NCBI GenBank assembly: GCA_964020085.1
Contig: CAXHUQ010001475.1
Span: 238,622 to 302,621, forward strand
Source of the DNA: Micromussa lordhowensis
Taxonomy: Eukaryota; Cnidaria; Anthozoa; Scleractinia; Lobophylliidae
DNA: 64,000 bases
Direction of reading: 5' to 3'
Below the pieces are notes generated by a model. That model made no database searches. It was not told where the DNA came from and saw only the letters and a program-made list of their open reading frames with translations. How positions within the stretch are numbered: position 1 is the stretch's first letter; each line of letters starts with the position of its first letter. The translations under genes and the position numbers were made by a program. Shown here piece after piece: positions 1 through 64,000 of this stretch.

Positions 1-300
1 AAAATATTCCTAGGAATTCCTAAGAATTCCTAGGAATTCCTAGGAATCATAGGTGTGAATTTTCACGGTAATTCGGACTTGGAATTCCTAGGAATTCCTA
101 GGAATTCCAAGTTTACTTAGTACTGACTTGGTAATCCTAGGAATTCCTAGGAATTCCAAGTCAGATAAACCTTACCTTAAGAATTCCTAAAAATTCCCAA
201 ATATTCCTAGGAATTTCTGGGAATAACTTGGAATCCTCAAGATATTTTAGAATAGCTTGGAATTTTTAGGAATATCTGAGAAAAACTCGGAATTTGTTAT
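1..300. repeat. Left subterminal palindromic repeat array (GGAATTCC motif)
   Basis: Seven exact GGAATTCC copies lie between 13 and 157, mostly as CTAGGAATTCCTAG or TTGGAATTCCAA, followed by degenerate relatives up to about 300. A related array is at 14,076-14,335. The segment 254-282 matches 14,208-14,236 in inverted orientation with about two mismatches in 29 bases. This layout fits subterminal repeats of a DNA transposon. The true terminus is not visible and may lie before base 1. Confidence 0.7.
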
Positions 301-1368
301 AATCAATGCAGGAAACCAAATTATGTTTAGCAATGATCAGCATTTTAATAACAAAATGTTAGTCATTCAGATTCAGTCCAAACAGGTTTAAAAAAAAACT
401 TTAATTACATTGTTTGTTTTTAAATGTACACTCACATTTAAAAGTAATAATAAATTGTCTTGTTCTTGTAAAAAAATTGTACAGATTTGTGAAATCTTGG
501 CTGTTCTTCAACATTAATTTTATTTGGTGATCTACTATGTACACAGTCATATAATTGTTATATAAAACGTACATAATGGCATAGTTATGATTGCATATTG
601 CCAATGAATGGAGCACTATCACGAGCTATACTAAAACAAGTCAAAAGGCAGGGAAACATTACTGAAAACCAAAATTGGTCATAGCTTTTTTGAAATGGCT
701 TAATACTAGTCCATTGAAGAGTTACAATTAAGGGGACTGTTCACAATAAGCTTTGAGTTTAGCAGACACAAGGTTTTGGTTTTAAATTAAAAAGTCTGAC
801 AAGTGTTCTCATTTTCTGCCCTTCTGTCATTTAACTGCTAGAAATATCTTATATACACATTTAATATCTTCATTCTCATGTTCTAGACACACAAGCAAAT
901 TATGAAAATCCCTGTGATAGTGCCCCTCTAACTTAAAAAAACTTGTTTGATTAATTAGTGATTTCTATATTCAACTCCCAATTATTTTAAAATTTGTCAT
1001 GAAAAAATTTAAATGTGGCTAAATGTAATTTAGGCGAAGTTAAACTTGAGCGAATTGGCCTGCGGTTGTGACCTATTGCAGTACGTGACATGCGGGGCGG
1101 CCCTTAGGAGAGTTGCAGGGTCTCTTTGGGGACTTGTAGCTAAATTTATATTGCATTGTTTGCTTTGCTTGCTGATCGTAGCGGATCAATTGGTGCCGGT
1201 TAGTGGCCGCTTTAGGGGTGGTTCCCGCTTCCAGGGTTGCCGTGGATACCTCCTCTCTGCTTGTTGCATCTGGCCACCCACTAACCCTTCAGGCACCAGC
1301 TCCCAAGCTCATCACTAGCGATGAGTTTAAACAGAAAAATCAAGAAAGGATGAGAGGAAAGCAATAAC
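301..1368. other. Non-coding stretch with a GC-richer block
   Basis: Bases 301-1,030 are AT-rich and I see no gene in them. Bases 1,040-1,318 are clearly GC-richer and carry a 90-codon plus-strand ORF of unconvincing composition (low complexity, no recognisable domain). The block may be a SINE-like insertion or 3-prime flank of the BEN-like gene, which is transcribed toward it. Confidence 0.35.
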
Positions 1369-4300
1369 TTAGCTAAGGCTCTGCTTTTTTCGGAATTGTC
1401 CACGGAGCTTTCTCTGCTGCCCCCGGATGAAATTGTCCACTTCCCCTCTTTTACAGTCATATCTCTTTTCCATAACACCTAAAAATAAGTAAAGAAATAA
1501 TAATAATTAAAATATATGTAAGTAGAATGTTTTGTTTGTGATGAATTTTCAAGGATGTCAAACAGAGGGGTAGGGCTGCACTATTGCCTTATTTTGTCCC
1601 TCTTTCATTAATTCAAAGCAAAAAGGTTTTTTTTTCTTGGATTCACTACATTCAAGCATTGCAGTATTTTAACCTTCTAAGCGCAAAATTTCCTCAAACT
1701 AATAGTACAACTTACAGTAAATCAAGTCCACCTTTTCTCTGTCCAGGGCAATACCTTCACCACCTGATACTGTAACTCTTCCTTTGAGAGAGGATTGCCT
1801 TACTTCATCAGTAGTAAACAACTGATAGAGTAAGACTTTCAATCCCTCAAGGGGTTTTGTTGTATTTTTTATCATAGCAAGATGGGTCGTCTGCAAGAAA
1901 TAAAAATAAAATCCATACTAAGTTACTGTAGTGATCCCTTTTGTTTACTGATTGTATGACACAGTCATTTCAATTAACACTGCTGGATCAAAGCTCTAAG
2001 CCAGACGATATTGAAAGGTTTTATTGGTGGTAGGCTGTCCTGCAGTTTAATAAGAATGAGATATAAAAGGTTACCAATGTGATTTTGTACATTGTCCTTT
2101 CCTCTCTTCAGACCACCCATGTTATGTTGAACCAAGCTATTTTAGCCTTATTGAATTCTAGAATATTTTTTCAAACTCAAGCCTATGTGCATGACTTTGT
2201 AGCAGAACAAGTGAGAGAGTAGGTTCTGGGTATTTTCTGAAAAAAATTTATATTAGTTTAAAAGGAATCTACAAGTTTGTATTTTTTGAATGATTATGTA
2301 AGCTGCAAGTCCAAAGTTAGTGGACTTTCAAAGTTACCTCAGGCTCTTCAGTATTCAAGGCTCCTGCAGCTTGAGGACTGGAATTATTTGAGCTTCCCTA
2401 AAGAAATAAAGAGTAAAATAATAATTCACACACTGTTAAACTGCTTTTCAAAGTATTGTGAGAATAAAGGTTCATTTCATTTTTGTGTAGACTCAAAAGA
2501 CAAAGCTCCATGACCAAATAAAAAAAGCTCCACTCAAATAGCAATAATGCATGCCCATCCAAAATGCAAATGCTTATTATAACAGGGCTGAGAAAAGAAA
2601 AACAATGAATATTTTGGGATCACAAACTTTGTTTACCTTGGGGTCCTTTTTCTTAGTGAGGTTTGTTATAGAAAGCCATTGTAAAACCAACAGTCAGAAA
2701 GTGACTTGTCTAATGGAAAAATCCACAACTACTAGACCAGTAGTTGTATATTTTCCCATAGACAAGCCACTTTCTCTGTTAATTTTTCAATAGTTTTAGA
2801 CAAGTTATTTCTTAGCCCTGTGGGTATAAGTGGCAATGTTAAGATATAAAATTCTCCCTGCTTGTTAGGATTAACCCAGCATGATGTTATTGTTTAGTGT
2901 GCAATCTTCTTTCTTTACCTTCAACTCCCTCACAGTCTTTTTCAGATGTTTGACTTCTGCTCGAAGACCCTCCACGTCTGCCTTAAGCTCCTCAAACTGT
3001 TGGGTGAAGTGTGAAGTGAACGAGTCCCATTCACGACGTACTTCAGTGGATGAAGTTGTCGTGTCAAGATCTTCTATATTTAAATCCTCCTCCAGCAGTG
3101 ATGTGAAGCTGGTGCTGTTCATTTGGTGATGGTGTGAAAGAGGTGTATTTGTGTAAGGGGTTTGTGACAGGGGAGGCATGTTAAATGGTGGTGGCGTGTT
3201 GAATGTGCTTTGTATGGGTGTTGTAGGTTGTGTGTTTAATGGTGTGATGCCATGGCAGTAAGCAGTGGGTGTTGCTGTAGATTTGTAAGTTGATGGCAAA
3301 GTTTGCGATGGAGTATAAGTGCGAGGGTTAATGGCATGAGTGTGTGTCATGGGAGATGGTTTGTGTACGGATAGGGGTGGTTGTGATGGTGTGACTGTGT
3401 GAGAAATTGATGTGATAGTGTGTGTGGCATGAACAAGTGATTGTGACAGCGATTGTGCTGATGCGTTATCACTGCTATCAACAAGAATGATATCTGGTTC
3501 TGCATTTCTTCTCTCCAGTATGTTTTTAACTCTGTCTTGTTGTACAGACTTTTGCAACTAGGAAAAGAAAAGGTCAACTTTTTTACTTACTTTATATGAA
3601 CCATTGCATAGATTACTTTGAATTGTAAGCAGAGAGGGTCACAAATTGGAATTGATGAAGAATTTGAAAGAGGTGTAAAATACTGGTGCCACTAAAATTG
3701 CCTATCAAAAGGTTATCTTATAGGAACTCTTACTGTAACTACATACACCATACAATTTACAACCAATTACCTTCTTTCTTTGGAGCTCGTTTTCCTTTTC
3801 TTCATCAGTTTCTGCAAAACAAAACACTGTCAAAGACAGAAGGTACAGAATTTCATACTAATTTAATGCTACCCTTTTTAAAATTGATCCAAGGCAATAT
3901 TTACTGCAGATTCAGTGAAATACATGTGGTGTGGACTGCGTTATTACTTAACTAACCCTTCGCTTTCTTGTCCATTGTTTTTTTCTTTTTTGAGGGGGGT
4001 TGCTTATCAGCTGTAAAATAAATTGCATCAGATATGAAATAGCAGAACTTCACAAAGGTCACAAATTGTGAGGTCTTACTTGCAAAAAAAAACCAAAAGC
4101 ATGGAGTAAGAAAACTATTTAAACCAAGATGTTACGCAGGAAGTAAAAATCTTCAGAACAAATCAATTAATCAGTAGAAAAAGTGATACTAATACTGGAA
4201 ATATTTCGGGGAAACTTACCTCTAACATCTCTTCTATCATCTGTTGGAACTTTGTTCCCCTGTTCCTCTTCACTAGCATCTAAGTGTAGAAGTAAAGATT

Positions 4301-6058
4301 TGACATGAATGTTTAAGGTCAAGTTTAAACAAACCGATTATCTATTCTTTTTTTAGTTACGGTATATGTATTGTGTAGGTTGATTTTGTGAATATAATTT
4401 TTCCCTATATTATTAAGCAGATCACACACTGTTGAATGGGCTAAATAAAGTATTATTACTGAATAAAACTTAATGTTTTGACAATGATAAACCTTTTACA
4501 TTCAACATTTGTTATGATTTACCTTCTTGCGTCCCTTCATTTTCCCTTACTTTTTTGGACGGTTTTCGTTGTCTTTTGCCTGTGGTGTCTGTAAAGATAA
4601 CATGGCAGTTTTTATTATCACTCCAGAAGTATGTTGCATTATTTTTCTAATAATGCACAAAAATAGCCTTGTGAACAATTCAGGTATAACTTTACCTTTG
4701 GCATTAGTGTCATTAGTTTGAGTAGTTGTCTTCACCAAGCTTGCCTCGTACTCAAGTGCCTTTACCTTCGTTCCTAATAAGAATAAGAACTTAAGTTGCA
4801 TACTTGTACTAGGTGTAGCATGGACAGTCTTCTCTCAGATTCGAATCAAATTAGATGACGACCTTTGAACGAATGCGAGTCGTTTCGATCGAAGGTTGTT
4901 TCGATCGAAGACAAAAGTCAGTTCGATCGAAGAGTAAATGATGATAAAAACTACAGTTTTTCAAGTGTGTAAATAAAAATAATTAAGTTTCTTGCGTTGT
5001 GGATTGATTGTGCGATGTAATATGCGAGACGCGGAACTTTGGCAGTGGTTTTCAGTTGACGATCTCTTTTGTTGTCGGCGTTCGTGATCGGATGCTCGAT
5101 GCTCAATGAGCTCTTTGCTGGTGACTTTAACTTTATTTCTAACGGAAACGTACACCGAAAGAATCCTTGAAACCCGGGGTTTAAGAGTTTAAAATTTCTC
5201 TTGCTCGTGACGTGCGGAGTAAAATCGCTACGAGTCTTAATCGACACCGTCATTTCACCCAGAAGTAGAAGTAATGAACTAAAAGGAATTTAACTTTTCA
5301 CTTGTCCATAGAATTTGAAAAGAAAACTAAAGTTAACTCGCAAAGGTGTAAGCTAGCCCAGAACGAAGGTTGTGAAATGCCGTGAAAACGACGATTTGTT
5401 CTGAGCCCACGTTGAAACGAACAAGTTGTCACTTTCACTGATAACCGAGCGAAAAGAGATTAAACGCAATCTTCGATCGAATCGACTTTTATCGATCGAA
5501 ACGACCTTCGATCGAAACAACCTTCGATCGAAACGACCGGATTCCCTTTGAACCTCCCGCCATTTGGCATTTTTGTTCTGGGACGTTTAGGAATGTGGTC
5601 GATAATTTGCAACGATCCTGGCATAAACGTGAACTAATTTCACTCTAATATATTGGCCTTATAGGGGAAGTTTTTTGCCAGAAAATCGAGCGAACGTACA
5701 ACCGAAGATCCGAGCTAATCCAAAAGATTCAAAGTGAGGAGTTAACAGCGAATCCAAACGAAATCGATTGCATACAAAAACAAGGCATTATGCTTTTGTC
5801 CACTCAATGTTTTGAATTTCAGTGGTGTCACAATATCTATCCCAGTTTAGAGTAAGGAAAGAGTTAATTGGTATTTCAATACTCACCGAATACTTTCAGA
5901 ATATCCGCCTTATGCAGGGTAAGCCTTCCCTTACTCGTACCCGTCGATATATCAACCGTAATGCCTTCTTTTAGTTCGACGTCCTCGCCAACAACTTTCT
6001 TTTCATTGACCACACTCACGCTGTTCTCGTTCAGCCACTGAACAACAATGAAAACCAT
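1369..6058 (-). CDS. BEN-domain-like protein with coiled coil, 9 exons; candidate transposon accessory protein
   Basis: Exons (minus strand): 6058-5887, 4773-4696, 4588-4523, 4279-4220, 4010-3957, 3811-3771, 3557-2919, 1890-1716 and 1478-1369. All junctions have GT/AG and matching phases, giving 465 codons with the stop. The N-terminus (about 57 residues, starting MVFIVVQWLNE) resembles the leader of cnidarian BEN proteins. A Lys/Glu-rich linker follows, then a Ser/Thr/Pro/His-rich region (about 195-305) and a Leu/Lys/Glu heptad coiled coil (about 335-370). The C-terminal 95 residues fit a BEN domain (LLYQLFTTDEV, then a basic helix). BEN domains bind DNA in the nucleus. The gene is divergent from the Tnp2 transposase at 6,298, so a role like TnpA of En/Spm, binding subterminal repeats, is inferred. 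If the 2,919 donor is skipped, the ORF stops at 2,871 without the BEN part. Intron 1 holds a MITE. Confidence 0.7.
4843..5545. mobile_element. Foldback/MITE-like insertion with TTCGATCGAA repeats in intron 1 of the BEN-like gene
   Basis: Repeated TTCGATCGAA palindromes occur at about 4,885-4,935. They recur inverted at about 5,476-5,540 with the same spacing words (GTCGTTTCGATCGAAGGTTG on one side, its complement on the other). The interior is unique. A relative of the left arm lies at 47,635-47,735. The symmetrical arms suggest a non-autonomous DNA element; I could not define its target duplication. Confidence 0.55.
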
Positions 6059-6297
6059 TGTAACAAATTGAAAAGCGAAGTAAAAATAAATTCCACGCAC
6101 AAGCAATCAACCGAGAAGGTTCAAAAAGGGCGCCAAGAGAGAATATCACTTGAGCGTTTCTTCGAGAGCACGAGTATTGTCACGTGAAAGGATGGACCTT
6201 GTGATTGGCTCAGCACAGAGAATCCGCTGGATTACCCGAGTGCGGTGTGTAACTTAGCACCGCCATTACTGTCGTCGCGAAAAAGTAGTGTTGTGAC
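6059..6297. promoter_or_regulatory. Shared divergent promoter interval of the BEN-like and Tnp2-like genes
   Basis: Only 239 bp separate the two divergent start codons (6,058 minus and 6,298 plus). The interval holds a CACGTG E-box-type hexamer at 6,181-6,186 and an ATTGG (inverted CCAAT box) at 6,204-6,208. It is more GC-rich than the surroundings and has no obvious TATA box. Promoter function is inferred from position. Confidence 0.5.
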
Positions 6298-9200
6298 ATG
6301 GATTCAATGTCCGCTGGAAATGATGAGGTTAATCTGCTTTATCAGACCATTAACCATGAGAATGAAACATACTTTAGATGCTCTATTTGTTGCCGATCGT
6401 TGTCGAGGAAACAAAGAATCGAAAGTCACTTGAGTTCTGTCCACGGCAAAGGTAAATACTGTTCAACATTCATGCAGATGAACGTGTTGTGCTCCTGAAT
6501 ATCACTTTACAAAGTTTTAAATATTATTCTTGTTCTATAATAGTGGAATACAGCAAAAGAAAGTACAAGAAATACATCGATGATCCCAGTATTGCAGTTC
6601 CAAAGTCGACCCGGTATGACCATTTTAAAAGTTCAACTTGGCCTTCGCAGTCGACCTTGAGTTTGTCGATGAATACCTTGTCGATCCCTCAGTCTAGCTT
6701 CTTTTATACAAAAAAAGAGGTCGATCAATCGACATTACTTAGCCATGATAAAACATTGCTGCATGAGATAGAGACAACAACCAATGAATTTGCCGAGTCC
6801 CAAACCAGCTTGGAGGACGTTCCGAGTATTGTTGACAACGAAGCGGAAACGCAGCAATCTGATGAAACGGCTACGTGTGCTTCACGAGACTCAGAAAGCG
6901 ATTGTAGCGATTCGACTGAGAGCGACTTCGATTCACAAGCATTTGATTCTTTCTTGGAATCTGGAGATTCTGACAGTGATATCAATGACCAAGAGTCTGT
7001 TGATTTGTCTGACGATGAAGGGCCAAATGACAGTACCTTGCAAAAATCATTTTCAGCTCAGGAGGAAGCATGCATGGCGATACTTTCGTTAATTGCAAGA
7101 CACTGCATCACAACAGAGGCTGCGAAAGATGTCATTGATTTGTTGAAACTGCTTTGCCCAGGGAATGAATCATTGCAATCTCTAAGTTATGCAAATGTGC
7201 ATCAAGTGTGTGGAAATTGTTCTGTTTTCTTTTATGACATTTGTGAGAAGTGTCTTGGACTGTTTCCAGCAAATGTGGAAGATCAAGTGATGTGTTCTAC
7301 GCCAGGCTGTGATGGGTAATGTACTTATCAGAACGTTATGGATAGTGCACAATTTATGAATCTGTAAACATTTGTCTCTCAAACTTTTCTCCTTGCATCA
7401 TTGTTTCTCCAGATATTAACTTAATTAAACATCTGAGTTAATGAAATACAGTTTATTTTTCCTTCACCTTGGACAAGGTGAGTGGTGGTGTAGTGATGCA
7501 TTGAAGTCGGTATTGAGCAGACTGGGTATTTGCAGATTTAACTGGAGAGGAGTGGGGAGAGGGGGCCTTGCAATTAAGGACTAGCATCCTTTTGAGAGGG
7601 AGGAGATAAATTCTCAATGGACTAATGCAACGATAAACAAGATGGTCTTGTCTGATCAGCTATGTTACTTTCCTTGATGACAGGCTTTAACTTTGTCACC
7701 TTCTAGTACCTTACAGCTCTACCTTAATCTGTATAAGTTACCTAATATAAACCATCAAGAATGATATGGTAATCTTTCCTATTCAATAATGTTTTATTTT
7801 GCAGCCTAAGATACAAGGGTAGTATTCATCAGCAAGGGAAGAAACTACACAAAAATAGTTTTGTAACTGTGGACATATTCAATCAACTGAGGTCTTTGTT
7901 GGAACGTGAGTTTAACTTCAACACTATTTTCACTCTCATGGGAAATATGACCTTTTTTGTTATAAAACATTAAGGACCCAAAGACCACATACAATACACC
8001 ATTTGAAAGGCATTGATTGTGGTATGTCATAAATCATATTAATAGAGGTAGAGGAGGTCACTGTTCCAATTTAAAACCATCCAAAATGAGAAGAAGAAAA
8101 TGTTGAAAAAGATCTTACTCCATATATATATATATATTGGGTATACCCTTGGCATAATTTGCATTTGTGGCTTGTTGTCAGGCATAAACTTGACCTTCAA
8201 ATTAAAAGAGGAAAAAGATGCAAAAGTTGTAGGGGGTGGTTAAGCAGGTCTCATGTAAGAGGGGGTATGATTTGATGCATGTAATGGCATCAATGTCATA
8301 TGGAACTCTTGGGAGTTTGGGTTCACAATGAACACAATTCCTGAGTGGGCCGTAAAAGAAAACTTACAGCCATTTATTTTTATGACATTGCCACTCTTAG
8401 ATCATAATGATTGGTGTCATAATTATTATTGTGCAAAGAGGTTACTGTTTGACCAGTAATTAAACATGAATAAACTCTGTTTACAGAAAGCAATAATTAA
8501 TTGTTTTACATCTTTAATTTTCTTTGCATATGAAGGAAAAGGAGTCTGGCAAACCATTCAGGCAAGAATCAATCAACGTGGAAAATCAGTCATCACAGAC
8601 ATAATTGATGGGAAATTTTATATAAGATTATGTGAACCTGGACAGTTCCTGAATAACAAATCCAACATAAGTTTCATCTTCAACACGGATGGGGCACCTT
8701 TATACTCCTCCTCAAGTATATCTCTCTGGCCTGTGTTTTTGGCAATTAATGAGCTTCCATCTCCAGACAGGTATAACATAGTTTAATTAATTTCATTCTA
8801 TCATGTCAATGTCAATGTTAAATCACTTTCCATTTACCTAAAACTATACATGACTAGAGACCTACAATAATAATTATTATTGCAGATCTCTAGTCACGTA
8901 TAGTCTTAGGTGAATGGATTCATACAACGTGTAACGACAATTAGTGTTGTTACGTTCTCACTTGTTACACATTGTGTGAATCAGAACAGTAACTTTTCTA
9001 TGTTCTTAAATCTTTTTCTGATTTAAATTTTTTATTAGGTTTTCAAAGACAAATATGATGCTTTGGGGGATCTGGCAAGGAAAAGGAAAGCCACCATTCA
9101 ATGCTTTCTTTGAGCCATTCACCACTCAAATGAACACACTGTACAAAGAAGGTGGGTGACAGGTGTTGGATCCATACATTTTACCATATGTAGCATTAAA

Positions 9201-12200
9201 AGGTACCGGTATTCAAAATATCAATTTTATATAGTATAACTGCTAATGTAATGATTAATTTTTGTTAATTTTGCAATTTCCACTAAATTTCCAATGGATC
9301 ATCCTTGGTATGTTTTTGTCACTTTTTTATTTAAGGATTAACCATTGAATTGCCAGAAGTATCGCAAACGATAGTTGTGAAAGCTGCTGTATTGCTTGGC
9401 TCAACTGATTTGCAAGGGAAGGCATATCTTTTATATATGACTCAACATAATGGTGAAAGCGGTTGTCTCACATGTGAAGAGAGTGGATTTGTAGCCGCTC
9501 AAGGCAAAGGGCATACCAGATGCTACCCATACAGGTCTCCAACTGAAAGGGCTCCTAAAAGAAATACAGAAACATTTCTGGCAAATGCTGTGGAAGCAAA
9601 TCAGACAGGAAAGAAGGTGAAGTTAGACAAATTGGTTATCAAATAATTTATCCACAATCCACTTTTAATAAAGTTTCTGCTAAATGCTCAATGCTGAATA
9701 TCTGTTTTAGTTTTGCTCATAGTTTGAATGTTGGATGTTCATATATTGAGTAGGTTTTATGGTTGCCTGACAGCACCAGCATCCTTTTTAACACCTTCTT
9801 AATCTGATCATTGCTTACATTGACAAAGTATAACTTCGTTAGGTTGCTGGATTGTTTGATGTAACTTGCCTGGCCTTTATGCCTTGGTTTGATGTTGTTC
9901 TGGGGATGGTCCCTGACTACATGCATGGATGTTTGTTGGGCATAACCAAGACGCTTCTCTACAAATGGTTTTCTTCAACAAACCATAAGAAGGAATTTTT
10001 CATTGGTGGCCAGGTATGATTTCATTATCCAAACTGAAAATTTGCTCCGAGCTTAACAATAAAATTTAAAGTCTGGTTACATATTATGTGCATGTACCCC
10101 ACAAGTTAAATCTTCAGCTTTATAATTATCACACAGTCATCAGTTTTATAACTGTTTAACGCCTGCGTCGCATGTGGAGGTTGGGTGCCCAGGAACTTGG
10201 GGCCTGGAGCTGCCGACCCCAACCCAGGTAGCAAGAGCACCCCAAAAGCCTGCCCTACCCGCAACCAGCCACCAGCCCTGCCAGCCATACCTAGCCCCAT
10301 CCCAAGCACCCGTCACACAGAGCCAGAAGCTCCGTGGAAATAATGATAACAGTAGTAATCAATAATAATATTAACAACAATAGCAACAATAATAAGGTAA
10401 TAAAAACAAAAGGGAGAGGAGGGTGGGAGAAAACCCTAAAACACTCCGAAAACTGATCAGGTCTCCCCAAACACCAAGCACAGTAAAACTACGACCACAT
10501 GTAATGGCACACACATCTAATAGCAACAACAACCGCTGACCTCGCACCAGGCCCCCTACAGCAACACAAACCCTGACGACCGGAAACGTCACCACACGCC
10601 ACTAACAATGCTAACAAATGCCAATGCCACACTAACTACCACGTAACGTGCTCCTAGTCGTTAACTAAGTTAAATAAGTATATTTAACATCATTTTATTC
10701 TTGCTTCTGATAACACTTGTGTCATCCTCGTTCCACATTATTGGTGACCCCTTAAGAGGATTACTTTTCAGCAAGAACCATTTCATAATTTATCACAGAG
10801 GAATTCAGTACTTCGTTTTAATGCACATAGTCTACTCTTTTATGCACATGTAGATCAAAAAAATTAACAAACGCATTCTTCAAATGCGACCTCCGGATGT
10901 ATTGGCCCGACTTCCAAGAGACCTGGAGAAACATTTCAAGAACTTTAAAGGCAAGTGACTGTATCACTAAAGATTGTCAATTATAGAGATTTCTGTCATT
11001 ATTGTGTAGCAGCTTTAGCATCACAGTATTAACTTCTACTCAGTGTATTGTACAAGACAAAAAATCACATCACAAACTTCAATATACACTGTTTTTTAAT
11101 ATGTATATTTCTCTTTCTCTCTTTAGCTTCCGAGTTGCAATCCTGGCTTCTTTATTATGCTTTGCCATGTTTGGTTGGTTATCTGCCTGATAAATACCTT
11201 GAACATTTCGCTCGCTTCTCCGAAGCAATTTATTTACTTCTTGGTAGTGAGATCACTCCAACCCAGCTGCATCGGGCAAGGGACCTATTGGACAGGTTCT
11301 ACAAGGACTTTCAGGCCTTATACGGTATGACATGGTAGAATAAAATAACTAACTTAACTTACTCTACATGTAACATACTGCTTCTATTCACATGTGCAGT
11401 TATGCTGGATGACTAAGTGATACAGTTAAATTTCTCATAAGTAACATATCTTTTTTTTTAAGCTTTAAATGCATTTTTTATGCAATTGTTGCAGGGGATG
11501 GTAGTTGCGGTCTCAATGTGCACAATGCAGGTGCCCACCTGGCCGACTATGTTGAAGGTTGGGGGCCATTATGGGCTTGGTCGACATTCGGTTTTGAAGA
11601 CATGAATGGGACACTAATGGATTTTTGTCATGGCACTGGCAATGTTTGTAGACAGGTAAGCAGCCATAAAAATCTTGTTAGAAAATGTCATAGGCTCGAT
11701 TTCCGCCGCTAGGGGGAGGAGCGTGTGCTCCTCTCCCGAACAACGGCTGGTAATCGAGCCTAAAAATGCCATTGATATTGTTAATGACCAGGAGTACATG
11801 CACCATTAATAATGCTATTTTTAATTATACCTTCTCAACCAAAGGAGTCATGAAAGTTATTTGACTTGGAAGTTGGACCAAACAATTTTCTTTATGTACT
11901 TCTTTCTTGCCTGAAGATACCTCTGTTTTCATTCCCTTATTATGGCTTTTCCAACAAACAAAGTCTTTGTTAATATCATGGATTTTTTTTATATACTTGT
12001 ACTTAGTATATTAGATGCCCAACGTAATAATGCAATTTTCAGTTTAAGAATAATTATTGCATAGGACAGAGTACCATCTATTGAAGTATTAGACACAACT
12101 GAAATATTAGGCACAGGTGACATTACTCATGGACACAACTTTGTTATGTTATTTCAGTTGATTTGGATGTTGCATGCCCAGAGCCGCCTCATCAGTGAAG

Positions 12201-13537
12201 TTGAGCTAATTCCAGATGGAGCAATCAAGGAGTTCATAAAAAGAATGCTGATCACAAAACGAGGGTATAGTAACATGATTGTTTTGTTAAATGATGACTG
12301 TAATAAAGTTGAAAGTGCAACGTAAAGGCTCTACCCAAGCCAGTGTAGTTTGGCTGTTTGGTACTCGACTCCTGTTTCCTATAATGTACTAGAAAGGGAC
12401 TTTAGTATTGCTTTTCTCCCTCTGGATAGGATGCTTTTCCAGTACAGGCTATTTCCCCGCTTTGGACACTCAGGTTTCTCTGACAACTGTATATGCTAAA
12501 TTGAGACAGGAAATGTAAAAGTGTCCTGGCTTCCTACAAACACAGAGAGACAATATGTACAGCATCTTTCCTAAGAACACAGCTTCTCTGACTGCGAAAA
12601 TCTGAAGCACTGAGCATGACAAACATTAGGCCAACACATAGCTGAGATGAAGCTGAAAACTGACTTGAGAGAAAATTAATTTTCAGGATAAATTGACATA
12701 AATTGTTCCCAAGTGTACTTCAAGCCAGGGAAAAATGGCTTCAGTTACACACAAATTTATGAGTTATGGTACAACATGATTTACTTTATAGTATTATATG
12801 CTTAACAGGTTAAAGAACCTTAAGGAGGCTGAAGACTGTCAGGTTGCTGGTGGTGCAAAAAAGCTTACAGGATTACCTGTGCCTTTAATGGAGGAGATTT
12901 CACGTAGAATTGGACCTGGCAGCTTTAAAATCTCAAGGATTGTCAAGAATGGACAAGTGTTTTTCAGTAGGGATTACACACGGATGGTAAAGAGAAATGC
13001 ATCGGTTGTCTTACTATCGAATGGAAGAGTTGGAGAAATTGATTTCTTCATTTGGAATAAGATGTCAGGCCGAATACTTGCAGCATATAAAGAAATAGAG
13101 CCGAACCTCGAAAAACCATTCTTCTTTGACGATTCTGGTTGTCATGTGCTAAGAATGAAACCACAAAGTTGAGCTTAGATTAATTATCATGTGTTAACAC
13201 CAACCTTAAATTTGTTTAAATTAAAAGTACTTGGAGCAAATTAATGAGTTTTAGATTGTTGAAAGCTACAGTTATGTTCATTTTTAACATTAGTTAATAA
13301 ACATTTTAGTGCCACACTGAAGTGTTTTTTGAAAACACCACATTACTGAATCTCTTCTACGTTAATGATACCTAAATACAGTTTTCTAATATTGTCATTT
13401 GTCTTTTTTTAAGCAACCAAGCTGTAATTCAACTGGCAGAAGTTACTGAACTTAGAGAGAAAGTGTTCTTTTTGGAAGGGAACAGTGACCAACCATGCAT
13501 TGTTCGCCTTCCAAACTTCAATGGAGTGTGTGGCTGA
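6298..13537 (+). CDS. Tnp2/CACTA-like transposase, 13 exons, apparently intact
   Basis: Exons: 6298-6451, 6544-7315, 7805-7905, 8536-8770, 9039-9151, 9336-9616, 9843-10013, 10854-10950, 11127-11324, 11495-11655, 12158-12264, 12809-13167 and 13422-13537. Phases agree at every junction and give 955 codons with the stop. Intron 8 uses a GC donor (AAAG|GCAAGT). An N-terminal C2H2 finger (C28, C31, H44, H49) is followed by an acidic Ser/Asp region and a Cys cluster (about 282-308, CGNC and CEKC). The Tnp2-type core (as in PF02992) has FNTDGAPLYSSSSISLWPVF around D394, VPDYMHGCLLGITK around D577 and STFGFEDMNG around E742; these are candidate DDE residues. Members cut and move DNA elements in the nucleus. 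The last donor (13,167) is weaker; without it the ORF stops at 13,172. It could also be a domesticated gene, but the repeats around it favour an element. Confidence 0.82.
8829..8920. repeat. Short foldback repeat in Tnp2 intron 4
   Basis: Two arms (ACTATACATGACTAGAGA and an imperfect complement ending CTTAGGTGAATGG) flank a short AATAATAATTATTATT-type centre. It would form a hairpin in RNA or DNA. It is probably a tiny MITE or hairpin relic. Confidence 0.5.
10151..10640. other. C-rich, G-poor insertion in Tnp2 intron 7
   Basis: The 840-bp intron 7 contains a block whose composition differs from its surroundings. It is GC-rich at 10,160-10,340 with many CCC/CCAGCC words. An AAT/AAC-rich stretch (10,340-10,400) follows, then a C- and A-rich tail to about 10,640. 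No open frame looks real. It resembles a retroposed or SINE-type insertion, but I found no target duplication. Confidence 0.35.
11692..11761. repeat. Compact hairpin in Tnp2 intron 10
   Basis: Outer arms AGGCTCGATT and AATCGAGCCT enclose an inner near-perfect stem (GGGGAGGAGC, loop GTGT, GCTCCTCTCCC). The whole is about 70 bp and GC-rich in an AT-rich intron. It could be a miniature element or a structured RNA hairpin. Confidence 0.5.
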
Positions 13538-14075
13538 AATAGGAGAAGGACCTAAGAAACCTCTCTGACAGTGTAAAATTCAGTCTTTGGGTGGACATCT
13601 ACATGTATATTCCATTTTTTATTTCAAACTATTATCAGGGGTTATCAAAGTATAAGAAGGTCTTCATAAATGAGTTTTCTTTAAAGTTAAAATAATATAA
13701 TCAGAGTGCATATGTTGTAACTGCATTGAAATTGAAAGTCGAATATGGTTGATTTTTTTCTAAATGGCTTAAACCATTAAACTATTTTACAGACTTGTTC
13801 ACATAGTTTTGAGTGTAGCTCTTATGTGAAAAAGTAATCAATGACAGTTAGCTTTGTTTTATTAAATATTAAATTCCCTTTGGTTAAATAGTTTGTTCTT
13901 ATGAATAACTGAGGTTACGCACTAACAATAATAATAATTATTGTAAGGTTGAAGCTGGTGAAAGTACACCAATACTTGAAAATTTACTTAAGTACTTTTT
14001 TCTAGTCCATACTATATGCATTTGGGCTAATCTTTGTTGAACTTTTTCTCTGTCATTTACAATAAAATCCTGATT

Positions 14076-14335
14076 CTCAAAGATTCCTAAGAATTCCAAG
14101 TCTTGTTTTCTAGCTCAGCAATTTTCAACTTGACTGTTCTCAGAAATTCTCAAAAATTCCCAAAGTTTCCTAGAAATTCTCAGTAATTCTCACTCTCATC
14201 ATTGCCATTCCCAGATATTCCAAAAAATTCCAAGCTAAAGCATTTGCTCTAATTTGCATGTCTTGGAATAATTTAGAATTCCTAGGAATTCCTAAGAATT
14301 CCTAGGAATTCCCAGTTCACTGGGAATTTGTTTCG
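14076..14335. repeat. Right subterminal repeat array (AATTCC/GAATTCC motif)
   Basis: About a dozen ATTCC/ATTCTC-type words occur, ending in two exact GGAATTCC copies (14,285 and 14,305) inside a phrase also found at 11-40. The inner part is inverted relative to the left array (14,208-14,236 versus 254-282). It begins just after an AATAAA at 14,061 downstream of the transposase gene. No clear terminal motif ends it. Confidence 0.65.
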
Positions 14336-14515
14336 CAAGGGCATGGCCACTTGGCAGAAGACAATACATGTAGGTGAAGATAAAATTACTTTCTGATGAC
14401 TATTTACTAATTATTATGGACTACTTTGAATTAACACAAACCTTACCTCTTTTTCTTTATGCAATGCTTTCTGCAACTGGTTGTTTTTTAATTCCCTTGT
14501 ACCCTGTGGCAAGTA

Positions 14516-16750
14516 CAGTACCGCCCAAATGTAAGTTACCACCTCTCGTCTCGTTTCTCGCGAGACGCGTCTCGTTTCTCTCGAGACGAGTCTCGTTTCT
14601 CTCGATACGAGTCTCGTTTCTCGCGAGAGTCACTGAACCGTTTAGTATGGAATATATTACTCGCGAGAGGTCGTTGTACTATCTATTGTATCAGAGATTT
14701 CCGTTTGCACTGTGTTGTCAAATCGTTGAAGTCGAAATTAAAACAGAAAGTTTGTTTGTTTTCAGCTTTATCGTACTGAATTTGCAATGCCTCCGAACGT
14801 CGGTCTAATGGGTAAACAATTATCTTCCTTGCCGTTCGAACGGCTCTTGCCGTGCGTTTGAAAAAAATTATTGCCGTTCGAACGGCTCTTGCCGTGCGTT
14901 CTAAAAAATCGCTAGCCGTTCGGACAATTCAAAATAATTATTTTGGGGCGTTCGTAAGGTGCGTCCTCAACTGTCTGCTATTCGGATGGCTTGATCGAGC
15001 TATCCGTTGCAATCTTGACTCTTAAGCCCCGGCGCGCTAAACGATCAAACATTTTCATCCAATGTCGTGTTTTTCAAACATAACTTGGCTAAACGGACAA
15101 ACAACTTGGCTCTCCAACAACTTGAACACAACTGAAACGAACGATTCCTTGATTGGCGTGAGCTGCTGTTTACATGCATGTTCTACAAAGTAAACGTATA
15201 GCCAAAGAAAATGATTCTCGCGCGTACCTACGAACAAACAAATTGTCGACCTTACTAGGTATACGGCCACCATTACACAAGAGGTCTTTTAAAGTTCTAA
15301 AGTGTAAGCCATACAAATTCTAAGCACTGTTGAAGTCATTCTTGGAGAGAGTTTTCGTTCGCGAACGAATCATTCGGTAGATTTTATCACACTTTTGGTC
15401 ACGTGCTCAAACCTGTGAATCGAGAGTCTCAAAATAACTTTACCGATTGAGAGAGAGATAAGGCCTTTCGCTTTTTGTTCGGTTGTAATTATTTTCATCA
15501 GTTTAGTAACGGTACATTTTTATCGGTTGGTTCTGAATTAGATACTGGGTTCGCTTTGTTTTGCTTTTTCGACATGGTGGAAATTTTATTGTTTACAAAA
15601 CATATTTACTGGGAAGTAGCTTTCTAGAGTAACCCAAATTTCAAAACAAGCAAGTTTCTGAGTCGGCGAGCACACGCAGAAGACTATACATGCATGCATG
15701 ACAAAAGCGCGACTTTTTCACGCATCAGTAAAGTTTTCAAGGCGTCACAACAATTTGTAGTTGATTCGCTGCTATGTGCTACAATCGAAAACAAGCTTGA
15801 AATCTATTTTGAAACGGCATTCTAGGAATATCTACGTACAAAGCGTGCGTGTGGTCGCTACAGCCGAACAAAAAAATCAATGTAAACATACAGGACTGTT
15901 GGCAAGTTTCTGACATATGCAAATTACGCTTTTTGCTGCCGGTCCGAAACGCAAAATTATTTGCCATCCTTTTCTTAAATAACCATTGACGCCATGCTTT
16001 TGGATATTAAAAGAAACAAGTTTCATTCAAAACTTACTGAGGTAATGACCAGCGTTCGATAAAACAAAGAACATTTCTCAATGTAAACGTGGCTAGACAT
16101 AGACGTGACGATGGCGCCACTCAAAAATAATTATTTTGAGATTGCGTTATTTTCATTAAAATTATTTAGAACACTGAAAACGGCTTTGCGAAAGCAGCGT
16201 TGTTTGTGTCAAAAGTTTCCGTTGTCAATTCCTATAAACACTTGGAAAATCTCTTGGTTTGAACGGCTGATTTTTTTTTTGCCCCACAAATCGGAGCCGT
16301 CTAGCGACGTTTGTATGTCTTGCTTCTGCTGTCTAGCCGTTCGGTATTCAAAAAAAAATTGCATCCATTCACCCGTTCGACTTAACCGTTCAAAAAATAT
16401 TGCATCCGTTCACCCGTTCGACTTTACCATTCGAAAAAAATTGCATCTGTTCACCCGTTCGACTTTACCGTTCGAAAAAATGTTGCATCCGTTCAGCCGT
16501 TCAACCGACGTTTCGAATGGCTTGTCTAGCCGTTTGTTATCCGTTCGCTTGCCGTGCGTTCGGCCATTCGAACGGATAATGCCGTTTGTACATTCATCTA
16601 AAGGCAAAGCGTTGGTACTTGCAGTGCACTCGCGAGAAACGAGAAACTTCTCGAGAGAAACGAGACTCATCTCGAGAGAAACGAGACACGTCTCGAGAGA
16701 AACGAGACGCGTCTCGCGAGACGGTGGTAACTTACATTTGAGCGGTACTG
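14516..16750. mobile_element. Non-autonomous TIR DNA element, 2.2 kb, TA-flanked
   Basis: The element begins CAGTACCGCCCAAATGTAAG and ends with its near-exact inverse (one mismatch in the first 20). TA lies on each side (14,514-14,515 and 16,751-16,752). Subterminal arrays of CGAGACGNNTCTCG-like words occupy 14,550-14,630 and 16,628-16,720. Inside them, GCCGTTCGAACGG-like words occur near both ends (14,830-14,920 and 16,530-16,590). A ~55-bp tandem repeat (16,340-16,500) creates a misleading 240-codon ORF. No transposase gene is present. The TA flanks and CAGT start fit a Tc1/mariner-type TIR, but this is not proven. Confidence 0.75.
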
Positions 16751-16752
16751 TA

Positions 16753-17806
16753 AATACAACAACAATAAAACAGGACATCTCTATTTTGTCATACGTCTTA
16801 CAAATAATAGCCCTGCTCACCACGTGAACAGCCCTGGTGCAGTTCTTTCAAAGGATCCTGGGGATGTTATCCAGAAATAATCCTCAATTTTTCTTACCAA
16901 GATCAATAGACATCTTTTCAATTCTTGCAAGGATCTCCCACCAAATTCTTGGTAAGGCGGCAGAATTGCCTTATGGCATTGCGAAACAAAGGGCCGTACA
17001 GTGTAACAGATAAACACAAACACAAAGTTTAATCACAATCACAGAAATTCTTGTACACGCAGTTCTCCTTGATTCTTTTGACGATTCCTTTGAATAATAC
17101 GATAAACTGATGTCTGATGCGATGATAAGCGATGATAACAGGCAGTAACACACGGTAAATCACAGTAATGAACGGTAAGTCGCGGTAAAGAGAACTAAAA
17201 GGAAAACAGAGAACCTAATATAACAAATGCGAGCTCGATGCGAACGAAATGAACTTACAATTGAACGAAACAATAACTCTATTAAACTTACATCTGTGTC
17301 CTTACATGAACCTTGTGTCCTTAGATCCGTCCCTTAAGAATCCTTAATCCGTCCTTGAAAATCGTAGACCTTACACTGTCCTTAATCCGTGCAAATAAAA
17401 CTTAAAACGAGCTTAACAAAACGTTCTGAAACGTCCTTGAACATTCAGCTACAATGTAGCGTGGTCGTATCCGGGACCGTTTGGTCCCAGACCGCCGCAA
17501 TGTTAGTGTCACGCACGGTCACGTGCAATGTGGCCGTGACACTTGGCACAAGAATTTGCTCAAAGAGGTTGTCAAATTCTTTTCAGGTCTTAAAGGATCC
17601 TTGCCAAAGATCTAAGTTGCAATATTATGGGTAGAGCTGGACAGCTACAAAATAACACTGTATCTAAAGGATAATAAAAACAAAACAATGCACTTACAAC
17701 TGGAGAGCCATGTTTTTCCTTTTGAACTGCAGAATCCTATATAATTTGAAAACAGAGAAAATTTATTGTATAATTTTCACATATTGTATATTGCTGTAAA
17801 ATTAGT
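16753..17806. other. Non-coding stretch with short repeated words
   Basis: I see no convincing gene here. Between 17,280 and 17,440 the word GTCCTTA/TCCTTAA recurs at least six times. GGTAA words cluster at 17,150-17,190. These may be another subterminal-type array. Two short segments near 16,850 and 17,590 share GGATCC/AAAGGATCCT words. Confidence 0.3.
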
Positions 17807-20800
17807 TCAGAATTTTTGGGAGTAATGTATCTTTGAGGTGTTAGGGCCTGGCCTAATCCCAGTGTCTGACCACTCTGTCATCATTTTTTCGATTTTTTGC
17901 ACATCTGCCTCATTGAGGGGGTTCAAGCCCCTAAGGAAATTGAATGAAGATGGAGAGATGGACCTCCTCTGTCTCTGATTACTGCCAGAAGGAGGAATCA
18001 GCTCTCCATCCTCATACAATTCCACAATGTTTAGGGCCATGTTAAACAGGTGCTTTGGTAGCAACGCTATTTTGAAATAGTTTGTTAGCACAGTGGTACT
18101 TCCATCCTGCAAAATTTAAAGGATGCATCCAGATCAATCATGGTACTATAATAATTTGATTAATTAAATTAATTCAACAGAGTTTAATAGGCCATTTCCG
18201 AATTACCTCAGGCCTCATTTTCGAAGCGAGTCTTGGTACTCATCTTTTCATATGCAAATCAATTTTCATTCTCATGAAAATGAGTTTAATTTGCGTGTGA
18301 ATGAAAAATTGATTTGCATATGAAAGGATGAGCACCAAGACTCGCTTCGAGGAAGAGGCCTCAGGTAATTCTGAAATGGCCTATTCTCACAAGAGTATTA
18401 TAACCAAAACAATAACACTTAAAAAATTAGATGTCAGTGATCCTTGTATGACAATGTTTGAGATAATTTGAAAGGGTGAGTAGTTAATTGAAAAATTATG
18501 AATTTAACAGAAATCATATCATACCCATCATGACTATAATTCTATAGAATAACAGAAGGTGAAATGCTTACAACGAGGTTGACATATCATAACCAGTTTT
18601 TGTTTCACTTGCCCTTAGAAACCACTTTACATAATGCTAGAATCATGTGCAGAGCGATGCATTCATTCTTTGTTTACTTAAAAGTTAAATGGGCTAATGT
18701 TAATCTGGAAAAGTAAAAAAAAAGACATGACAATGTCTATCATTTCGTTTATTAGTCAGGAGTGTTATCGCTCTCCCTGTTCCCCTGCTACTACAGAATG
18801 CAGGGCCACTTATTTACATCTCATTGAATCACGTAGGTGCCTATTGTGTTATGCTTCGTTCTTCAAAAGATTTTGACACATGTAAAAGAAGTGTAGTTGC
18901 TCCCCGCTGTTTTAATATTCATGATTTACAACACGAATAACTTTGCTAATCTCTGATTCATTCAGAAGACCAGGCTGTACAAGCTTACGGCTGCTTACCT
19001 CTGTTTTTCAATTTTCCGATTCAGTGTTTTAAAATAATTTAATGGTGTTGCCCGAATTAAGATATAAGCTTAATTTTGATAGTTTGTGTTTTAGTTCTCA
19101 AGGGAACGATAACATGGGACTGAGGGAATCAAAATTGGCATTTAGTTCGAGTTTGGAGAGAGTTCTTACATAGTGTACAAGATCACCAAATTCGAGTTGA
19201 GCTTATTAGCCGATGGTAAATGCAGTCTCAAAAGACTAATGGAGGTAGCGGCGAGTTTAATTTAGCGAGGTACCATTAACTGCTTAATTGTAAGGCAAAA
19301 CCAAAGGTTTTAGATTACAAGTGTAGTCTCTAAAAGGATACGGCCAGTCGGAATCATCTTAAGAGGCTGATGGCTGAATGATCAACAAGACAGAATCCAA
19401 TATGTCTGACTCCAGTTTAGTCCTCCTCCTCTAGCCTGGGATGCTGGGACGACGGACGACGGGGACGCGCCATTTCAAATTCATTAAATATTAATAAGCT
19501 TACGGGGAGTTACGACGACAGACGACGATGACACAAACACGGACGGGCCATTTTCAATTCAGTCTAACTTATAAACCAATCACTTGAGAATAATCTTTTG
19601 CACTTTGCTTCTGGATTTGTAGAAGAGATTTTCTAAAATACACCGATCCTGTGTGCCAATTTTTTTTTTGACAAAACGGCGAAATCATCGCCGTTCGAAA
19701 GCCATGGCGAAGCCGCGAAATTCAAAGCTACTGCAGAACTACTACGTGTAAGCCGTAGCTGGGTGAAAAAAAATCGCATTGGATCCTCGCAGAAAGAAAA
19801 TCGCATTTAGGGTATCACCTAGTGTGATAACCTTGACTTTCTTTGAGGATTTTAGAAATGACGCCATCCGGTGACGGAGCAAGGCACAGGTCTGCACAGG
19901 TCATGACAAACATCTTGGAAAATTCCTTGGGGATGACATTGGGGATAACATGTCCAGGATAGGATGACGGCTGACGAGTGATCAACAGTTTTTCAGCAGC
20001 TCATGATGAAATGAGACTAACACATCAAAGGGCCATTGGAATTGTTTTATGCTTATAACATGGCTTAAGAATAAACTTAAGCTTAAATCGAAATAGAAAA
20101 TGTAAAATTAAAATTATAGTAGTACTGTATACATCAGTACCACCAAGCTTCTGCTAAAAAAATGGGGGACGCTAATCCTCGTTGTTATTGCTTTGCATAA
20201 TATACGCCTGCGTTGAAAGGGAAAAACTCAAGTGAGAAAAATTGCTGAATATTTTCTAAACCTTTGTCAGCATGGCCATAAAAATTGCATTCCGTCAGTC
20301 CAATCTTCGAGCCACATTATCCACTGCGTATGCAGGTGTAGCCATTACCGCAAAAAGAAGAATGTAGTTTCGTATTGATTTTTCGAGAAAAGCCCAGAGA
20401 GGGCCGACATAGGTGATTAGAGTTTATCAGATACCAACACTCCAACATTGACGCGAGAGCCATTTTAAAGGAGTGTCGATTTAGCGTAACTTAACTACTG
20501 TGTGCAAAAAGTATAACATTAAATTTTTAAGCTCAACATTACTAACGTAGAGTAAAAGAACAAGAACTTACCCTGGTATCAATGCCAAGCTTTCGGCTGA
20601 TATAGATCTGCATGGCGGAAGCAGCTTCGGCGTCAAAATTTTCTGGCTTGCCATCCGAAAATTCTGTTAGGGACTTCCTCATGGTAGTAACGGTCGGAAG
20701 AAATGGGGGAGGAAATGGACAATTCCATTCACGGCTCCCTTCCTTTTCAATTTTTTTCAGCGCTAGCTGGCGTCCTGAAATTTCCCCTGCTTTTCGACGT

Positions 20801-20862
20801 CGTTTTAGCCGACGAACAGGGACGGCTTCTTCTTCCTCAACAACCTCTTTTGAGTTGTTCAT
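17807..20862 (-). CDS. Hypothetical two-exon protein, unknown family
   Basis: Exon 1 (20862-20572) and exon 2 (18106-17807) join in phase 0 across GT/AG sites to give about 196 residues. The N-terminal third is acidic and then basic (VVEEEEAVPVRRLKRRRK, nuclear-localisation-like). The middle and end have no motif I recognise. An additional short in-frame-looking N-terminus upstream (21,000-20,930) is separated by a stop or frameshift, so the real start is uncertain. The gene is divergent from the DUF7869 pseudogene at 22,275, which echoes the two-gene layout at 1-14 kb. It may be an accessory gene of that element. Confidence 0.5.
18188..18384. mobile_element. Foldback MITE in the intron of the two-exon gene
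   Basis: The arms of about 95 bp are inverted copies: AATAGGCCATTTCCGAATTA on the left and its near-exact complement on the right. The centre is short and AT-rich. The repeated words include CGAAGCGAGTCTTGGT and ATATGCAAATCAATTTTC. No protein is encoded. Confidence 0.75.
18385..20571. other. Intronic/non-coding DNA
   Basis: This is the rest of the intron between the two exons of the minus-strand gene. There is no supported coding exon, only short AT-rich sequence and a pair of related GACGACGGACGACG-like words near 19,450-19,560. Confidence 0.4.
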
Positions 20863-22274
20863 GGGACCCGTATCCGATTCCTTTTCTTTGGCCTCCTCCT
20901 CGTACTCCGTTTCGTACTCACTCTTTTAGCTAATATTCGCTTTCTTCACGTAATTGTTCCTGAAACCACTCCATGTCGCTTCCTTCTCCCTGAGAATACT
21001 CCATACTGGCTGCAACTACCACCCCGATTGATCGATGCACCCGCTTAGCCCCGGCCTACCCTCCGGCCTATATTATCCCTCACACCAGCTCAGGCCTCAC
21101 TATCAAATCTGTCAATCACTCCGGTCGTCACAAGCAACGATTACCAAAAAAGGAAAGTTTCTTGACCAGAATAGACCTGAATGCTACGATCAGGGCGGAA
21201 AAAGGCGTCCTGGTTTTGATATTTGGCCCGACCCATGCCAGTTTTTTCGCGCTCTTAGTTGTCTTTCTACCCGAGGAGAAACACATAGCCAGAAATTCCG
21301 AACCATGAATGGCGTTACATAGGTCGCCACATTCAATGTTGTGATTGGCGTACGGCTTTCTCGTAAACAAGTCACCCCAGCGCCGTTGCCGGCAAGCAAA
21401 CTTTGAGCCCAGAACATAGAGATTATTTCGAAATTATTACTTTATGTTTAAGATAATTTCACTAAAATAAACTTTTTAAAAACTTTACCGATACTCTCCT
21501 CTTTTTTCCCTTTCACTTTCGTACGACGAGAGCCCTTTTCAAGCGCTTTTGAGTTGCCGTAAATCAGATCGAGAATCAGTTTCGATCGGTGACTGTTATG
21601 TCACGCAGTACGAAAACCCTCGAGGGAATCCAAGTCCCAGGCTCTATCTCCTTCAAAAAATTGCCAAGAGAAGCATGGAGGATAGCTTCAAGCTTATTCA
21701 AAATGGCGGTTGAGTTTAGTTATGTAAAGTACACTTGTGGCGGAGAAAACAGTTCGCGTAGAGTGAGTGTTCGGTGCGAGCGATTATGAAAGCCGTGCAC
21801 ACAAAGATGAACAATTTTCGGGAAATTCAAGCATCTTTAAATGAAAAAACCGCAAGATATCTAAGTCGAAGAGAGCCTAATAATATGGATATTGAAAGCA
21901 CTTCATGTGGTCTTAAAGTTCCACATTGGAATGCTGATTCCACTCATTAGCAAGTTGAAGAAACTTTAAAAAAAAGAGTCAATGGTTTGCATGAAATTAA
22001 AAGGTTAGTATGGCGTATTCTTGTAAGTTTATATGCGATTCTTCAAAAGCAAAACCGCAAGAATTATATTATGTTCAACAACGAAACCACTTCCAAATTA
22101 AAGGTATTGCCACAACAAAAGAACTTTGGATTGGGACTGTGAAATTCAACCACCTTAATCTCTTCAGCGATCAACTGAATGATAATTTCCATACATTTTC
22201 CTATAAATAAGAAGAGAGCACATGGCAGTGTTTCGTCACGCTTCGCGGGGGGTTACGGCTCAGAATTTCTGGCT
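20863..22274. other. Intergenic region between divergent genes
   Basis: Apart from the frameshifted N-terminal-like piece near 20,930-21,000, I see no gene. Short ORFs on both strands at 21,035-21,420 overlap one another and look random. The stretch would include the promoters of both flanking genes. Confidence 0.35.
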
Positions 22275-24220
22275 ATGATGGACGCGAACCAAGAATGCTG
22301 TAAAACGGCAGATGAACAAAAGGTAGCGGCCTACAATTCGTAGCTTTAGTTTCTGCGTTTTTATTAATTTAATTAATTTAATTAATAACAATTTAACCAA
22401 TGCTAAAGATGCATGTCATCTGTAGGTAGTTGAACCCGAAGATGACTGGATAGAAAACGCACTGGACGTAGAGATCCAAGAGGCCTTATCAAAGCTTACG
22501 GCCCTAGAAGAGCAAGAATCAGAGGTATATCTATTCCTATTTTTTTTATTTCTATTTTGCTAGTTATGTAAGAATCTATTTCAAATCATAGATAGTCTCT
22601 TGCCAGGTTCTAAATCCCTCTTTATATGATCCTAGGTTGATCACATCTCTCCTAGTGATGACGACGACTACTCAATGGACGAAGTTGCCGCGCATTCCGC
22701 ATTTTGGACAGAAAAGGGAAAAAAAAGAAGACAAGGTAATTCACCCCTTCGCCTTAATTACTTTCATTTTGAAGGGAGATGAGGAATTTTCATCTTCTTT
22801 CAGCGGATGACAAAACGCGAAAAATTCTTCGTAAGTGTTTGCCAGTTTGTGATCAGTCCAAAGTATTCAACAGTAACTTTTGTTTAATAAACACGTTTGT
22901 ACAATTGCACTTGAGCCGTGACGCACGTAAGTTCTTTAGCACTTTTGTTTAATAGACTAAAGTGCACATATGTTGCATGCTCTAGTCCATTTGTGAAGGA
23001 TGGTTAAACCTAGCGCAAATCGCTAGAGATTATGTTTAATTCTACAGTCTTGCTTAAGGCTAGTTTATGGTGAGTGCGTAGTATTGAACTTAATAATTTT
23101 GTTCTTATTTAGAGTGACCAAAAATCTGGAACGAATGGAAGTGAGTATTGTTTACTTTATGGCTTCGTAGGTTGTATTGGTTTCGTTATTCGGTTAATAT
23201 TATGCCTGTACCTTCGTTGCAGGAAAATATGCCAAGAAAACACACTCGTTAACAATCATTCGAGAGTTGGAAGATTCGTGTTGTAAGGACAATTGTATTC
23301 GGCAGCTGCCAATCAGCTACCTTGCGAAGCAGAGAAAGCACTACTGGGGAAAAGATTCCAAACAACGAAAGGAATTTCTCATAAACTCCATATCGGCCAG
23401 TAAGGTATGCTACTTTTAACATATTGGAAGCTAATAATTCAACGCAACATGAAAGTATGACGACTACGCATTTTAACGTAGCAATGTTGTTTACATTTAC
23501 ATTGCAACTCTACCCACATGACCATCTATAAACCTACCCTTACTCAAACAATCCACCCACATACTTGCTATCCGAGATTGTGTCTATAATACTTCTCTTT
23601 CTTTTCAGTAACTTTCTGTCCCGGTTGCCTTTGAAAAGAAAGTCTAAGATATCGTTTACTGATTTTGTTCATTAGTCTATTCAACTGTACATAAAGAGCA
23701 ACCGACAGTTAACAGATTCTCGATAGCGCATGCGTTCAACTTGCGCGGTTTATTAGTAAGACTTCTGAAATTATTACTTTCGATAGGAAACATTTTAATT
23801 TGAGCAAAAACAATTACAAGACTTGCCTCAATGCCCATTCTTTCTCCTGCTCTATATTCTGCTGTGAACCTGACGTTTAATGTATTTAGTCAATTCATTT
23901 TAGTCATTTTATTGCTTGCTTTAGGTCCTAGAAGCCGACATACGGCCCCCCGGCAGTGGACCATCGGAGAAGAAACATTTTTTGGAGGGTGTCAGAGTTT
24001 GCACTAAAGCGTGGTGCAAAGTTTATGGCATTGCGAGATCGAGGTAGATTCAGATAATAGTAATAATAATTTGAGGTCCCTATGCATATCCTTTTACTAT
24101 CACGCGAGAACTGAGGTCGAAAGCTATAAGTAATCTGCGCTTTCGATACTGACAGTGAATTTTATCATTGAGAGAACTGGGTGTAAATGGCATTTATCGT
24201 AACGCGATTTAACAAATTGA

Positions 24221-24489
24221 CGTCAGTTTTTTTTGCGTCTGTCCTGTTATTGATCATGAATTTCGTCATAACATTGTCAAAGTAGCTGTGGATCCGCAGA
24301 CTAATTTGACAATGTTATGACGAAATTCATTGTCAATAACAGGAAAGACGCATAAAAAACTGACATCGATTTTTTTTTACGATAACAAAATTGTCGAATT
24401 GCCCGCTCTCGCTCGCTGTGTCTGTCCGCATATTGACAATAAAATTTAACCAATGAGCGCACGTGAATTACTGCAGTTATCGTAAAAAA
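24221..24489. mobile_element. Nested MITEs in an intron of the DUF7869 pseudogene
   Basis: A foldback has arms at 24,221-24,282 and 24,306-24,368 (TGACAATGTTATGACGAAAT and its inverse). It abuts a second short element at 24,374-24,489 with ends TTTTTACGATAAC and GTTATCGTAAAAA. The second element recurs inverted at 27,181-27,321, and a degraded relative of both lies at 47,780-48,010. Confidence 0.65.
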
Positions 24490-25867
24490 TGATTACCCTA
24501 CGGAGCCACCTTATATGTTAGCTGAAGGTACTAAGTCTCATATTCCTTTATTGTTGCTGTTATGTTTCTTGAAATAGTTACTTTGAGATCGCAAAAACAT
24601 GTGATCTTGAAATGGACGAAGATACCAAAAGGGGTAGAGCCAGGAGTGTGGCGTTTGACTTCGCCGTTTGCTGGATGCACAAATTTGCAATGAACGCAGA
24701 CAGCATGCCAACCAACGGGGTTCGAAATCTGCCTTCATGCCTCACAAAAGACGCCGTCTTCAAAATATATCAAGAGGAAATGCAGCAGAAGAAAAGGCCC
24801 TGCCTAGCCAAATCAACATTCCTGTACAGCATGTGAAGGAACAATTCCCAGATTTCGTCATCCCAAAGGTAAGAAAGTGCTTATTGGAAGCCGTGTCTTT
24901 AACTTTGCAAGTTATATTTCTTTATTATTCTACTTCAGTGTATGCTCAACTGCGGGGATATGCTTATTTGATATCTGAACATGTAAAAATTCACCAGTGC
25001 GTGATTCATCTCATGACGAAATCGGCTCAGAGAGTTTAAACTCTTGAACTCGGTGCTGGAAATGCTAATTCAATTTAGTTTTAGCAATACTTTAGCATAA
25101 TGCATAACGAAGAAATACTGCTCAAATACGGAAACCAATCATTCGCCCACTTCAGGTTAGGGATTCGGCCACAAGTTTGCCATGATACATAAGTGCAAAC
25201 TATGGAGCCAGTGTGGAGACCTTTGAATTGATATTTCGTTTTCATCGTTCCATTTCACAGCAAAGCCGGTTCACGAAATGCACCATTTGCGTGCACATCA
25301 AGGAGGAACTCAGCAAGCCTCAGGTGGAAACTCCAACCAGATGGAAGTTGTCTCTTATGAGAAAAATCCATCTGACTCAGCAATTGTAAGTAATTCAAGT
25401 ACATGACTAGTGTGTCATTATACTGGTAAAACTCAATCTTAAACATAAAAGAAACATTACTAACTTTTACATTATGAACGCAACAGGGCCGAGAGGAAAA
25501 AGTATTACAAACATGGCTTAAAGGCTAAGGCTGAACCCGAGAAGTATCTTTCATTGACCATCGATGGCATGGACCAATCTAAGCACAACCTGCCACATTT
25601 TACGACCACCACCAAGGTGAGTGAAATTAAAAAAAGAATAAAATAAAATTGGAAACTACAAATATCACAAACAACTTTTACATAAACATTTCGAGGCTTT
25701 TTGATACATACCTAGTAGGGACACGCAAAACCGTGCATTTTTCTATTATTTATATTACTCAGATTTTTTAATAAATTAAATACAGTTTACCTCTATTTCA
25801 AACTTATGACGTCAAGCTATCTATGGGAGCACTATTTTGAGGCTTTCTTAAAGGAAGTATAACACCG

Positions 25868-25951
25868 GTGCTGGTGGATGTGACCCGAGAGTTTGGGAAC
25901 AGCACACCCCTCCATCTTTGCTTCAATGGCTGGAGAGTAGCTGTTTCCAAA
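25868..25951. repeat. Inverted duplicate of a downstream exon segment
   Basis: This segment is the reverse complement of 26,540-26,648 within the same gene, nearly identical but lacking about 30 bases of the source. It stands exactly where the exon upstream of the LYLQMDNC block should be. It therefore replaces coding sequence rather than adding to it. Confidence 0.8.
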
Positions 25952-26217
25952 CTTCCTCCAACCCTGTACCTCCAAATGGACAATTGTTGGAGGGAAAACA
26001 AAAACCGCTTTGTTCTTTGTTTCTTAGCGTTGCTTGTGGAGTTAAGGATTTTTAAGAAGGTAAGAAACAGCTTTCTTGATAGTGTGCACGTGGATTCTAT
26101 CGGCACATGGGAGAATCTCCTACGGCGTTTTCTTCTCTTCAAGTGACGTGCAGTTCCCATTATAAACATAGTTGCAATTTTACAGTGCATTTCACAAAAC
26201 TTTTGACAAACGGTTTC

Positions 26218-26335
26218 CGAAGTTCGTTTGAAATTCCCGAAGTTCACTACGAACTTGGCAATTTCATTACGTAGTTGTCAATCAAATTGTGAACTTCGAA
26301 ACGAAGTTGTGAATTTCATGCCAAATTTCGTTGGG
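26218..26335. repeat. Clustered GAAGTTC/GAACTTC words in intron
   Basis: CGAAGTTC and GAACTTCG words alternate in both orientations over about 115 bp between two exons of the DUF7869 pseudogene. It is likely a small MITE or subterminal repeat fragment. Confidence 0.35.
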
Positions 26336-27180
26336 AATAAATAAATATGATCATGATAACTGGCTGAACAGAGTGGCTCACTGTTAGAATTCTCTTTTTA
26401 TTTTTCTGACAGATAAAGATTTCATTCCTTATGGTGGGGCACACCCACAAAGATATTGATCAACTGTTTTCGTGTATTTCAAGAAGACTAGCAAAAATCA
26501 ACGTCTGAACCCTTGTCGAGCTGATCCGAGAGATTGGAAACAGCTACTCTCCAGCCGTTGAAGCAAAGATCATACATTTCATGTATGATGTGAAGCAATG
26601 GATGGAGGGGTGTGCTGTTCCCAAACTCTCGGGTCACATCCACCAGCACCAGTTCAAGATTGTCAAGGGTTCGGACGGACGAGCACTGCTGTTTTACAAG
26701 AAGTGGTCAACTAGCCCTGATTGGGCCCCAGCAGAGGGGCTAAAGCTCCTTGATAAGATGCCGTCAGGTCAACCAAGGATTATCGATCCTGACCTGACGA
26801 AAATTGATTTTCATGAATTACAGTAAGCCCTACCGAAGTTCGAGCTTCATTTTGACGACGAGACAAAGAAGTGGTGGCAAACCTTCATTGCACAGAAAGG
26901 AACACTTCCCCACAGACGGAGGTGGATTCTTCCGCTGCTGAAACCGTTGAGTGCCGCCGAAAGAGACGAACCAGCTTCTCCAACTCCTCAAGTGCAAGAG
27001 GCCCTCCTCAAGTTGGTTGAAAGGGAGGAAATGGAGGTGGAGGTAATAATATATCTAAATATAAGCAAAAATGTCAGCTATTTCTATTTCGACTCAAGCT
27101 ATTTCCATGCTTGACCTTTCAATTGCGGTCTTTGAAAAATTTACTTATGCTTATTGATTCCAAATTGCACTCGAAATCAT

Positions 27181-27321
27181 TTTTTACGATAACTGCAGAA
27201 ATTCTCGCGCGCTCATTGGCTAATTTTTATTTTCAATATGCGGACAGACACATGAATTTGAAATTCGTGCGACGCGTCAGCGAGCGAGAGCGGGCAATTG
27301 GACCATTTGTTATCGTAAAAA
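27181..27321. mobile_element. MITE with TTTTTACGATAAC ends
   Basis: The ends TTTTTACGATAAC and GTTATCGTAAAAA are inverted repeats. The interior matches 24,374-24,489 in the opposite orientation (shared words TATGCGGACAGACA, GCGAGCGAGAGCGGGCAATT). It is a second copy of one family within the same host gene. Confidence 0.75.
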
Positions 27322-28243
27322 GCAGACCACTAGACTAAATAGTATGTACTGAGGGAAAAATGGCTTCTTTACAGACGTCCGTAGAGGCTAGAGCCCAGTG
27401 TTCCAAGATGTATGTAGAAATATACGTCAACAATGGTTCACCACTGCTGTAACAACCTAGTTTGAAATTATACCTACAGTATAATACAAAAATCGTTTTC
27501 TGTTTTAATAGATTCATTTTGTGTTTTTTTATTAATTATTTTATTTAGTTAGCCACTAGCCCCGCTAAATTCATCCCGTAACGTAGCGCATGTAAATTGA
27601 TTGATTAGTTTTGTCATTGTTCTTACTATTCAATTTAAGGTTACAACGACAAAAAAACGAACAGCTGGAACAAAAAAAGGGGCAACTAAACAGAGCCAAC
27701 CTAAGAGAGTCAGCAAATGGTAACTATTGTAGGGTATTTACCTATATTTATCATAGCCAACAGTATGACGAAAAATAGTGATTAAACACACCAGCAAGGG
27801 ACCTCGACCTGCCGCACTCCCGGTCCCCGTTTTCTATCAAGCCGTGAGAAGACTTATTAATTCCGCTGGGTTAAAAATAACTTTCGTAGACATGACATAT
27901 CCCAGCCAACGCCCTGAGCTTCCCTCTCTGTCCCGTCATTTTCTCTTGTTCCACGACATGTCTTCTTTTGATCAACCCATGGTGTCAAAGTAGCATTTAG
28001 TTGTATGCTTTTACAATAACAACCCCCGAAATCGGCTGCAAATAGCTGGAATGTAATTTTACAGTCCAAAGGTTTCAAAATTACCGCTATAGATGCGCAA
28101 ACGCACTGGGCTGATTGCAGCTCAAAAAAAATAACAGTAATCAGATTATGTAGCAATTACATCCTATTTTTTTCTTTTTCTTGCAGAAATGGAACACTGT
28201 CTTCCCCAGATCTTTCTGGGACCTTTTTGTTAATAAAGTTTAA

Positions 28244-29055
28244 ATTCAAAACACGGCTTCTAATTTGTGGTACTATCAGTCGTTTTGAAAACGCTCTCAA
28301 AAACATACACCCATTGAATGAAGTGATTTAGGAACTGCTAGTCATGATGTTGCACCCAGTTATCTTACCCTAATAACCAGGCAATTATCTCACTCTTTCA
28401 ATGTCCTCAGGTCTTCATTTGAAGAGAATCGGATGAAACATTTTTTCGCAATCGTTCTTTCATGGAAGATATCGGATGTCCCGAAAAGAAAAAATTTATG
28501 GATTGAGATAAATTAATTTAAAACTATATGTTTTAAGCATCATCCACTCCACTGTCTAAAGCTTTCTAATAAGTTGGCTAGCTTTGCAATCCAAGCTACC
28601 GTGCCTGCTAATCTGTAGCTTCCTGAGCGACCTAATGGTAAAAATGAAAGTACAAGACATCAGAAAAATTAATAAGAAAAACCATCACATTGTATGTAGT
28701 GTCCAATATTGACGCCTAATTAGTCTCTTATGAGTCTGACTTATTACTTTATTTAGTATATTTAATCCCTGCAGAGAAAAAAGCTAATATTATAACTGAG
28801 CGATGATTTTCAGGCCCAGTTTCAATCGGTCGTGATTTCATTCGTATACGGTCACAACTGGCTCGATTGTAAACGTTCCCATATGCCCAAAACATTCCAA
28901 GCGACTTTTTTCAAGGAGTGGTGCTGGAAATAGCGGCACGTAAATTCATAGGAGTTAGATAGCCCGGTCAGAGAGCAATTGAGAGAGAGAAAAGGATCTT
29001 CTGATGGCGGGCATATTCTTTCACTCTTTGCACTGAAATGGTGCGGTCTCATAAA
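28244..29055. other. Intergenic DNA before the LINE
   Basis: I see no gene here. An AATAAA overlaps the end of the DUF7869 pseudogene at 28,232. The remainder is AT-rich single-copy-looking sequence. Confidence 0.4.
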
Positions 29056-29070
29056 ATTGTTTTAAGATTT
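29056..29070. repeat. Target site duplication, 3-prime side of the LINE
   Basis: The 15 bases ATTGTTTTAAGATTT are repeated exactly at 34,491-34,505. On the plus strand a T-run (the A-tail of the minus-strand element) follows immediately. Confidence 0.9.
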
Positions 29071-29255
29071 TTTTTTTTTTAATAAAGAGTTTTTTATTAA
29101 CAAAATCGATATTACCTTTACAATGCGTACAAATAGTACTTACAATACATTAGAATACACCATAAGAAAAAAAAAAACATTTACATTCCCTACTATGACT
29201 TGCAAAGAAAGTTGCGTAAAATCCTACAACGCACAAAGAAAATTAATAGACAAAC

Positions 29256-32200
29256 CTAGGTTACAAGCTCCTTGTCAATTAAAGGTTTCCATTTATTGTA
29301 ATAACGTTCATTTGAATTGGTCCTTACTGATATTTGTTTTTCGATTTCGGCCTTGCTTATCACTATTGTAAGATAAGAACAAAAATACAACGGTTCTTTA
29401 TTAATGCTACAACAGTATATGTAGTATTTCGCAATTAGTAAGAGGTGATTAGTTAATTTTAAAAAGCGGTCGTTTTCTATAATACCATACAATATTTTCA
29501 CGGTTGTTAATTCTAGTTTCGCTGCTGTTAGAGTCTCATGCCATTCCAGGAAGGTTTTCCAGAACTCTGTTACCACCGGACATGAAACAAGCATATGCTT
29601 TAGATCTTGTTTTGTTTTTAAGCATAAATAGCAAAGATCACTGCTTGCAAGTTTAGCTTTAAATAACTTGCTTTCAGTAAAAACTATATCATGTAAAGTC
29701 TTGTACTGGAACATAGCTAACTTCGTTTCTAAAGTGATGGAGAAGGCTATGTTAAAGTATCTGCTTATTTGGTCCGGTGGTAACCCATTGGCAATGAGGC
29801 GTTGTTTTACGGTTGGTTCACAAAACGTACATACGTATGCTTCACAAAACTGTTATGAATGACTTTGGTTGTTAACACTTTCAAGTTCTCCCATGGTTGT
29901 ATGAGATGTTCTGACAGTACACCTGTTTGTTTTATTGCGTTTTTATATTCTTGTGGAATAGCGTTTATTAGTCCATAAAAGGTCAAAAAATTTGTTTGCA
30001 ACTGATATCGAAGTTGAAATTCTTCATAGGTGAGGAAATCTAGATTCTGGTCTACAAGGTCTTTTACGGTGTGAACGCCTTTATCAAACCGAGTAAGGAA
30101 AAAGATCATCTTGGTATCAATTTTGATGTCTTGGTTATTCCATATAGTCGTTTTCTTTGTGTATGACATGTTATTACTCTGCATATCCTTAAACTCAAAC
30201 CAGTACTGTAGCATTCTCTCATAAAAAAAGTGGTAGCTCTTTGATGTTGAAATCCTTGCTGTTACAGTTACAGGTTGAGAGGAAGGTTAAGCCTCCCAAG
30301 TGTGATGTGGCTTCATTGGGACTAACCGTCCATGCCGAGTTTTCGCTCAGATGGAATCGCTTTATCCAAATGGACTTTAAGGCTTTGTTCATTAACGTAA
30401 AATCAATCATATTTAGGCCCCCGTTTTTGCGTTTGCCAATAATTGTGTTTTTTTAATTATGGCCATTTTGTTGTCCCAGATAAAATTGAAGGTGACTTTG
30501 TTTACCTGATCAGAGAAGTTTTTAGGGACTGGAAGCACGGATGCATTGTAAATGAGCTTTGAGAGGCCCATAGATTTAACAATGTTAACCTTGCCTAATA
30601 GCGTTAGGTTTCGTCTCTTCCAATTGTTTAAGGTCTTTTCCAAAACATCCAATTTTTCGTAGAAGTTAGGTTTTCCGCTAACCTTTTCCGAGTTGGAGAA
30701 GTGTATTCCTAAAGCAAAAACAGAGTCTTTCGGCCACTTAATGTTGAATGGGGTGTCTTCTCTGTTCTTCCATTTTCCCAACCACATTGCCTCTGACTTT
30801 GTGCGATTAATTTTTAATCCCGAGCATCTTTCGAACTTCTCCAGAAGGTCAAGCAAAACACTCATTGATGCAGGGTTTTTTAGAAAAACTGTAGTGTCAT
30901 CTGCGTACTGTGTGATTTTTATTTCGCGCGCTCCTACTCTGATGCCTTCGATTTTCGGATTTTTCTTAATCGCGAGTGCAAGAATTTCAATACCAATTAT
31001 GAAGAGTGTGCCTGATAGTGGGCAACCTTGTCTGACACCTCGTTCCAGATTGAAAAAATCAGAAGCAAAACCATTGTTTGTGACGCAGCTAGTAATGTTG
31101 CAATAGAATGTTTGTACCCAATTTTTGAAGTCAGGACCAAAATTAAGCTTGTCAAGAGCTTTAAAAAGGAAGTTCCATTCTATGGAATCAAATGCCTTCT
31201 CAAAGTCGAGGAAGATAGCAAGACCGGGGAGGTTTTTTGCTGCGGTGTAGCTAATAATATCACAAATGAGTCTCACATTCTCACCGATGTACCGTCCTTT
31301 AATATAGCCGGTTTGATCAGCGTTTATCACAAGCAGCAGAACGGCTTCCAGCCTTTTTGCGATTGCTTTCGTGGCAATTTTGTAGTCTGTGTTTAGGAGT
31401 GAGATAGGCCTTAGGTTGCCAAGGAGATTGGTCGGTTTGTCTTTTTTCGGTACTAGTGTTATGATACCTCTTGTTTGACAAATTGATAGTTGGCGTTTTT
31501 CAAAGCCATAATTTATGCTTTCAACAACGTTTTGTTTAACGTAATCCCAGAAGAATTTATTAAATTCGCATGTGAAGCCATCTGAGCCCGGGCTTTTACC
31601 ATTGTCCATGTGTTTTAAAGCTTGGTAGCACTCCTGCTCGGTTAGCACGCCTTCACATTTTTTAGATTGCTCTTCATTAAGAGGTGTTAACAGGTTGTTG
31701 TTAAAGAATATATCAAACTCGGAGTCATTGGGATTAACATTTCTAGTAGAGTATAGATTTTTGTAAAAGGTTTTTTCTTCTTCAAGTATTGTTTCTGCGT
31801 CGTCAGTTTCTTCACCGTTAGATAATTTTAGCTTTGAAATCTTTTTCCTTAAGAAGTTTTTTTCTAGATGGAGAAAGTACTTGGAATTTTTTTTTCCGTT
31901 CTCATACCATCGCGCCTTACTACGCAAAATCGTACCTTTTATTTTTTTGTTCGATAGTTTTTCTAATTTTGCCTTTAGTGTATAATACTCGTTCAGCAAA
32001 TTAAGGTCATTCCTCGAGGAACATAGTTTTTCTTGCAGATCGTTCAGTTTTATTAGTAGCTGATTTTCTTTGTCCTTCTGTGATCTAGCTTTTCTTTTGG
32101 AGTACTGCACTGTAAAGCTTCTGATTTCCATCTTGATGACATCCCATTTCAGGCCAAGATCTGAGACGTCCCTGTACTTTTCTATGAAGGCCGGAATGTT

Positions 32201-33031
32201 TTCACACATTTTTTTTACATATTCTTTATCTTCTAACAAGCTTGCGTTAAATTTCCAGAAACCAGGACCTGATTTTTTGCGTTGGTCGAACGATTGTATA
32301 TTCAACATAATAGCAGAGTGGTCTGAGAAAGGAGTGTGCATAATATTACTCTCTTTTGTTACGTAAACTAAATCAGCTGTGATTAGAAAAAAATCTAGTC
32401 GGCTCTGGGACTTGAATGCTTTGTCATGCCACGTAAATGACTGGGCTTTGGGATTTAATTCACGCCAAATCTCCGTGAGAGCGAAGTTAGAGCATAGGTT
32501 TTCGATTTCGTTTATGACAGTATGTTTGTTCGAACCCTGTTTCACACTTTTTCTGTCTATTGGCGTTAGCGCGCAATTGAAATCCCCTCCAATTATGAGG
32601 TTGCTATCTGAAAATCCGCGTAGAGTTTGGTTTAAATCTTGATAAAACTTGATTTGTTGTGGAATGTCATTTGGAGCGTATACATTGGCAAGAACAAGGT
32701 TTCGATTATCCAGTTTGATTTCCAAAATAATTGATCTTCCATTTTTGTCTTTGGTACTTCTCATCACCTCCAATTGATATCTGGGGTTAACAAGAATCAT
32801 TACACCTTTGCTATGGTTTGATCCGTGGCTGTAGAAGATATTTCCACCCCATTCCGATCGCCAGGTGTTTATAGATTGTTCGGTACTAAAGGTTTCTTGG
32901 AGAAAGTAGCAGTGAGCGGTCTGCCTATGAAGCCACTTAAAGATTTTCCTTCGCTTAATAGAATTATTTAAACCTCTTACGTTTAGGGAAATTATTTTAA
33001 AGTTAATTGATGAAATTTCGTGATCCATCAT
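29256..33031 (-). pseudogene. LINE ORF2: endonuclease-reverse transcriptase with three frameshifts
   Basis: The first 872 codons (33,031-30,413) are open. The endonuclease has ISLNVRGLNN, LQETF, GGDFNCAL, RLDFFLI and SDHSAIM (metal-binding and His residues present). The reverse transcriptase has RPISLLNTDYK, FLDFEKAFDSIEW, RGVRQGCPLS and YADDTTVFL. Reading continues in shifted frames through 30,410-30,219, 30,214-29,807 and about 29,790-29,256. That part holds a knuckle CYLC...H....C (DLCYLCLKTKQDLKHMLVSC). The breaks lie at T7 (30,448-30,454), A7 (30,223-30,229) and a four-base run (29,822-29,825), one base each. It nicks the target and primes reverse transcription of its own RNA. About 1,250 codons if continuous, normal for the family. 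Confidence 0.88.
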
Positions 33032-33291
33032 GCATTAAAGCAGTTACTAATTGACCTGAATTTCTTTGGACTTATCTTAAGCCTAGCTTGTCGTATTTGA
33101 CTCGCTTGCTGTAAGGCGTACCTGTATCTAAAAAAGTAGGATGTAAACACACAATATATGCAAGTGACAAACAAAGTGTTGTCGTCTCTTCCATAAATAA
33201 AAGGAAAGCACATACACAACAATAAGAACATGATGACACCTATTATGTAAAACGCTCCCGAGGGAGTGTTGTGGTTAGCCGGTGTATGCAA
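33028..33291 (-). CDS. Small hydrophobic ORF between LINE ORF1 and ORF2
   Basis: 87 codons with a strongly hydrophobic stretch (GAFYIIGVIMFLLLCMCFPF) near residues 12-31 and a basic C-terminus. Its TGA stop overlaps the ORF2 start as ATGA. Such overlaps allow reinitiation in some retroelements. It may alternatively be a chance ORF in the inter-ORF spacer, since L1-type elements do not usually encode a membrane protein here. Confidence 0.35.
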   Translation of the reverse strand: MHTPANHNTPSGAFYIIGVIMFLLLCMCFPFIYGRDDNTLFVTCIYCVFTSYFFRYRYALQQASQIRQARLKISPKKFRSISNCFNA

Positions 33292-33435
33292 ATTCGACTC
33301 TGTTTAGGTTGTTTAGAGCTTTATATGAAACTGTACAATGCTTTTTTTATTGATAAAGGCAATTGTATATAAGAGAAGAAACGAGGAATAAAGCTTTAGG
33401 GTAAAAGCATAGTTACAAGAGGCAGAACAGTAAAC

Positions 33436-34377
33436 TTACATTGTGATTTCAGTCTCCATGGGGCTCTCTTTTAAGCGTTCCGGAATGGTTCCACAGGTAA
33501 ATCTTTCTTCGTTTACAAAAAGATGTCGATCAATAACTTTGGAATTTAATCCAAGTGCTCTGGCTTTTTTCATTGCTTTGATCAAAATGCGACGTTCTTG
33601 TTGATTTGCTTTAGCATAGTCCTGCGTAATGTAAGCATCCTGATAGGTTGTGGAATTTTTAAGCTCTCTTTTCCTTGACCATACAAAGTCTCTGTCTTCG
33701 CGACACACAAATCTCGCAATAACTGGCCGCGTTTTTCCAACTGCAGGCTTTCCCACTCTGTGAACGGCATGGAATCGGATATTAGTGACATCTATTTTCA
33801 AATCGTTTTGTATTAGATTAATAATCATTCCTTTGCAATCTTCTCCGTAATCCTCTGGTAGATTCATGAATTTTAAGTTTTCGCGACGCGTGTAGTTCTC
33901 TAACGCAATGTTGTTTTCTCTTTCCACATTAAGAAGTAGCGATGTTTTCTGCAGTTCAGACTTCAGCTCGTCAATTTCCTTTTGTTGAGAGTCTTTGACA
34001 TCTTTATGGGCTTTCAGCTCGGCGGTATGATCTTCGATATACCCCCAGGCTTGTTCAAGAGATTTTTCAATGCCGCTGATGGTTGCTTTTAGACCATCCA
34101 AGTTTTCTTTTATTTCGTGGCGAAAGCAGTCCATGTCTGTCTGGAGTTGCTCTATTTTGTTCTCCAATCTATCGCCCAAAGATTGGATTGAATCGACAAT
34201 TTGTTTCAGGACATCATCAAGGGGGCCGCTGTGTTCTTTTCCGACCTCGTGTTGTTTGCCTGTTGACGTCGCCGCCATCTTGGGTTTCTTCAGGTCAGTC
34301 GACGGTGGGCTATAAGAGAAGGACCTTTCTGTTCTTTTCTTGCCTTTTTTCTTCATAAAAGGAAAGGCATTGACCAA
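33436..34377 (-). CDS. LINE ORF1 RNA-binding protein, intact
   Basis: 313 residues. A basic N-terminus precedes a long coiled coil (about 55-155; heptads in DRLENKIEQLQTD and ELKSELQKTS). Then comes an RRM-like segment (NYTRRENLKFMNLPE, about 162) and a C-terminal domain with VHRVG...RPVIARFVCREDR. This order matches L1-type ORF1 proteins, which trimerise and coat the element RNA in the cytoplasm. There are no stops. A possible in-frame start downstream exists at MAATSTGK, but the first ATG follows the 5-prime UTR directly. Confidence 0.85.
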   Translation of the reverse strand: MVNAFPFMKKKGKKRTERSFSYSPPSTDLKKPKMAATSTGKQHEVGKEHSGPLDDVLKQIVDSIQSLGDRLENKIEQLQTDMDCFRHEIKENLDGLKATISGIEKSLEQAWGYIEDHTAELKAHKDVKDSQQKEIDELKSELQKTSLLLNVERENNIALENYTRRENLKFMNLPEDYGEDCKGMIINLIQNDLKIDVTNIRFHAVHRVGKPAVGKTRPVIARFVCREDRDFVWSRKRELKNSTTYQDAYITQDYAKANQQERRILIKAMKKARALGLNSKVIDRHLFVNEERFTCGTIPERLKESPMETEITM

Positions 34378-34490
34378 TTCTTGAAGGTTTAGGTTGTTGT
34401 AAATGACATAATTACTCGAGAGTCGAATAGCCCGGCATATTCTAAGAGCTCTTGTAAACGTGACCGTCCGCCATTAACCCGTCACGCCTC

Positions 34491-34505
34491 ATTGTTTTAA
34501 GATTT
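34491..34505. repeat. Target site duplication, 5-prime side of the LINE
   Basis: An exact copy of 29,056-29,070. Marks the 5-prime end of the LINE and shows it is not 5-prime truncated relative to its own transcript start as far as can be seen. Confidence 0.9.
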
Positions 34506-34620
34506 GATTATCAAGCAAGAAGAGCTAACATTTCCGTTTAATAAGTAAAAGCTACTTATGTAAGAACCAAAAACTGACGCCGTTTTCGCTTAATACCTAA
34601 ACAATGGTATTTCAAGTGCA
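34506..34620. repeat. Degenerate TTTAATAAG-type repeat array, copy 1
   Basis: Contains TTTAATAAGTAAAAGC and CGCTTAATACCTAAACAATGG, then ATTTCAAG. The same order of words appears at 36,195-36,305 in the same orientation, so these are two copies of one element end. The LINE landed inside or at the edge of this copy. Confidence 0.55.
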
Positions 34621-36189
34621 CGGAACCATTCATCTTTATAACACACTTTTTAATTACTCGGGGTGTCTCGCCATTTTTGGAAAAATTTTGGTCAAGGCGT
34701 GCCCAAGTTTGACAGTTTGACAGCCACGACTTTGATTGGACAGATTTTGACAGTGCCTTTATCGTCAATTCAAAGGTGTTTTTTTTGTCGTTTGAAAATC
34801 GCAGCCACTTTGTGTTAACGAGATCATCATATCATGACACTGGCCAGTACAGAGGAAATGTTCGTCGAATTTCAACTTAAAATCGCTAGGACAATCGAGA
34901 TTTATTCGCAAATGCATTGACCGTAAACAGTTTGATGACTTCTCCATCAGTTTAAGGCCGGACCGGGATTTGCATTGCAGTTGTAGTAAAAAGAACAGAG
35001 AGCGATTGAAAACTGTAACCTCCCGGGGTTAATTATGGAGGGCATTAGTCAGGAAACAAGTCAGTGATCTTGTAAAATCATATTGACTAAATACGTCCAG
35101 CATGATCTGTTGGCCGAAGGAGTGCAGGACATTGCTTTGCATATATGCTCATGGTCTATACGCACAAGGCCGAGGAAGTGTTTGTAAAACGAAAATCATC
35201 ACTTCTAGCAGTTCAAGCCACCGATGAGTTATTCGCAAAGCCATTGAAAGATCGGACATTTAAAGGGCAAGACGAGTTTTAGAAGTGAATAAAAGTGCGA
35301 TAAGGATGCATGGCCCTGATGTTGTGTTCTTTACTCGTAAAGACCAAAAACAAGGAGGTGAGATCATTCAGGTAAGGTAACTGGCATTATCGTTAATTAA
35401 AGTAATTCCATGTTGATGCTAAAAAGTTGTGTATTCATTGCCGTTTTGATTTATACTGCATCGGCCGATACTAGAGCGGTAGAAGCTGTCTGATATTTTT
35501 CCCGCGCAAAACACGCGCGAGTGAGAATATGTCATGAATTGCGCGAGAGTGCCAAGTGCCTTTTGCTGCCTTGCTCTGGCTTTTATTTTCCACAACCTTA
35601 ACGTTTCAAGAGGTCTGGTAGCTACGGTTAACAAGTTTGGCTCAAACGAGATTGAAATACGAAAACCCCCTCCATACATCATAATCTCATGCATACCTCA
35701 GTGTACGCTTTAGCAGGTGACCGATAAAGTGTTTTTCGTACTGCAAATGAAAATCTATAACATCGTTTCATTCTGCTGACTATTTCAAAAACACGCCACA
35801 CACTGTGGTTGTGTGACCGAAGGCAAAATGCTTCAATCATACAAAACACTTTTAGATGAAACTCCTCATCCCAAGAGAAACGAGCAAGCTGCAGCATATT
35901 ATTTTACTGTTTCTACTGGATATGTATTCATCCAACAGCGACTAAAAACGGTTTACCACTCCCTTAGGTCTGTCTGAGATTTTGTATTCAATCCTAATTT
36001 CAAGGCAATAAAATTTCTGGCCGCGGCAATCCAGTTTTTGTGTGGATCGACAGAACGACGTTGCGCTCATAATGTTGTTTATTTCATCGATAGATTATGT
36101 CTTTACCCAAAAACAATAGTACATGTTCATTCATTGAAGTCTTCCATTCTTGCTGTCTGCAAAATAGCTCTTAATTTTCTCAGCATTGA
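34621..36189. other. Non-coding DNA between two repeat arrays
   Basis: Several short ORFs (for example 35,419-35,694 and 35,679-35,897 minus) overlap without motif or splice support. I see no gene. The stretch may be the interior of a non-autonomous element defined by the flanking arrays. Confidence 0.35.
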
Positions 36190-36305
36190 CACTTGATTAA
36201 TAAACAAGAAGAACCAACGTGTTTGTTTAATAAGCAAGAGCGACTTGTTTAATAAGCAAAAATGTGTCACCATTTCAGCTTAATAACCAAAAATTACATT
36301 TCAAG
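36190..36305. repeat. TTTAATAAGCAAG repeat array, copy 2
   Basis: Four spaced copies of a (T)TTAATAAGCAA(G/A)-like word follow ACACTTGATTAATAA. Copy 3 at 36,930 begins with the same ACACTTGATTAATAA word. Confidence 0.6.
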
Positions 36306-36929
36306 ATCGTAGAGCTTGAGTGCCTCCGACATAATGTTTATTTCCTAATCGTTTTCATGTGGTTCCGCGATGAAAACCCAGTTTATTCAGAACTTTTCAG
36401 AAGAACTTCCTCGCTGTGTTATGTCCATCCGAGCTTTCTTCACTGAATTGAGCCTAAACTTTCAACAATTAAACAAGGAAAGTGCAAATTTCTGAGAACG
36501 CAGTGTAATGTAACTGACAATTGACCCGCTCCGCGAATAAGTCTAAAATAGATGAATTCAGTCCGTAGCTAGAAACCTGTGGATACTCCTTGTTCAGTGG
36601 AATCTCCCATCCTTTCTGTATTATTTGCTCTGCCGTTGTAATTCGACTGAACAGGGTTCACTTTCGTTTCAAAACTTGAACATCGAAAAAGCAGCTCGTT
36701 CGGTATCGCCGGCCACCGTTCGGTCACGACGCAAAGACAAACTTGATAAAAATATCTGTCGATAAAAGAAAATTCATCACTTAATTATGGCTTGCAGTGA
36801 GGGGTTGACCAGTCAAAACTTGTATTTTGTAACTTTCAAATATGATGATTTGTCCGTTGCGTTGTTTTCTTTGTCGATATTTTTTTCCGTAATGGCGGAC
36901 GAACTTAGTGTGACAGGTGTTGTGTGACA
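36306..36929. other. Non-coding DNA
   Basis: No gene seen. The sequence contains one 60-codon ORF (36,264-36,446) of low credibility that starts inside the repeat array. Confidence 0.35.
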
Positions 36930-37155
36930 CTTGATTAATAAGCAAGAATACCTACCATTCTTGCTTATTAAGCGGAAGTCACATGTTTAATAAGCATAAA
37001 GTACCACCTTTCTTGCTTAATAAGCAAACTTTCTTTCTTAATAAGCAACCTTTCTTGTTTAATAAGCTAAAAATAGCGACTTTTTAGTTTAATAAACAAA
37101 CTTGACATGGCAAAATTGCTTATTAAGCAAAAAAGGCAGGCAATTTGTTTAATAC
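36930..37155. repeat. TTGCTTAATAAGCAA palindrome array, copy 3 (densest)
   Basis: At least nine copies of the palindromic TTGCTTATTAAGC / GCTTAATAAGCAA word occur in both orientations in about 225 bp. It lies 330 bp upstream of the P2X7-ballast-like gene start. It looks like the subterminal array of a DNA element. Confidence 0.65.
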
Positions 37156-37483
37156 ACCTGAAAAATGGTGTCCGGAAACAATCTGACAGTCCAAAAACAA
37201 TCTGACTCTTGTTTGTATCTTTATTCATTGTTTTTTTCAAAAAGTTGACTTTCAGTCCAGCTAAGCGATTTCCATTAAAGGGAAACAAGGGTCTAGAAAA
37301 AGTTTACCTAAAATGAAAGTTCATACATTAAAATACCTGAAAACAGCAAAAATTTGCTCTGTTGTCATCTTTGTCGTAAGTAATCGGGAAGGAAAAATCG
37401 TCATTTTGCTATTACTCGCCGCCATCTTTAATCTCTTTCATGTAAGGGAGGCTGTGACGTCAGAATAGTCAAGGCAGTAAAAC

Positions 37484-38101
37484 ATGGCCGCCCAAGACAC
37501 AAACAGTGACATTGAAACACCTGTTGAAAGCGATAGCGACTCATCGCTCGATCTAGAAATCGAGGCAGATGGGGTTATACGCCCGTTTATGTTTGAGCCA
37601 CAGCACGACACCTCCGAAGAAGACGAAAGTGACTCAAACGTGACTCAAGAGCCACCGGAAGCGGTAGAGTCGACCGCCGACGGGGCTATTCAATCGCGTC
37701 TTGGCAGACATAACTGGTGCATTTGCACCAATTGTCAGGGCATGCCAACGGAAACTGAAAGTCTTTGTTGCCAGGAGATGGACGTTCTCGGAGATCGCTT
37801 GGACCTCGAAGGTACAAATTTAAATTTCTTTAATAACAATGTTTTAATTCACCTGTTGTAATTATAGATTTTTGATAAGGAATCTATAATATTTACCTCT
37901 TTAAAAAACAATTTGCAAATATTACAAAAACTGAAATGGTGAGCTGTTTGCGGTTTTTGTTTTGCAGGAACGCGATACAAGTGCATAATCGAGCATGAAT
38001 CATTTCGACCGGTTTGCCTGCAACCAGATGTTTTAAAAACAGCTCTTGTTGGGCTCCATCAAGTTCGGAGCGATCGTCTAGAAGATCCCCCGCCAAATGC
38101 G
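37484..38101 (+). pseudogene. P2X7-ballast-like protein gene, 3-prime end missing
   Basis: Exon 1 (37,484-37,811) encodes an acidic leader and then RHNWCICTNCQGMPTETESL with a following CC pair. Exon 2 (about 37,966-38,101) starts after TTTGCAG and encodes CIIEHESFRPVCLQPDVLK. The Cys/His spacing matches the cytoplasmic ballast domain of P2X7 receptors, a zinc-binding module widely found as a stand-alone protein in invertebrates. A donor follows at 38,102. The final exon expected in the family (with a YRQF...RRVIPSC-type ending) was not found downstream. The gene is therefore probably truncated, or its last exon is too divergent to see. No channel segments are present. Confidence 0.6.
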
Positions 38102-38975
38102 TAAGTTTGTAAACGGTTTACAGATATTTATAACAATGAAGACACGCAATATTAATAATTATCACGCTTACAGCTTGCGTAAGGCTTGTGAAGTATGTTT
38201 TAGATAATTGTCCTCCTTGCCAAATAATAAGGAAATCTTGGTTCTCTGATAAAAATCTGTAGGTGTACAGACAAAAGTTTGTTACCATGTTTTTGTCAAC
38301 ATTCTCCAGGATTTCTTTCTTTGTTCGAGTTTTATCTTGTTACAATGCTGTAATTTGCAGCGCCCAATATACTCGTGGCAAGAGTGTTAAAATTTTTAAT
38401 ACCCCTTCACCGGGGAAACATTTTTTTTCAAATAACAGTATCAGTTTGAATATATGCTTTCGTAGGTAGTGAAGTCAACATCAACACAACAACCATAACC
38501 TTTTTGTGTTTCCCTTACCTTACACTCCAGTGGGAGATAATTCCGAAACCTTATGAACTAAACTAGTTTTGATATTTTAAGAATGCACGCTATTAAAACA
38601 CTGTATTTTATAAATTTATATATATAAAACACCATTTGCGTGACCTGAAGACCAGGCGATATATTTACAAAAAAGCGATATAATTATTCTTCTTGATGTT
38701 AATTAAATTTAGACGCTATTTCAGAGACAAAATATAAGAATCACTCGGCTGAAAATGCACGGCGCCAGGCGGCAGGGACTTTATTTTTCGCGATTTGATA
38801 CAAATGTCAGACCATTGTCATTACTGCGATCTTGGCGGCCTGTTTCGCGTCATTTTCCAAAATAAATAAATGAAGCGTATCATCTTAAAATAATTGAATT
38901 AAAATCTGATTGTAAAGTAAAAAGATGGAATACCACATACTGTTTAACATGTGAATGCGAAGTAGCCGGAGTAAA
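38102..38975. other. Non-coding DNA downstream of the P2X7-like fragment
   Basis: No further exon is recognisable. The sequence is AT-rich with a TATATATA run near 38,620. Confidence 0.35.
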
Positions 38976-40812
38976 ATTAAAAACTTTCATACCTGAAGAT
39001 CCCGCTCGTAGTCTTCTGTTGTGAAGATTTTTGAAGATTTTTGAGTTAATGTACTTCAAGCTAAACAACCTTTTTAAAGCGCAACTGTTCGACAAGCCTC
39101 GTGCTGTTAATCCAATCTAGGACGGTTGACAGACATCGCTATGTTAGACTATAAGAATCCAACCTATCGCACAGTTGCATTTTCCTAGTTACCAGCCACA
39201 TTCAGGGTATGGTCGGATTCCATTGGCGGAGGACTGTAGTACTCCCAGAAAAATGCTGCTTTAACTTTGGAAAACTTTACCCTGCCGGAAGGATAGGTGC
39301 AAGTTCCCGCAAATGCTCTGTAGCGATGATAGCTGCAAAGCTGCCTTTTGACTTTGCGGTAACTGTCATTTCTTTTCAAGAGGCTGTAGAAGTCTGTACG
39401 GTCAACACCTTGGGCATACTAAACAGCACTTTCCAGATATCCGTTCCTATAAAGCTCGTAAACAAACGCAGTTCTGCTTGCCGATGTGCGAACTTAATCG
39501 AGTGAGGGCACTTTTAGGAGAAACGCGTGTAGGATGTCAGACTTGAGGAGCAAATAGTCGCAAATTCTTATTAGCAACACTAGATGGTCTTCTGCGCACA
39601 GATGAAATCGTTTGCCTTCCAGCATATTAAAAAGTAAGTCCAGGGCGTGTTTATCAAAGAAATCTGTCAGACACAGGTGATTTTGTGAGTGCTGGTTAGG
39701 CAAAGAGTGAAAATGCGCTCGCTGTGGTTGTTGCGAAGAAACGCCCTGTAAAAGTCACTCACATAGGTAAAGAGCGAGTGCGATATCGCACGACAATAAC
39801 TTTTCCATGGAAACAAGACCACCGCCTCGTGGCTGGCAAGGAATTGTTCAGACAACTGTGGAAGTAGGCCGATTTCTCTAAGCACTTGGTCAATCACTAG
39901 CTGATTCATTCCTTCGGCAAATGCGACATCAATCCACTTGTCATGATTTTCCCATGCAAATGTATGTCTGCACGTAAAAAGACTGAAAAACAAAACAAAA
40001 GATAGACCGTTTTCTCATTGGTTTTGAGTAAATTGCAGTCACTGCAGTCAATTTGTAAAACTGGTAGTTAACCTAATTATTACTTCCTGTAAACTTGATT
40101 TTGGATGTTCTTAGCTCGTAGACACTGTTGAAGTGCGAGAAGACGATATCAATTGGATAAATCAAGGCGTCTACGGCCTCTTTGTAACTTTTTCCTGGTT
40201 TAGGTCTGTATTTTCCCGGTTCTAACGCTGAAAACTCCACAAGATAGTCAGTTTATTGTTTGAAAGCCTTAACACCGTGGCCACCAAAACTTCAGGAATG
40301 CTTTTGGTAGAACTAGCCACTACGAGTGCTACAAATTCTCCCGGTAAGGGCAGATATTTGATGTTTAACTCTTCGTCTTGTCACTAAGAATTTCTACCGG
40401 GCCTTCCCCTAAGCTTCGAGAGGCCACAGAGCGTAACAAATCCAACGCCTTGCTTTTCTTCTGAGCCAAAGGCCTTTCATCGTAATAATGTTACTGTGTC
40501 CCGACCAAATGTTTCATTAGATGTGGCGAACGACTCTATTTAGGAATAATCGCTGCCTTGAGACAGCATTGGAAAGTAGTTTACGATGGCTTTTCTGATA
40601 TCCATCATGGTTAATTTATGATGGACATATTTCAAAGCAAAGAGAAATCTCTCAAATTAAGTCTCGTTTCATGGTTACGTAAAACGTTCAAAATATTCTG
40701 ATTTTATCTAAAGAATAACAATGCTCCAAACCAACTACCCAGAAAAAATCAGGGTCTAAGCATTCATTGAGTAATGACCTTGTAAAGAAAGACGAAAAAT
40801 GACCAGAATGGT
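38976..40812 (-). pseudogene. Duplicated fossil gene, copy A (unknown family)
   Basis: Roughly 39,030-40,812 is a close direct duplicate of about 52,905-54,682. On the minus strand both copies carry the same open blocks in the same order: a segment like KALDLL near 40,440, GKYRPGKSYKEAVDALIYP-like near 40,190, then WIDVAFAEGMNQLVIDQVL (39,993-39,667), DFFDKHALDLLFNMLEGKRF (39,703-39,494) and KRNDSYRKVKRQLCSYHRY near 39,370. Stops and frame changes interrupt them, including in copy A where copy B is open. I do not recognise the family. The shared block order argues that the ancestor was protein-coding on this strand. Confidence 0.5.
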
Positions 40813-41419
40813 AAAAAAAATACGCTACCCTTACAAATTTCAACACAAAAATAATTTGTAAAAATTTAGGTTTGAGGGTAACGCAATAATACTCTAGGGG
40901 GATGTAAACCGACCAATGGGCTACATCTACGCTGCTTAGATTTACTTTTAGACTTTGTTTAAAGGTCAAAAATCATTTTTGCGACTTGGCCTTAAAATGC
41001 ACTTACCTTACGGCAATTTTTTTTCACCAGCGGTCAGTGAATTATTTTTCATGGCTCACAGATTTGACCAAATGGGCTGAAATTTTCACACGACGTTTGT
41101 GAATAGTTGTGCTAGCCCTCACTAAAATATCTCTTTCTTGCCCTGAAACGTCTTTTCTCTTATAATCAATAAACTTCAAAAATAGAAAAAGGGCCAACTT
41201 TTGGGGTTGTGATACCCTTTCCTCGTGTGTTTGGTACCCGAGAATTTTTGGCCATGTCAGGGCAAGAGGAGGGAATAGGTATGAGCCTGAGGATAACTAG
41301 GAAACACTATTTCTTGCAAAATACTAGAACCCAGGCCCTTTATTAAGTGTCATTCCCCATAAAGTACGCTTCTCTTACTCTTCATGAGAAACAAGTGGGA
41401 ATAAGAAAATAACACAAAC
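40813..41419. other. Non-coding DNA
   Basis: No gene is seen. Diverges from the copy-B flank here, so 40,812 is close to the duplication boundary. Confidence 0.35.
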
Positions 41420-41645
41420 AGCGGTGATGAACATTGTATTCCAATGCATTTTATAGAACTTGACGTTTCGTATGCTAGTCAACATACATTTTCAAAAGTG
41501 ACCGTTACAATATTTGAAACCTATATATATATCGTAAAACAATAGAGGTCTGGAACCTAGACTGAGAAAAACTATCTGCAGCAGTACGTGTTTTGAGATA
41601 ATGAGGAGTAATAGTTAAAACAGCAACAACTTCTCAGTACTAATA
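41420..41645 (-). mobile_element. Penelope-like element 3-prime-end fragment
   Basis: Matches 51,894-52,148 in inverted orientation over about 230 bp (words ATTCCAATGCATTTTATAGA, GACGTTTCGTATGCTAGTC, TAGAGGTCTGGAACCTAGAC). In its own direction it begins with a short reading frame ending SEKLLLF-stop, the C-terminal signature I associate with Penelope-like GIY-YIG proteins. It is followed by 3-prime sequence with a GTATG/CATAC stem and GAAAC, a degraded hammerhead-like core. Confidence 0.55.
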
Positions 41646-41654
41646 TGTGACCTT

Positions 41655-41935
41655 CCACGGGAAAAGATACATTAACGGGTACCCGTTAAAACGGGAAAAA
41701 ATAACGCCTAACGGACGGCAAAATAACGGCTTATGAAAGCGTTAAAACGCCTTACTCATCCGTTTGAACGGGTAACAAGTAATTTCAAACGTTTAAGCAT
41801 AAGCATTTTAACGGCAGCACGTGGCCGTTAAAACGGCTAGTGCGAAGCGTTATAACGAGTGTTGAATATTTTTATTGTTTGATTGTAGCCGTTAAAATGG
41901 ATTGCCCGAACCATTACAACGGATAAACATTTGAA
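41655..41935. repeat. CCGTTAAAACGG palindrome array
   Basis: At least eight copies of (C/G)CGTTAAAACGG/C-like palindromic words lie in 280 bp. It precedes the second DUF7869 pseudogene by about 450 bp. I found no matching array on its far side, so the partner end is lost or out of recognition. Confidence 0.65.
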
Positions 41936-42380
41936 CAGACAACGAACAAGCTTTTCAACTACTCAAAGAGAGGAGAATTGGTTTTTAATTTGTAGCAATG
42001 TTTTGAACTTACGTTTTTGGCTCAGCTTCCCTCCACTAGTTGAAAAGCTTACATGTTGTAGTCTCCGCTCGTCATCAGCCATCCGAAACTTGTAACAGGG
42101 CGAACGTACATAACCAATTAGAGAAAAAGCGATTCTCAGCCACACACAGGAGCCTGATTCAACTAAATAACATGTGTTTATTTGGCGACTTTTTTCCAAT
42201 AAGCTTAAAATTTTAATATACTTCCCTCCTTTTCGTACGTCTCAAGCCAAAACACGACTCGATCATGGCTTGAAATCGAGGTGTAATGTAGAGCCCTGGG
42301 AACGAGAATCTCCATGACAACGACTGATGCGTCTGTGACTGCTTGCGTGGTTCTTGAGAAAAGATTAGCAACAAACAAGC

Positions 42381-43712
42381 ATGGCAGATCTTGTCCCAGA
42401 AATAGAAGAAAGTCCAAATCAGATAGAAAAAGCTAAGAAATTCCTTCGCAATGGTTGTGGCTGTTCACGTGGATCCAAAGGAGTTCAATGTTTACGAAAT
42501 TTTAGCGAAGAAAGTGTGTTGTCCAATCTAAACAACTGTCTCGAGTTGACTGCAGCAGAGCTTGACTTGGTTATTTTGGCCAATATTCAAGTGTTTTCAA
42601 GGGACGAGTACATCAGAGGTAAAAGAATTAGAAGCTCTAGATGCAATTACCAGTATCGATCTATCCTGATCTGTAAAGAAATGTTTCTTCATCTTTATGG
42701 CATCAGTGATTCCCGACTGCGACAAAACTTTTACGCGCAGCTAACCTTTCCGAACTAGAAAAATCCGACTGCATTAAAGCTCAGCAGGACCACTTGAACT
42801 GTGCACAAGCCGAACTAGAATTGTACCGAAACACTTGCTCAGATGCAGCCACAACTTTTACGCGCATAGAGGATGAGGTGGATTTCAATGAAAGTCGCGA
42901 GGCTTGTTCTTTTGCTGGAACTATGCACTATTCGTTCGATTATGCCCAACAGGTGCACATACCGAGTAACCCACTCCAACCCGGGCCCATCTATTTCAAA
43001 GCGCCACGAAAATGTGGTATTTTCGGCATTATGTGCGAAGGAATACCTCGTCAAGTAAATTATTTAATCGACGAAGCTTCCACTGTTGGTAAAGGCACCA
43101 ATGCGACTATAAGCTATGTTCATCACTTCTTTGCGCAACATGGACTGGGTGAAAATGATGTTCGCACGCTGACAATTGTATCTTGCATGGAGGATTGCAA
43201 CTAAACTTCACCGATCAATCAAGTACTCATTCCTTATAGCAGGTCACACAAAATTTGGCCCTGATCGTTGTTTTGGAATGCTGAAAAAGTCATACAAAGT
43301 CAATTTCATTTCTTCGCTCTACGAACTTGCTGGAATGGTGGATGCCTCCAGCAGCACAGGAGTCAACAAGGCGCAACTGGTAGCCACACACGACGGCCGA
43401 ATTCTAGTACCTGCTTACGACTGGTCTACATATCTGGGAGAGTATTTCAAGAAAATCACAAACATAACGAACTTTCATCACTTCCGATTTAACGAGGACG
43501 AGCCAGGAGTCGTCTACTGCAAAGAATCTGTGTCATCTCCTGAACAACGGTTTGTGTTACTTAAAAACCGTGCCGTTATACCACCAGTTGCAGTCTTACC
43601 ACAAGATATCAAGCCAGAGGGCCTCAGCCAAGAGCGTAAAAACTACTTGTTTCGAGAGATTCGGCAATTCTGCAAACAAGGAACTGAGGATTTAGTTGCG
43701 CCAGCTCCGTGA
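42381..43712 (+). pseudogene. Second DUF7869-family gene, internally deleted and frameshifted
   Basis: A single-exon reading begins MADLVPEIEESPNQIEKAKK and has a Cys motif (NGCGCSRGSKGVQC). It shifts frame at about 42,735, where the middle part usual in this family is missing, and continues through HYSFDYAQQVHIPSNPLQPG (about 42,930) and INYLIDEAS-like sequence. Near 43,165 the HADNC word survives, but the residues that normally follow (a GQNKN-like block) are deleted and the frame changes. The last part (43,176-43,712) has FLIAGHTKFGPDRCFGMLKK and ends cleanly. It belongs to a different subfamily from the multi-exon gene at 22-28 kb (GHTKF versus GHTHKDID). The deletion removes a probable catalytic region, so it is dead. 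Confidence 0.75.
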
Positions 43713-44860
43713 CACAAGGTCGACGAAAAACTAGTACTGTTGTTAGAAAAATAAGCTTATGTTAATGATTATTTTATCCAAAGCAAATAGTTTGTTAAAT
43801 ATGTCAGAACTGGAAATTAAGTTCTTCATGCTTTAATTTGTTAATTATACAGATACATGTTATATTTAGGGATTAAACGAATGCTCTCCGTAATAGTTTA
43901 CCGTAGTTTGATTTCTTAATTCTACTTAGCCTATCTTGAGACCTTCCGTCTTGTCTTGAGTTTGTCGAGATCGATCGCAATTAACAAAAGCATAAACCGC
44001 ATGGGATTCGAAAAAAGCCCGACCTGGTGGCACCGTGGAAAGACTTCTGTCCCCTTCCTGGCCGCTCACGCACTCGCAGAAAAAGAAGTCGAAGCCAAAA
44101 AACGCTTGTGCGAGCTTGTGGTTGTAATTCATCGAGAATAATTCTATAAAATACTCAGCCACGTTCGATTGTTGCCAGTCATAAAAATTTCCGATTTGGT
44201 GGAATGCGTGACAAGAGTTACCCAGTCTCCCTGCAAATTTGAACTCCAGAGACAGTTCAATGTGGATTAAACGAACATTTTTCCAAGATTTCAAAATGGC
44301 TGACTAGTGAATGAACGATTTGCCCAATTTGGACGATTTGTAAAGATCCTGAAGATGTTTTTATGAGGCTTACAGTAATCCGAAAGGTATTTCAAGTAAA
44401 TACGAAAGTAATTTGTGGTTAGCTCGAAATTAGAAGCGGAAATTTCAGGTAAACAAACTTGCAATCTGCGACTGGTTTTTCTTAGCCAAATATTTCATTT
44501 TACTAAAACTTTTCTAAAAAAATGCTACTGGCTTCCATGAATGCAATCTTCTTCTTCAAACTTATTTTCCTGTAAATCTTTGTTGAGATATTAAAGAAAC
44601 TAATTATAAGACTTTTTCTTGCCTTGTTTTAAAAAAAATATAGCATCTCCCACTCCACAAAAAAGATAAGACATTAGTATATAAACACTTCTTTCAATAT
44701 TCTCCATTTAATGTTTACAAAATGATAATTACTTGTCTTACATGCTTTCTTTCCTATCTGACTTGAACAGTTCTTACAATAAACTACTGAACTCGAGGTT
44801 CCTGAATATCCCTTAAAGTAGCAAACTTGCTGGCACGACACTTGGCGTTTATTTTACTTT
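43713..44860. other. Non-coding DNA
   Basis: No supported gene. Overlapping ORFs on both strands at 43,926-44,294 have no recognised motif and no homologue within the window. The rest is AT-rich. Confidence 0.4.
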
Positions 44861-46288
44861 TTATCGCTCTCCAGAGCTTATCTTTCTGGCCACAGTTTCA
44901 ATGGTTTTACCCACTTCCCTTTCTCTCCGTTTAAATGTGGAAGAATTAATTGTTGGAATGTTACTAGTTGACAGTACATTGTTGATATGTGTTTGCCCAA
45001 TCCCAGCATGAAGACAACCCAAAGCAACTCTGGTGTTTATATCAAAAGCTGGAGGTCCACGCTTGCCACTTTTGTGCTCCCCAGAAGTTTTAATCTCATT
45101 GGTTTTGCCACAAAATGAGCAGGGTATCAAGAATGTACTGGCTAGGCCATGTCGAATCTCATTCTTCACATTGCAAAATGACAGTGGCCCTAAGGGTGTT
45201 AATTAAAAACTTAACTTTTAACTGTAGTGCTTTTGTGGTGGGATAGTAAGAGATACATTACACCATGGCTACATTTGGTTTGTGTAAAGCCAAGTTTCTC
45301 CACTTAAATAATTCTGAAAAAATTAATGAAACTAAAAGCTTTGAATAATACTGTATTGTTCAGCAACCTTTAGACATAAAAAACTATGCAATGGGCCGCC
45401 TGTAATTTAAAATACAATAAATCTCTTTGGGGGCTTCTAAAGATGTTTAGATGTTTATGCTTGTAAACAAAGTTGTCTTGTCTCTATTTTGTCTAATTTT
45501 TTTGGGAGGGGGATGGTATATTTACGGTCATTGTTGAGGAAATAAAAATCCTTTTCCCATATTTATTGTGCTCGTTATCATCTGCATCTTCTAACGTTAC
45601 CTGAATGGCAAAAATGACACTGTTTGATATTTTGACGGAAGACGTCTAGATCAATAAGGCAGGTTCCATGTGGAACAGACTCTTCTTGTAACATGGCAGC
45701 CTATGAAGAAGTTCATCACATGCGATTTAGATTTACTGACTTCCGAAATTAACTCGATTATACTTTTCACGTGAACAAGAATTGTAGAATTGTACTTTAC
45801 CTTTAAACTTCTTGTCTGACATTTGGGAGGAGGCTTGTTTTCATCCGTGGCGCTTTCAAAGACAAGTTTCCTTTTAGCACTTGGAGTCTCCAGGATTTTA
45901 ACCCCTCTCTCATGGGACCAATGTTCTTTCGTTGTTTCATTTTTCCAAAGTGCCCATTCGTGCAGCGTGAGCTCGTTGGACTACCTGTTGTTCGAACTGG
46001 GGGAGTTACATCCTGGCTTATTACAGATTTAGCGGAATTTTCATTTTCATTTGAGTTTCCTCCACAAACAACACCAAAGACTGCAAATACGTGAGGCAAC
46101 AAACTGCGTTGTTTTGCCCCATGCGAGTAATTCGCATGACGATCGTACAAATTAATTGAAGTTCCAGCAAACCTCATACTTTTCTCTTTTATATTAAGTA
46201 CAGAAGGGCAGTGTCTTTTGTTTGTTCGATAAATGTTTTGAAACCGGAAGAGACTCGCGCAACTGTTCCAAAACTTTTTTTTCACAAA
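44861..46288 (-). pseudogene. Mutator-like transposase gene, 5-prime part only
   Basis: The exon at 45,189-44,861 (after a CTTAG acceptor) encodes IRHGLASTFLIPCSFCGKTN and then FDINTRVALGCLHAGIGQTH. It continues with a PTIN...FKRREREVGKTIE segment, and these are conserved blocks of the Mutator-like transposase domain common in cnidarians. The upstream exon (46,288 to about 45,802) carries a matching LTLHEWALWKNE-type segment. It lies in a frame that differs from the 169-codon ORF starting at 46,288, and the junction phases disagree, so at least one indel is present. After SSGER the frame stops at 44,861 and no catalytic exon follows. The gene lacks its DDE part and is non-functional. Its start lies 220 bp from the TGCGTAAA element. 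Confidence 0.55.
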
Positions 46289-46529
46289 TTTGGACGCCAT
46301 GTTTGTTGACATTTTATTGCGTTTTATCGCGCGTGACTTTCGCGTAGATTTTTAAAGCTCGCGCCACCGCGCGATTTTGAAACCAGTTCGCACGCGGCCA
46401 AAAACTATAGGGAGCCACCTTAAACAACATGAACTTTAAAAACATCGTTTGGTTTATAAAGGCAATAATATAGTAATAGTAATAATAACAGTAACAATGT
46501 GATTTCACAGCATGAAATCAAAAATTTAC

Positions 46530-47190
46530 GGATCTTTAACTCGTGCGTAAAGAACCGTAAATATAAGGCCTCTTCTTTACGGACAAGTTCCACGTTCCGT
46601 ATAGATGCGTAAATTCAGAGAGTGCGTAAAGACTTCGTAAAGGATATTAAATGTTCGTAAAGTATACGGATCTGGATGGATACAATTCACAACTTTCTAT
46701 TTAGAGAAGTACTCAAAGAAGTTAAATCATTATGTCTTATTCATTATCAAAAGAAATACGCAACTATTTTGACCTGTTTACTTTACATACTTTACGCATC
46801 TTTAACATTCTTTACTAATCTTTACGCAACAACCTTTACGGACCTTTAACTTTCTTTACGCCAGAACTCGTAACGACTGCGTAAAGGATATTAAATGTTC
46901 GTAAAGGACAAGGATCTGCATGAATATAATCCACAACTTTCTATTTAGAGAAATGCTCAAAGAAGTAAAATGATTATGTCTTTTCCATCTTCAAAAAAAA
47001 AAATGCCTAATTATTTTGACCTCTTTCACTTAACAAACTTTACGCATCTGTAACATTCTTTACGCAACAACCTTTACGGAAGTTTAACTTTCTTTACGCC
47101 GGACGATCTTACTGCACCTTTATGGAACGCGTAAACGTATAAAAATGTATCTTTGCGTTGTTTTTTTTCGGAAAGCGTGTTGCGTGTTAG
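46530..47190. repeat. Left TGCGTAAA subterminal array
   Basis: Dense TTTACGCA/TGCGTAAA words in both orientations. It contains an internal ~240-bp duplication: the phrase AAAGGATATTAAATGTTCGT recurs near 46,638 and 46,882, each followed by ACAACTTTCTATTTAGAGAA. Confidence 0.75.
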
Positions 47191-47634
47191 TTATCAGTGT
47201 TTTTACGCATCTTTTTAACCAAACTGTTAAAAGAGAGGAGGATCATCGTTTGTTGGCTTAGTTGTTGGCCCGGGCATTTATAATGGTCCGGCCGGGACTT
47301 CTATCAGCGGTTTTCCACATTAGGTACCAGGTTCTCTCGGTTTTCCCGCCATTTCTATGCTGGCGTCCTCTTGAAGGTGGGAAAGTGTCGAATTCAGCAC
47401 AAGAGTCGATCGATCTTTTGATCATTTTTCGCTGTTTGAACTCTGCTTTGGCTTGGAAAATCAAGTTTACCATAGCTTCTTGTCCTGGCGATCCTTCGTA
47501 TCCTTGAAGACATCATTATGGCGGTGCGTTCGAGACAACAACATCAGGTAAGCAAAAATTGCAGCAATTTGTTGTGTTGTGCGACTACGTTTAACCCGTT
47601 TCAAGGATAAAGTAAACTAAGGGTATTAAACAAG

Positions 47635-48010
47635 TCAGTTCGATCGAAGGTTGTTTCGATCGAGAGTTCATTCCATCAAAACCAAATCTTCGATCGAAGC
47701 AAACGTTTCGACAAAAGAGTAAATGATGATGAAGACAATGTAAAGACTACAGATTTGGAAGGGCATAAATATTGATGATTGTTATTGATCAATGATGATT
47801 AATTTCATCATAACATTTTCAAAGTACCTGTAGATCTGTAAGGCAATATCCAAGTAGATCCACAAACTACTTTGACAATGCTGTTACAAAGCTCAAAACA
47901 AATTTATTGTGAAATTGCTCTCACTTGTTGACATATCACATAACTTATAAATTCATGTGTCTGTCTGCATATTGACAAATTATAAAAGACAGCCAATGAG
48001 TGTGCAAAAA
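47635..48010. mobile_element. MITE debris: TTCGATCGAA copy and degraded foldback
   Basis: 47,635-47,760 matches the left arm of the 4,843-5,545 element (AAGTCAGTTCGATCGAAG, AGAGTAAATGATGATGA). 47,780-48,010 is a decayed relative of the nested MITEs at 24,221-24,489 (ATTTCATCATAACATTTTC, CTGTCTGCATATTGACAA, CCAATGAGTGTGC). Confidence 0.5.
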
Positions 48011-48104
48011 TTTCTAGTGATCATGAAACATTAGATTGAATGCATAGATTAGTAATGTTAGGTAGCTAGAGATGCTCTTGGCTGCACCTCGAGCATCTCT
48101 TACA

Positions 48105-48120
48105 CTACCTTCGTGCTCTC

Positions 48121-48154
<34 letters not shown>

Positions 48155-48400
48155 ACACGCTAGACATTGTCCATTCCTTAAAAGGATGTTTTGGTTTGCT
48201 GAGTGAATATCCTGACAAACACAGTTGTGTTATTCGTATAGTATGATCGTCCGGGTGAGTGTAGTTCTGAGAAGAACTGTTGTTGGTGACTGATGTTTCG
48301 ACAACCTGAGCGGAAGTCATCTTCAGAGTCAAGTGAATAGTGTTTGTCAGTCGATGATGTTACAAGTTTGGTTCGTTGAAAGTGATTGGTCACTTTAGCC
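48105..48400 (-). mobile_element. Penelope-type repeat fragment with hammerhead-like core
   Basis: The minus strand at 48,330-48,290 reads CTGAAGA (fits CUGANGA), a short GAC...GTC helix with inner CC/GG, and then GAAAC. This is the order of a hammerhead ribozyme core, a known feature of Penelope-like retroelements. The flanking ORF (48,332-48,105) includes MTSAQVVETSVTNNSSSQNY, a phrase I recall from cnidarian repeats. Stem III and the cleavage-site pairing are not convincing by eye. Confidence 0.4.
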
Positions 48401-49077
48401 ATGATGGTATTGGCTGAAAGACTCGTGTAAAGTTGTGTTATAATAGCAACATAAGAGCATGAACATAAAACAACAGAAAATCAAAAAGAAACATCTTTCC
48501 CTTATGTTTTTATGTCGATGTTCACATCACTGACATAAGCAGAAATAATGTTTTATTATTATGTCATTACAGTGTATGTCACTAGTGTGAACCAGGCCAG
48601 ACTACATGTATTATACAACTGTAGGTGTCTGGAATTGTTAGAAATGAATAAATTGTACATAAGTTTTTTGAAAGTTTTGCCATTTGGTGTGAGAGGAATA
48701 ATTCAAAACATTTATTGTCTATACCCCATAGTTTACAAATTTTCTGGGATTTTTGGATGAAAAGATTTTTTATTAAAGCCTGGTTTCAAAGTCTCATGTT
48801 GTTATAAGGCATGTAGTTTCTGAGCAAAATTAACTGTTCTGCTGCATCCACACACAGGATTGACATTGTATAGTCAGCTATCCACTTTTATTTGTAGAGA
48901 TCAGCTTACTACACACTGGTAATTTCTGTTTAACCAAAACACAAGAGCACTCCATCTTTTTCTTTGTTTTGAAAAGTAGTTTGTGTGACTAATTTTTTGG
49001 TTTGATATATTTTCCTGTTTCAATACTTCACTTGTGTAAGCTGCTTGTTTTTTTGGCAGTATATGTGCATGTATTTA

Positions 49078-49093
49078 CCCCCCCCCCCCCCCT
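49078..49093. repeat. Poly-C tract
   Basis: An uninterrupted run of about 15 C, flanked by TTTA and TCC. Probably length-variable. Confidence 0.9.
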
Positions 49094-49410
49094 CCATTTT
49101 TTTGCAGAAAACTACTCGCTGAGTGTCTGCCATCAAGTTCCTGGACTAGGAGGATGACAAAAAGGAACGTAGGCCGTGGTACAAATTTTCATTAGAAACT
49201 AAATAGTTTCATAAATGATGTTTGTAGTTGAACACTTTGCTTATGCATTACAGGTTACTTGTAATTTGTAAATTGACAATTTTGGGTAAGAATGGCCAGG
49301 CCTTTTAAGGTTAGACTCCTCTTGTTTAGTAGTTTCAGACAAATTATCATATATATTAAATGGAACACATGACAGTAAGAGAAAACAATCCTTTTTCCAA
49401 TGCTGGTTGA

Positions 49411-49690
49411 GCTTAATAGCTTTCAGCAGTGAGAAACAAGAAATGTGCAGGTAATGACTGTGAATGCAGTGAAAGTACATGCAGTTTTAGTAGATAACTA
49501 GTTGGCTTAATAGCTTTCAGCAGTGAGAAACAAGAAATGTGCAGGTAATGACTGTGAATGCAGTGAAAGTACATGCAGTTTTAGTAGATAACTAGTTGGC
49601 TTAATAGCTTTCAGCAGTGAGAAACAAGAAATGCGCAGGTTATGACTGTGAATGCAGTGAATCAGCATGTAGTTTTAGTAGGTAATTAGT
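49411..49690. repeat. Three-copy tandem repeat, 94-bp period
   Basis: GCTTAATAGCTTTCAGCAGT begins at 49,411, 49,505 and 49,599, exactly 94 bp apart. The first two units are almost identical. The third has several changes (GCGCAGGTTATG, ATCAGCATGTAG). It is inside the TGCGTAAA element and no ORF is associated. Confidence 0.92.
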
Positions 49691-50739
49691 TTGCTTTTAC
49701 AAATCAAAATCACCAGCAACTGATACATGCAAGTTGCAATATGATAAGATTTATTTTTTTTTTCATTGGTTCTCTTGAAATTATGAAACAATACAATGAA
49801 TCCAAATTGACAACAACAGTAGTTACTTTCAAAGCATTTGTTTTAAGAAATACTAAAAAGTGCTGTGTTGTTTTCCTGATAACTTGCTATTGTTTTAAAT
49901 TGGGAGTTTCTTCAAAATTGTGTCCTAGACTTAAATGAACTCACTTATTCAGAAAGTACTTTCGGAATTATTTATAAAATCAGTGAGAATTGTCAAGCAA
50001 AGCTATAAGATAGTTGTATCTCTTTGTTGAGTGTGGAAAACATAAAGTTTGTTCCAGTTGAAACTATTTATCTTTTCCTGTGAATAAAGTGCATAAATTT
50101 ACAGGAGATAAGGGGAGTGCATTATGGAATTAATTTTACCATGTAAAGGGTGGAAATGTCCTCGTTTGAGTGCATGTGGATGTGTAACATGAAAATGCGT
50201 TTTATTTCCCTCTCCCATACTTTTCACTCTTTTTGTCACCATTATTTTTAGCAGTGACAGTGGCAATGGCTCAAGTAATAGACTGAGAGAAATTTAAGGT
50301 GTCAATTAGACCTGTTGTATAACGCTCTATATAAAATATTTGTAATGATTGTGTTATCAGATTGTATTGTCAACATTGTATGTACATAATGTTTTTCCGT
50401 TTGAAACTCTGGTTTTCTGTATATAATGTAAAGAGCTTCTTAAAGTGACTGCAATAAAATGGATTACAATGTAACATTGTGTTGCTGCTTTTGTTGGGTG
50501 GGTCGCAGAGAGCCGTGTACCTTATATTGCGCCATTTCATTAGCACTGTTTAGTAACGTGCTTTTATGATCGCTTCCGTCTGTTATCACTTTGCTTTATC
50601 GTAAACATACAATAGGCTTTTTTATAGCACGCGTAAATGTAACCTTTAGTGGGTATTGGAACAAACTCTTTTACATAAGGGCCAGATAAAACGCAAACGT
50701 ACATGTAGCAAAATAAAAGTACTCACAAAATGGGCATGT

Positions 50740-51045
50740 AGTTTACAGTCCATTTACGACAATTTACGGTGCGTAAAGAACCCCCTTTTCCTAACTTTAC
50801 AAACATTGTTAAGGTTATCTGTACGACTTTTTACAACATGCGTAAAGATTGCGTTTTAATGTCTATCTGTACGACGTTTTACAACATCCGTAAAGATTGC
50901 GTTTTATAGTCTCTCTCCGGAATCTTTACGCACTATGATTTTAATGCGTAAAGACGTTCTTTACGACTGTGTAAAGACATACGTAATGAAACGTAAAGAG
51001 GATCCTTACGCATTCTTTACGCCATCTTTACGAATGCGTAAATTT
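50740..51045. repeat. Right TGCGTAAA subterminal array
   Basis: The same words as the left array, with a ~60-bp unit repeated (AAAGATTGCGTTTTA follows CATGCG at 50,840 and CATCCG at 50,890). The array ends at the CTGTG terminus near 51,060. Confidence 0.75.
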
Positions 51046-51164
51046 AACTTTTCGTGCTGTGTTTTTACAGTGATTGTTCCACTTTCACTCGACTTATTCG
51101 GCTAATTACGAATCAATTCCATTCGCTAATGTCATGTGAAACTGAGGCAAAATGTTCAACTAAC

Positions 51165-51551
51165 CGTGATAATATCCTCACTGACTCGCGTCTGCTTTCT
51201 TAAAGCCTCCGCGTCAGCCTCTCTCGTCTTTTGTGATATTTCCAGTTGCCTTTTTAAGTTAGCACATTCTTGGCTTTTGGCCTCCAGCTGTTTCTTTAAT
51301 TGGTTGGTCTGGTCTGCCTGGTCCGCAGCCTTTTTGATCACAAATAACCTCGCTGGGCCTGGTCTCGCTCGGTATTCCTCCAGTTTGGCGGACAGCCGGT
51401 TCCTCTGATTTAGTTTTCTTTGTAGCTCGCTGGCTTTTCCACTGCACCTCGCGTTTCCGCTGTTCGGCTTGAAACGCCGCGTACGGGTCTTCTGCTTGTG
51501 CGGAGCTGGGAGCAATTGACTCGGCTTGGCAACAGTTCTTTTTTGCAGTCC
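51165..51551 (-). CDS. Single coiled-coil exon, unknown gene
   Basis: An exactly 129-codon open stretch bounded by a good acceptor (CTTCTTCAG before GGACTG) and a GTTAG donor, phase 0 at both ends. The first half is basic (KRTVAKPSQLL...TRTRRFKP). The second half is a coiled coil with Leu/Lys/Glu heptads (NQLKKQLEAKSQECANLKRQ). No other exon of the same gene is identified nearby. It could belong to a host gene interrupted by the surrounding elements, or to a lost element protein. Confidence 0.45.
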
Positions 51552-51600
51552 CTGAAGAAGAAAAAACACACAGATAACACGTACGTTTTCCTGTGGAAGG

Positions 51601-51783
51601 TCACATATTGACATTAAGGGAAGGCTTTAGCTCTTGAATGAACAGAGTCTCTTTAATTTTGCAATGAACGTCAGTTTTTCCGGACGCTAAAATGTCAAAG
51701 TGATCCCATTTAATGTCGTGACCAGTGGTTTTTACATGATCAGCAATGGCTGATGAATGGTCACTTTTCGCGAGGGCTTTGAA
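51601..51783 (-). pseudogene. C-terminal fragment of a Penelope-like GIY-YIG protein
   Basis: About 60 open codons: SAIADHVKTTGHDIKWDHFD, then ILASGKTDVHCKIKETLFIQ and ELKPSLNVN before a stop. This is the conserved C-terminal part of the GIY-YIG endonuclease domain of Penelope-like retroelements (the late Glu in the KETLFIQ segment is present). The catalytic GIY and YIG motifs and the reverse transcriptase are absent. It directly abuts the inverted repeat at 51,784. Confidence 0.75.
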
Positions 51784-52148
51784 AACAATAGAGGTCTGGA
51801 ACCTAGACTGAGAAAAATTATCTGCAGCAGTACGTGTTTTGACATAATGAGGAGTAATAGTTTAAACAGCAACAACTTCTCACTACTAATAATGTAGAAT
51901 TCAATATTAGTAGTGAGAAGTTGTTGCTGTTTTAACTATTACTCCTCATTATGTCAAAACACGTACTGCTGCAGATAATTTTTCTCAGTCTAGGTTCCAG
52001 ACCTCTATTGTTTTACGATATATATATATAGGTTTCAAATATTGTAACGGTCACTTTTGAAAATGTATGTTGACTAGCATACGAAACGTCAAGTTCTATA
52101 AAATGCATTGGAATACAATGTCCATCACCGCTGTTTGTGTTATTTTCT
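51784..52148. mobile_element. Penelope 3-prime sequence with a ~235-bp palindrome
   Basis: 51,784-51,895 and 51,905-52,018 are nearly perfect inverted copies (CAATAGAGGTCTGGAACCTA outward). The right arm continues through TATATATATA to a GACGTTTCG-containing tail matching 41,420-41,645. In the right arm the plus strand reads SEKLLLF-stop, matching the end of a Penelope protein. Confidence 0.75.
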
Positions 52149-52770
52149 TAATCAAGCTTCGATGGCCTAAGAGCAAGAGTTTATATGATAAGTGGGAATA
52201 ACTTGTGAAGTGTGAATCATTTTCTTGACTACAATGCCAATTGCTCCGTAGCAGGCACGAAAACATTAACCAAAACTTCCACCACCAACAGCATCTTGAG
52301 GCAAATAATCAAAGTGGTCTGGATTTAGTTCTTTTAGTTCTATAAATTCTTGGAATAACGAAAGACAAACTATTGCAAAAGCATTTGCCAAGAATGTGCC
52401 TGCGAGGGTGCCTGTCCTCTAGGAACAAAACTAGGCATTGGCCTGGGTTTTTCTATCGGCACCCAAGATTTTCACGATTTTGAAAACTATTTGTAGAAAA
52501 CTATTTCCACCCTTGAGTCACATGCAGGTACCATGTTTCTGCCCGAGAAGCGGTCGTTATGGGCCCCTTCAGTGACCAAAACAAACTTGTGTACAGGGAA
52601 CTTTAATCACAATCGCTTTTAAGTTAAACTCTGCCGGACGACAGGTCCTTATTAACAATAAGGCTAATAAAACAACTTGTGCTTTAGTGTCTCAGGGACA
52701 AACCAAATATTATAAACAGTAACAAATTTTAAACTAACTACCAATTATTGTCCTTGTAACTTTCATTCTG
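52149..52770. other. Non-coding DNA
   Basis: No gene seen. It joins the Penelope fragment to duplication copy B. Confidence 0.35.
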
Positions 52771-54682
52771 TATCTTTATTCATTGTTTTTTTCAAAAAGT
52801 TGACTTTCAGTCCAGCTAAGCGATTTCCATTAAATCAGGACTGATAGCAGACGTCTCTGAGGAATGAACAACGCCAAACCTTCGGAAAAGTCCATCAGAT
52901 TTTGGATTATTGAGTTAATGTACTTCAAGTTAAACAACCTTTTTAAAGCGCAACTGTTCGACAAGCCTCATGCTGTTAATCCAATCTAGGATGGTTGACA
53001 GACATCGCTATGTTAGACTATAAGAATCCAACCTATCGCACAGTTGCATTTTCCTAGTTACCAGCCACATTCGGGGTAATGGTCGGATTCCATTGGCGGA
53101 GGACTGTAGTACTCCCAGAAAAATGCTGCTTTAACTTTGGAAAACTTTACCCTGCCCGAAGGATAGGTGCAAGTTCTCGCAAATGCTCTGTAGCGATGAT
53201 AGCTGCAAAGCTGCCTTTTGACTTTGTGGTAACTGTCATTTCTTTTCAAGAGGCTGTAGAAGTCTGTACGGTCAACACCTTGGGCATACTAAACAGCACT
53301 TTCCAGATATCCGTTCCTATAAAGCTCGTAAACAAACGCAGTTCTGCTTGCCAATGTGCGAACTTAATCGAGTGAGGGCACTTTTAGGAGAAACGCGTGT
53401 AGGATGTCAGACTTGAGGAGCAAATAGTCGCAAATTCTTATTAGCGACACTAGATGGTCTTCTGCGCACAGGTGAAATCGTTTGCCTTCCAGCATATTAA
53501 AAAGTAAGTCCAGGGCGTGTTTATCAAAGAAATCTGTCAGACACAGGTGATTTTGTGAGTGCTGGTTAGGCAAAGAGTGAAAATGCGCTCGCTGTGGTTG
53601 TTGCAAAGAAACGCCCTGTAAAAGTCACTCACATAGGTAAAGAGCGAGTGCGATATCGCACGACAATAACTTTTCCATGGAAACAAGACCACCGCCTCGT
53701 GGCTGGCAAGGAATTGTTCAGACAACTGTGGAAGTAGGCCGATTTCTCTAAGCACTTGGTCAATCACTAGCTGATTCATTCCTTCGGCAAATGCGACATC
53801 AATCCACTGGGCATGATTTTCCCGCGCAAATGTATGCCTGCACCCAAAAAAAAAACTGAAAAACAAAAGTTAGACAGTTTTTGCGTTGGCTTTGAGTAAA
53901 TTGCACTAACCATAGTCAATTTGTAAAACTGGTAATTAACATAATTATTACTTCCTGTAGACTTGATTTTGGATGTTCTTAGCTCGTAAACACTGTTGAA
54001 GTGCGAGTAGACTATATCGATTGGATAAATCAAGGCGTCTACGGCCTCTTTGTAACTCTTCCCTGCTTTAGGCCTGTACTTTCCCAGTTCTAACTCTGAA
54101 AACTCCACAAGATAGGCTTTTTTTTATCGTCGGAAAGCCTCAACACCTTGGCCACCAAAACTTCAGGAATGCTTTTGGTAGAACTGGCTGCTACGAGCGC
54201 TACACATTCCCGGTGCGGGCAGATCTTTGATGTTCAACTCTTCGCCTTCGTCGCTAAGAATTTCTACCGGGCCTTCCCCTAAGTTTCGAGAGGCCACAGA
54301 GCCTAACAAATCCAACGCCTTGCTTTTCTTCCGAGCCAAAGGCCTTTCATCGTAATAATGTTTCTGTGTCCCGACCAAATGTTTCATTAGATGTGGCGAA
54401 CGACTCTCTTTAGGAATAATCGCTGCTTTGAGACAGCATCGGAAAGTAGTTCATGATGGCTTTTCTGATATCCACCATGGTTAATTTATGATCGAAATAT
54501 CTCAAAGGAAAGAGAAATATCTCAAATTAAGGCTTGTTTTGGATGGTTACATAAAAAGTTGAAGATATTCTGATTTTATCTAAAGAATAACAATGCTCCA
54601 GACCAACTACCCTGAAAAAATCAGGGTCTAAGCATTCATTGAGTAATGACCTTGTAAAGAAGGATGAAAAATGAGCAGAACT
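52771..54682 (-). pseudogene. Duplicated fossil gene, copy B (unknown family)
   Basis: A near copy of 39,030-40,812, with an extra 65-bp match of 52,771-52,835 to 37,210-37,277. Open minus-strand blocks: 54,420-54,190 (KKSKALDLLGSVASRNLG, EILSDEGEELNIKDLP), 54,108-53,960 (FSELELGKYRPKAGKSYKEA), 53,830-53,537 (WIDVAFAEGMNQLVIDQVL), 53,606-53,364 (DFFDKHALDLLFNMLEGKRF) and 53,249-53,058. A run of A near 54,120 shifts the frame between the first two blocks. The gene identity is unknown and the function should not be guessed. Confidence 0.5.
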
Positions 54683-56608
54683 CTCAAGGATGAGATAAAA
54701 GGTGTTTTTAGTTTTCCTAGATGACACTCTGTTGTAGAAATAAGTAGCAAATTAAATGTAATCATCAAGATGGAAATAGAAGTTCTTGTAAATGTAAATT
54801 TTCTTCAGATGTACACAAAACAAATAACTTACAATTCACTTTCAATAATGACTGAGTGGAAGAGTCTGGATACAACTAACTACTACTTTACTAACTAGCT
54901 ACTTCACACAGATTGGAAGAGGGATAAAAATAGAATCTTTGATACGCATATAGACGTTAAAGAGAAAGTAATTTGGTTACACTAAACTTTGTTGACTAGA
55001 TAAGTGGTAGTACCTGGAAATGAGATGAATGCAAAATACTGATGCTAAGAAGCGAAAGTACTTACTTTGTCTTTAATAAGCGTGAAAGATTTTATGTGCC
55101 ATTTCATCATCACTTGGGTCATCATCTGCAATGGGGATGAGATGAAAGGTGTTTTAAGTTTACCTAGATGACACTCTGTTGTAGAAATAAGTATCAAATT
55201 AAATATAATCATAACGATGGAAATAGAAGTTCTTGTAAACATAGACTTTTTTCACATGTACACAAAACAAATAACTTACAATTCGCTTTCGATAATGACT
55301 GAGTGGAAGAGTCTGTAGACAAGAGAAGAGCAAAACTGTTGAGTGCTATGACAGACATACACAAGTTTAAAAGAAAGTGATCACTTACAGTGTATACCAG
55401 ATAAGCGGTAGTACCTGCAAACAAGATGAGTGAAAAATATTGATGCTAAGAAGCGGAAGTACTTACTTAATCTGTCATGAGCATGAAAGATTTCATGTGA
55501 CATTTCATCATCACCTGGGTCATCATCTGCAATGAGCATGAAATGAAAGGTGTTCTTAGTTTATCTAGATGACACTCTGTTGTAGAAATAATGTACAGGA
55601 AACTTTGTTTACTACATAAACAACATGAGAGTAAAATAGTGATGCTAAAAAGCCAAAATACATACTTTGTCCTCCTTAACAATCAATGTGAACTAATTTA
55701 CACAGATTGGAAGATGGATAAAAATATAATCTTTGATACGCATTAGACATTGAAGAGAAAGTAATTTAGTTACACTAAACTTTGTTGACTAGATAAGTGG
55801 TAGTACCTGGAAATGAGATGAATGCAAAATACTGATGCTAAGAAGCGAAAGTACTTACTTTGTCTTTGATAAGCATGAAAGATTTCACGTGCCATTTCAT
55901 CATCACTTGGGTTATCATCTGCAGTGGGGATGAGATGAAAGGTGTTCTAAGTTTACCTAGATGACACTCTGTTGTAGAAATAAGTAGCAAATTAAATATA
56001 ATCATAACGATGGAAATAGAAGTTCTTGTAAACATAGACTTTTTTCGCATGTACACAAAACAAATAACTTACTATACGCTTTCCATAATGACTGAGTGGA
56101 AGAGTCTGTAGACAAGAAAAGAGCAAAATTGTTGAGTGGTATGACAAACATACACAAGTTTAAAAGAAGTTTATCACTTACAGTAAATACTAGACAAGTG
56201 GTAGTACCTGAAAACAAGATGAGTGTAAAATACTGAAGCTAAGAAGCGGAAGTGCTTACTTTGTCTTTGATGATCATGAAATATTTCATGTGACAACTCA
56301 TCATCATCTGGGTCATCATCTGCAATGAGAATGAAGTGAAAGGTGTTGTTAGTTTACCTAGATGACACTCTGTTATAGAAATGATGTACAGGAAACTTTG
56401 TTTACTACATAAACAACATGAGAGTGAAATACTGATGCTAAAAGGCCAAAACACATTGTCCTCCATGACCATCAAAGTGAACTAATTTACACAGATTGGA
56501 AGATGGATAAAAATATAATCGTTGATACGCATATAGACATTAAAGAGAAAGTAATTAGTTACACTAAACTTTGTTGACTAGATAAGTGGTAGTACCTGGA
56601 AGTGAGAT
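54683..56608 (-). repeat. ~400-bp tandem array with splice-bounded cassettes
   Basis: The phrase TAGATGACACTCTGTT recurs at about 54,719, 55,165, 55,567, 55,960 and 56,359 (spacing 446, 402, 393, 399). On the minus strand most units contain an AG-bounded segment of about 60 bp starting ATGATGACCC and ending before GTAAG. Its frame reads DDDPxDDEMxxEIFHxxQRQ (phase 1 at both ends). Some units also contain a 33-bp segment, ACTCTTCCACTCAGTCATTA and onward, between CAG and GTAAGT. It looks like tandem amplification of small symmetric exons of one gene, partly decayed. No flanking exons were recognised. Confidence 0.6.
56604..56608. repeat. GAGAT target duplication, left of the BEL/Pao element
   Basis: GAGAT here and at 62,198-62,202. 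The undisturbed site is present in other units of the tandem array (for example near 55,815, GGAAATGAGATGAATGCAAA). Confidence 0.88.
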
Positions 56609-56844
56609 TGTCATGTGGGTCTTTAGGCAACAGTCTGATACCTTAGGGGATCGGTGAAACGAAGGCAAACGAACAGACAAGGAACAGAATCTCGGGAATC
56701 AAACACAGATATATTTCAATATGGCGATCCGATCATACAGTACTTTCCATGTGACTTGCGCACGCATACATTTATGATATGATCGCATAACATGCTGAGT
56801 TAAACAATAACAAGGTTCAAATGTCAAGTTCAGTCTATTCGACA
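56609..56844 (-). repeat. 3-prime LTR of the BEL/Pao element
   Basis: 236 bp, begins TGTCATGTGGG and ends TTCGACA on the plus strand. Matches 61,962-62,197. Confidence 0.92.
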
Positions 56845-56869
56845 TCCTCCGGGGGGCGCGGATGCGTCT

Positions 56870-58114
56870 CGCCCATTCTGAAATTCTCCCCATGGCGTCA
56901 GTAGCTGTAGCTCGTCTCGGTCTAGTTGATGTGAGTGGGGTACATTGTTGTTCAGGACAGTTTCATGATGCAATCCTTGGGACAGAGGGACTTGCGGTGA
57001 CTTCAAGAGGATACAGTTTGGAGACAGGTCGGTTGGCATATCTAGTACTTGTGCGAATGTGTGCCGCCCGAACAAAGCCATCACCTCCTCTAATCAGATC
57101 TTCTATAACTGCTAGCTTCCAGGATGACCTGGGACCCTCATCATAGACCAGCACAACATCTCCTGTCTTGATTGATTGCTCATTAGTCCCAGTTGTTCTG
57201 TGGAATTCGCGGAGAGGTCAGGTACTCGTGTCTCCATCTCTTCCAGAAGCATTCGAGGATATGGGCTTGTGCTGTTACACGTTGCCTCATGTCAGATGTA
57301 CTTCCATAGTCCAGATCAGATGGATCATCATTAGGGAAGTGATTCTTCTCCCGTTTAAGAGATGAGAAGGCGTTAACGGCTCTTTGTCTACACAATCACT
57401 TGATACATAAGTGATACGGCAATCATTTAGGACAGCCTCTACTTCAGTGACGAGCGTTTGGAGCTCTGTTAGGGTGATAGATGCCTTGCCAAGTGTTTTC
57501 TTAATGGCTCCTTTCGTTAGTCCAATGAGTCGCTCCCAGAAGCCTCTGTACCATGGAGCTTGTTTAGGGATAAATTTCCACTCAACACCTTGTCGGCTCA
57601 ACTGTTCCTTTAGTGAAGGAGACTGGAATAGGTCACTAAGTGTCTCTGAGGACGCAAGAAAGGTAGAGGCATTATCTGATATCATGTGATGTGGTAGAGA
57701 TCTGCGACTTGAGAATCGTCGAAAGGCTTGCAGAAAACTTTGCTCTGACAGGTCACTGACAACTTCCAGATGTACTGCCCTCGTTACAACACAGGTGAAC
57801 AGACAAATGTAGCTCTTGGTAGTGCCATTCTCTGATCGTACGTAAAGGGGTCCAGTAAAGTCTACTCCAGTTGCTGAAAATGGTATTGCTTCCTGGACTC
57901 TCAACTTAGGTAAGGGTGCGGGATCTGGAGCTCTGAAGGCCTTTCCTTGTACCTTCCGACAAGTCACACATCGACGAAGAAGTTTCCTTACATACTGTCG
58001 AATTGAAGTTATCCAGAATGTTTGACGTAGCATGGTCACTACCACGTTGACACCAGAGTGAAGTTGGGCTTCGAGCTGTGTCACCAGTGGAGAACTATCT
58101 CGCTGTCGGACCAC
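56870..58114 (-). pseudogene. BEL/Pao integrase and C-terminal domain
   Basis: 58,114-57,287 is open for 275 codons: a Cys pair (RRCVTCRK), then GVDFTGPLY, MISDNASTF and YRGFWERLIGLTK. These supply the D, D and E of the integrase catalytic triad. The frame shifts near 57,400. The DUF5641-like C-terminal domain then follows in pieces (FWKRWRHEYLTS at 57,260 and VYDEGPRSSWKLAVIEDL at 57,150, ending near 56,960). The integrase joins element cDNA to the host genome. The catalytic core is complete, the tail broken. Confidence 0.85.
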
Positions 58115-59098
58115 AGATGGACGGTAAGGTTGGGAAATCTTGAATTGAGCGCTTCTGCTACGAAATGGGCCAGTCTTGTGGAGATGGAAGCCGCCATAAG
58201 TTCCAATTGAGGAAGTGTCAATTTCTTTAATGGAGCAACACGTGATTTAGACATTACGAGTGAGTACTGGTCACCAGTAGAAATGTAGGCTACTGCTCCG
58301 TATGCTTTAGGGCTGGCGTCGGCAAAGACATGTAGGTAAATTGGTTGTGCCTTGGACTGCACTTGGGAGAAGAAGCACCTGGGTAAGACTAGCTTGCTGG
58401 CTTCTTGGATATCTTGGGCTATGTCATCCCACTTGGCTTCCAGTTCTGTGGGAAGTGGCTCGTCCCATTCCAGTTTTCTTTGCCATAGTTCTTGAATGAA
58501 AAGTTTGGCCTTCACTGTTACTGGAGATATGAATCCAAGTGGATCATAAGTCTTTGAGGCCAGTTGCAGTACATCACGTTTGGAAGTTAGTTAGTTAGTT
58601 AACTGATAATGTCGGTTTCTTGGTCTGATCCGGAGATAACATTGTCCACATACATATTGTCCCTTATGTCTTTGGCCACGAGTGTACTGTAGTTGTCCAG
58701 GTGATGATGCAGTGTGGCGTTTAGCATGAAAGGCGAACTGGTGGAGCCAAAAAGGACCGTCTTGAAACAAAATACTTGAAATGCGCTTTCTGGATTCTTA
58801 GGATCTGACAACCAGAAAAATCTGGTGAAGTCTCTGTCATTACCATCGAGACCAACATGGTAGCTTTCTCGATATCTGTGGACAAACCGTAAGTGAAGGA
58901 TCGAAATCGTATGATGATGGAGCACATATCACTTAGAAATGGAGGGCCAACCATAAGGCAGTCGTTCAAACTTGGAGAGTTCTTTGCGGATCGGGAGCTG
59001 CAGTCAAATACAACTCTGATAGGTGTGGTAGCTGATTCTTTTTTGACTGCATGATGTGGGAGGTAGTATGCCCTATCCAGACTGTCCACATTGTCCAC
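58081..59098 (-). pseudogene. BEL/Pao reverse transcriptase and RNase H, fragmented
   Basis: Pieces: 59,098 to about 58,860 (RVVFDCSSRSAKNSPSLND), then frame-shifted 58,860-58,600 (FGSTSSPFMLNATL and YVDNVISGSD). RNase H follows at 58,515-58,081 (HVFADASPKAYGAVAY, LPQLELMAA, WSDSEIVLHW). The polymerase box is YVDN rather than YxDD, a form I recall from this clade. About 80 bp with GTTAGTTAGTTAGTTA separates the two parts. RNase H runs straight into the integrase without the usual spacer, so both joints appear to be deletions. Confidence 0.8.
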
Positions 59099-59126
59099 TC
59101 ATTCAATAAATCAATAGAGCTTCTCA

Positions 59127-60410
59127 TCAATAGAGCTTCTCATGCTCTTTGATTATGTCCCCGTACGATCTAAGAAGACTAGGTGTCTGAGCCAGGTGAC
59201 GTACCATAGCCCGGGTGCGGCTTGCACAGCTACCATAGTTGAAAGGTAGTACTGGACAATCTTCCTTCCATGGAAATTTGGCACTGTAACTTCCATCAGA
59301 CACTCTTGTGATTGAGGATCTCTGGAAGTGTTGCAGGAAGGATTCCTTGTCATCCATGTCTGTAGGTGGTGAGATGCAGATGGACTCCAGAGACCAGAAA
59401 TGCTCAAGATCATGTTCTGCTGCCGTGGTGGAAGACAACTTCTGTAGCAGGTTCACAGCAGTGTTGGTACGATTAACACAGTTAGTTTGTAGCGGTCCTG
59501 AGATGAGGTAACCGAGCTTTGGGCCTTGACCACGGATGACCGTGTCCTTCACTATATCCCAATAGTGATCTGCACCAATTAGGAGTGAGATTTCAAAATT
59601 TTCGTCTGATGTCACAGGATGGGCAAGTGGAAGACCTCTTAGGTGGGATATGGTTCGGATCTGCTGCCGAAAACGGTTCTGAAGTGGTGTGGCGATTTGG
59701 TCAATTACAAGGACACGTACTGGTATGTGTTCTCCATTGGTAGTGACAATAGTGATGTTGGCCATAGGTAATTGTCTGTTGGATGAGGAGTGTGCACCAA
59801 AGGCAGACAAGGCAATAGATTCACTCTCTGTGTAGCGTATGCCCAGTTGATCAGCCAAGGTCTGCGTGATAAAGGAGCGCTGTGCACCCTCGTCGAAAAG
59901 GATGTTAGCTTCACAGTGGGTATGGTTATGGCCAACAGTTGCTATGGCGGTTTTCAAGAGTGAGATTTGGCCACTGCTGACTGGGACATTCGTTTGATTG
60001 ATTGGTGCGAGAGAGGCATGTACTCGGAAGGTTGGCTCTGCCGTAGAAGTGCGAGAGCTGTGAGTGGGAGCAGCAGTATCAGGTGCGGTCCAAGGGCTGT
60101 TGGCAGGATCAGTGGAGCCCAAGCATAGACTTGTGTGATGCTTCCCTTTATATTTATGGCAGCGGAATTTTGACACACGGAAGACTTGTGTTTCCCCAAA
60201 CAGTTAAAGCAATGTCCAAGAGTCTTAACCTTGGCCCATCTCTCTCGAGCATCAGTGACCACTTGACAACTGTAGGAGGGGTGGGGACCCTTGCAGTGCA
60301 GACATTTTTTAGATTCTGACTTGCTAGATTTCCCAGAATGAGGCTGTTTTTCTTGTGTTTGAGTGAGGAAAGAGCTAGTGACTGTAGGGGTGATTCCATA
60401 TGTGGTGTCA
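59127..60410 (-). pseudogene. BEL/Pao gag C-terminus (zinc knuckles) and protease
   Basis: 60,410-60,170 carries two CX2CX3HX4C knuckles (CLHCKGPHPSYSC, CFNCLGKHKSSVC). The aspartic protease region lies in the 60,176-59,127 frame, with ILFDEGAQRSFITQTLAD supplying the catalytic Asp (DEG in place of the common DSG or DTG). The frame changes between knuckle and protease near 60,160. The ORF ends at 59,127, just after a 16-bp direct duplication (CAATAGAGCTTCTCAT twice) that disrupts entry into reverse transcriptase. Confidence 0.78.
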
Positions 60411-60414
60411 TTAA

Positions 60415-60833
60415 AGGGAACCTCCACTGTGACAAAAAGTTCACTTCAAATTACACGATAAAATTTTAAGAATCAAATTTGTTTGAAGTTTTAACTAACA
60501 AAGCGCGTTTACCTGAAATAAATGAATTATAGAATCGTTTATTTTTGTTTTTGAAGTTCCCGGGCGCCGCCATCTTGAATAATTGTGACGTGAAATGGTT
60601 GCCCTTTTGTTATTAGACAAAAGCTCTTTGTGTCAGAACAAAAGAGCAACCAAGACACGTCACAATTATTCAAGATGGCGGCGCCCAGGAAATTTGAAAA
60701 CAAAAATACGCGATTCTAAACTTTATTTTTCTCCACTATAGACACTTTTCTGGACAAAAATTAAAACTAACGTTATTACAAATACTGTATCCTGCAGTTT
60801 AACGTGATTTTTTGGTAGGAGTGGAGGTTCCCT
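60415..60833. mobile_element. TTAA-flanked foldback MITE inside gag
   Basis: TTAA at 60,411-60,414 and 60,834-60,837 flanks inverted ends AGGGAACCTCCACT / AGTGGAGGTTCCCT. The 419-bp interior is itself a foldback (GGGCGCCGCCATCTTGAATA and its inverse). Removing the insert and one TTAA restores the gag frame. The TTAA target fits piggyBac-type elements. Confidence 0.9.
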
Positions 60834-61927
60834 TTAAGTTGGGCACCTGCTTCAAGGATGCGAATTTCCTTTACAATAGCTTCTCTCAACTCCTGGAATT
60901 TCCATTCAGGGTTGTCGTGTTCACGGGCTAAGTTCTTTCTCAACTCATGGAGTAATTTGCCCAGGATAATTGGAATGAGGAGATCCCCATAGCTTTTGTG
61001 TGATCTTCTCAGTGATTCAAGACCTCTGACATGATTCTCCATAGTATCATAAAACAGTTGCAAGCTTGTTAACTGATTGGCGGGGCTAGCAATATCCAGG
61101 AGAGCTTGCATGTGGGCACTTATGATCTTACTGGGTTGCCCAAAACGTTCCCTAAGTAGTTTTATGGCCTGCTCATAATTGAAGTTGCTTAGTGGAAAGC
61201 CAGCAATAGCCCTTGAGGCGTCCCCTGTTAGTTGGGCCTTCAGATAACTAAACTTCTGCTCTTCCCCCTGTGTGGTGTTAGAATGAACAGCTGCTTCGAA
61301 TGAATCCCAGAATGTGGACCACTTGAGGGGATTGCCAGAGAAGGAAGGTAAATTTAATTTTGGAAGGCGGCTACTGTGGTTAACATTCAACTGAGGAGTC
61401 AGAGGTGTTGATTGTGTGTTCAGGGGCGGTTGCGAGTTCTGTCGATTATTAACAGTTTCCCCAGAGGTTGCTTGACTAGTGGATGGGGCATTTTCTTGAC
61501 TGCCTGATGAGCTGGGCTCTGACATGTTACTTGGCACAAGTGGGGTTTCATTGTAAACCATTTGTGGGGATTCCTGATGAGTGGGGGAGGGAGGCTGAGT
61601 AGCAGATTTCTTAGGAGATAATGTGACATGAATAAATCTACTTATCTGGCTGGTGGTATCGAGAATTTCATCATGGATTTCTTCTGTCTCAAATATCTCC
61701 TGCTCGAGGTCCTTCGGTTCTTCGATGAGCGCCGCAATTTTCTCGTCCAGTCCAGTAAGAATAGATTTCTTCCGTGTAAGTTGTTCAAGGATACTGTTAA
61801 GCGATACAACATCCATTTCGGTGGGTGCCTCATTCTCCATAAGATCCTTCGCCTTTTTCAAAATCTTCGTTAAGTGAGCGCGATAACCCGCACGTGAAGA
61901 TGTTAATTTCGGGAGAGTTTCAGCCAT
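60776..61927 (-). pseudogene. BEL/Pao gag N-terminal part, cut by the MITE
   Basis: Starts with an ATG 35 bp inside the 5-prime LTR boundary (MAETLPKLTSSRAGYRAHLT). A coiled-coil-like N-terminus (about 1-110) and a Ser/Pro/Gln-rich linker (115-190) precede the DUF1759-like capsid region. That region includes LPKLNLPSFSGNPLKWSTFW, SYLKAQLTGDASRAIAGFPL and GKLLHELRKNLA. The element-derived frame ends at 60,837; the last codons to 60,776 come from the MITE. Gag forms the particle in which reverse transcription occurs. Confidence 0.85.
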
Positions 61928-61961
61928 ACTGCGTTGTATTATCCTGGTCCCGGCACGAAAA

Positions 61962-62197
61962 TGTCGTGTGGGTCTTTAGGCAACAGTCTGATACTTGAGG
62001 GGATCGGTGAAACGAAGGCAAACGAACAGACAAGGAACAGAATCTCGGTAATCAAACACAGATATATTTCAATATGGCGATCCGATCATACAGTACTTTC
62101 CATGTGACTTGCGCGCGCATACATTTATGATATGACTGCATAACATGCTGAGTTAAACAATAACAAGGTTCAAATGTCAAGTTCAGTCTATTCGACA
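61962..62197 (-). repeat. 5-prime LTR of the BEL/Pao element
   Basis: 236 bp, plus-strand TGTCGTGTGGG...TTCGACA. Followed by GAGAT and then array sequence. Confidence 0.92.
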
Positions 62198-62216
62198 GAG
62201 ATGAATGCAAAATACT

Positions 62217-62420
62217 GAGTGAGGTGCGATATTGCAGAATATAATATCAATCATTGATATCAGGATTGATATATCAAAGTTATTGTCATACATTTCTTGT
62301 TGTTTCTAGTGATAATATCATTTATCATTTTTGATAAGTGGTTATGATATTTTGATATGCCCACTTCTAAGTTCTTATGATAGTTTGATATATCATGATA
62401 ATATCAGGATATCATGAACA
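62217..62420. repeat. AT-rich TGATATCA/ATATCATGATAATATC cluster
   Basis: GATAATATCA, TTGATATATCA and related palindromic words recur about ten times in 200 bp. Non-coding. It starts where similarity to the ~400-bp array ends. Confidence 0.6.
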
Positions 62421-62424
62421 CACA

Positions 62425-62533
62425 TAGACGGGGGGGGGTTCTGTGGCAATTTTTATACGGCCCCCTGGCTCCCAAAGCCTCGCCAGGGCCCAGAAAAAAA
62501 AGTTGCCACAGAACGCCCCCCCGTCTATGTGTG
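62425..62533. repeat. Inverted repeat with G8/C8 arms
   Basis: ACACACATAGACGGGGGGGG and its near-exact inverse lie about 65 bp apart, and TTCTGTGGCAA/TTGCCACAGAA extends the arms. The loop is GC-rich with GGCCCCCTGG and CCAGGGCCC. A compact MITE or cruciform-forming element. Confidence 0.75.
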
Positions 62534-62683
62534 TAAGGTTAAAACACGGGTTATTGTTTTGACATAGAATTATTTTTTGTATTGAAAATGAAAAATGAAA
62601 ATGAAAAAGTTATTGTATTATGGGTAGAGGAAGAAGACATCTGATTATTCAAAGCGAACGGAGAGCACCACCTACAAGAGGTG

Positions 62684-62812
62684 ATGAACATCGAGGCATG
62701 TCGACGGTATATATACGCACATCAAACAGAGGCCCTTGAATTTATGAAAAACATGAATCCGCAACAGCTTGTCGATTTTCTTTTACCAAAAGACAGCGGC
62801 GACAGCACGTAA
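62684..62812 (+). CDS. Short C-terminal-like ORF, unknown
   Basis: 42 codons from the ATG (MNIEACRRYIYAHQTEALEF) to a TAA. The frame is open back to a stop at 62,642. Composition looks protein-like (NMNPQQLVDFLLPKDSG at the end), so it may be the last exon of a lost gene. No splice acceptor is convincing. Confidence 0.3.
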   Translation: MNIEACRRYIYAHQTEALEFMKNMNPQQLVDFLLPKDSGDST

Positions 62813-62866
62813 AAACATCGAATGGAAATGTTTCTGGTAATTAAATATTCCATATGCAAATTGTTG

Positions 62867-63304
62867 CTAGATTGAAACCATAAAAATAATTTTTCCCTTA
62901 TTCAGAGCGCATCTCATTCTAGGGCTAAGAATATGTTTATTGCGCTTTCTGTATAGCAACGCGAACGCAAGCGAAGGCGGCACCGACACGAACATTATTG
63001 GGCCTTTTTTGTGCCCCCGTGTAAATACAACCGACGGTTCGTATTTGCTTTCCCCACAATCTTGGAGTTTATGCAAATTGTGCATTACCTGCCAGGCGTC
63101 ATGCCATTTGATATGCTCCTCGACGCCACCTGCACCTACCAAACTTGCTTGCAAAAGCGGCCCACAACAACCACACGCATGGTCTTCCTGCTCGTCAAAG
63201 ACTTCTTCAATTGGCTCTCGGGCATTTCTGTATTCTTCATCTGTCATCCCCTGACTCATTATTTCTCTTACCGCCTCAGGATCGAAGGGCACTATCTCCC
63301 CCAT
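62867..63304 (-). CDS. Hypothetical protein, 145 residues
   Basis: An intact ORF from MGEIVPFDPEAVREIMSQGM. The N-terminal half is acidic with a CGCC cluster (HACGCCGP), followed by a His/Trp-containing helix (EEHIKWHDAWQVMHNLHKLQ). The C-terminal third is basic. An ATATATATA box lies just upstream of the start on the minus strand. I do not recognise the family and found no introns. An upstream in-frame ATG at 63,340 is less likely because it lies in the AT box. Confidence 0.4.
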   Translation of the reverse strand: MGEIVPFDPEAVREIMSQGMTDEEYRNAREPIEEVFDEQEDHACGCCGPLLQASLVGAGGVEEHIKWHDAWQVMHNLHKLQDCGESKYEPSVVFTRGHKKGPIMFVSVPPSLAFALLYRKRNKHILSPRMRCALNKGKIIFMVSI

Positions 63305-64000
63305 CACTATATATATATTCAAAAATTGCTCTATATGCAAATTTAAGTTTGTTTACATATGACGAGGCAAAATATTTCATGCGTGTCTCAAACCGCGGAT
63401 TCATATTTTTTTGACTCTTTCATCGCCTCGATAACGTCAAATGTTATATATCTGGCTTCTTTTTGCCAAGAGGGGAGAGAAAGTTCGGCGATAACATACC
63501 AAATTGTGTGTATCAATACAATCATTTTTATAAATACGCATGCGTTTTCTAAAAAGACAGAAAAATGCCCCACATGTCTGATCCAGTCCGGCTTGTGAAA
63601 CATAAATAGCCCATATGAGCCAATAAACGATTAGCAATTGATTGGTGGTGCTCTTGGATGTGGGTTGGCCGCCCCTGATTCCTTAAAAGGCACGTGCATG
63701 AAGTTGTTAGGGGTAGTGGGGTGAGGCTGCCTGCAGCGATAACCCCCGGGTGAACCTGCCCCGGCCCAGCAGATAACTGGGGGTGCTCAGGGATTTCTTG
63801 GGATCTCAAAACTCTGTCCCAGAGGATAAATGGGAGGGACATTCGCCTTGTCAGCGGCGGGAAAGACCTAGCCGGGGCTAGGCAAGTAAAGGCCACCAGA
63901 GCACCCCGAACAGGGTTTTGTCACTTTTTTTGTCACATGTGACGCGTGACGAGTCGCGCTTAAATAAAAGCTGCGGACATCTTTCTTAATCTTCTCAACG
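63305..64000. other. Non-coding region with a GC-rich block
   Basis: 63,640-63,905 is GC-rich (GGTGAACCTGCCCCGGCCCA, GACCTAGCCGGGGCTAGGCA, a 5-6 bp hairpin around CTAGCC). It could be a SINE or the 5-prime end of an element running off the window. The overlapping ORFs at 63,388-63,896 look random. Confidence 0.35.

Follow-up and report, generated by a model that had tools for sequence, protein, structure and literature searches.

Genes and Termini of the Element

The left part of the 64-kb window (the whole stretch of DNA analyzed here) carries two divergent genes lying between palindromic subterminal arrays. The BEN gene occupies the reverse strand (1369..6058) in 10 exons; the Tnp2 transposase gene occupies the forward strand (6298..13172) in 12 exons. 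The consistent splice phases reported for both genes in the initial annotation are upheld by our own models, although the predicted lengths changed, from 464 to 484 codons for BEN and from 954 to 917 for Tnp2. The 239-bp stretch described as common to the divergent genes corresponds to the distance between their start codons (6059..6297). The Tnp2 product contains a Transposase_21 domain (PF02992; 39.7 bits, cut-off 28.6); its match to C2H2 at the N-terminus is weak (14.1 bits) and does not reach the cut-off. One Tnp2 intron, after 10950, has a GC donor, and a probable thirteenth exon (13414..13537, forward strand) resembles the C-terminus of the relative P0001. The donor of the last Tnp2 intron, at exon 12, reads TT in the window copy, whereas both sister copies that were read, on C15 (element C) and C6 (element B), have GT; the earlier description of the element as intact therefore fails, and the window copy may not make a full transposase. 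Two introns contain further repeats: a perfect 32-bp inverted repeat pair (TTCGATCGAA units) at 4879–5537 in the first BEN intron, which looks like a small nested element, and a long imperfect palindrome (47-nt arms, 89%) at 8829–8918 in a Tnp2 intron, possibly a small insertion.

A search for terminal inverted repeats and a target duplication beyond base 1 had been proposed at the outset, and it recovered both. The transposon spans from 62 bp left of window base 1 to window base 14,341, a length of 14,403 bp. Its left terminus lies in the flanking DNA at G000:C1280:238560, where the terminal repeat CCCTTGCGAAATAA begins; the right terminal inverted repeat (14328..14341) reads CCCTTGCGAAACAA inward and is followed by CA, the same dinucleotide that precedes the left end. 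The terminal inverted repeats (CCCTTGCGAA) are ~14 bp long with one mismatch, and the CA at both ends represents a 2-bp target duplication. A right terminus at 14324 was also considered and was rejected once both termini, in the left flank and at 14,341, had been found.

Subterminal Arrays

The arrays lie outside both genes, as first described, ~0.5–1 kb past the 3′ end of each. The left array (1..300, and on through the 62 bp of flank that lead to the terminus) consists of GGAATTCC/TTCCTAGGAA palindromes with a 10-bp period, and the right array spans 14070..14324. In the entire 64 kb, GGAATTCC occurs nine times, only at 13–150 and 14285–14305, that is, in both arrays; dinucleotide shuffles (n = 200) of the first 20 kb, which holds all nine, averaged 0.365 occurrences and never exceeded 3. 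The two arrays contain TTCC/GGAA at 8.7 and 5.7 per 100 bp; in two stretches elsewhere the density is 0.84 and 0.90. Six of the eight perfect palindromes of at least 18 bp in the window fall in the left array, where the longest measures 36 bp (77–112), and none in the right array.

An inverted match between the arrays, initially given as 29 bp (254–282 versus 14,208–14,236), is present, and here extends over 253..282 (forward strand) and 14208–14237, with 28 of 30 positions identical. Its score of 50 was reached in none of 500 shuffles (maximum 41), which rules out a chance origin; the same two 30-bp pieces score at best 43 in direct orientation. When entire arrays are compared, the direct score (71) exceeds the inverted score (61) because the GGAATTCC motif is itself palindromic, and the comparison does not reveal how the palindromic arrays as such are oriented.

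Related Elements in the Genome

Divergent BEN–Tnp2 pairs in the same layout, for which a search had been proposed at the outset, occur at least nine times in the 580.8-Mb genome (elements A–I). This is a lower bound, since few of the 98 PF02992 matches listed were checked for a BEN neighbor. The BEN protein search returned 47 exon rows, sorted into 17 loci or groups, and the Tnp2 search returned 51 rows, with 50 of 680 candidates scored. Nine of the 17 BEN groups are elements A–I and one is a locus of a second Tnp2 clade on C5; the other seven are mostly fragments, near which the Tnp2 search, at 50 of 680 candidates scored, gave no rows. Element A is the window copy; the window itself covers G000:C1280:238622–302621. 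Rows from both searches identify B (C6, 16.25 Mb), D and F (C5, 15.45 and 15.26 Mb) and E (C10, 12.71 Mb). For element C (C15, 20.91 Mb), whose termini lie 11.4 kb apart and whose Tnp2 side is ~3 kb shorter, only Tnp2 exon 12 is among the matches listed. Reading the DNA beside BEN revealed Tnp2 exons in G (C7, 15.91 Mb) and H (C10, 9.28 Mb), and two short Tnp2 exons only in I (C2, 39.24 Mb). Elements B and C closely resemble A, with rows at 79–98% compared with 82–99% for the rows of A itself, which overrun exon edges. Exon identity to the window proteins is 61–85% in D–F and 33–79% in G–I.

A terminus was present at all 17 array ends read, with zero to two mismatches to CCCTTGCGAAA, and the terminal inverted repeat begins with CCC at all 17. 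Among the six elements read at both ends, five carry a matching 2-bp flank (CA, TT, AA, GA and CA) and element G does not (TA versus AA); a matching 3-bp flank was found in none of the six. At the three places where termini were predicted by distance alone, without array evidence (both ends of D and the left end of E), none was found.

The array 18-mer GGAATTCCTAGGAATTCC has 47 sites genome-wide, versus none for a control 18-mer. Thirty-eight of these fall within seven BEN–Tnp2 elements (A, C, E, F, G, H and I) and four lie ~6 kb from an additional BEN locus on C7; the five away from any BEN row comprise four at C2:24.248 Mb, with a BEN fragment 56 kb away, and a lone site on C3. No array match was found in 41 sampled loci (216 kb, 26 kb of them N). 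That the arrays are independent satellites, with the two genes adjacent by chance, might be suggested by a motif that is a simple repeat of 10-bp period and by the five distant sites; however, this reading is contradicted by the 18-mer distribution, by the sampled loci and by arrays that end in termini with matching flanks, and we regard it as extremely improbable. A check that started from BEN and from the arrays turned up, for this clade, neither independent satellites nor Tnp2 copies devoid of BEN and arrays. The proposal of a two-gene transposon is instead backed by the terminal inverted repeats, the 2-bp flanks of five of six elements, further copies in which the two genes are likewise divergent, and array 18-mers that lie mostly in such elements. 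Separately, array ends with the terminal repeat and no complete element seen beside them occur at G000 C2:24248246, C3:2721857 and C7:23507534; these are solo or interrupted copies.

The second Tnp2 clade has genes largely in one open frame. At its C5 and C3 loci, a BEN domain lies on the opposite strand, 5–6 kb from Tnp2, and these BEN pieces score 29.1 and 29.7 bits, above the Pfam cut-off of 23.2; at its locus on C6, no BEN was found within the 2.2 kb read. Because a weak BEN row had led to C5, only C3 and C6 are independent picks, one of the two being positive.

The BEN Protein and Its Relatives

The 484-residue BEN protein consists of an N-terminal part, a low-complexity middle, a coiled coil and the C-terminal BEN domain, encoded by the last two exons (1890–1716 and 1478–1369). 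Against Pfam PF10523 (curated cut-off 23.2 bits) it scores below threshold, at 17.7 bits for the whole protein and 21.4 for the domain alone. Among relatives, Pfam found no BEN up to E 10 in five whole proteins, and the BEN domain alone of four gave one weak match, in P0101 (13.7 bits). This coral relative, from Desmophyllum pertusum, shares 51% identity with the window BEN in alignment and 40% by BLASTP. In its structure model the coiled coil and C-terminal domain are fairly confident and the whole protein is poorly predicted; the solved structures nearest to the model are BEN domains, the first being the Insv–DNA complex. On this modeled structure, the fold is that of a BEN domain. A PDB search by sequence found no BEN, and the best match in a viral fold library was the poxvirus OPG067 protein (E 0.13). 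The final helix of the domain includes a stretch invariant across five aligned sequences; in human BEN–DNA complexes, as far as covered in the available part of the report, the final helix reads bases (PMC11472053).

The named BEN relatives come from the corals Montipora and Desmophyllum, with a fragment in Acropora (five matches in each of two protein searches, partly shared), which suggests that the host is a coral or a near relative. Tnp2 relatives were found by protein search in a hemichordate and in molluscs; relatives of this BEN in those groups were absent among the matches listed, although the searches detect no more than close relatives and one of them was capped at 8000 candidates. 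None of either protein was confirmed in viral_contigs or genome_contigs. The Acropora muricata fragment (P0102) is a BEN-domain piece, 34 of 45 residues identical to the window, within a HECT-domain gene model. P0101 and P0104, both from D. pertusum, are BEN gene models whose contigs differ in length and whose shared exons are nearly identical, as expected either of haplotype duplicates or of a copying event in the recent past.

BEN genes form a family of host genes in animals, and few relatives were found among the matches listed (five per search, partly shared); the gene might, then, be a captured host gene carried as a passenger. However, the divergent pair has been kept in elements D–I at 33–85% exon identity to the window proteins, and BEN also occurs near second-clade Tnp2 genes, so that we consider a passenger role highly unlikely.

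Comparison With Known Systems

The element belongs with the animal CACTA-related (TRC/EnSpm) transposons and not with plant CACTA elements. It has a Transposase_21 domain, terminal inverted repeats beginning with CCC and a 2-bp target duplication (five of six elements); the core of its terminal repeat, CCCTTGCGAA, is not CACTA, a 3-bp duplication was seen in none of six elements, and neither CACTA nor TAGTG occurs within window positions 1–400 and 14000–14500. The first three features are shared with SmTRC1 and animal TRC elements, SmTRC1 having a 2-bp direct repeat at the ends of 7 of 14 copies (DeMarco and others, PMC1636069). In contrast, the SmTRC1 terminal repeat is 54 bp versus ~14 bp here, and the available part of that report mentions no BEN gene or such array (PMC1636069).

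The comparison with En/Spm (CACTA) drawn in the initial annotation holds for the Tnp2-type transposase and the subterminal repeats, but not for the CACTA ends and the 3-bp duplication, which maize En/Spm and soybean Tgmt have and this element lacks. To our knowledge, TnpA and BEN are unrelated. In the sections of the literature consulted, En/Spm TnpA is a second, element-encoded protein that binds subterminal repeats and is required for transposition, the subterminal repeats of soybean Tgmt are asymmetric and palindromic, and the CACTA partner proteins that read such repeats vary widely (PMC2613891). Plant CACTA TnpA is described in the accessible text as a splice product of one transcription unit (PMC1636069), whereas BEN is a separate, divergent gene.

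PIF/Harbinger elements belong to a different transposase superfamily, and their partner protein is Myb-like. Like the element described here they encode two separate proteins, both of which they need for movement (PMC2836001). Among BEN proteins, the nearest folds are those of Drosophila Insv and Elba1 (Bsg25A) and human BEND6 (BEN-solo), which likewise combine a coiled coil with a C-terminal BEN domain; unlike the transposon gene described here, they are host regulators. Insv shares a palindromic target, although its site is CCAATTGG and the array here is GGAATTCC; the consulted part of PMC6317261 describes Insv as a dimer on that site, and also as multimers.

A Putative Role for BEN in Transposition

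In this 14.4-kb transposon of the animal TRC/EnSpm kind, we consider it probable that Tnp2 cuts at the terminal repeats and that BEN acts on the arrays. The coiled coil directly before the BEN domain may hold the protein as a dimer, which could bind the array palindromes; these, spaced 10 bp apart, would face the same side of the helix. BEN multimers on both arrays may then pair the element ends or expose them to Tnp2, the role of TnpA in maize En/Spm, and BEN may additionally regulate the element. Judging from the modeled fold, binding of the arrays by BEN as a TnpA-like protein is plausible.

Alternatively, BEN may be a regulator and not a transposition partner: bound to the arrays, it would repress the genes of the element or release them from silencing, in the way described for the VANC proteins of VANDAL elements. 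The arrays do lie past the 3′ ends of both genes, and most of the known BEN proteins act in chromatin regulation, at least in the parts of two reports consulted (PMC6317261, PMC11472053). However, none of GGAATTCC, GAATTC or GGAATT occurs in the 239-bp stretch between the two genes, and the 17 of 17 array ends that abut termini fit end recognition; we therefore regard a purely regulatory role as unlikely, if still worth considering. Less likely again is a reading in which a host factor or the C2H2-like finger of Tnp2, itself a sub-threshold match, binds the arrays and BEN serves some other role. Against this stand the palindromic site, which suits a dimeric BEN, and the hemichordate and mollusc Tnp2 relatives, for which no BEN relative appeared among the matches listed in the close-relative searches.

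What is new is the BEN gene as partner within an animal TRC-kind transposon; the open-access literature, as covered by titles, the beginnings of abstracts and some BEN passages, yielded no account of a transposon of this type with a BEN gene. The BEN family is known and its DNA complexes have been solved; how the ends of an animal CACTA-type element are recognized can therefore be tested at the bench, with what appears to be a partner from a family of chromatin regulators. The presence of BEN in a transposon is also a lead on the origin of BEN-solo regulators. Speculatively, and with rather low probability, BEN proteins could serve a large branch of animal CACTA-related transposons as their regular end-binding partner, co-evolving with palindromic subterminal arrays, and some host BEN-solo proteins with similar palindromic targets (Insv, Elba) could have arisen from these transposon-borne proteins.

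Other Features of the Window

Beyond the element, 21-bp tandem repeat arrays at 14548–14628 and 16629–16721, ~2 kb apart, have related units (GTCTCGTTTCTC and GAGAAACGAGAC) in apparently opposite orientation. By eye from the list of open reading frames, two frames on the reverse strand (30413–34473; 873 and 345 amino acids) read like LINE ORF2 and ORF1, and frames at 57287–61975, also on the reverse strand, resemble a BEL/Pao-type retrotransposon.
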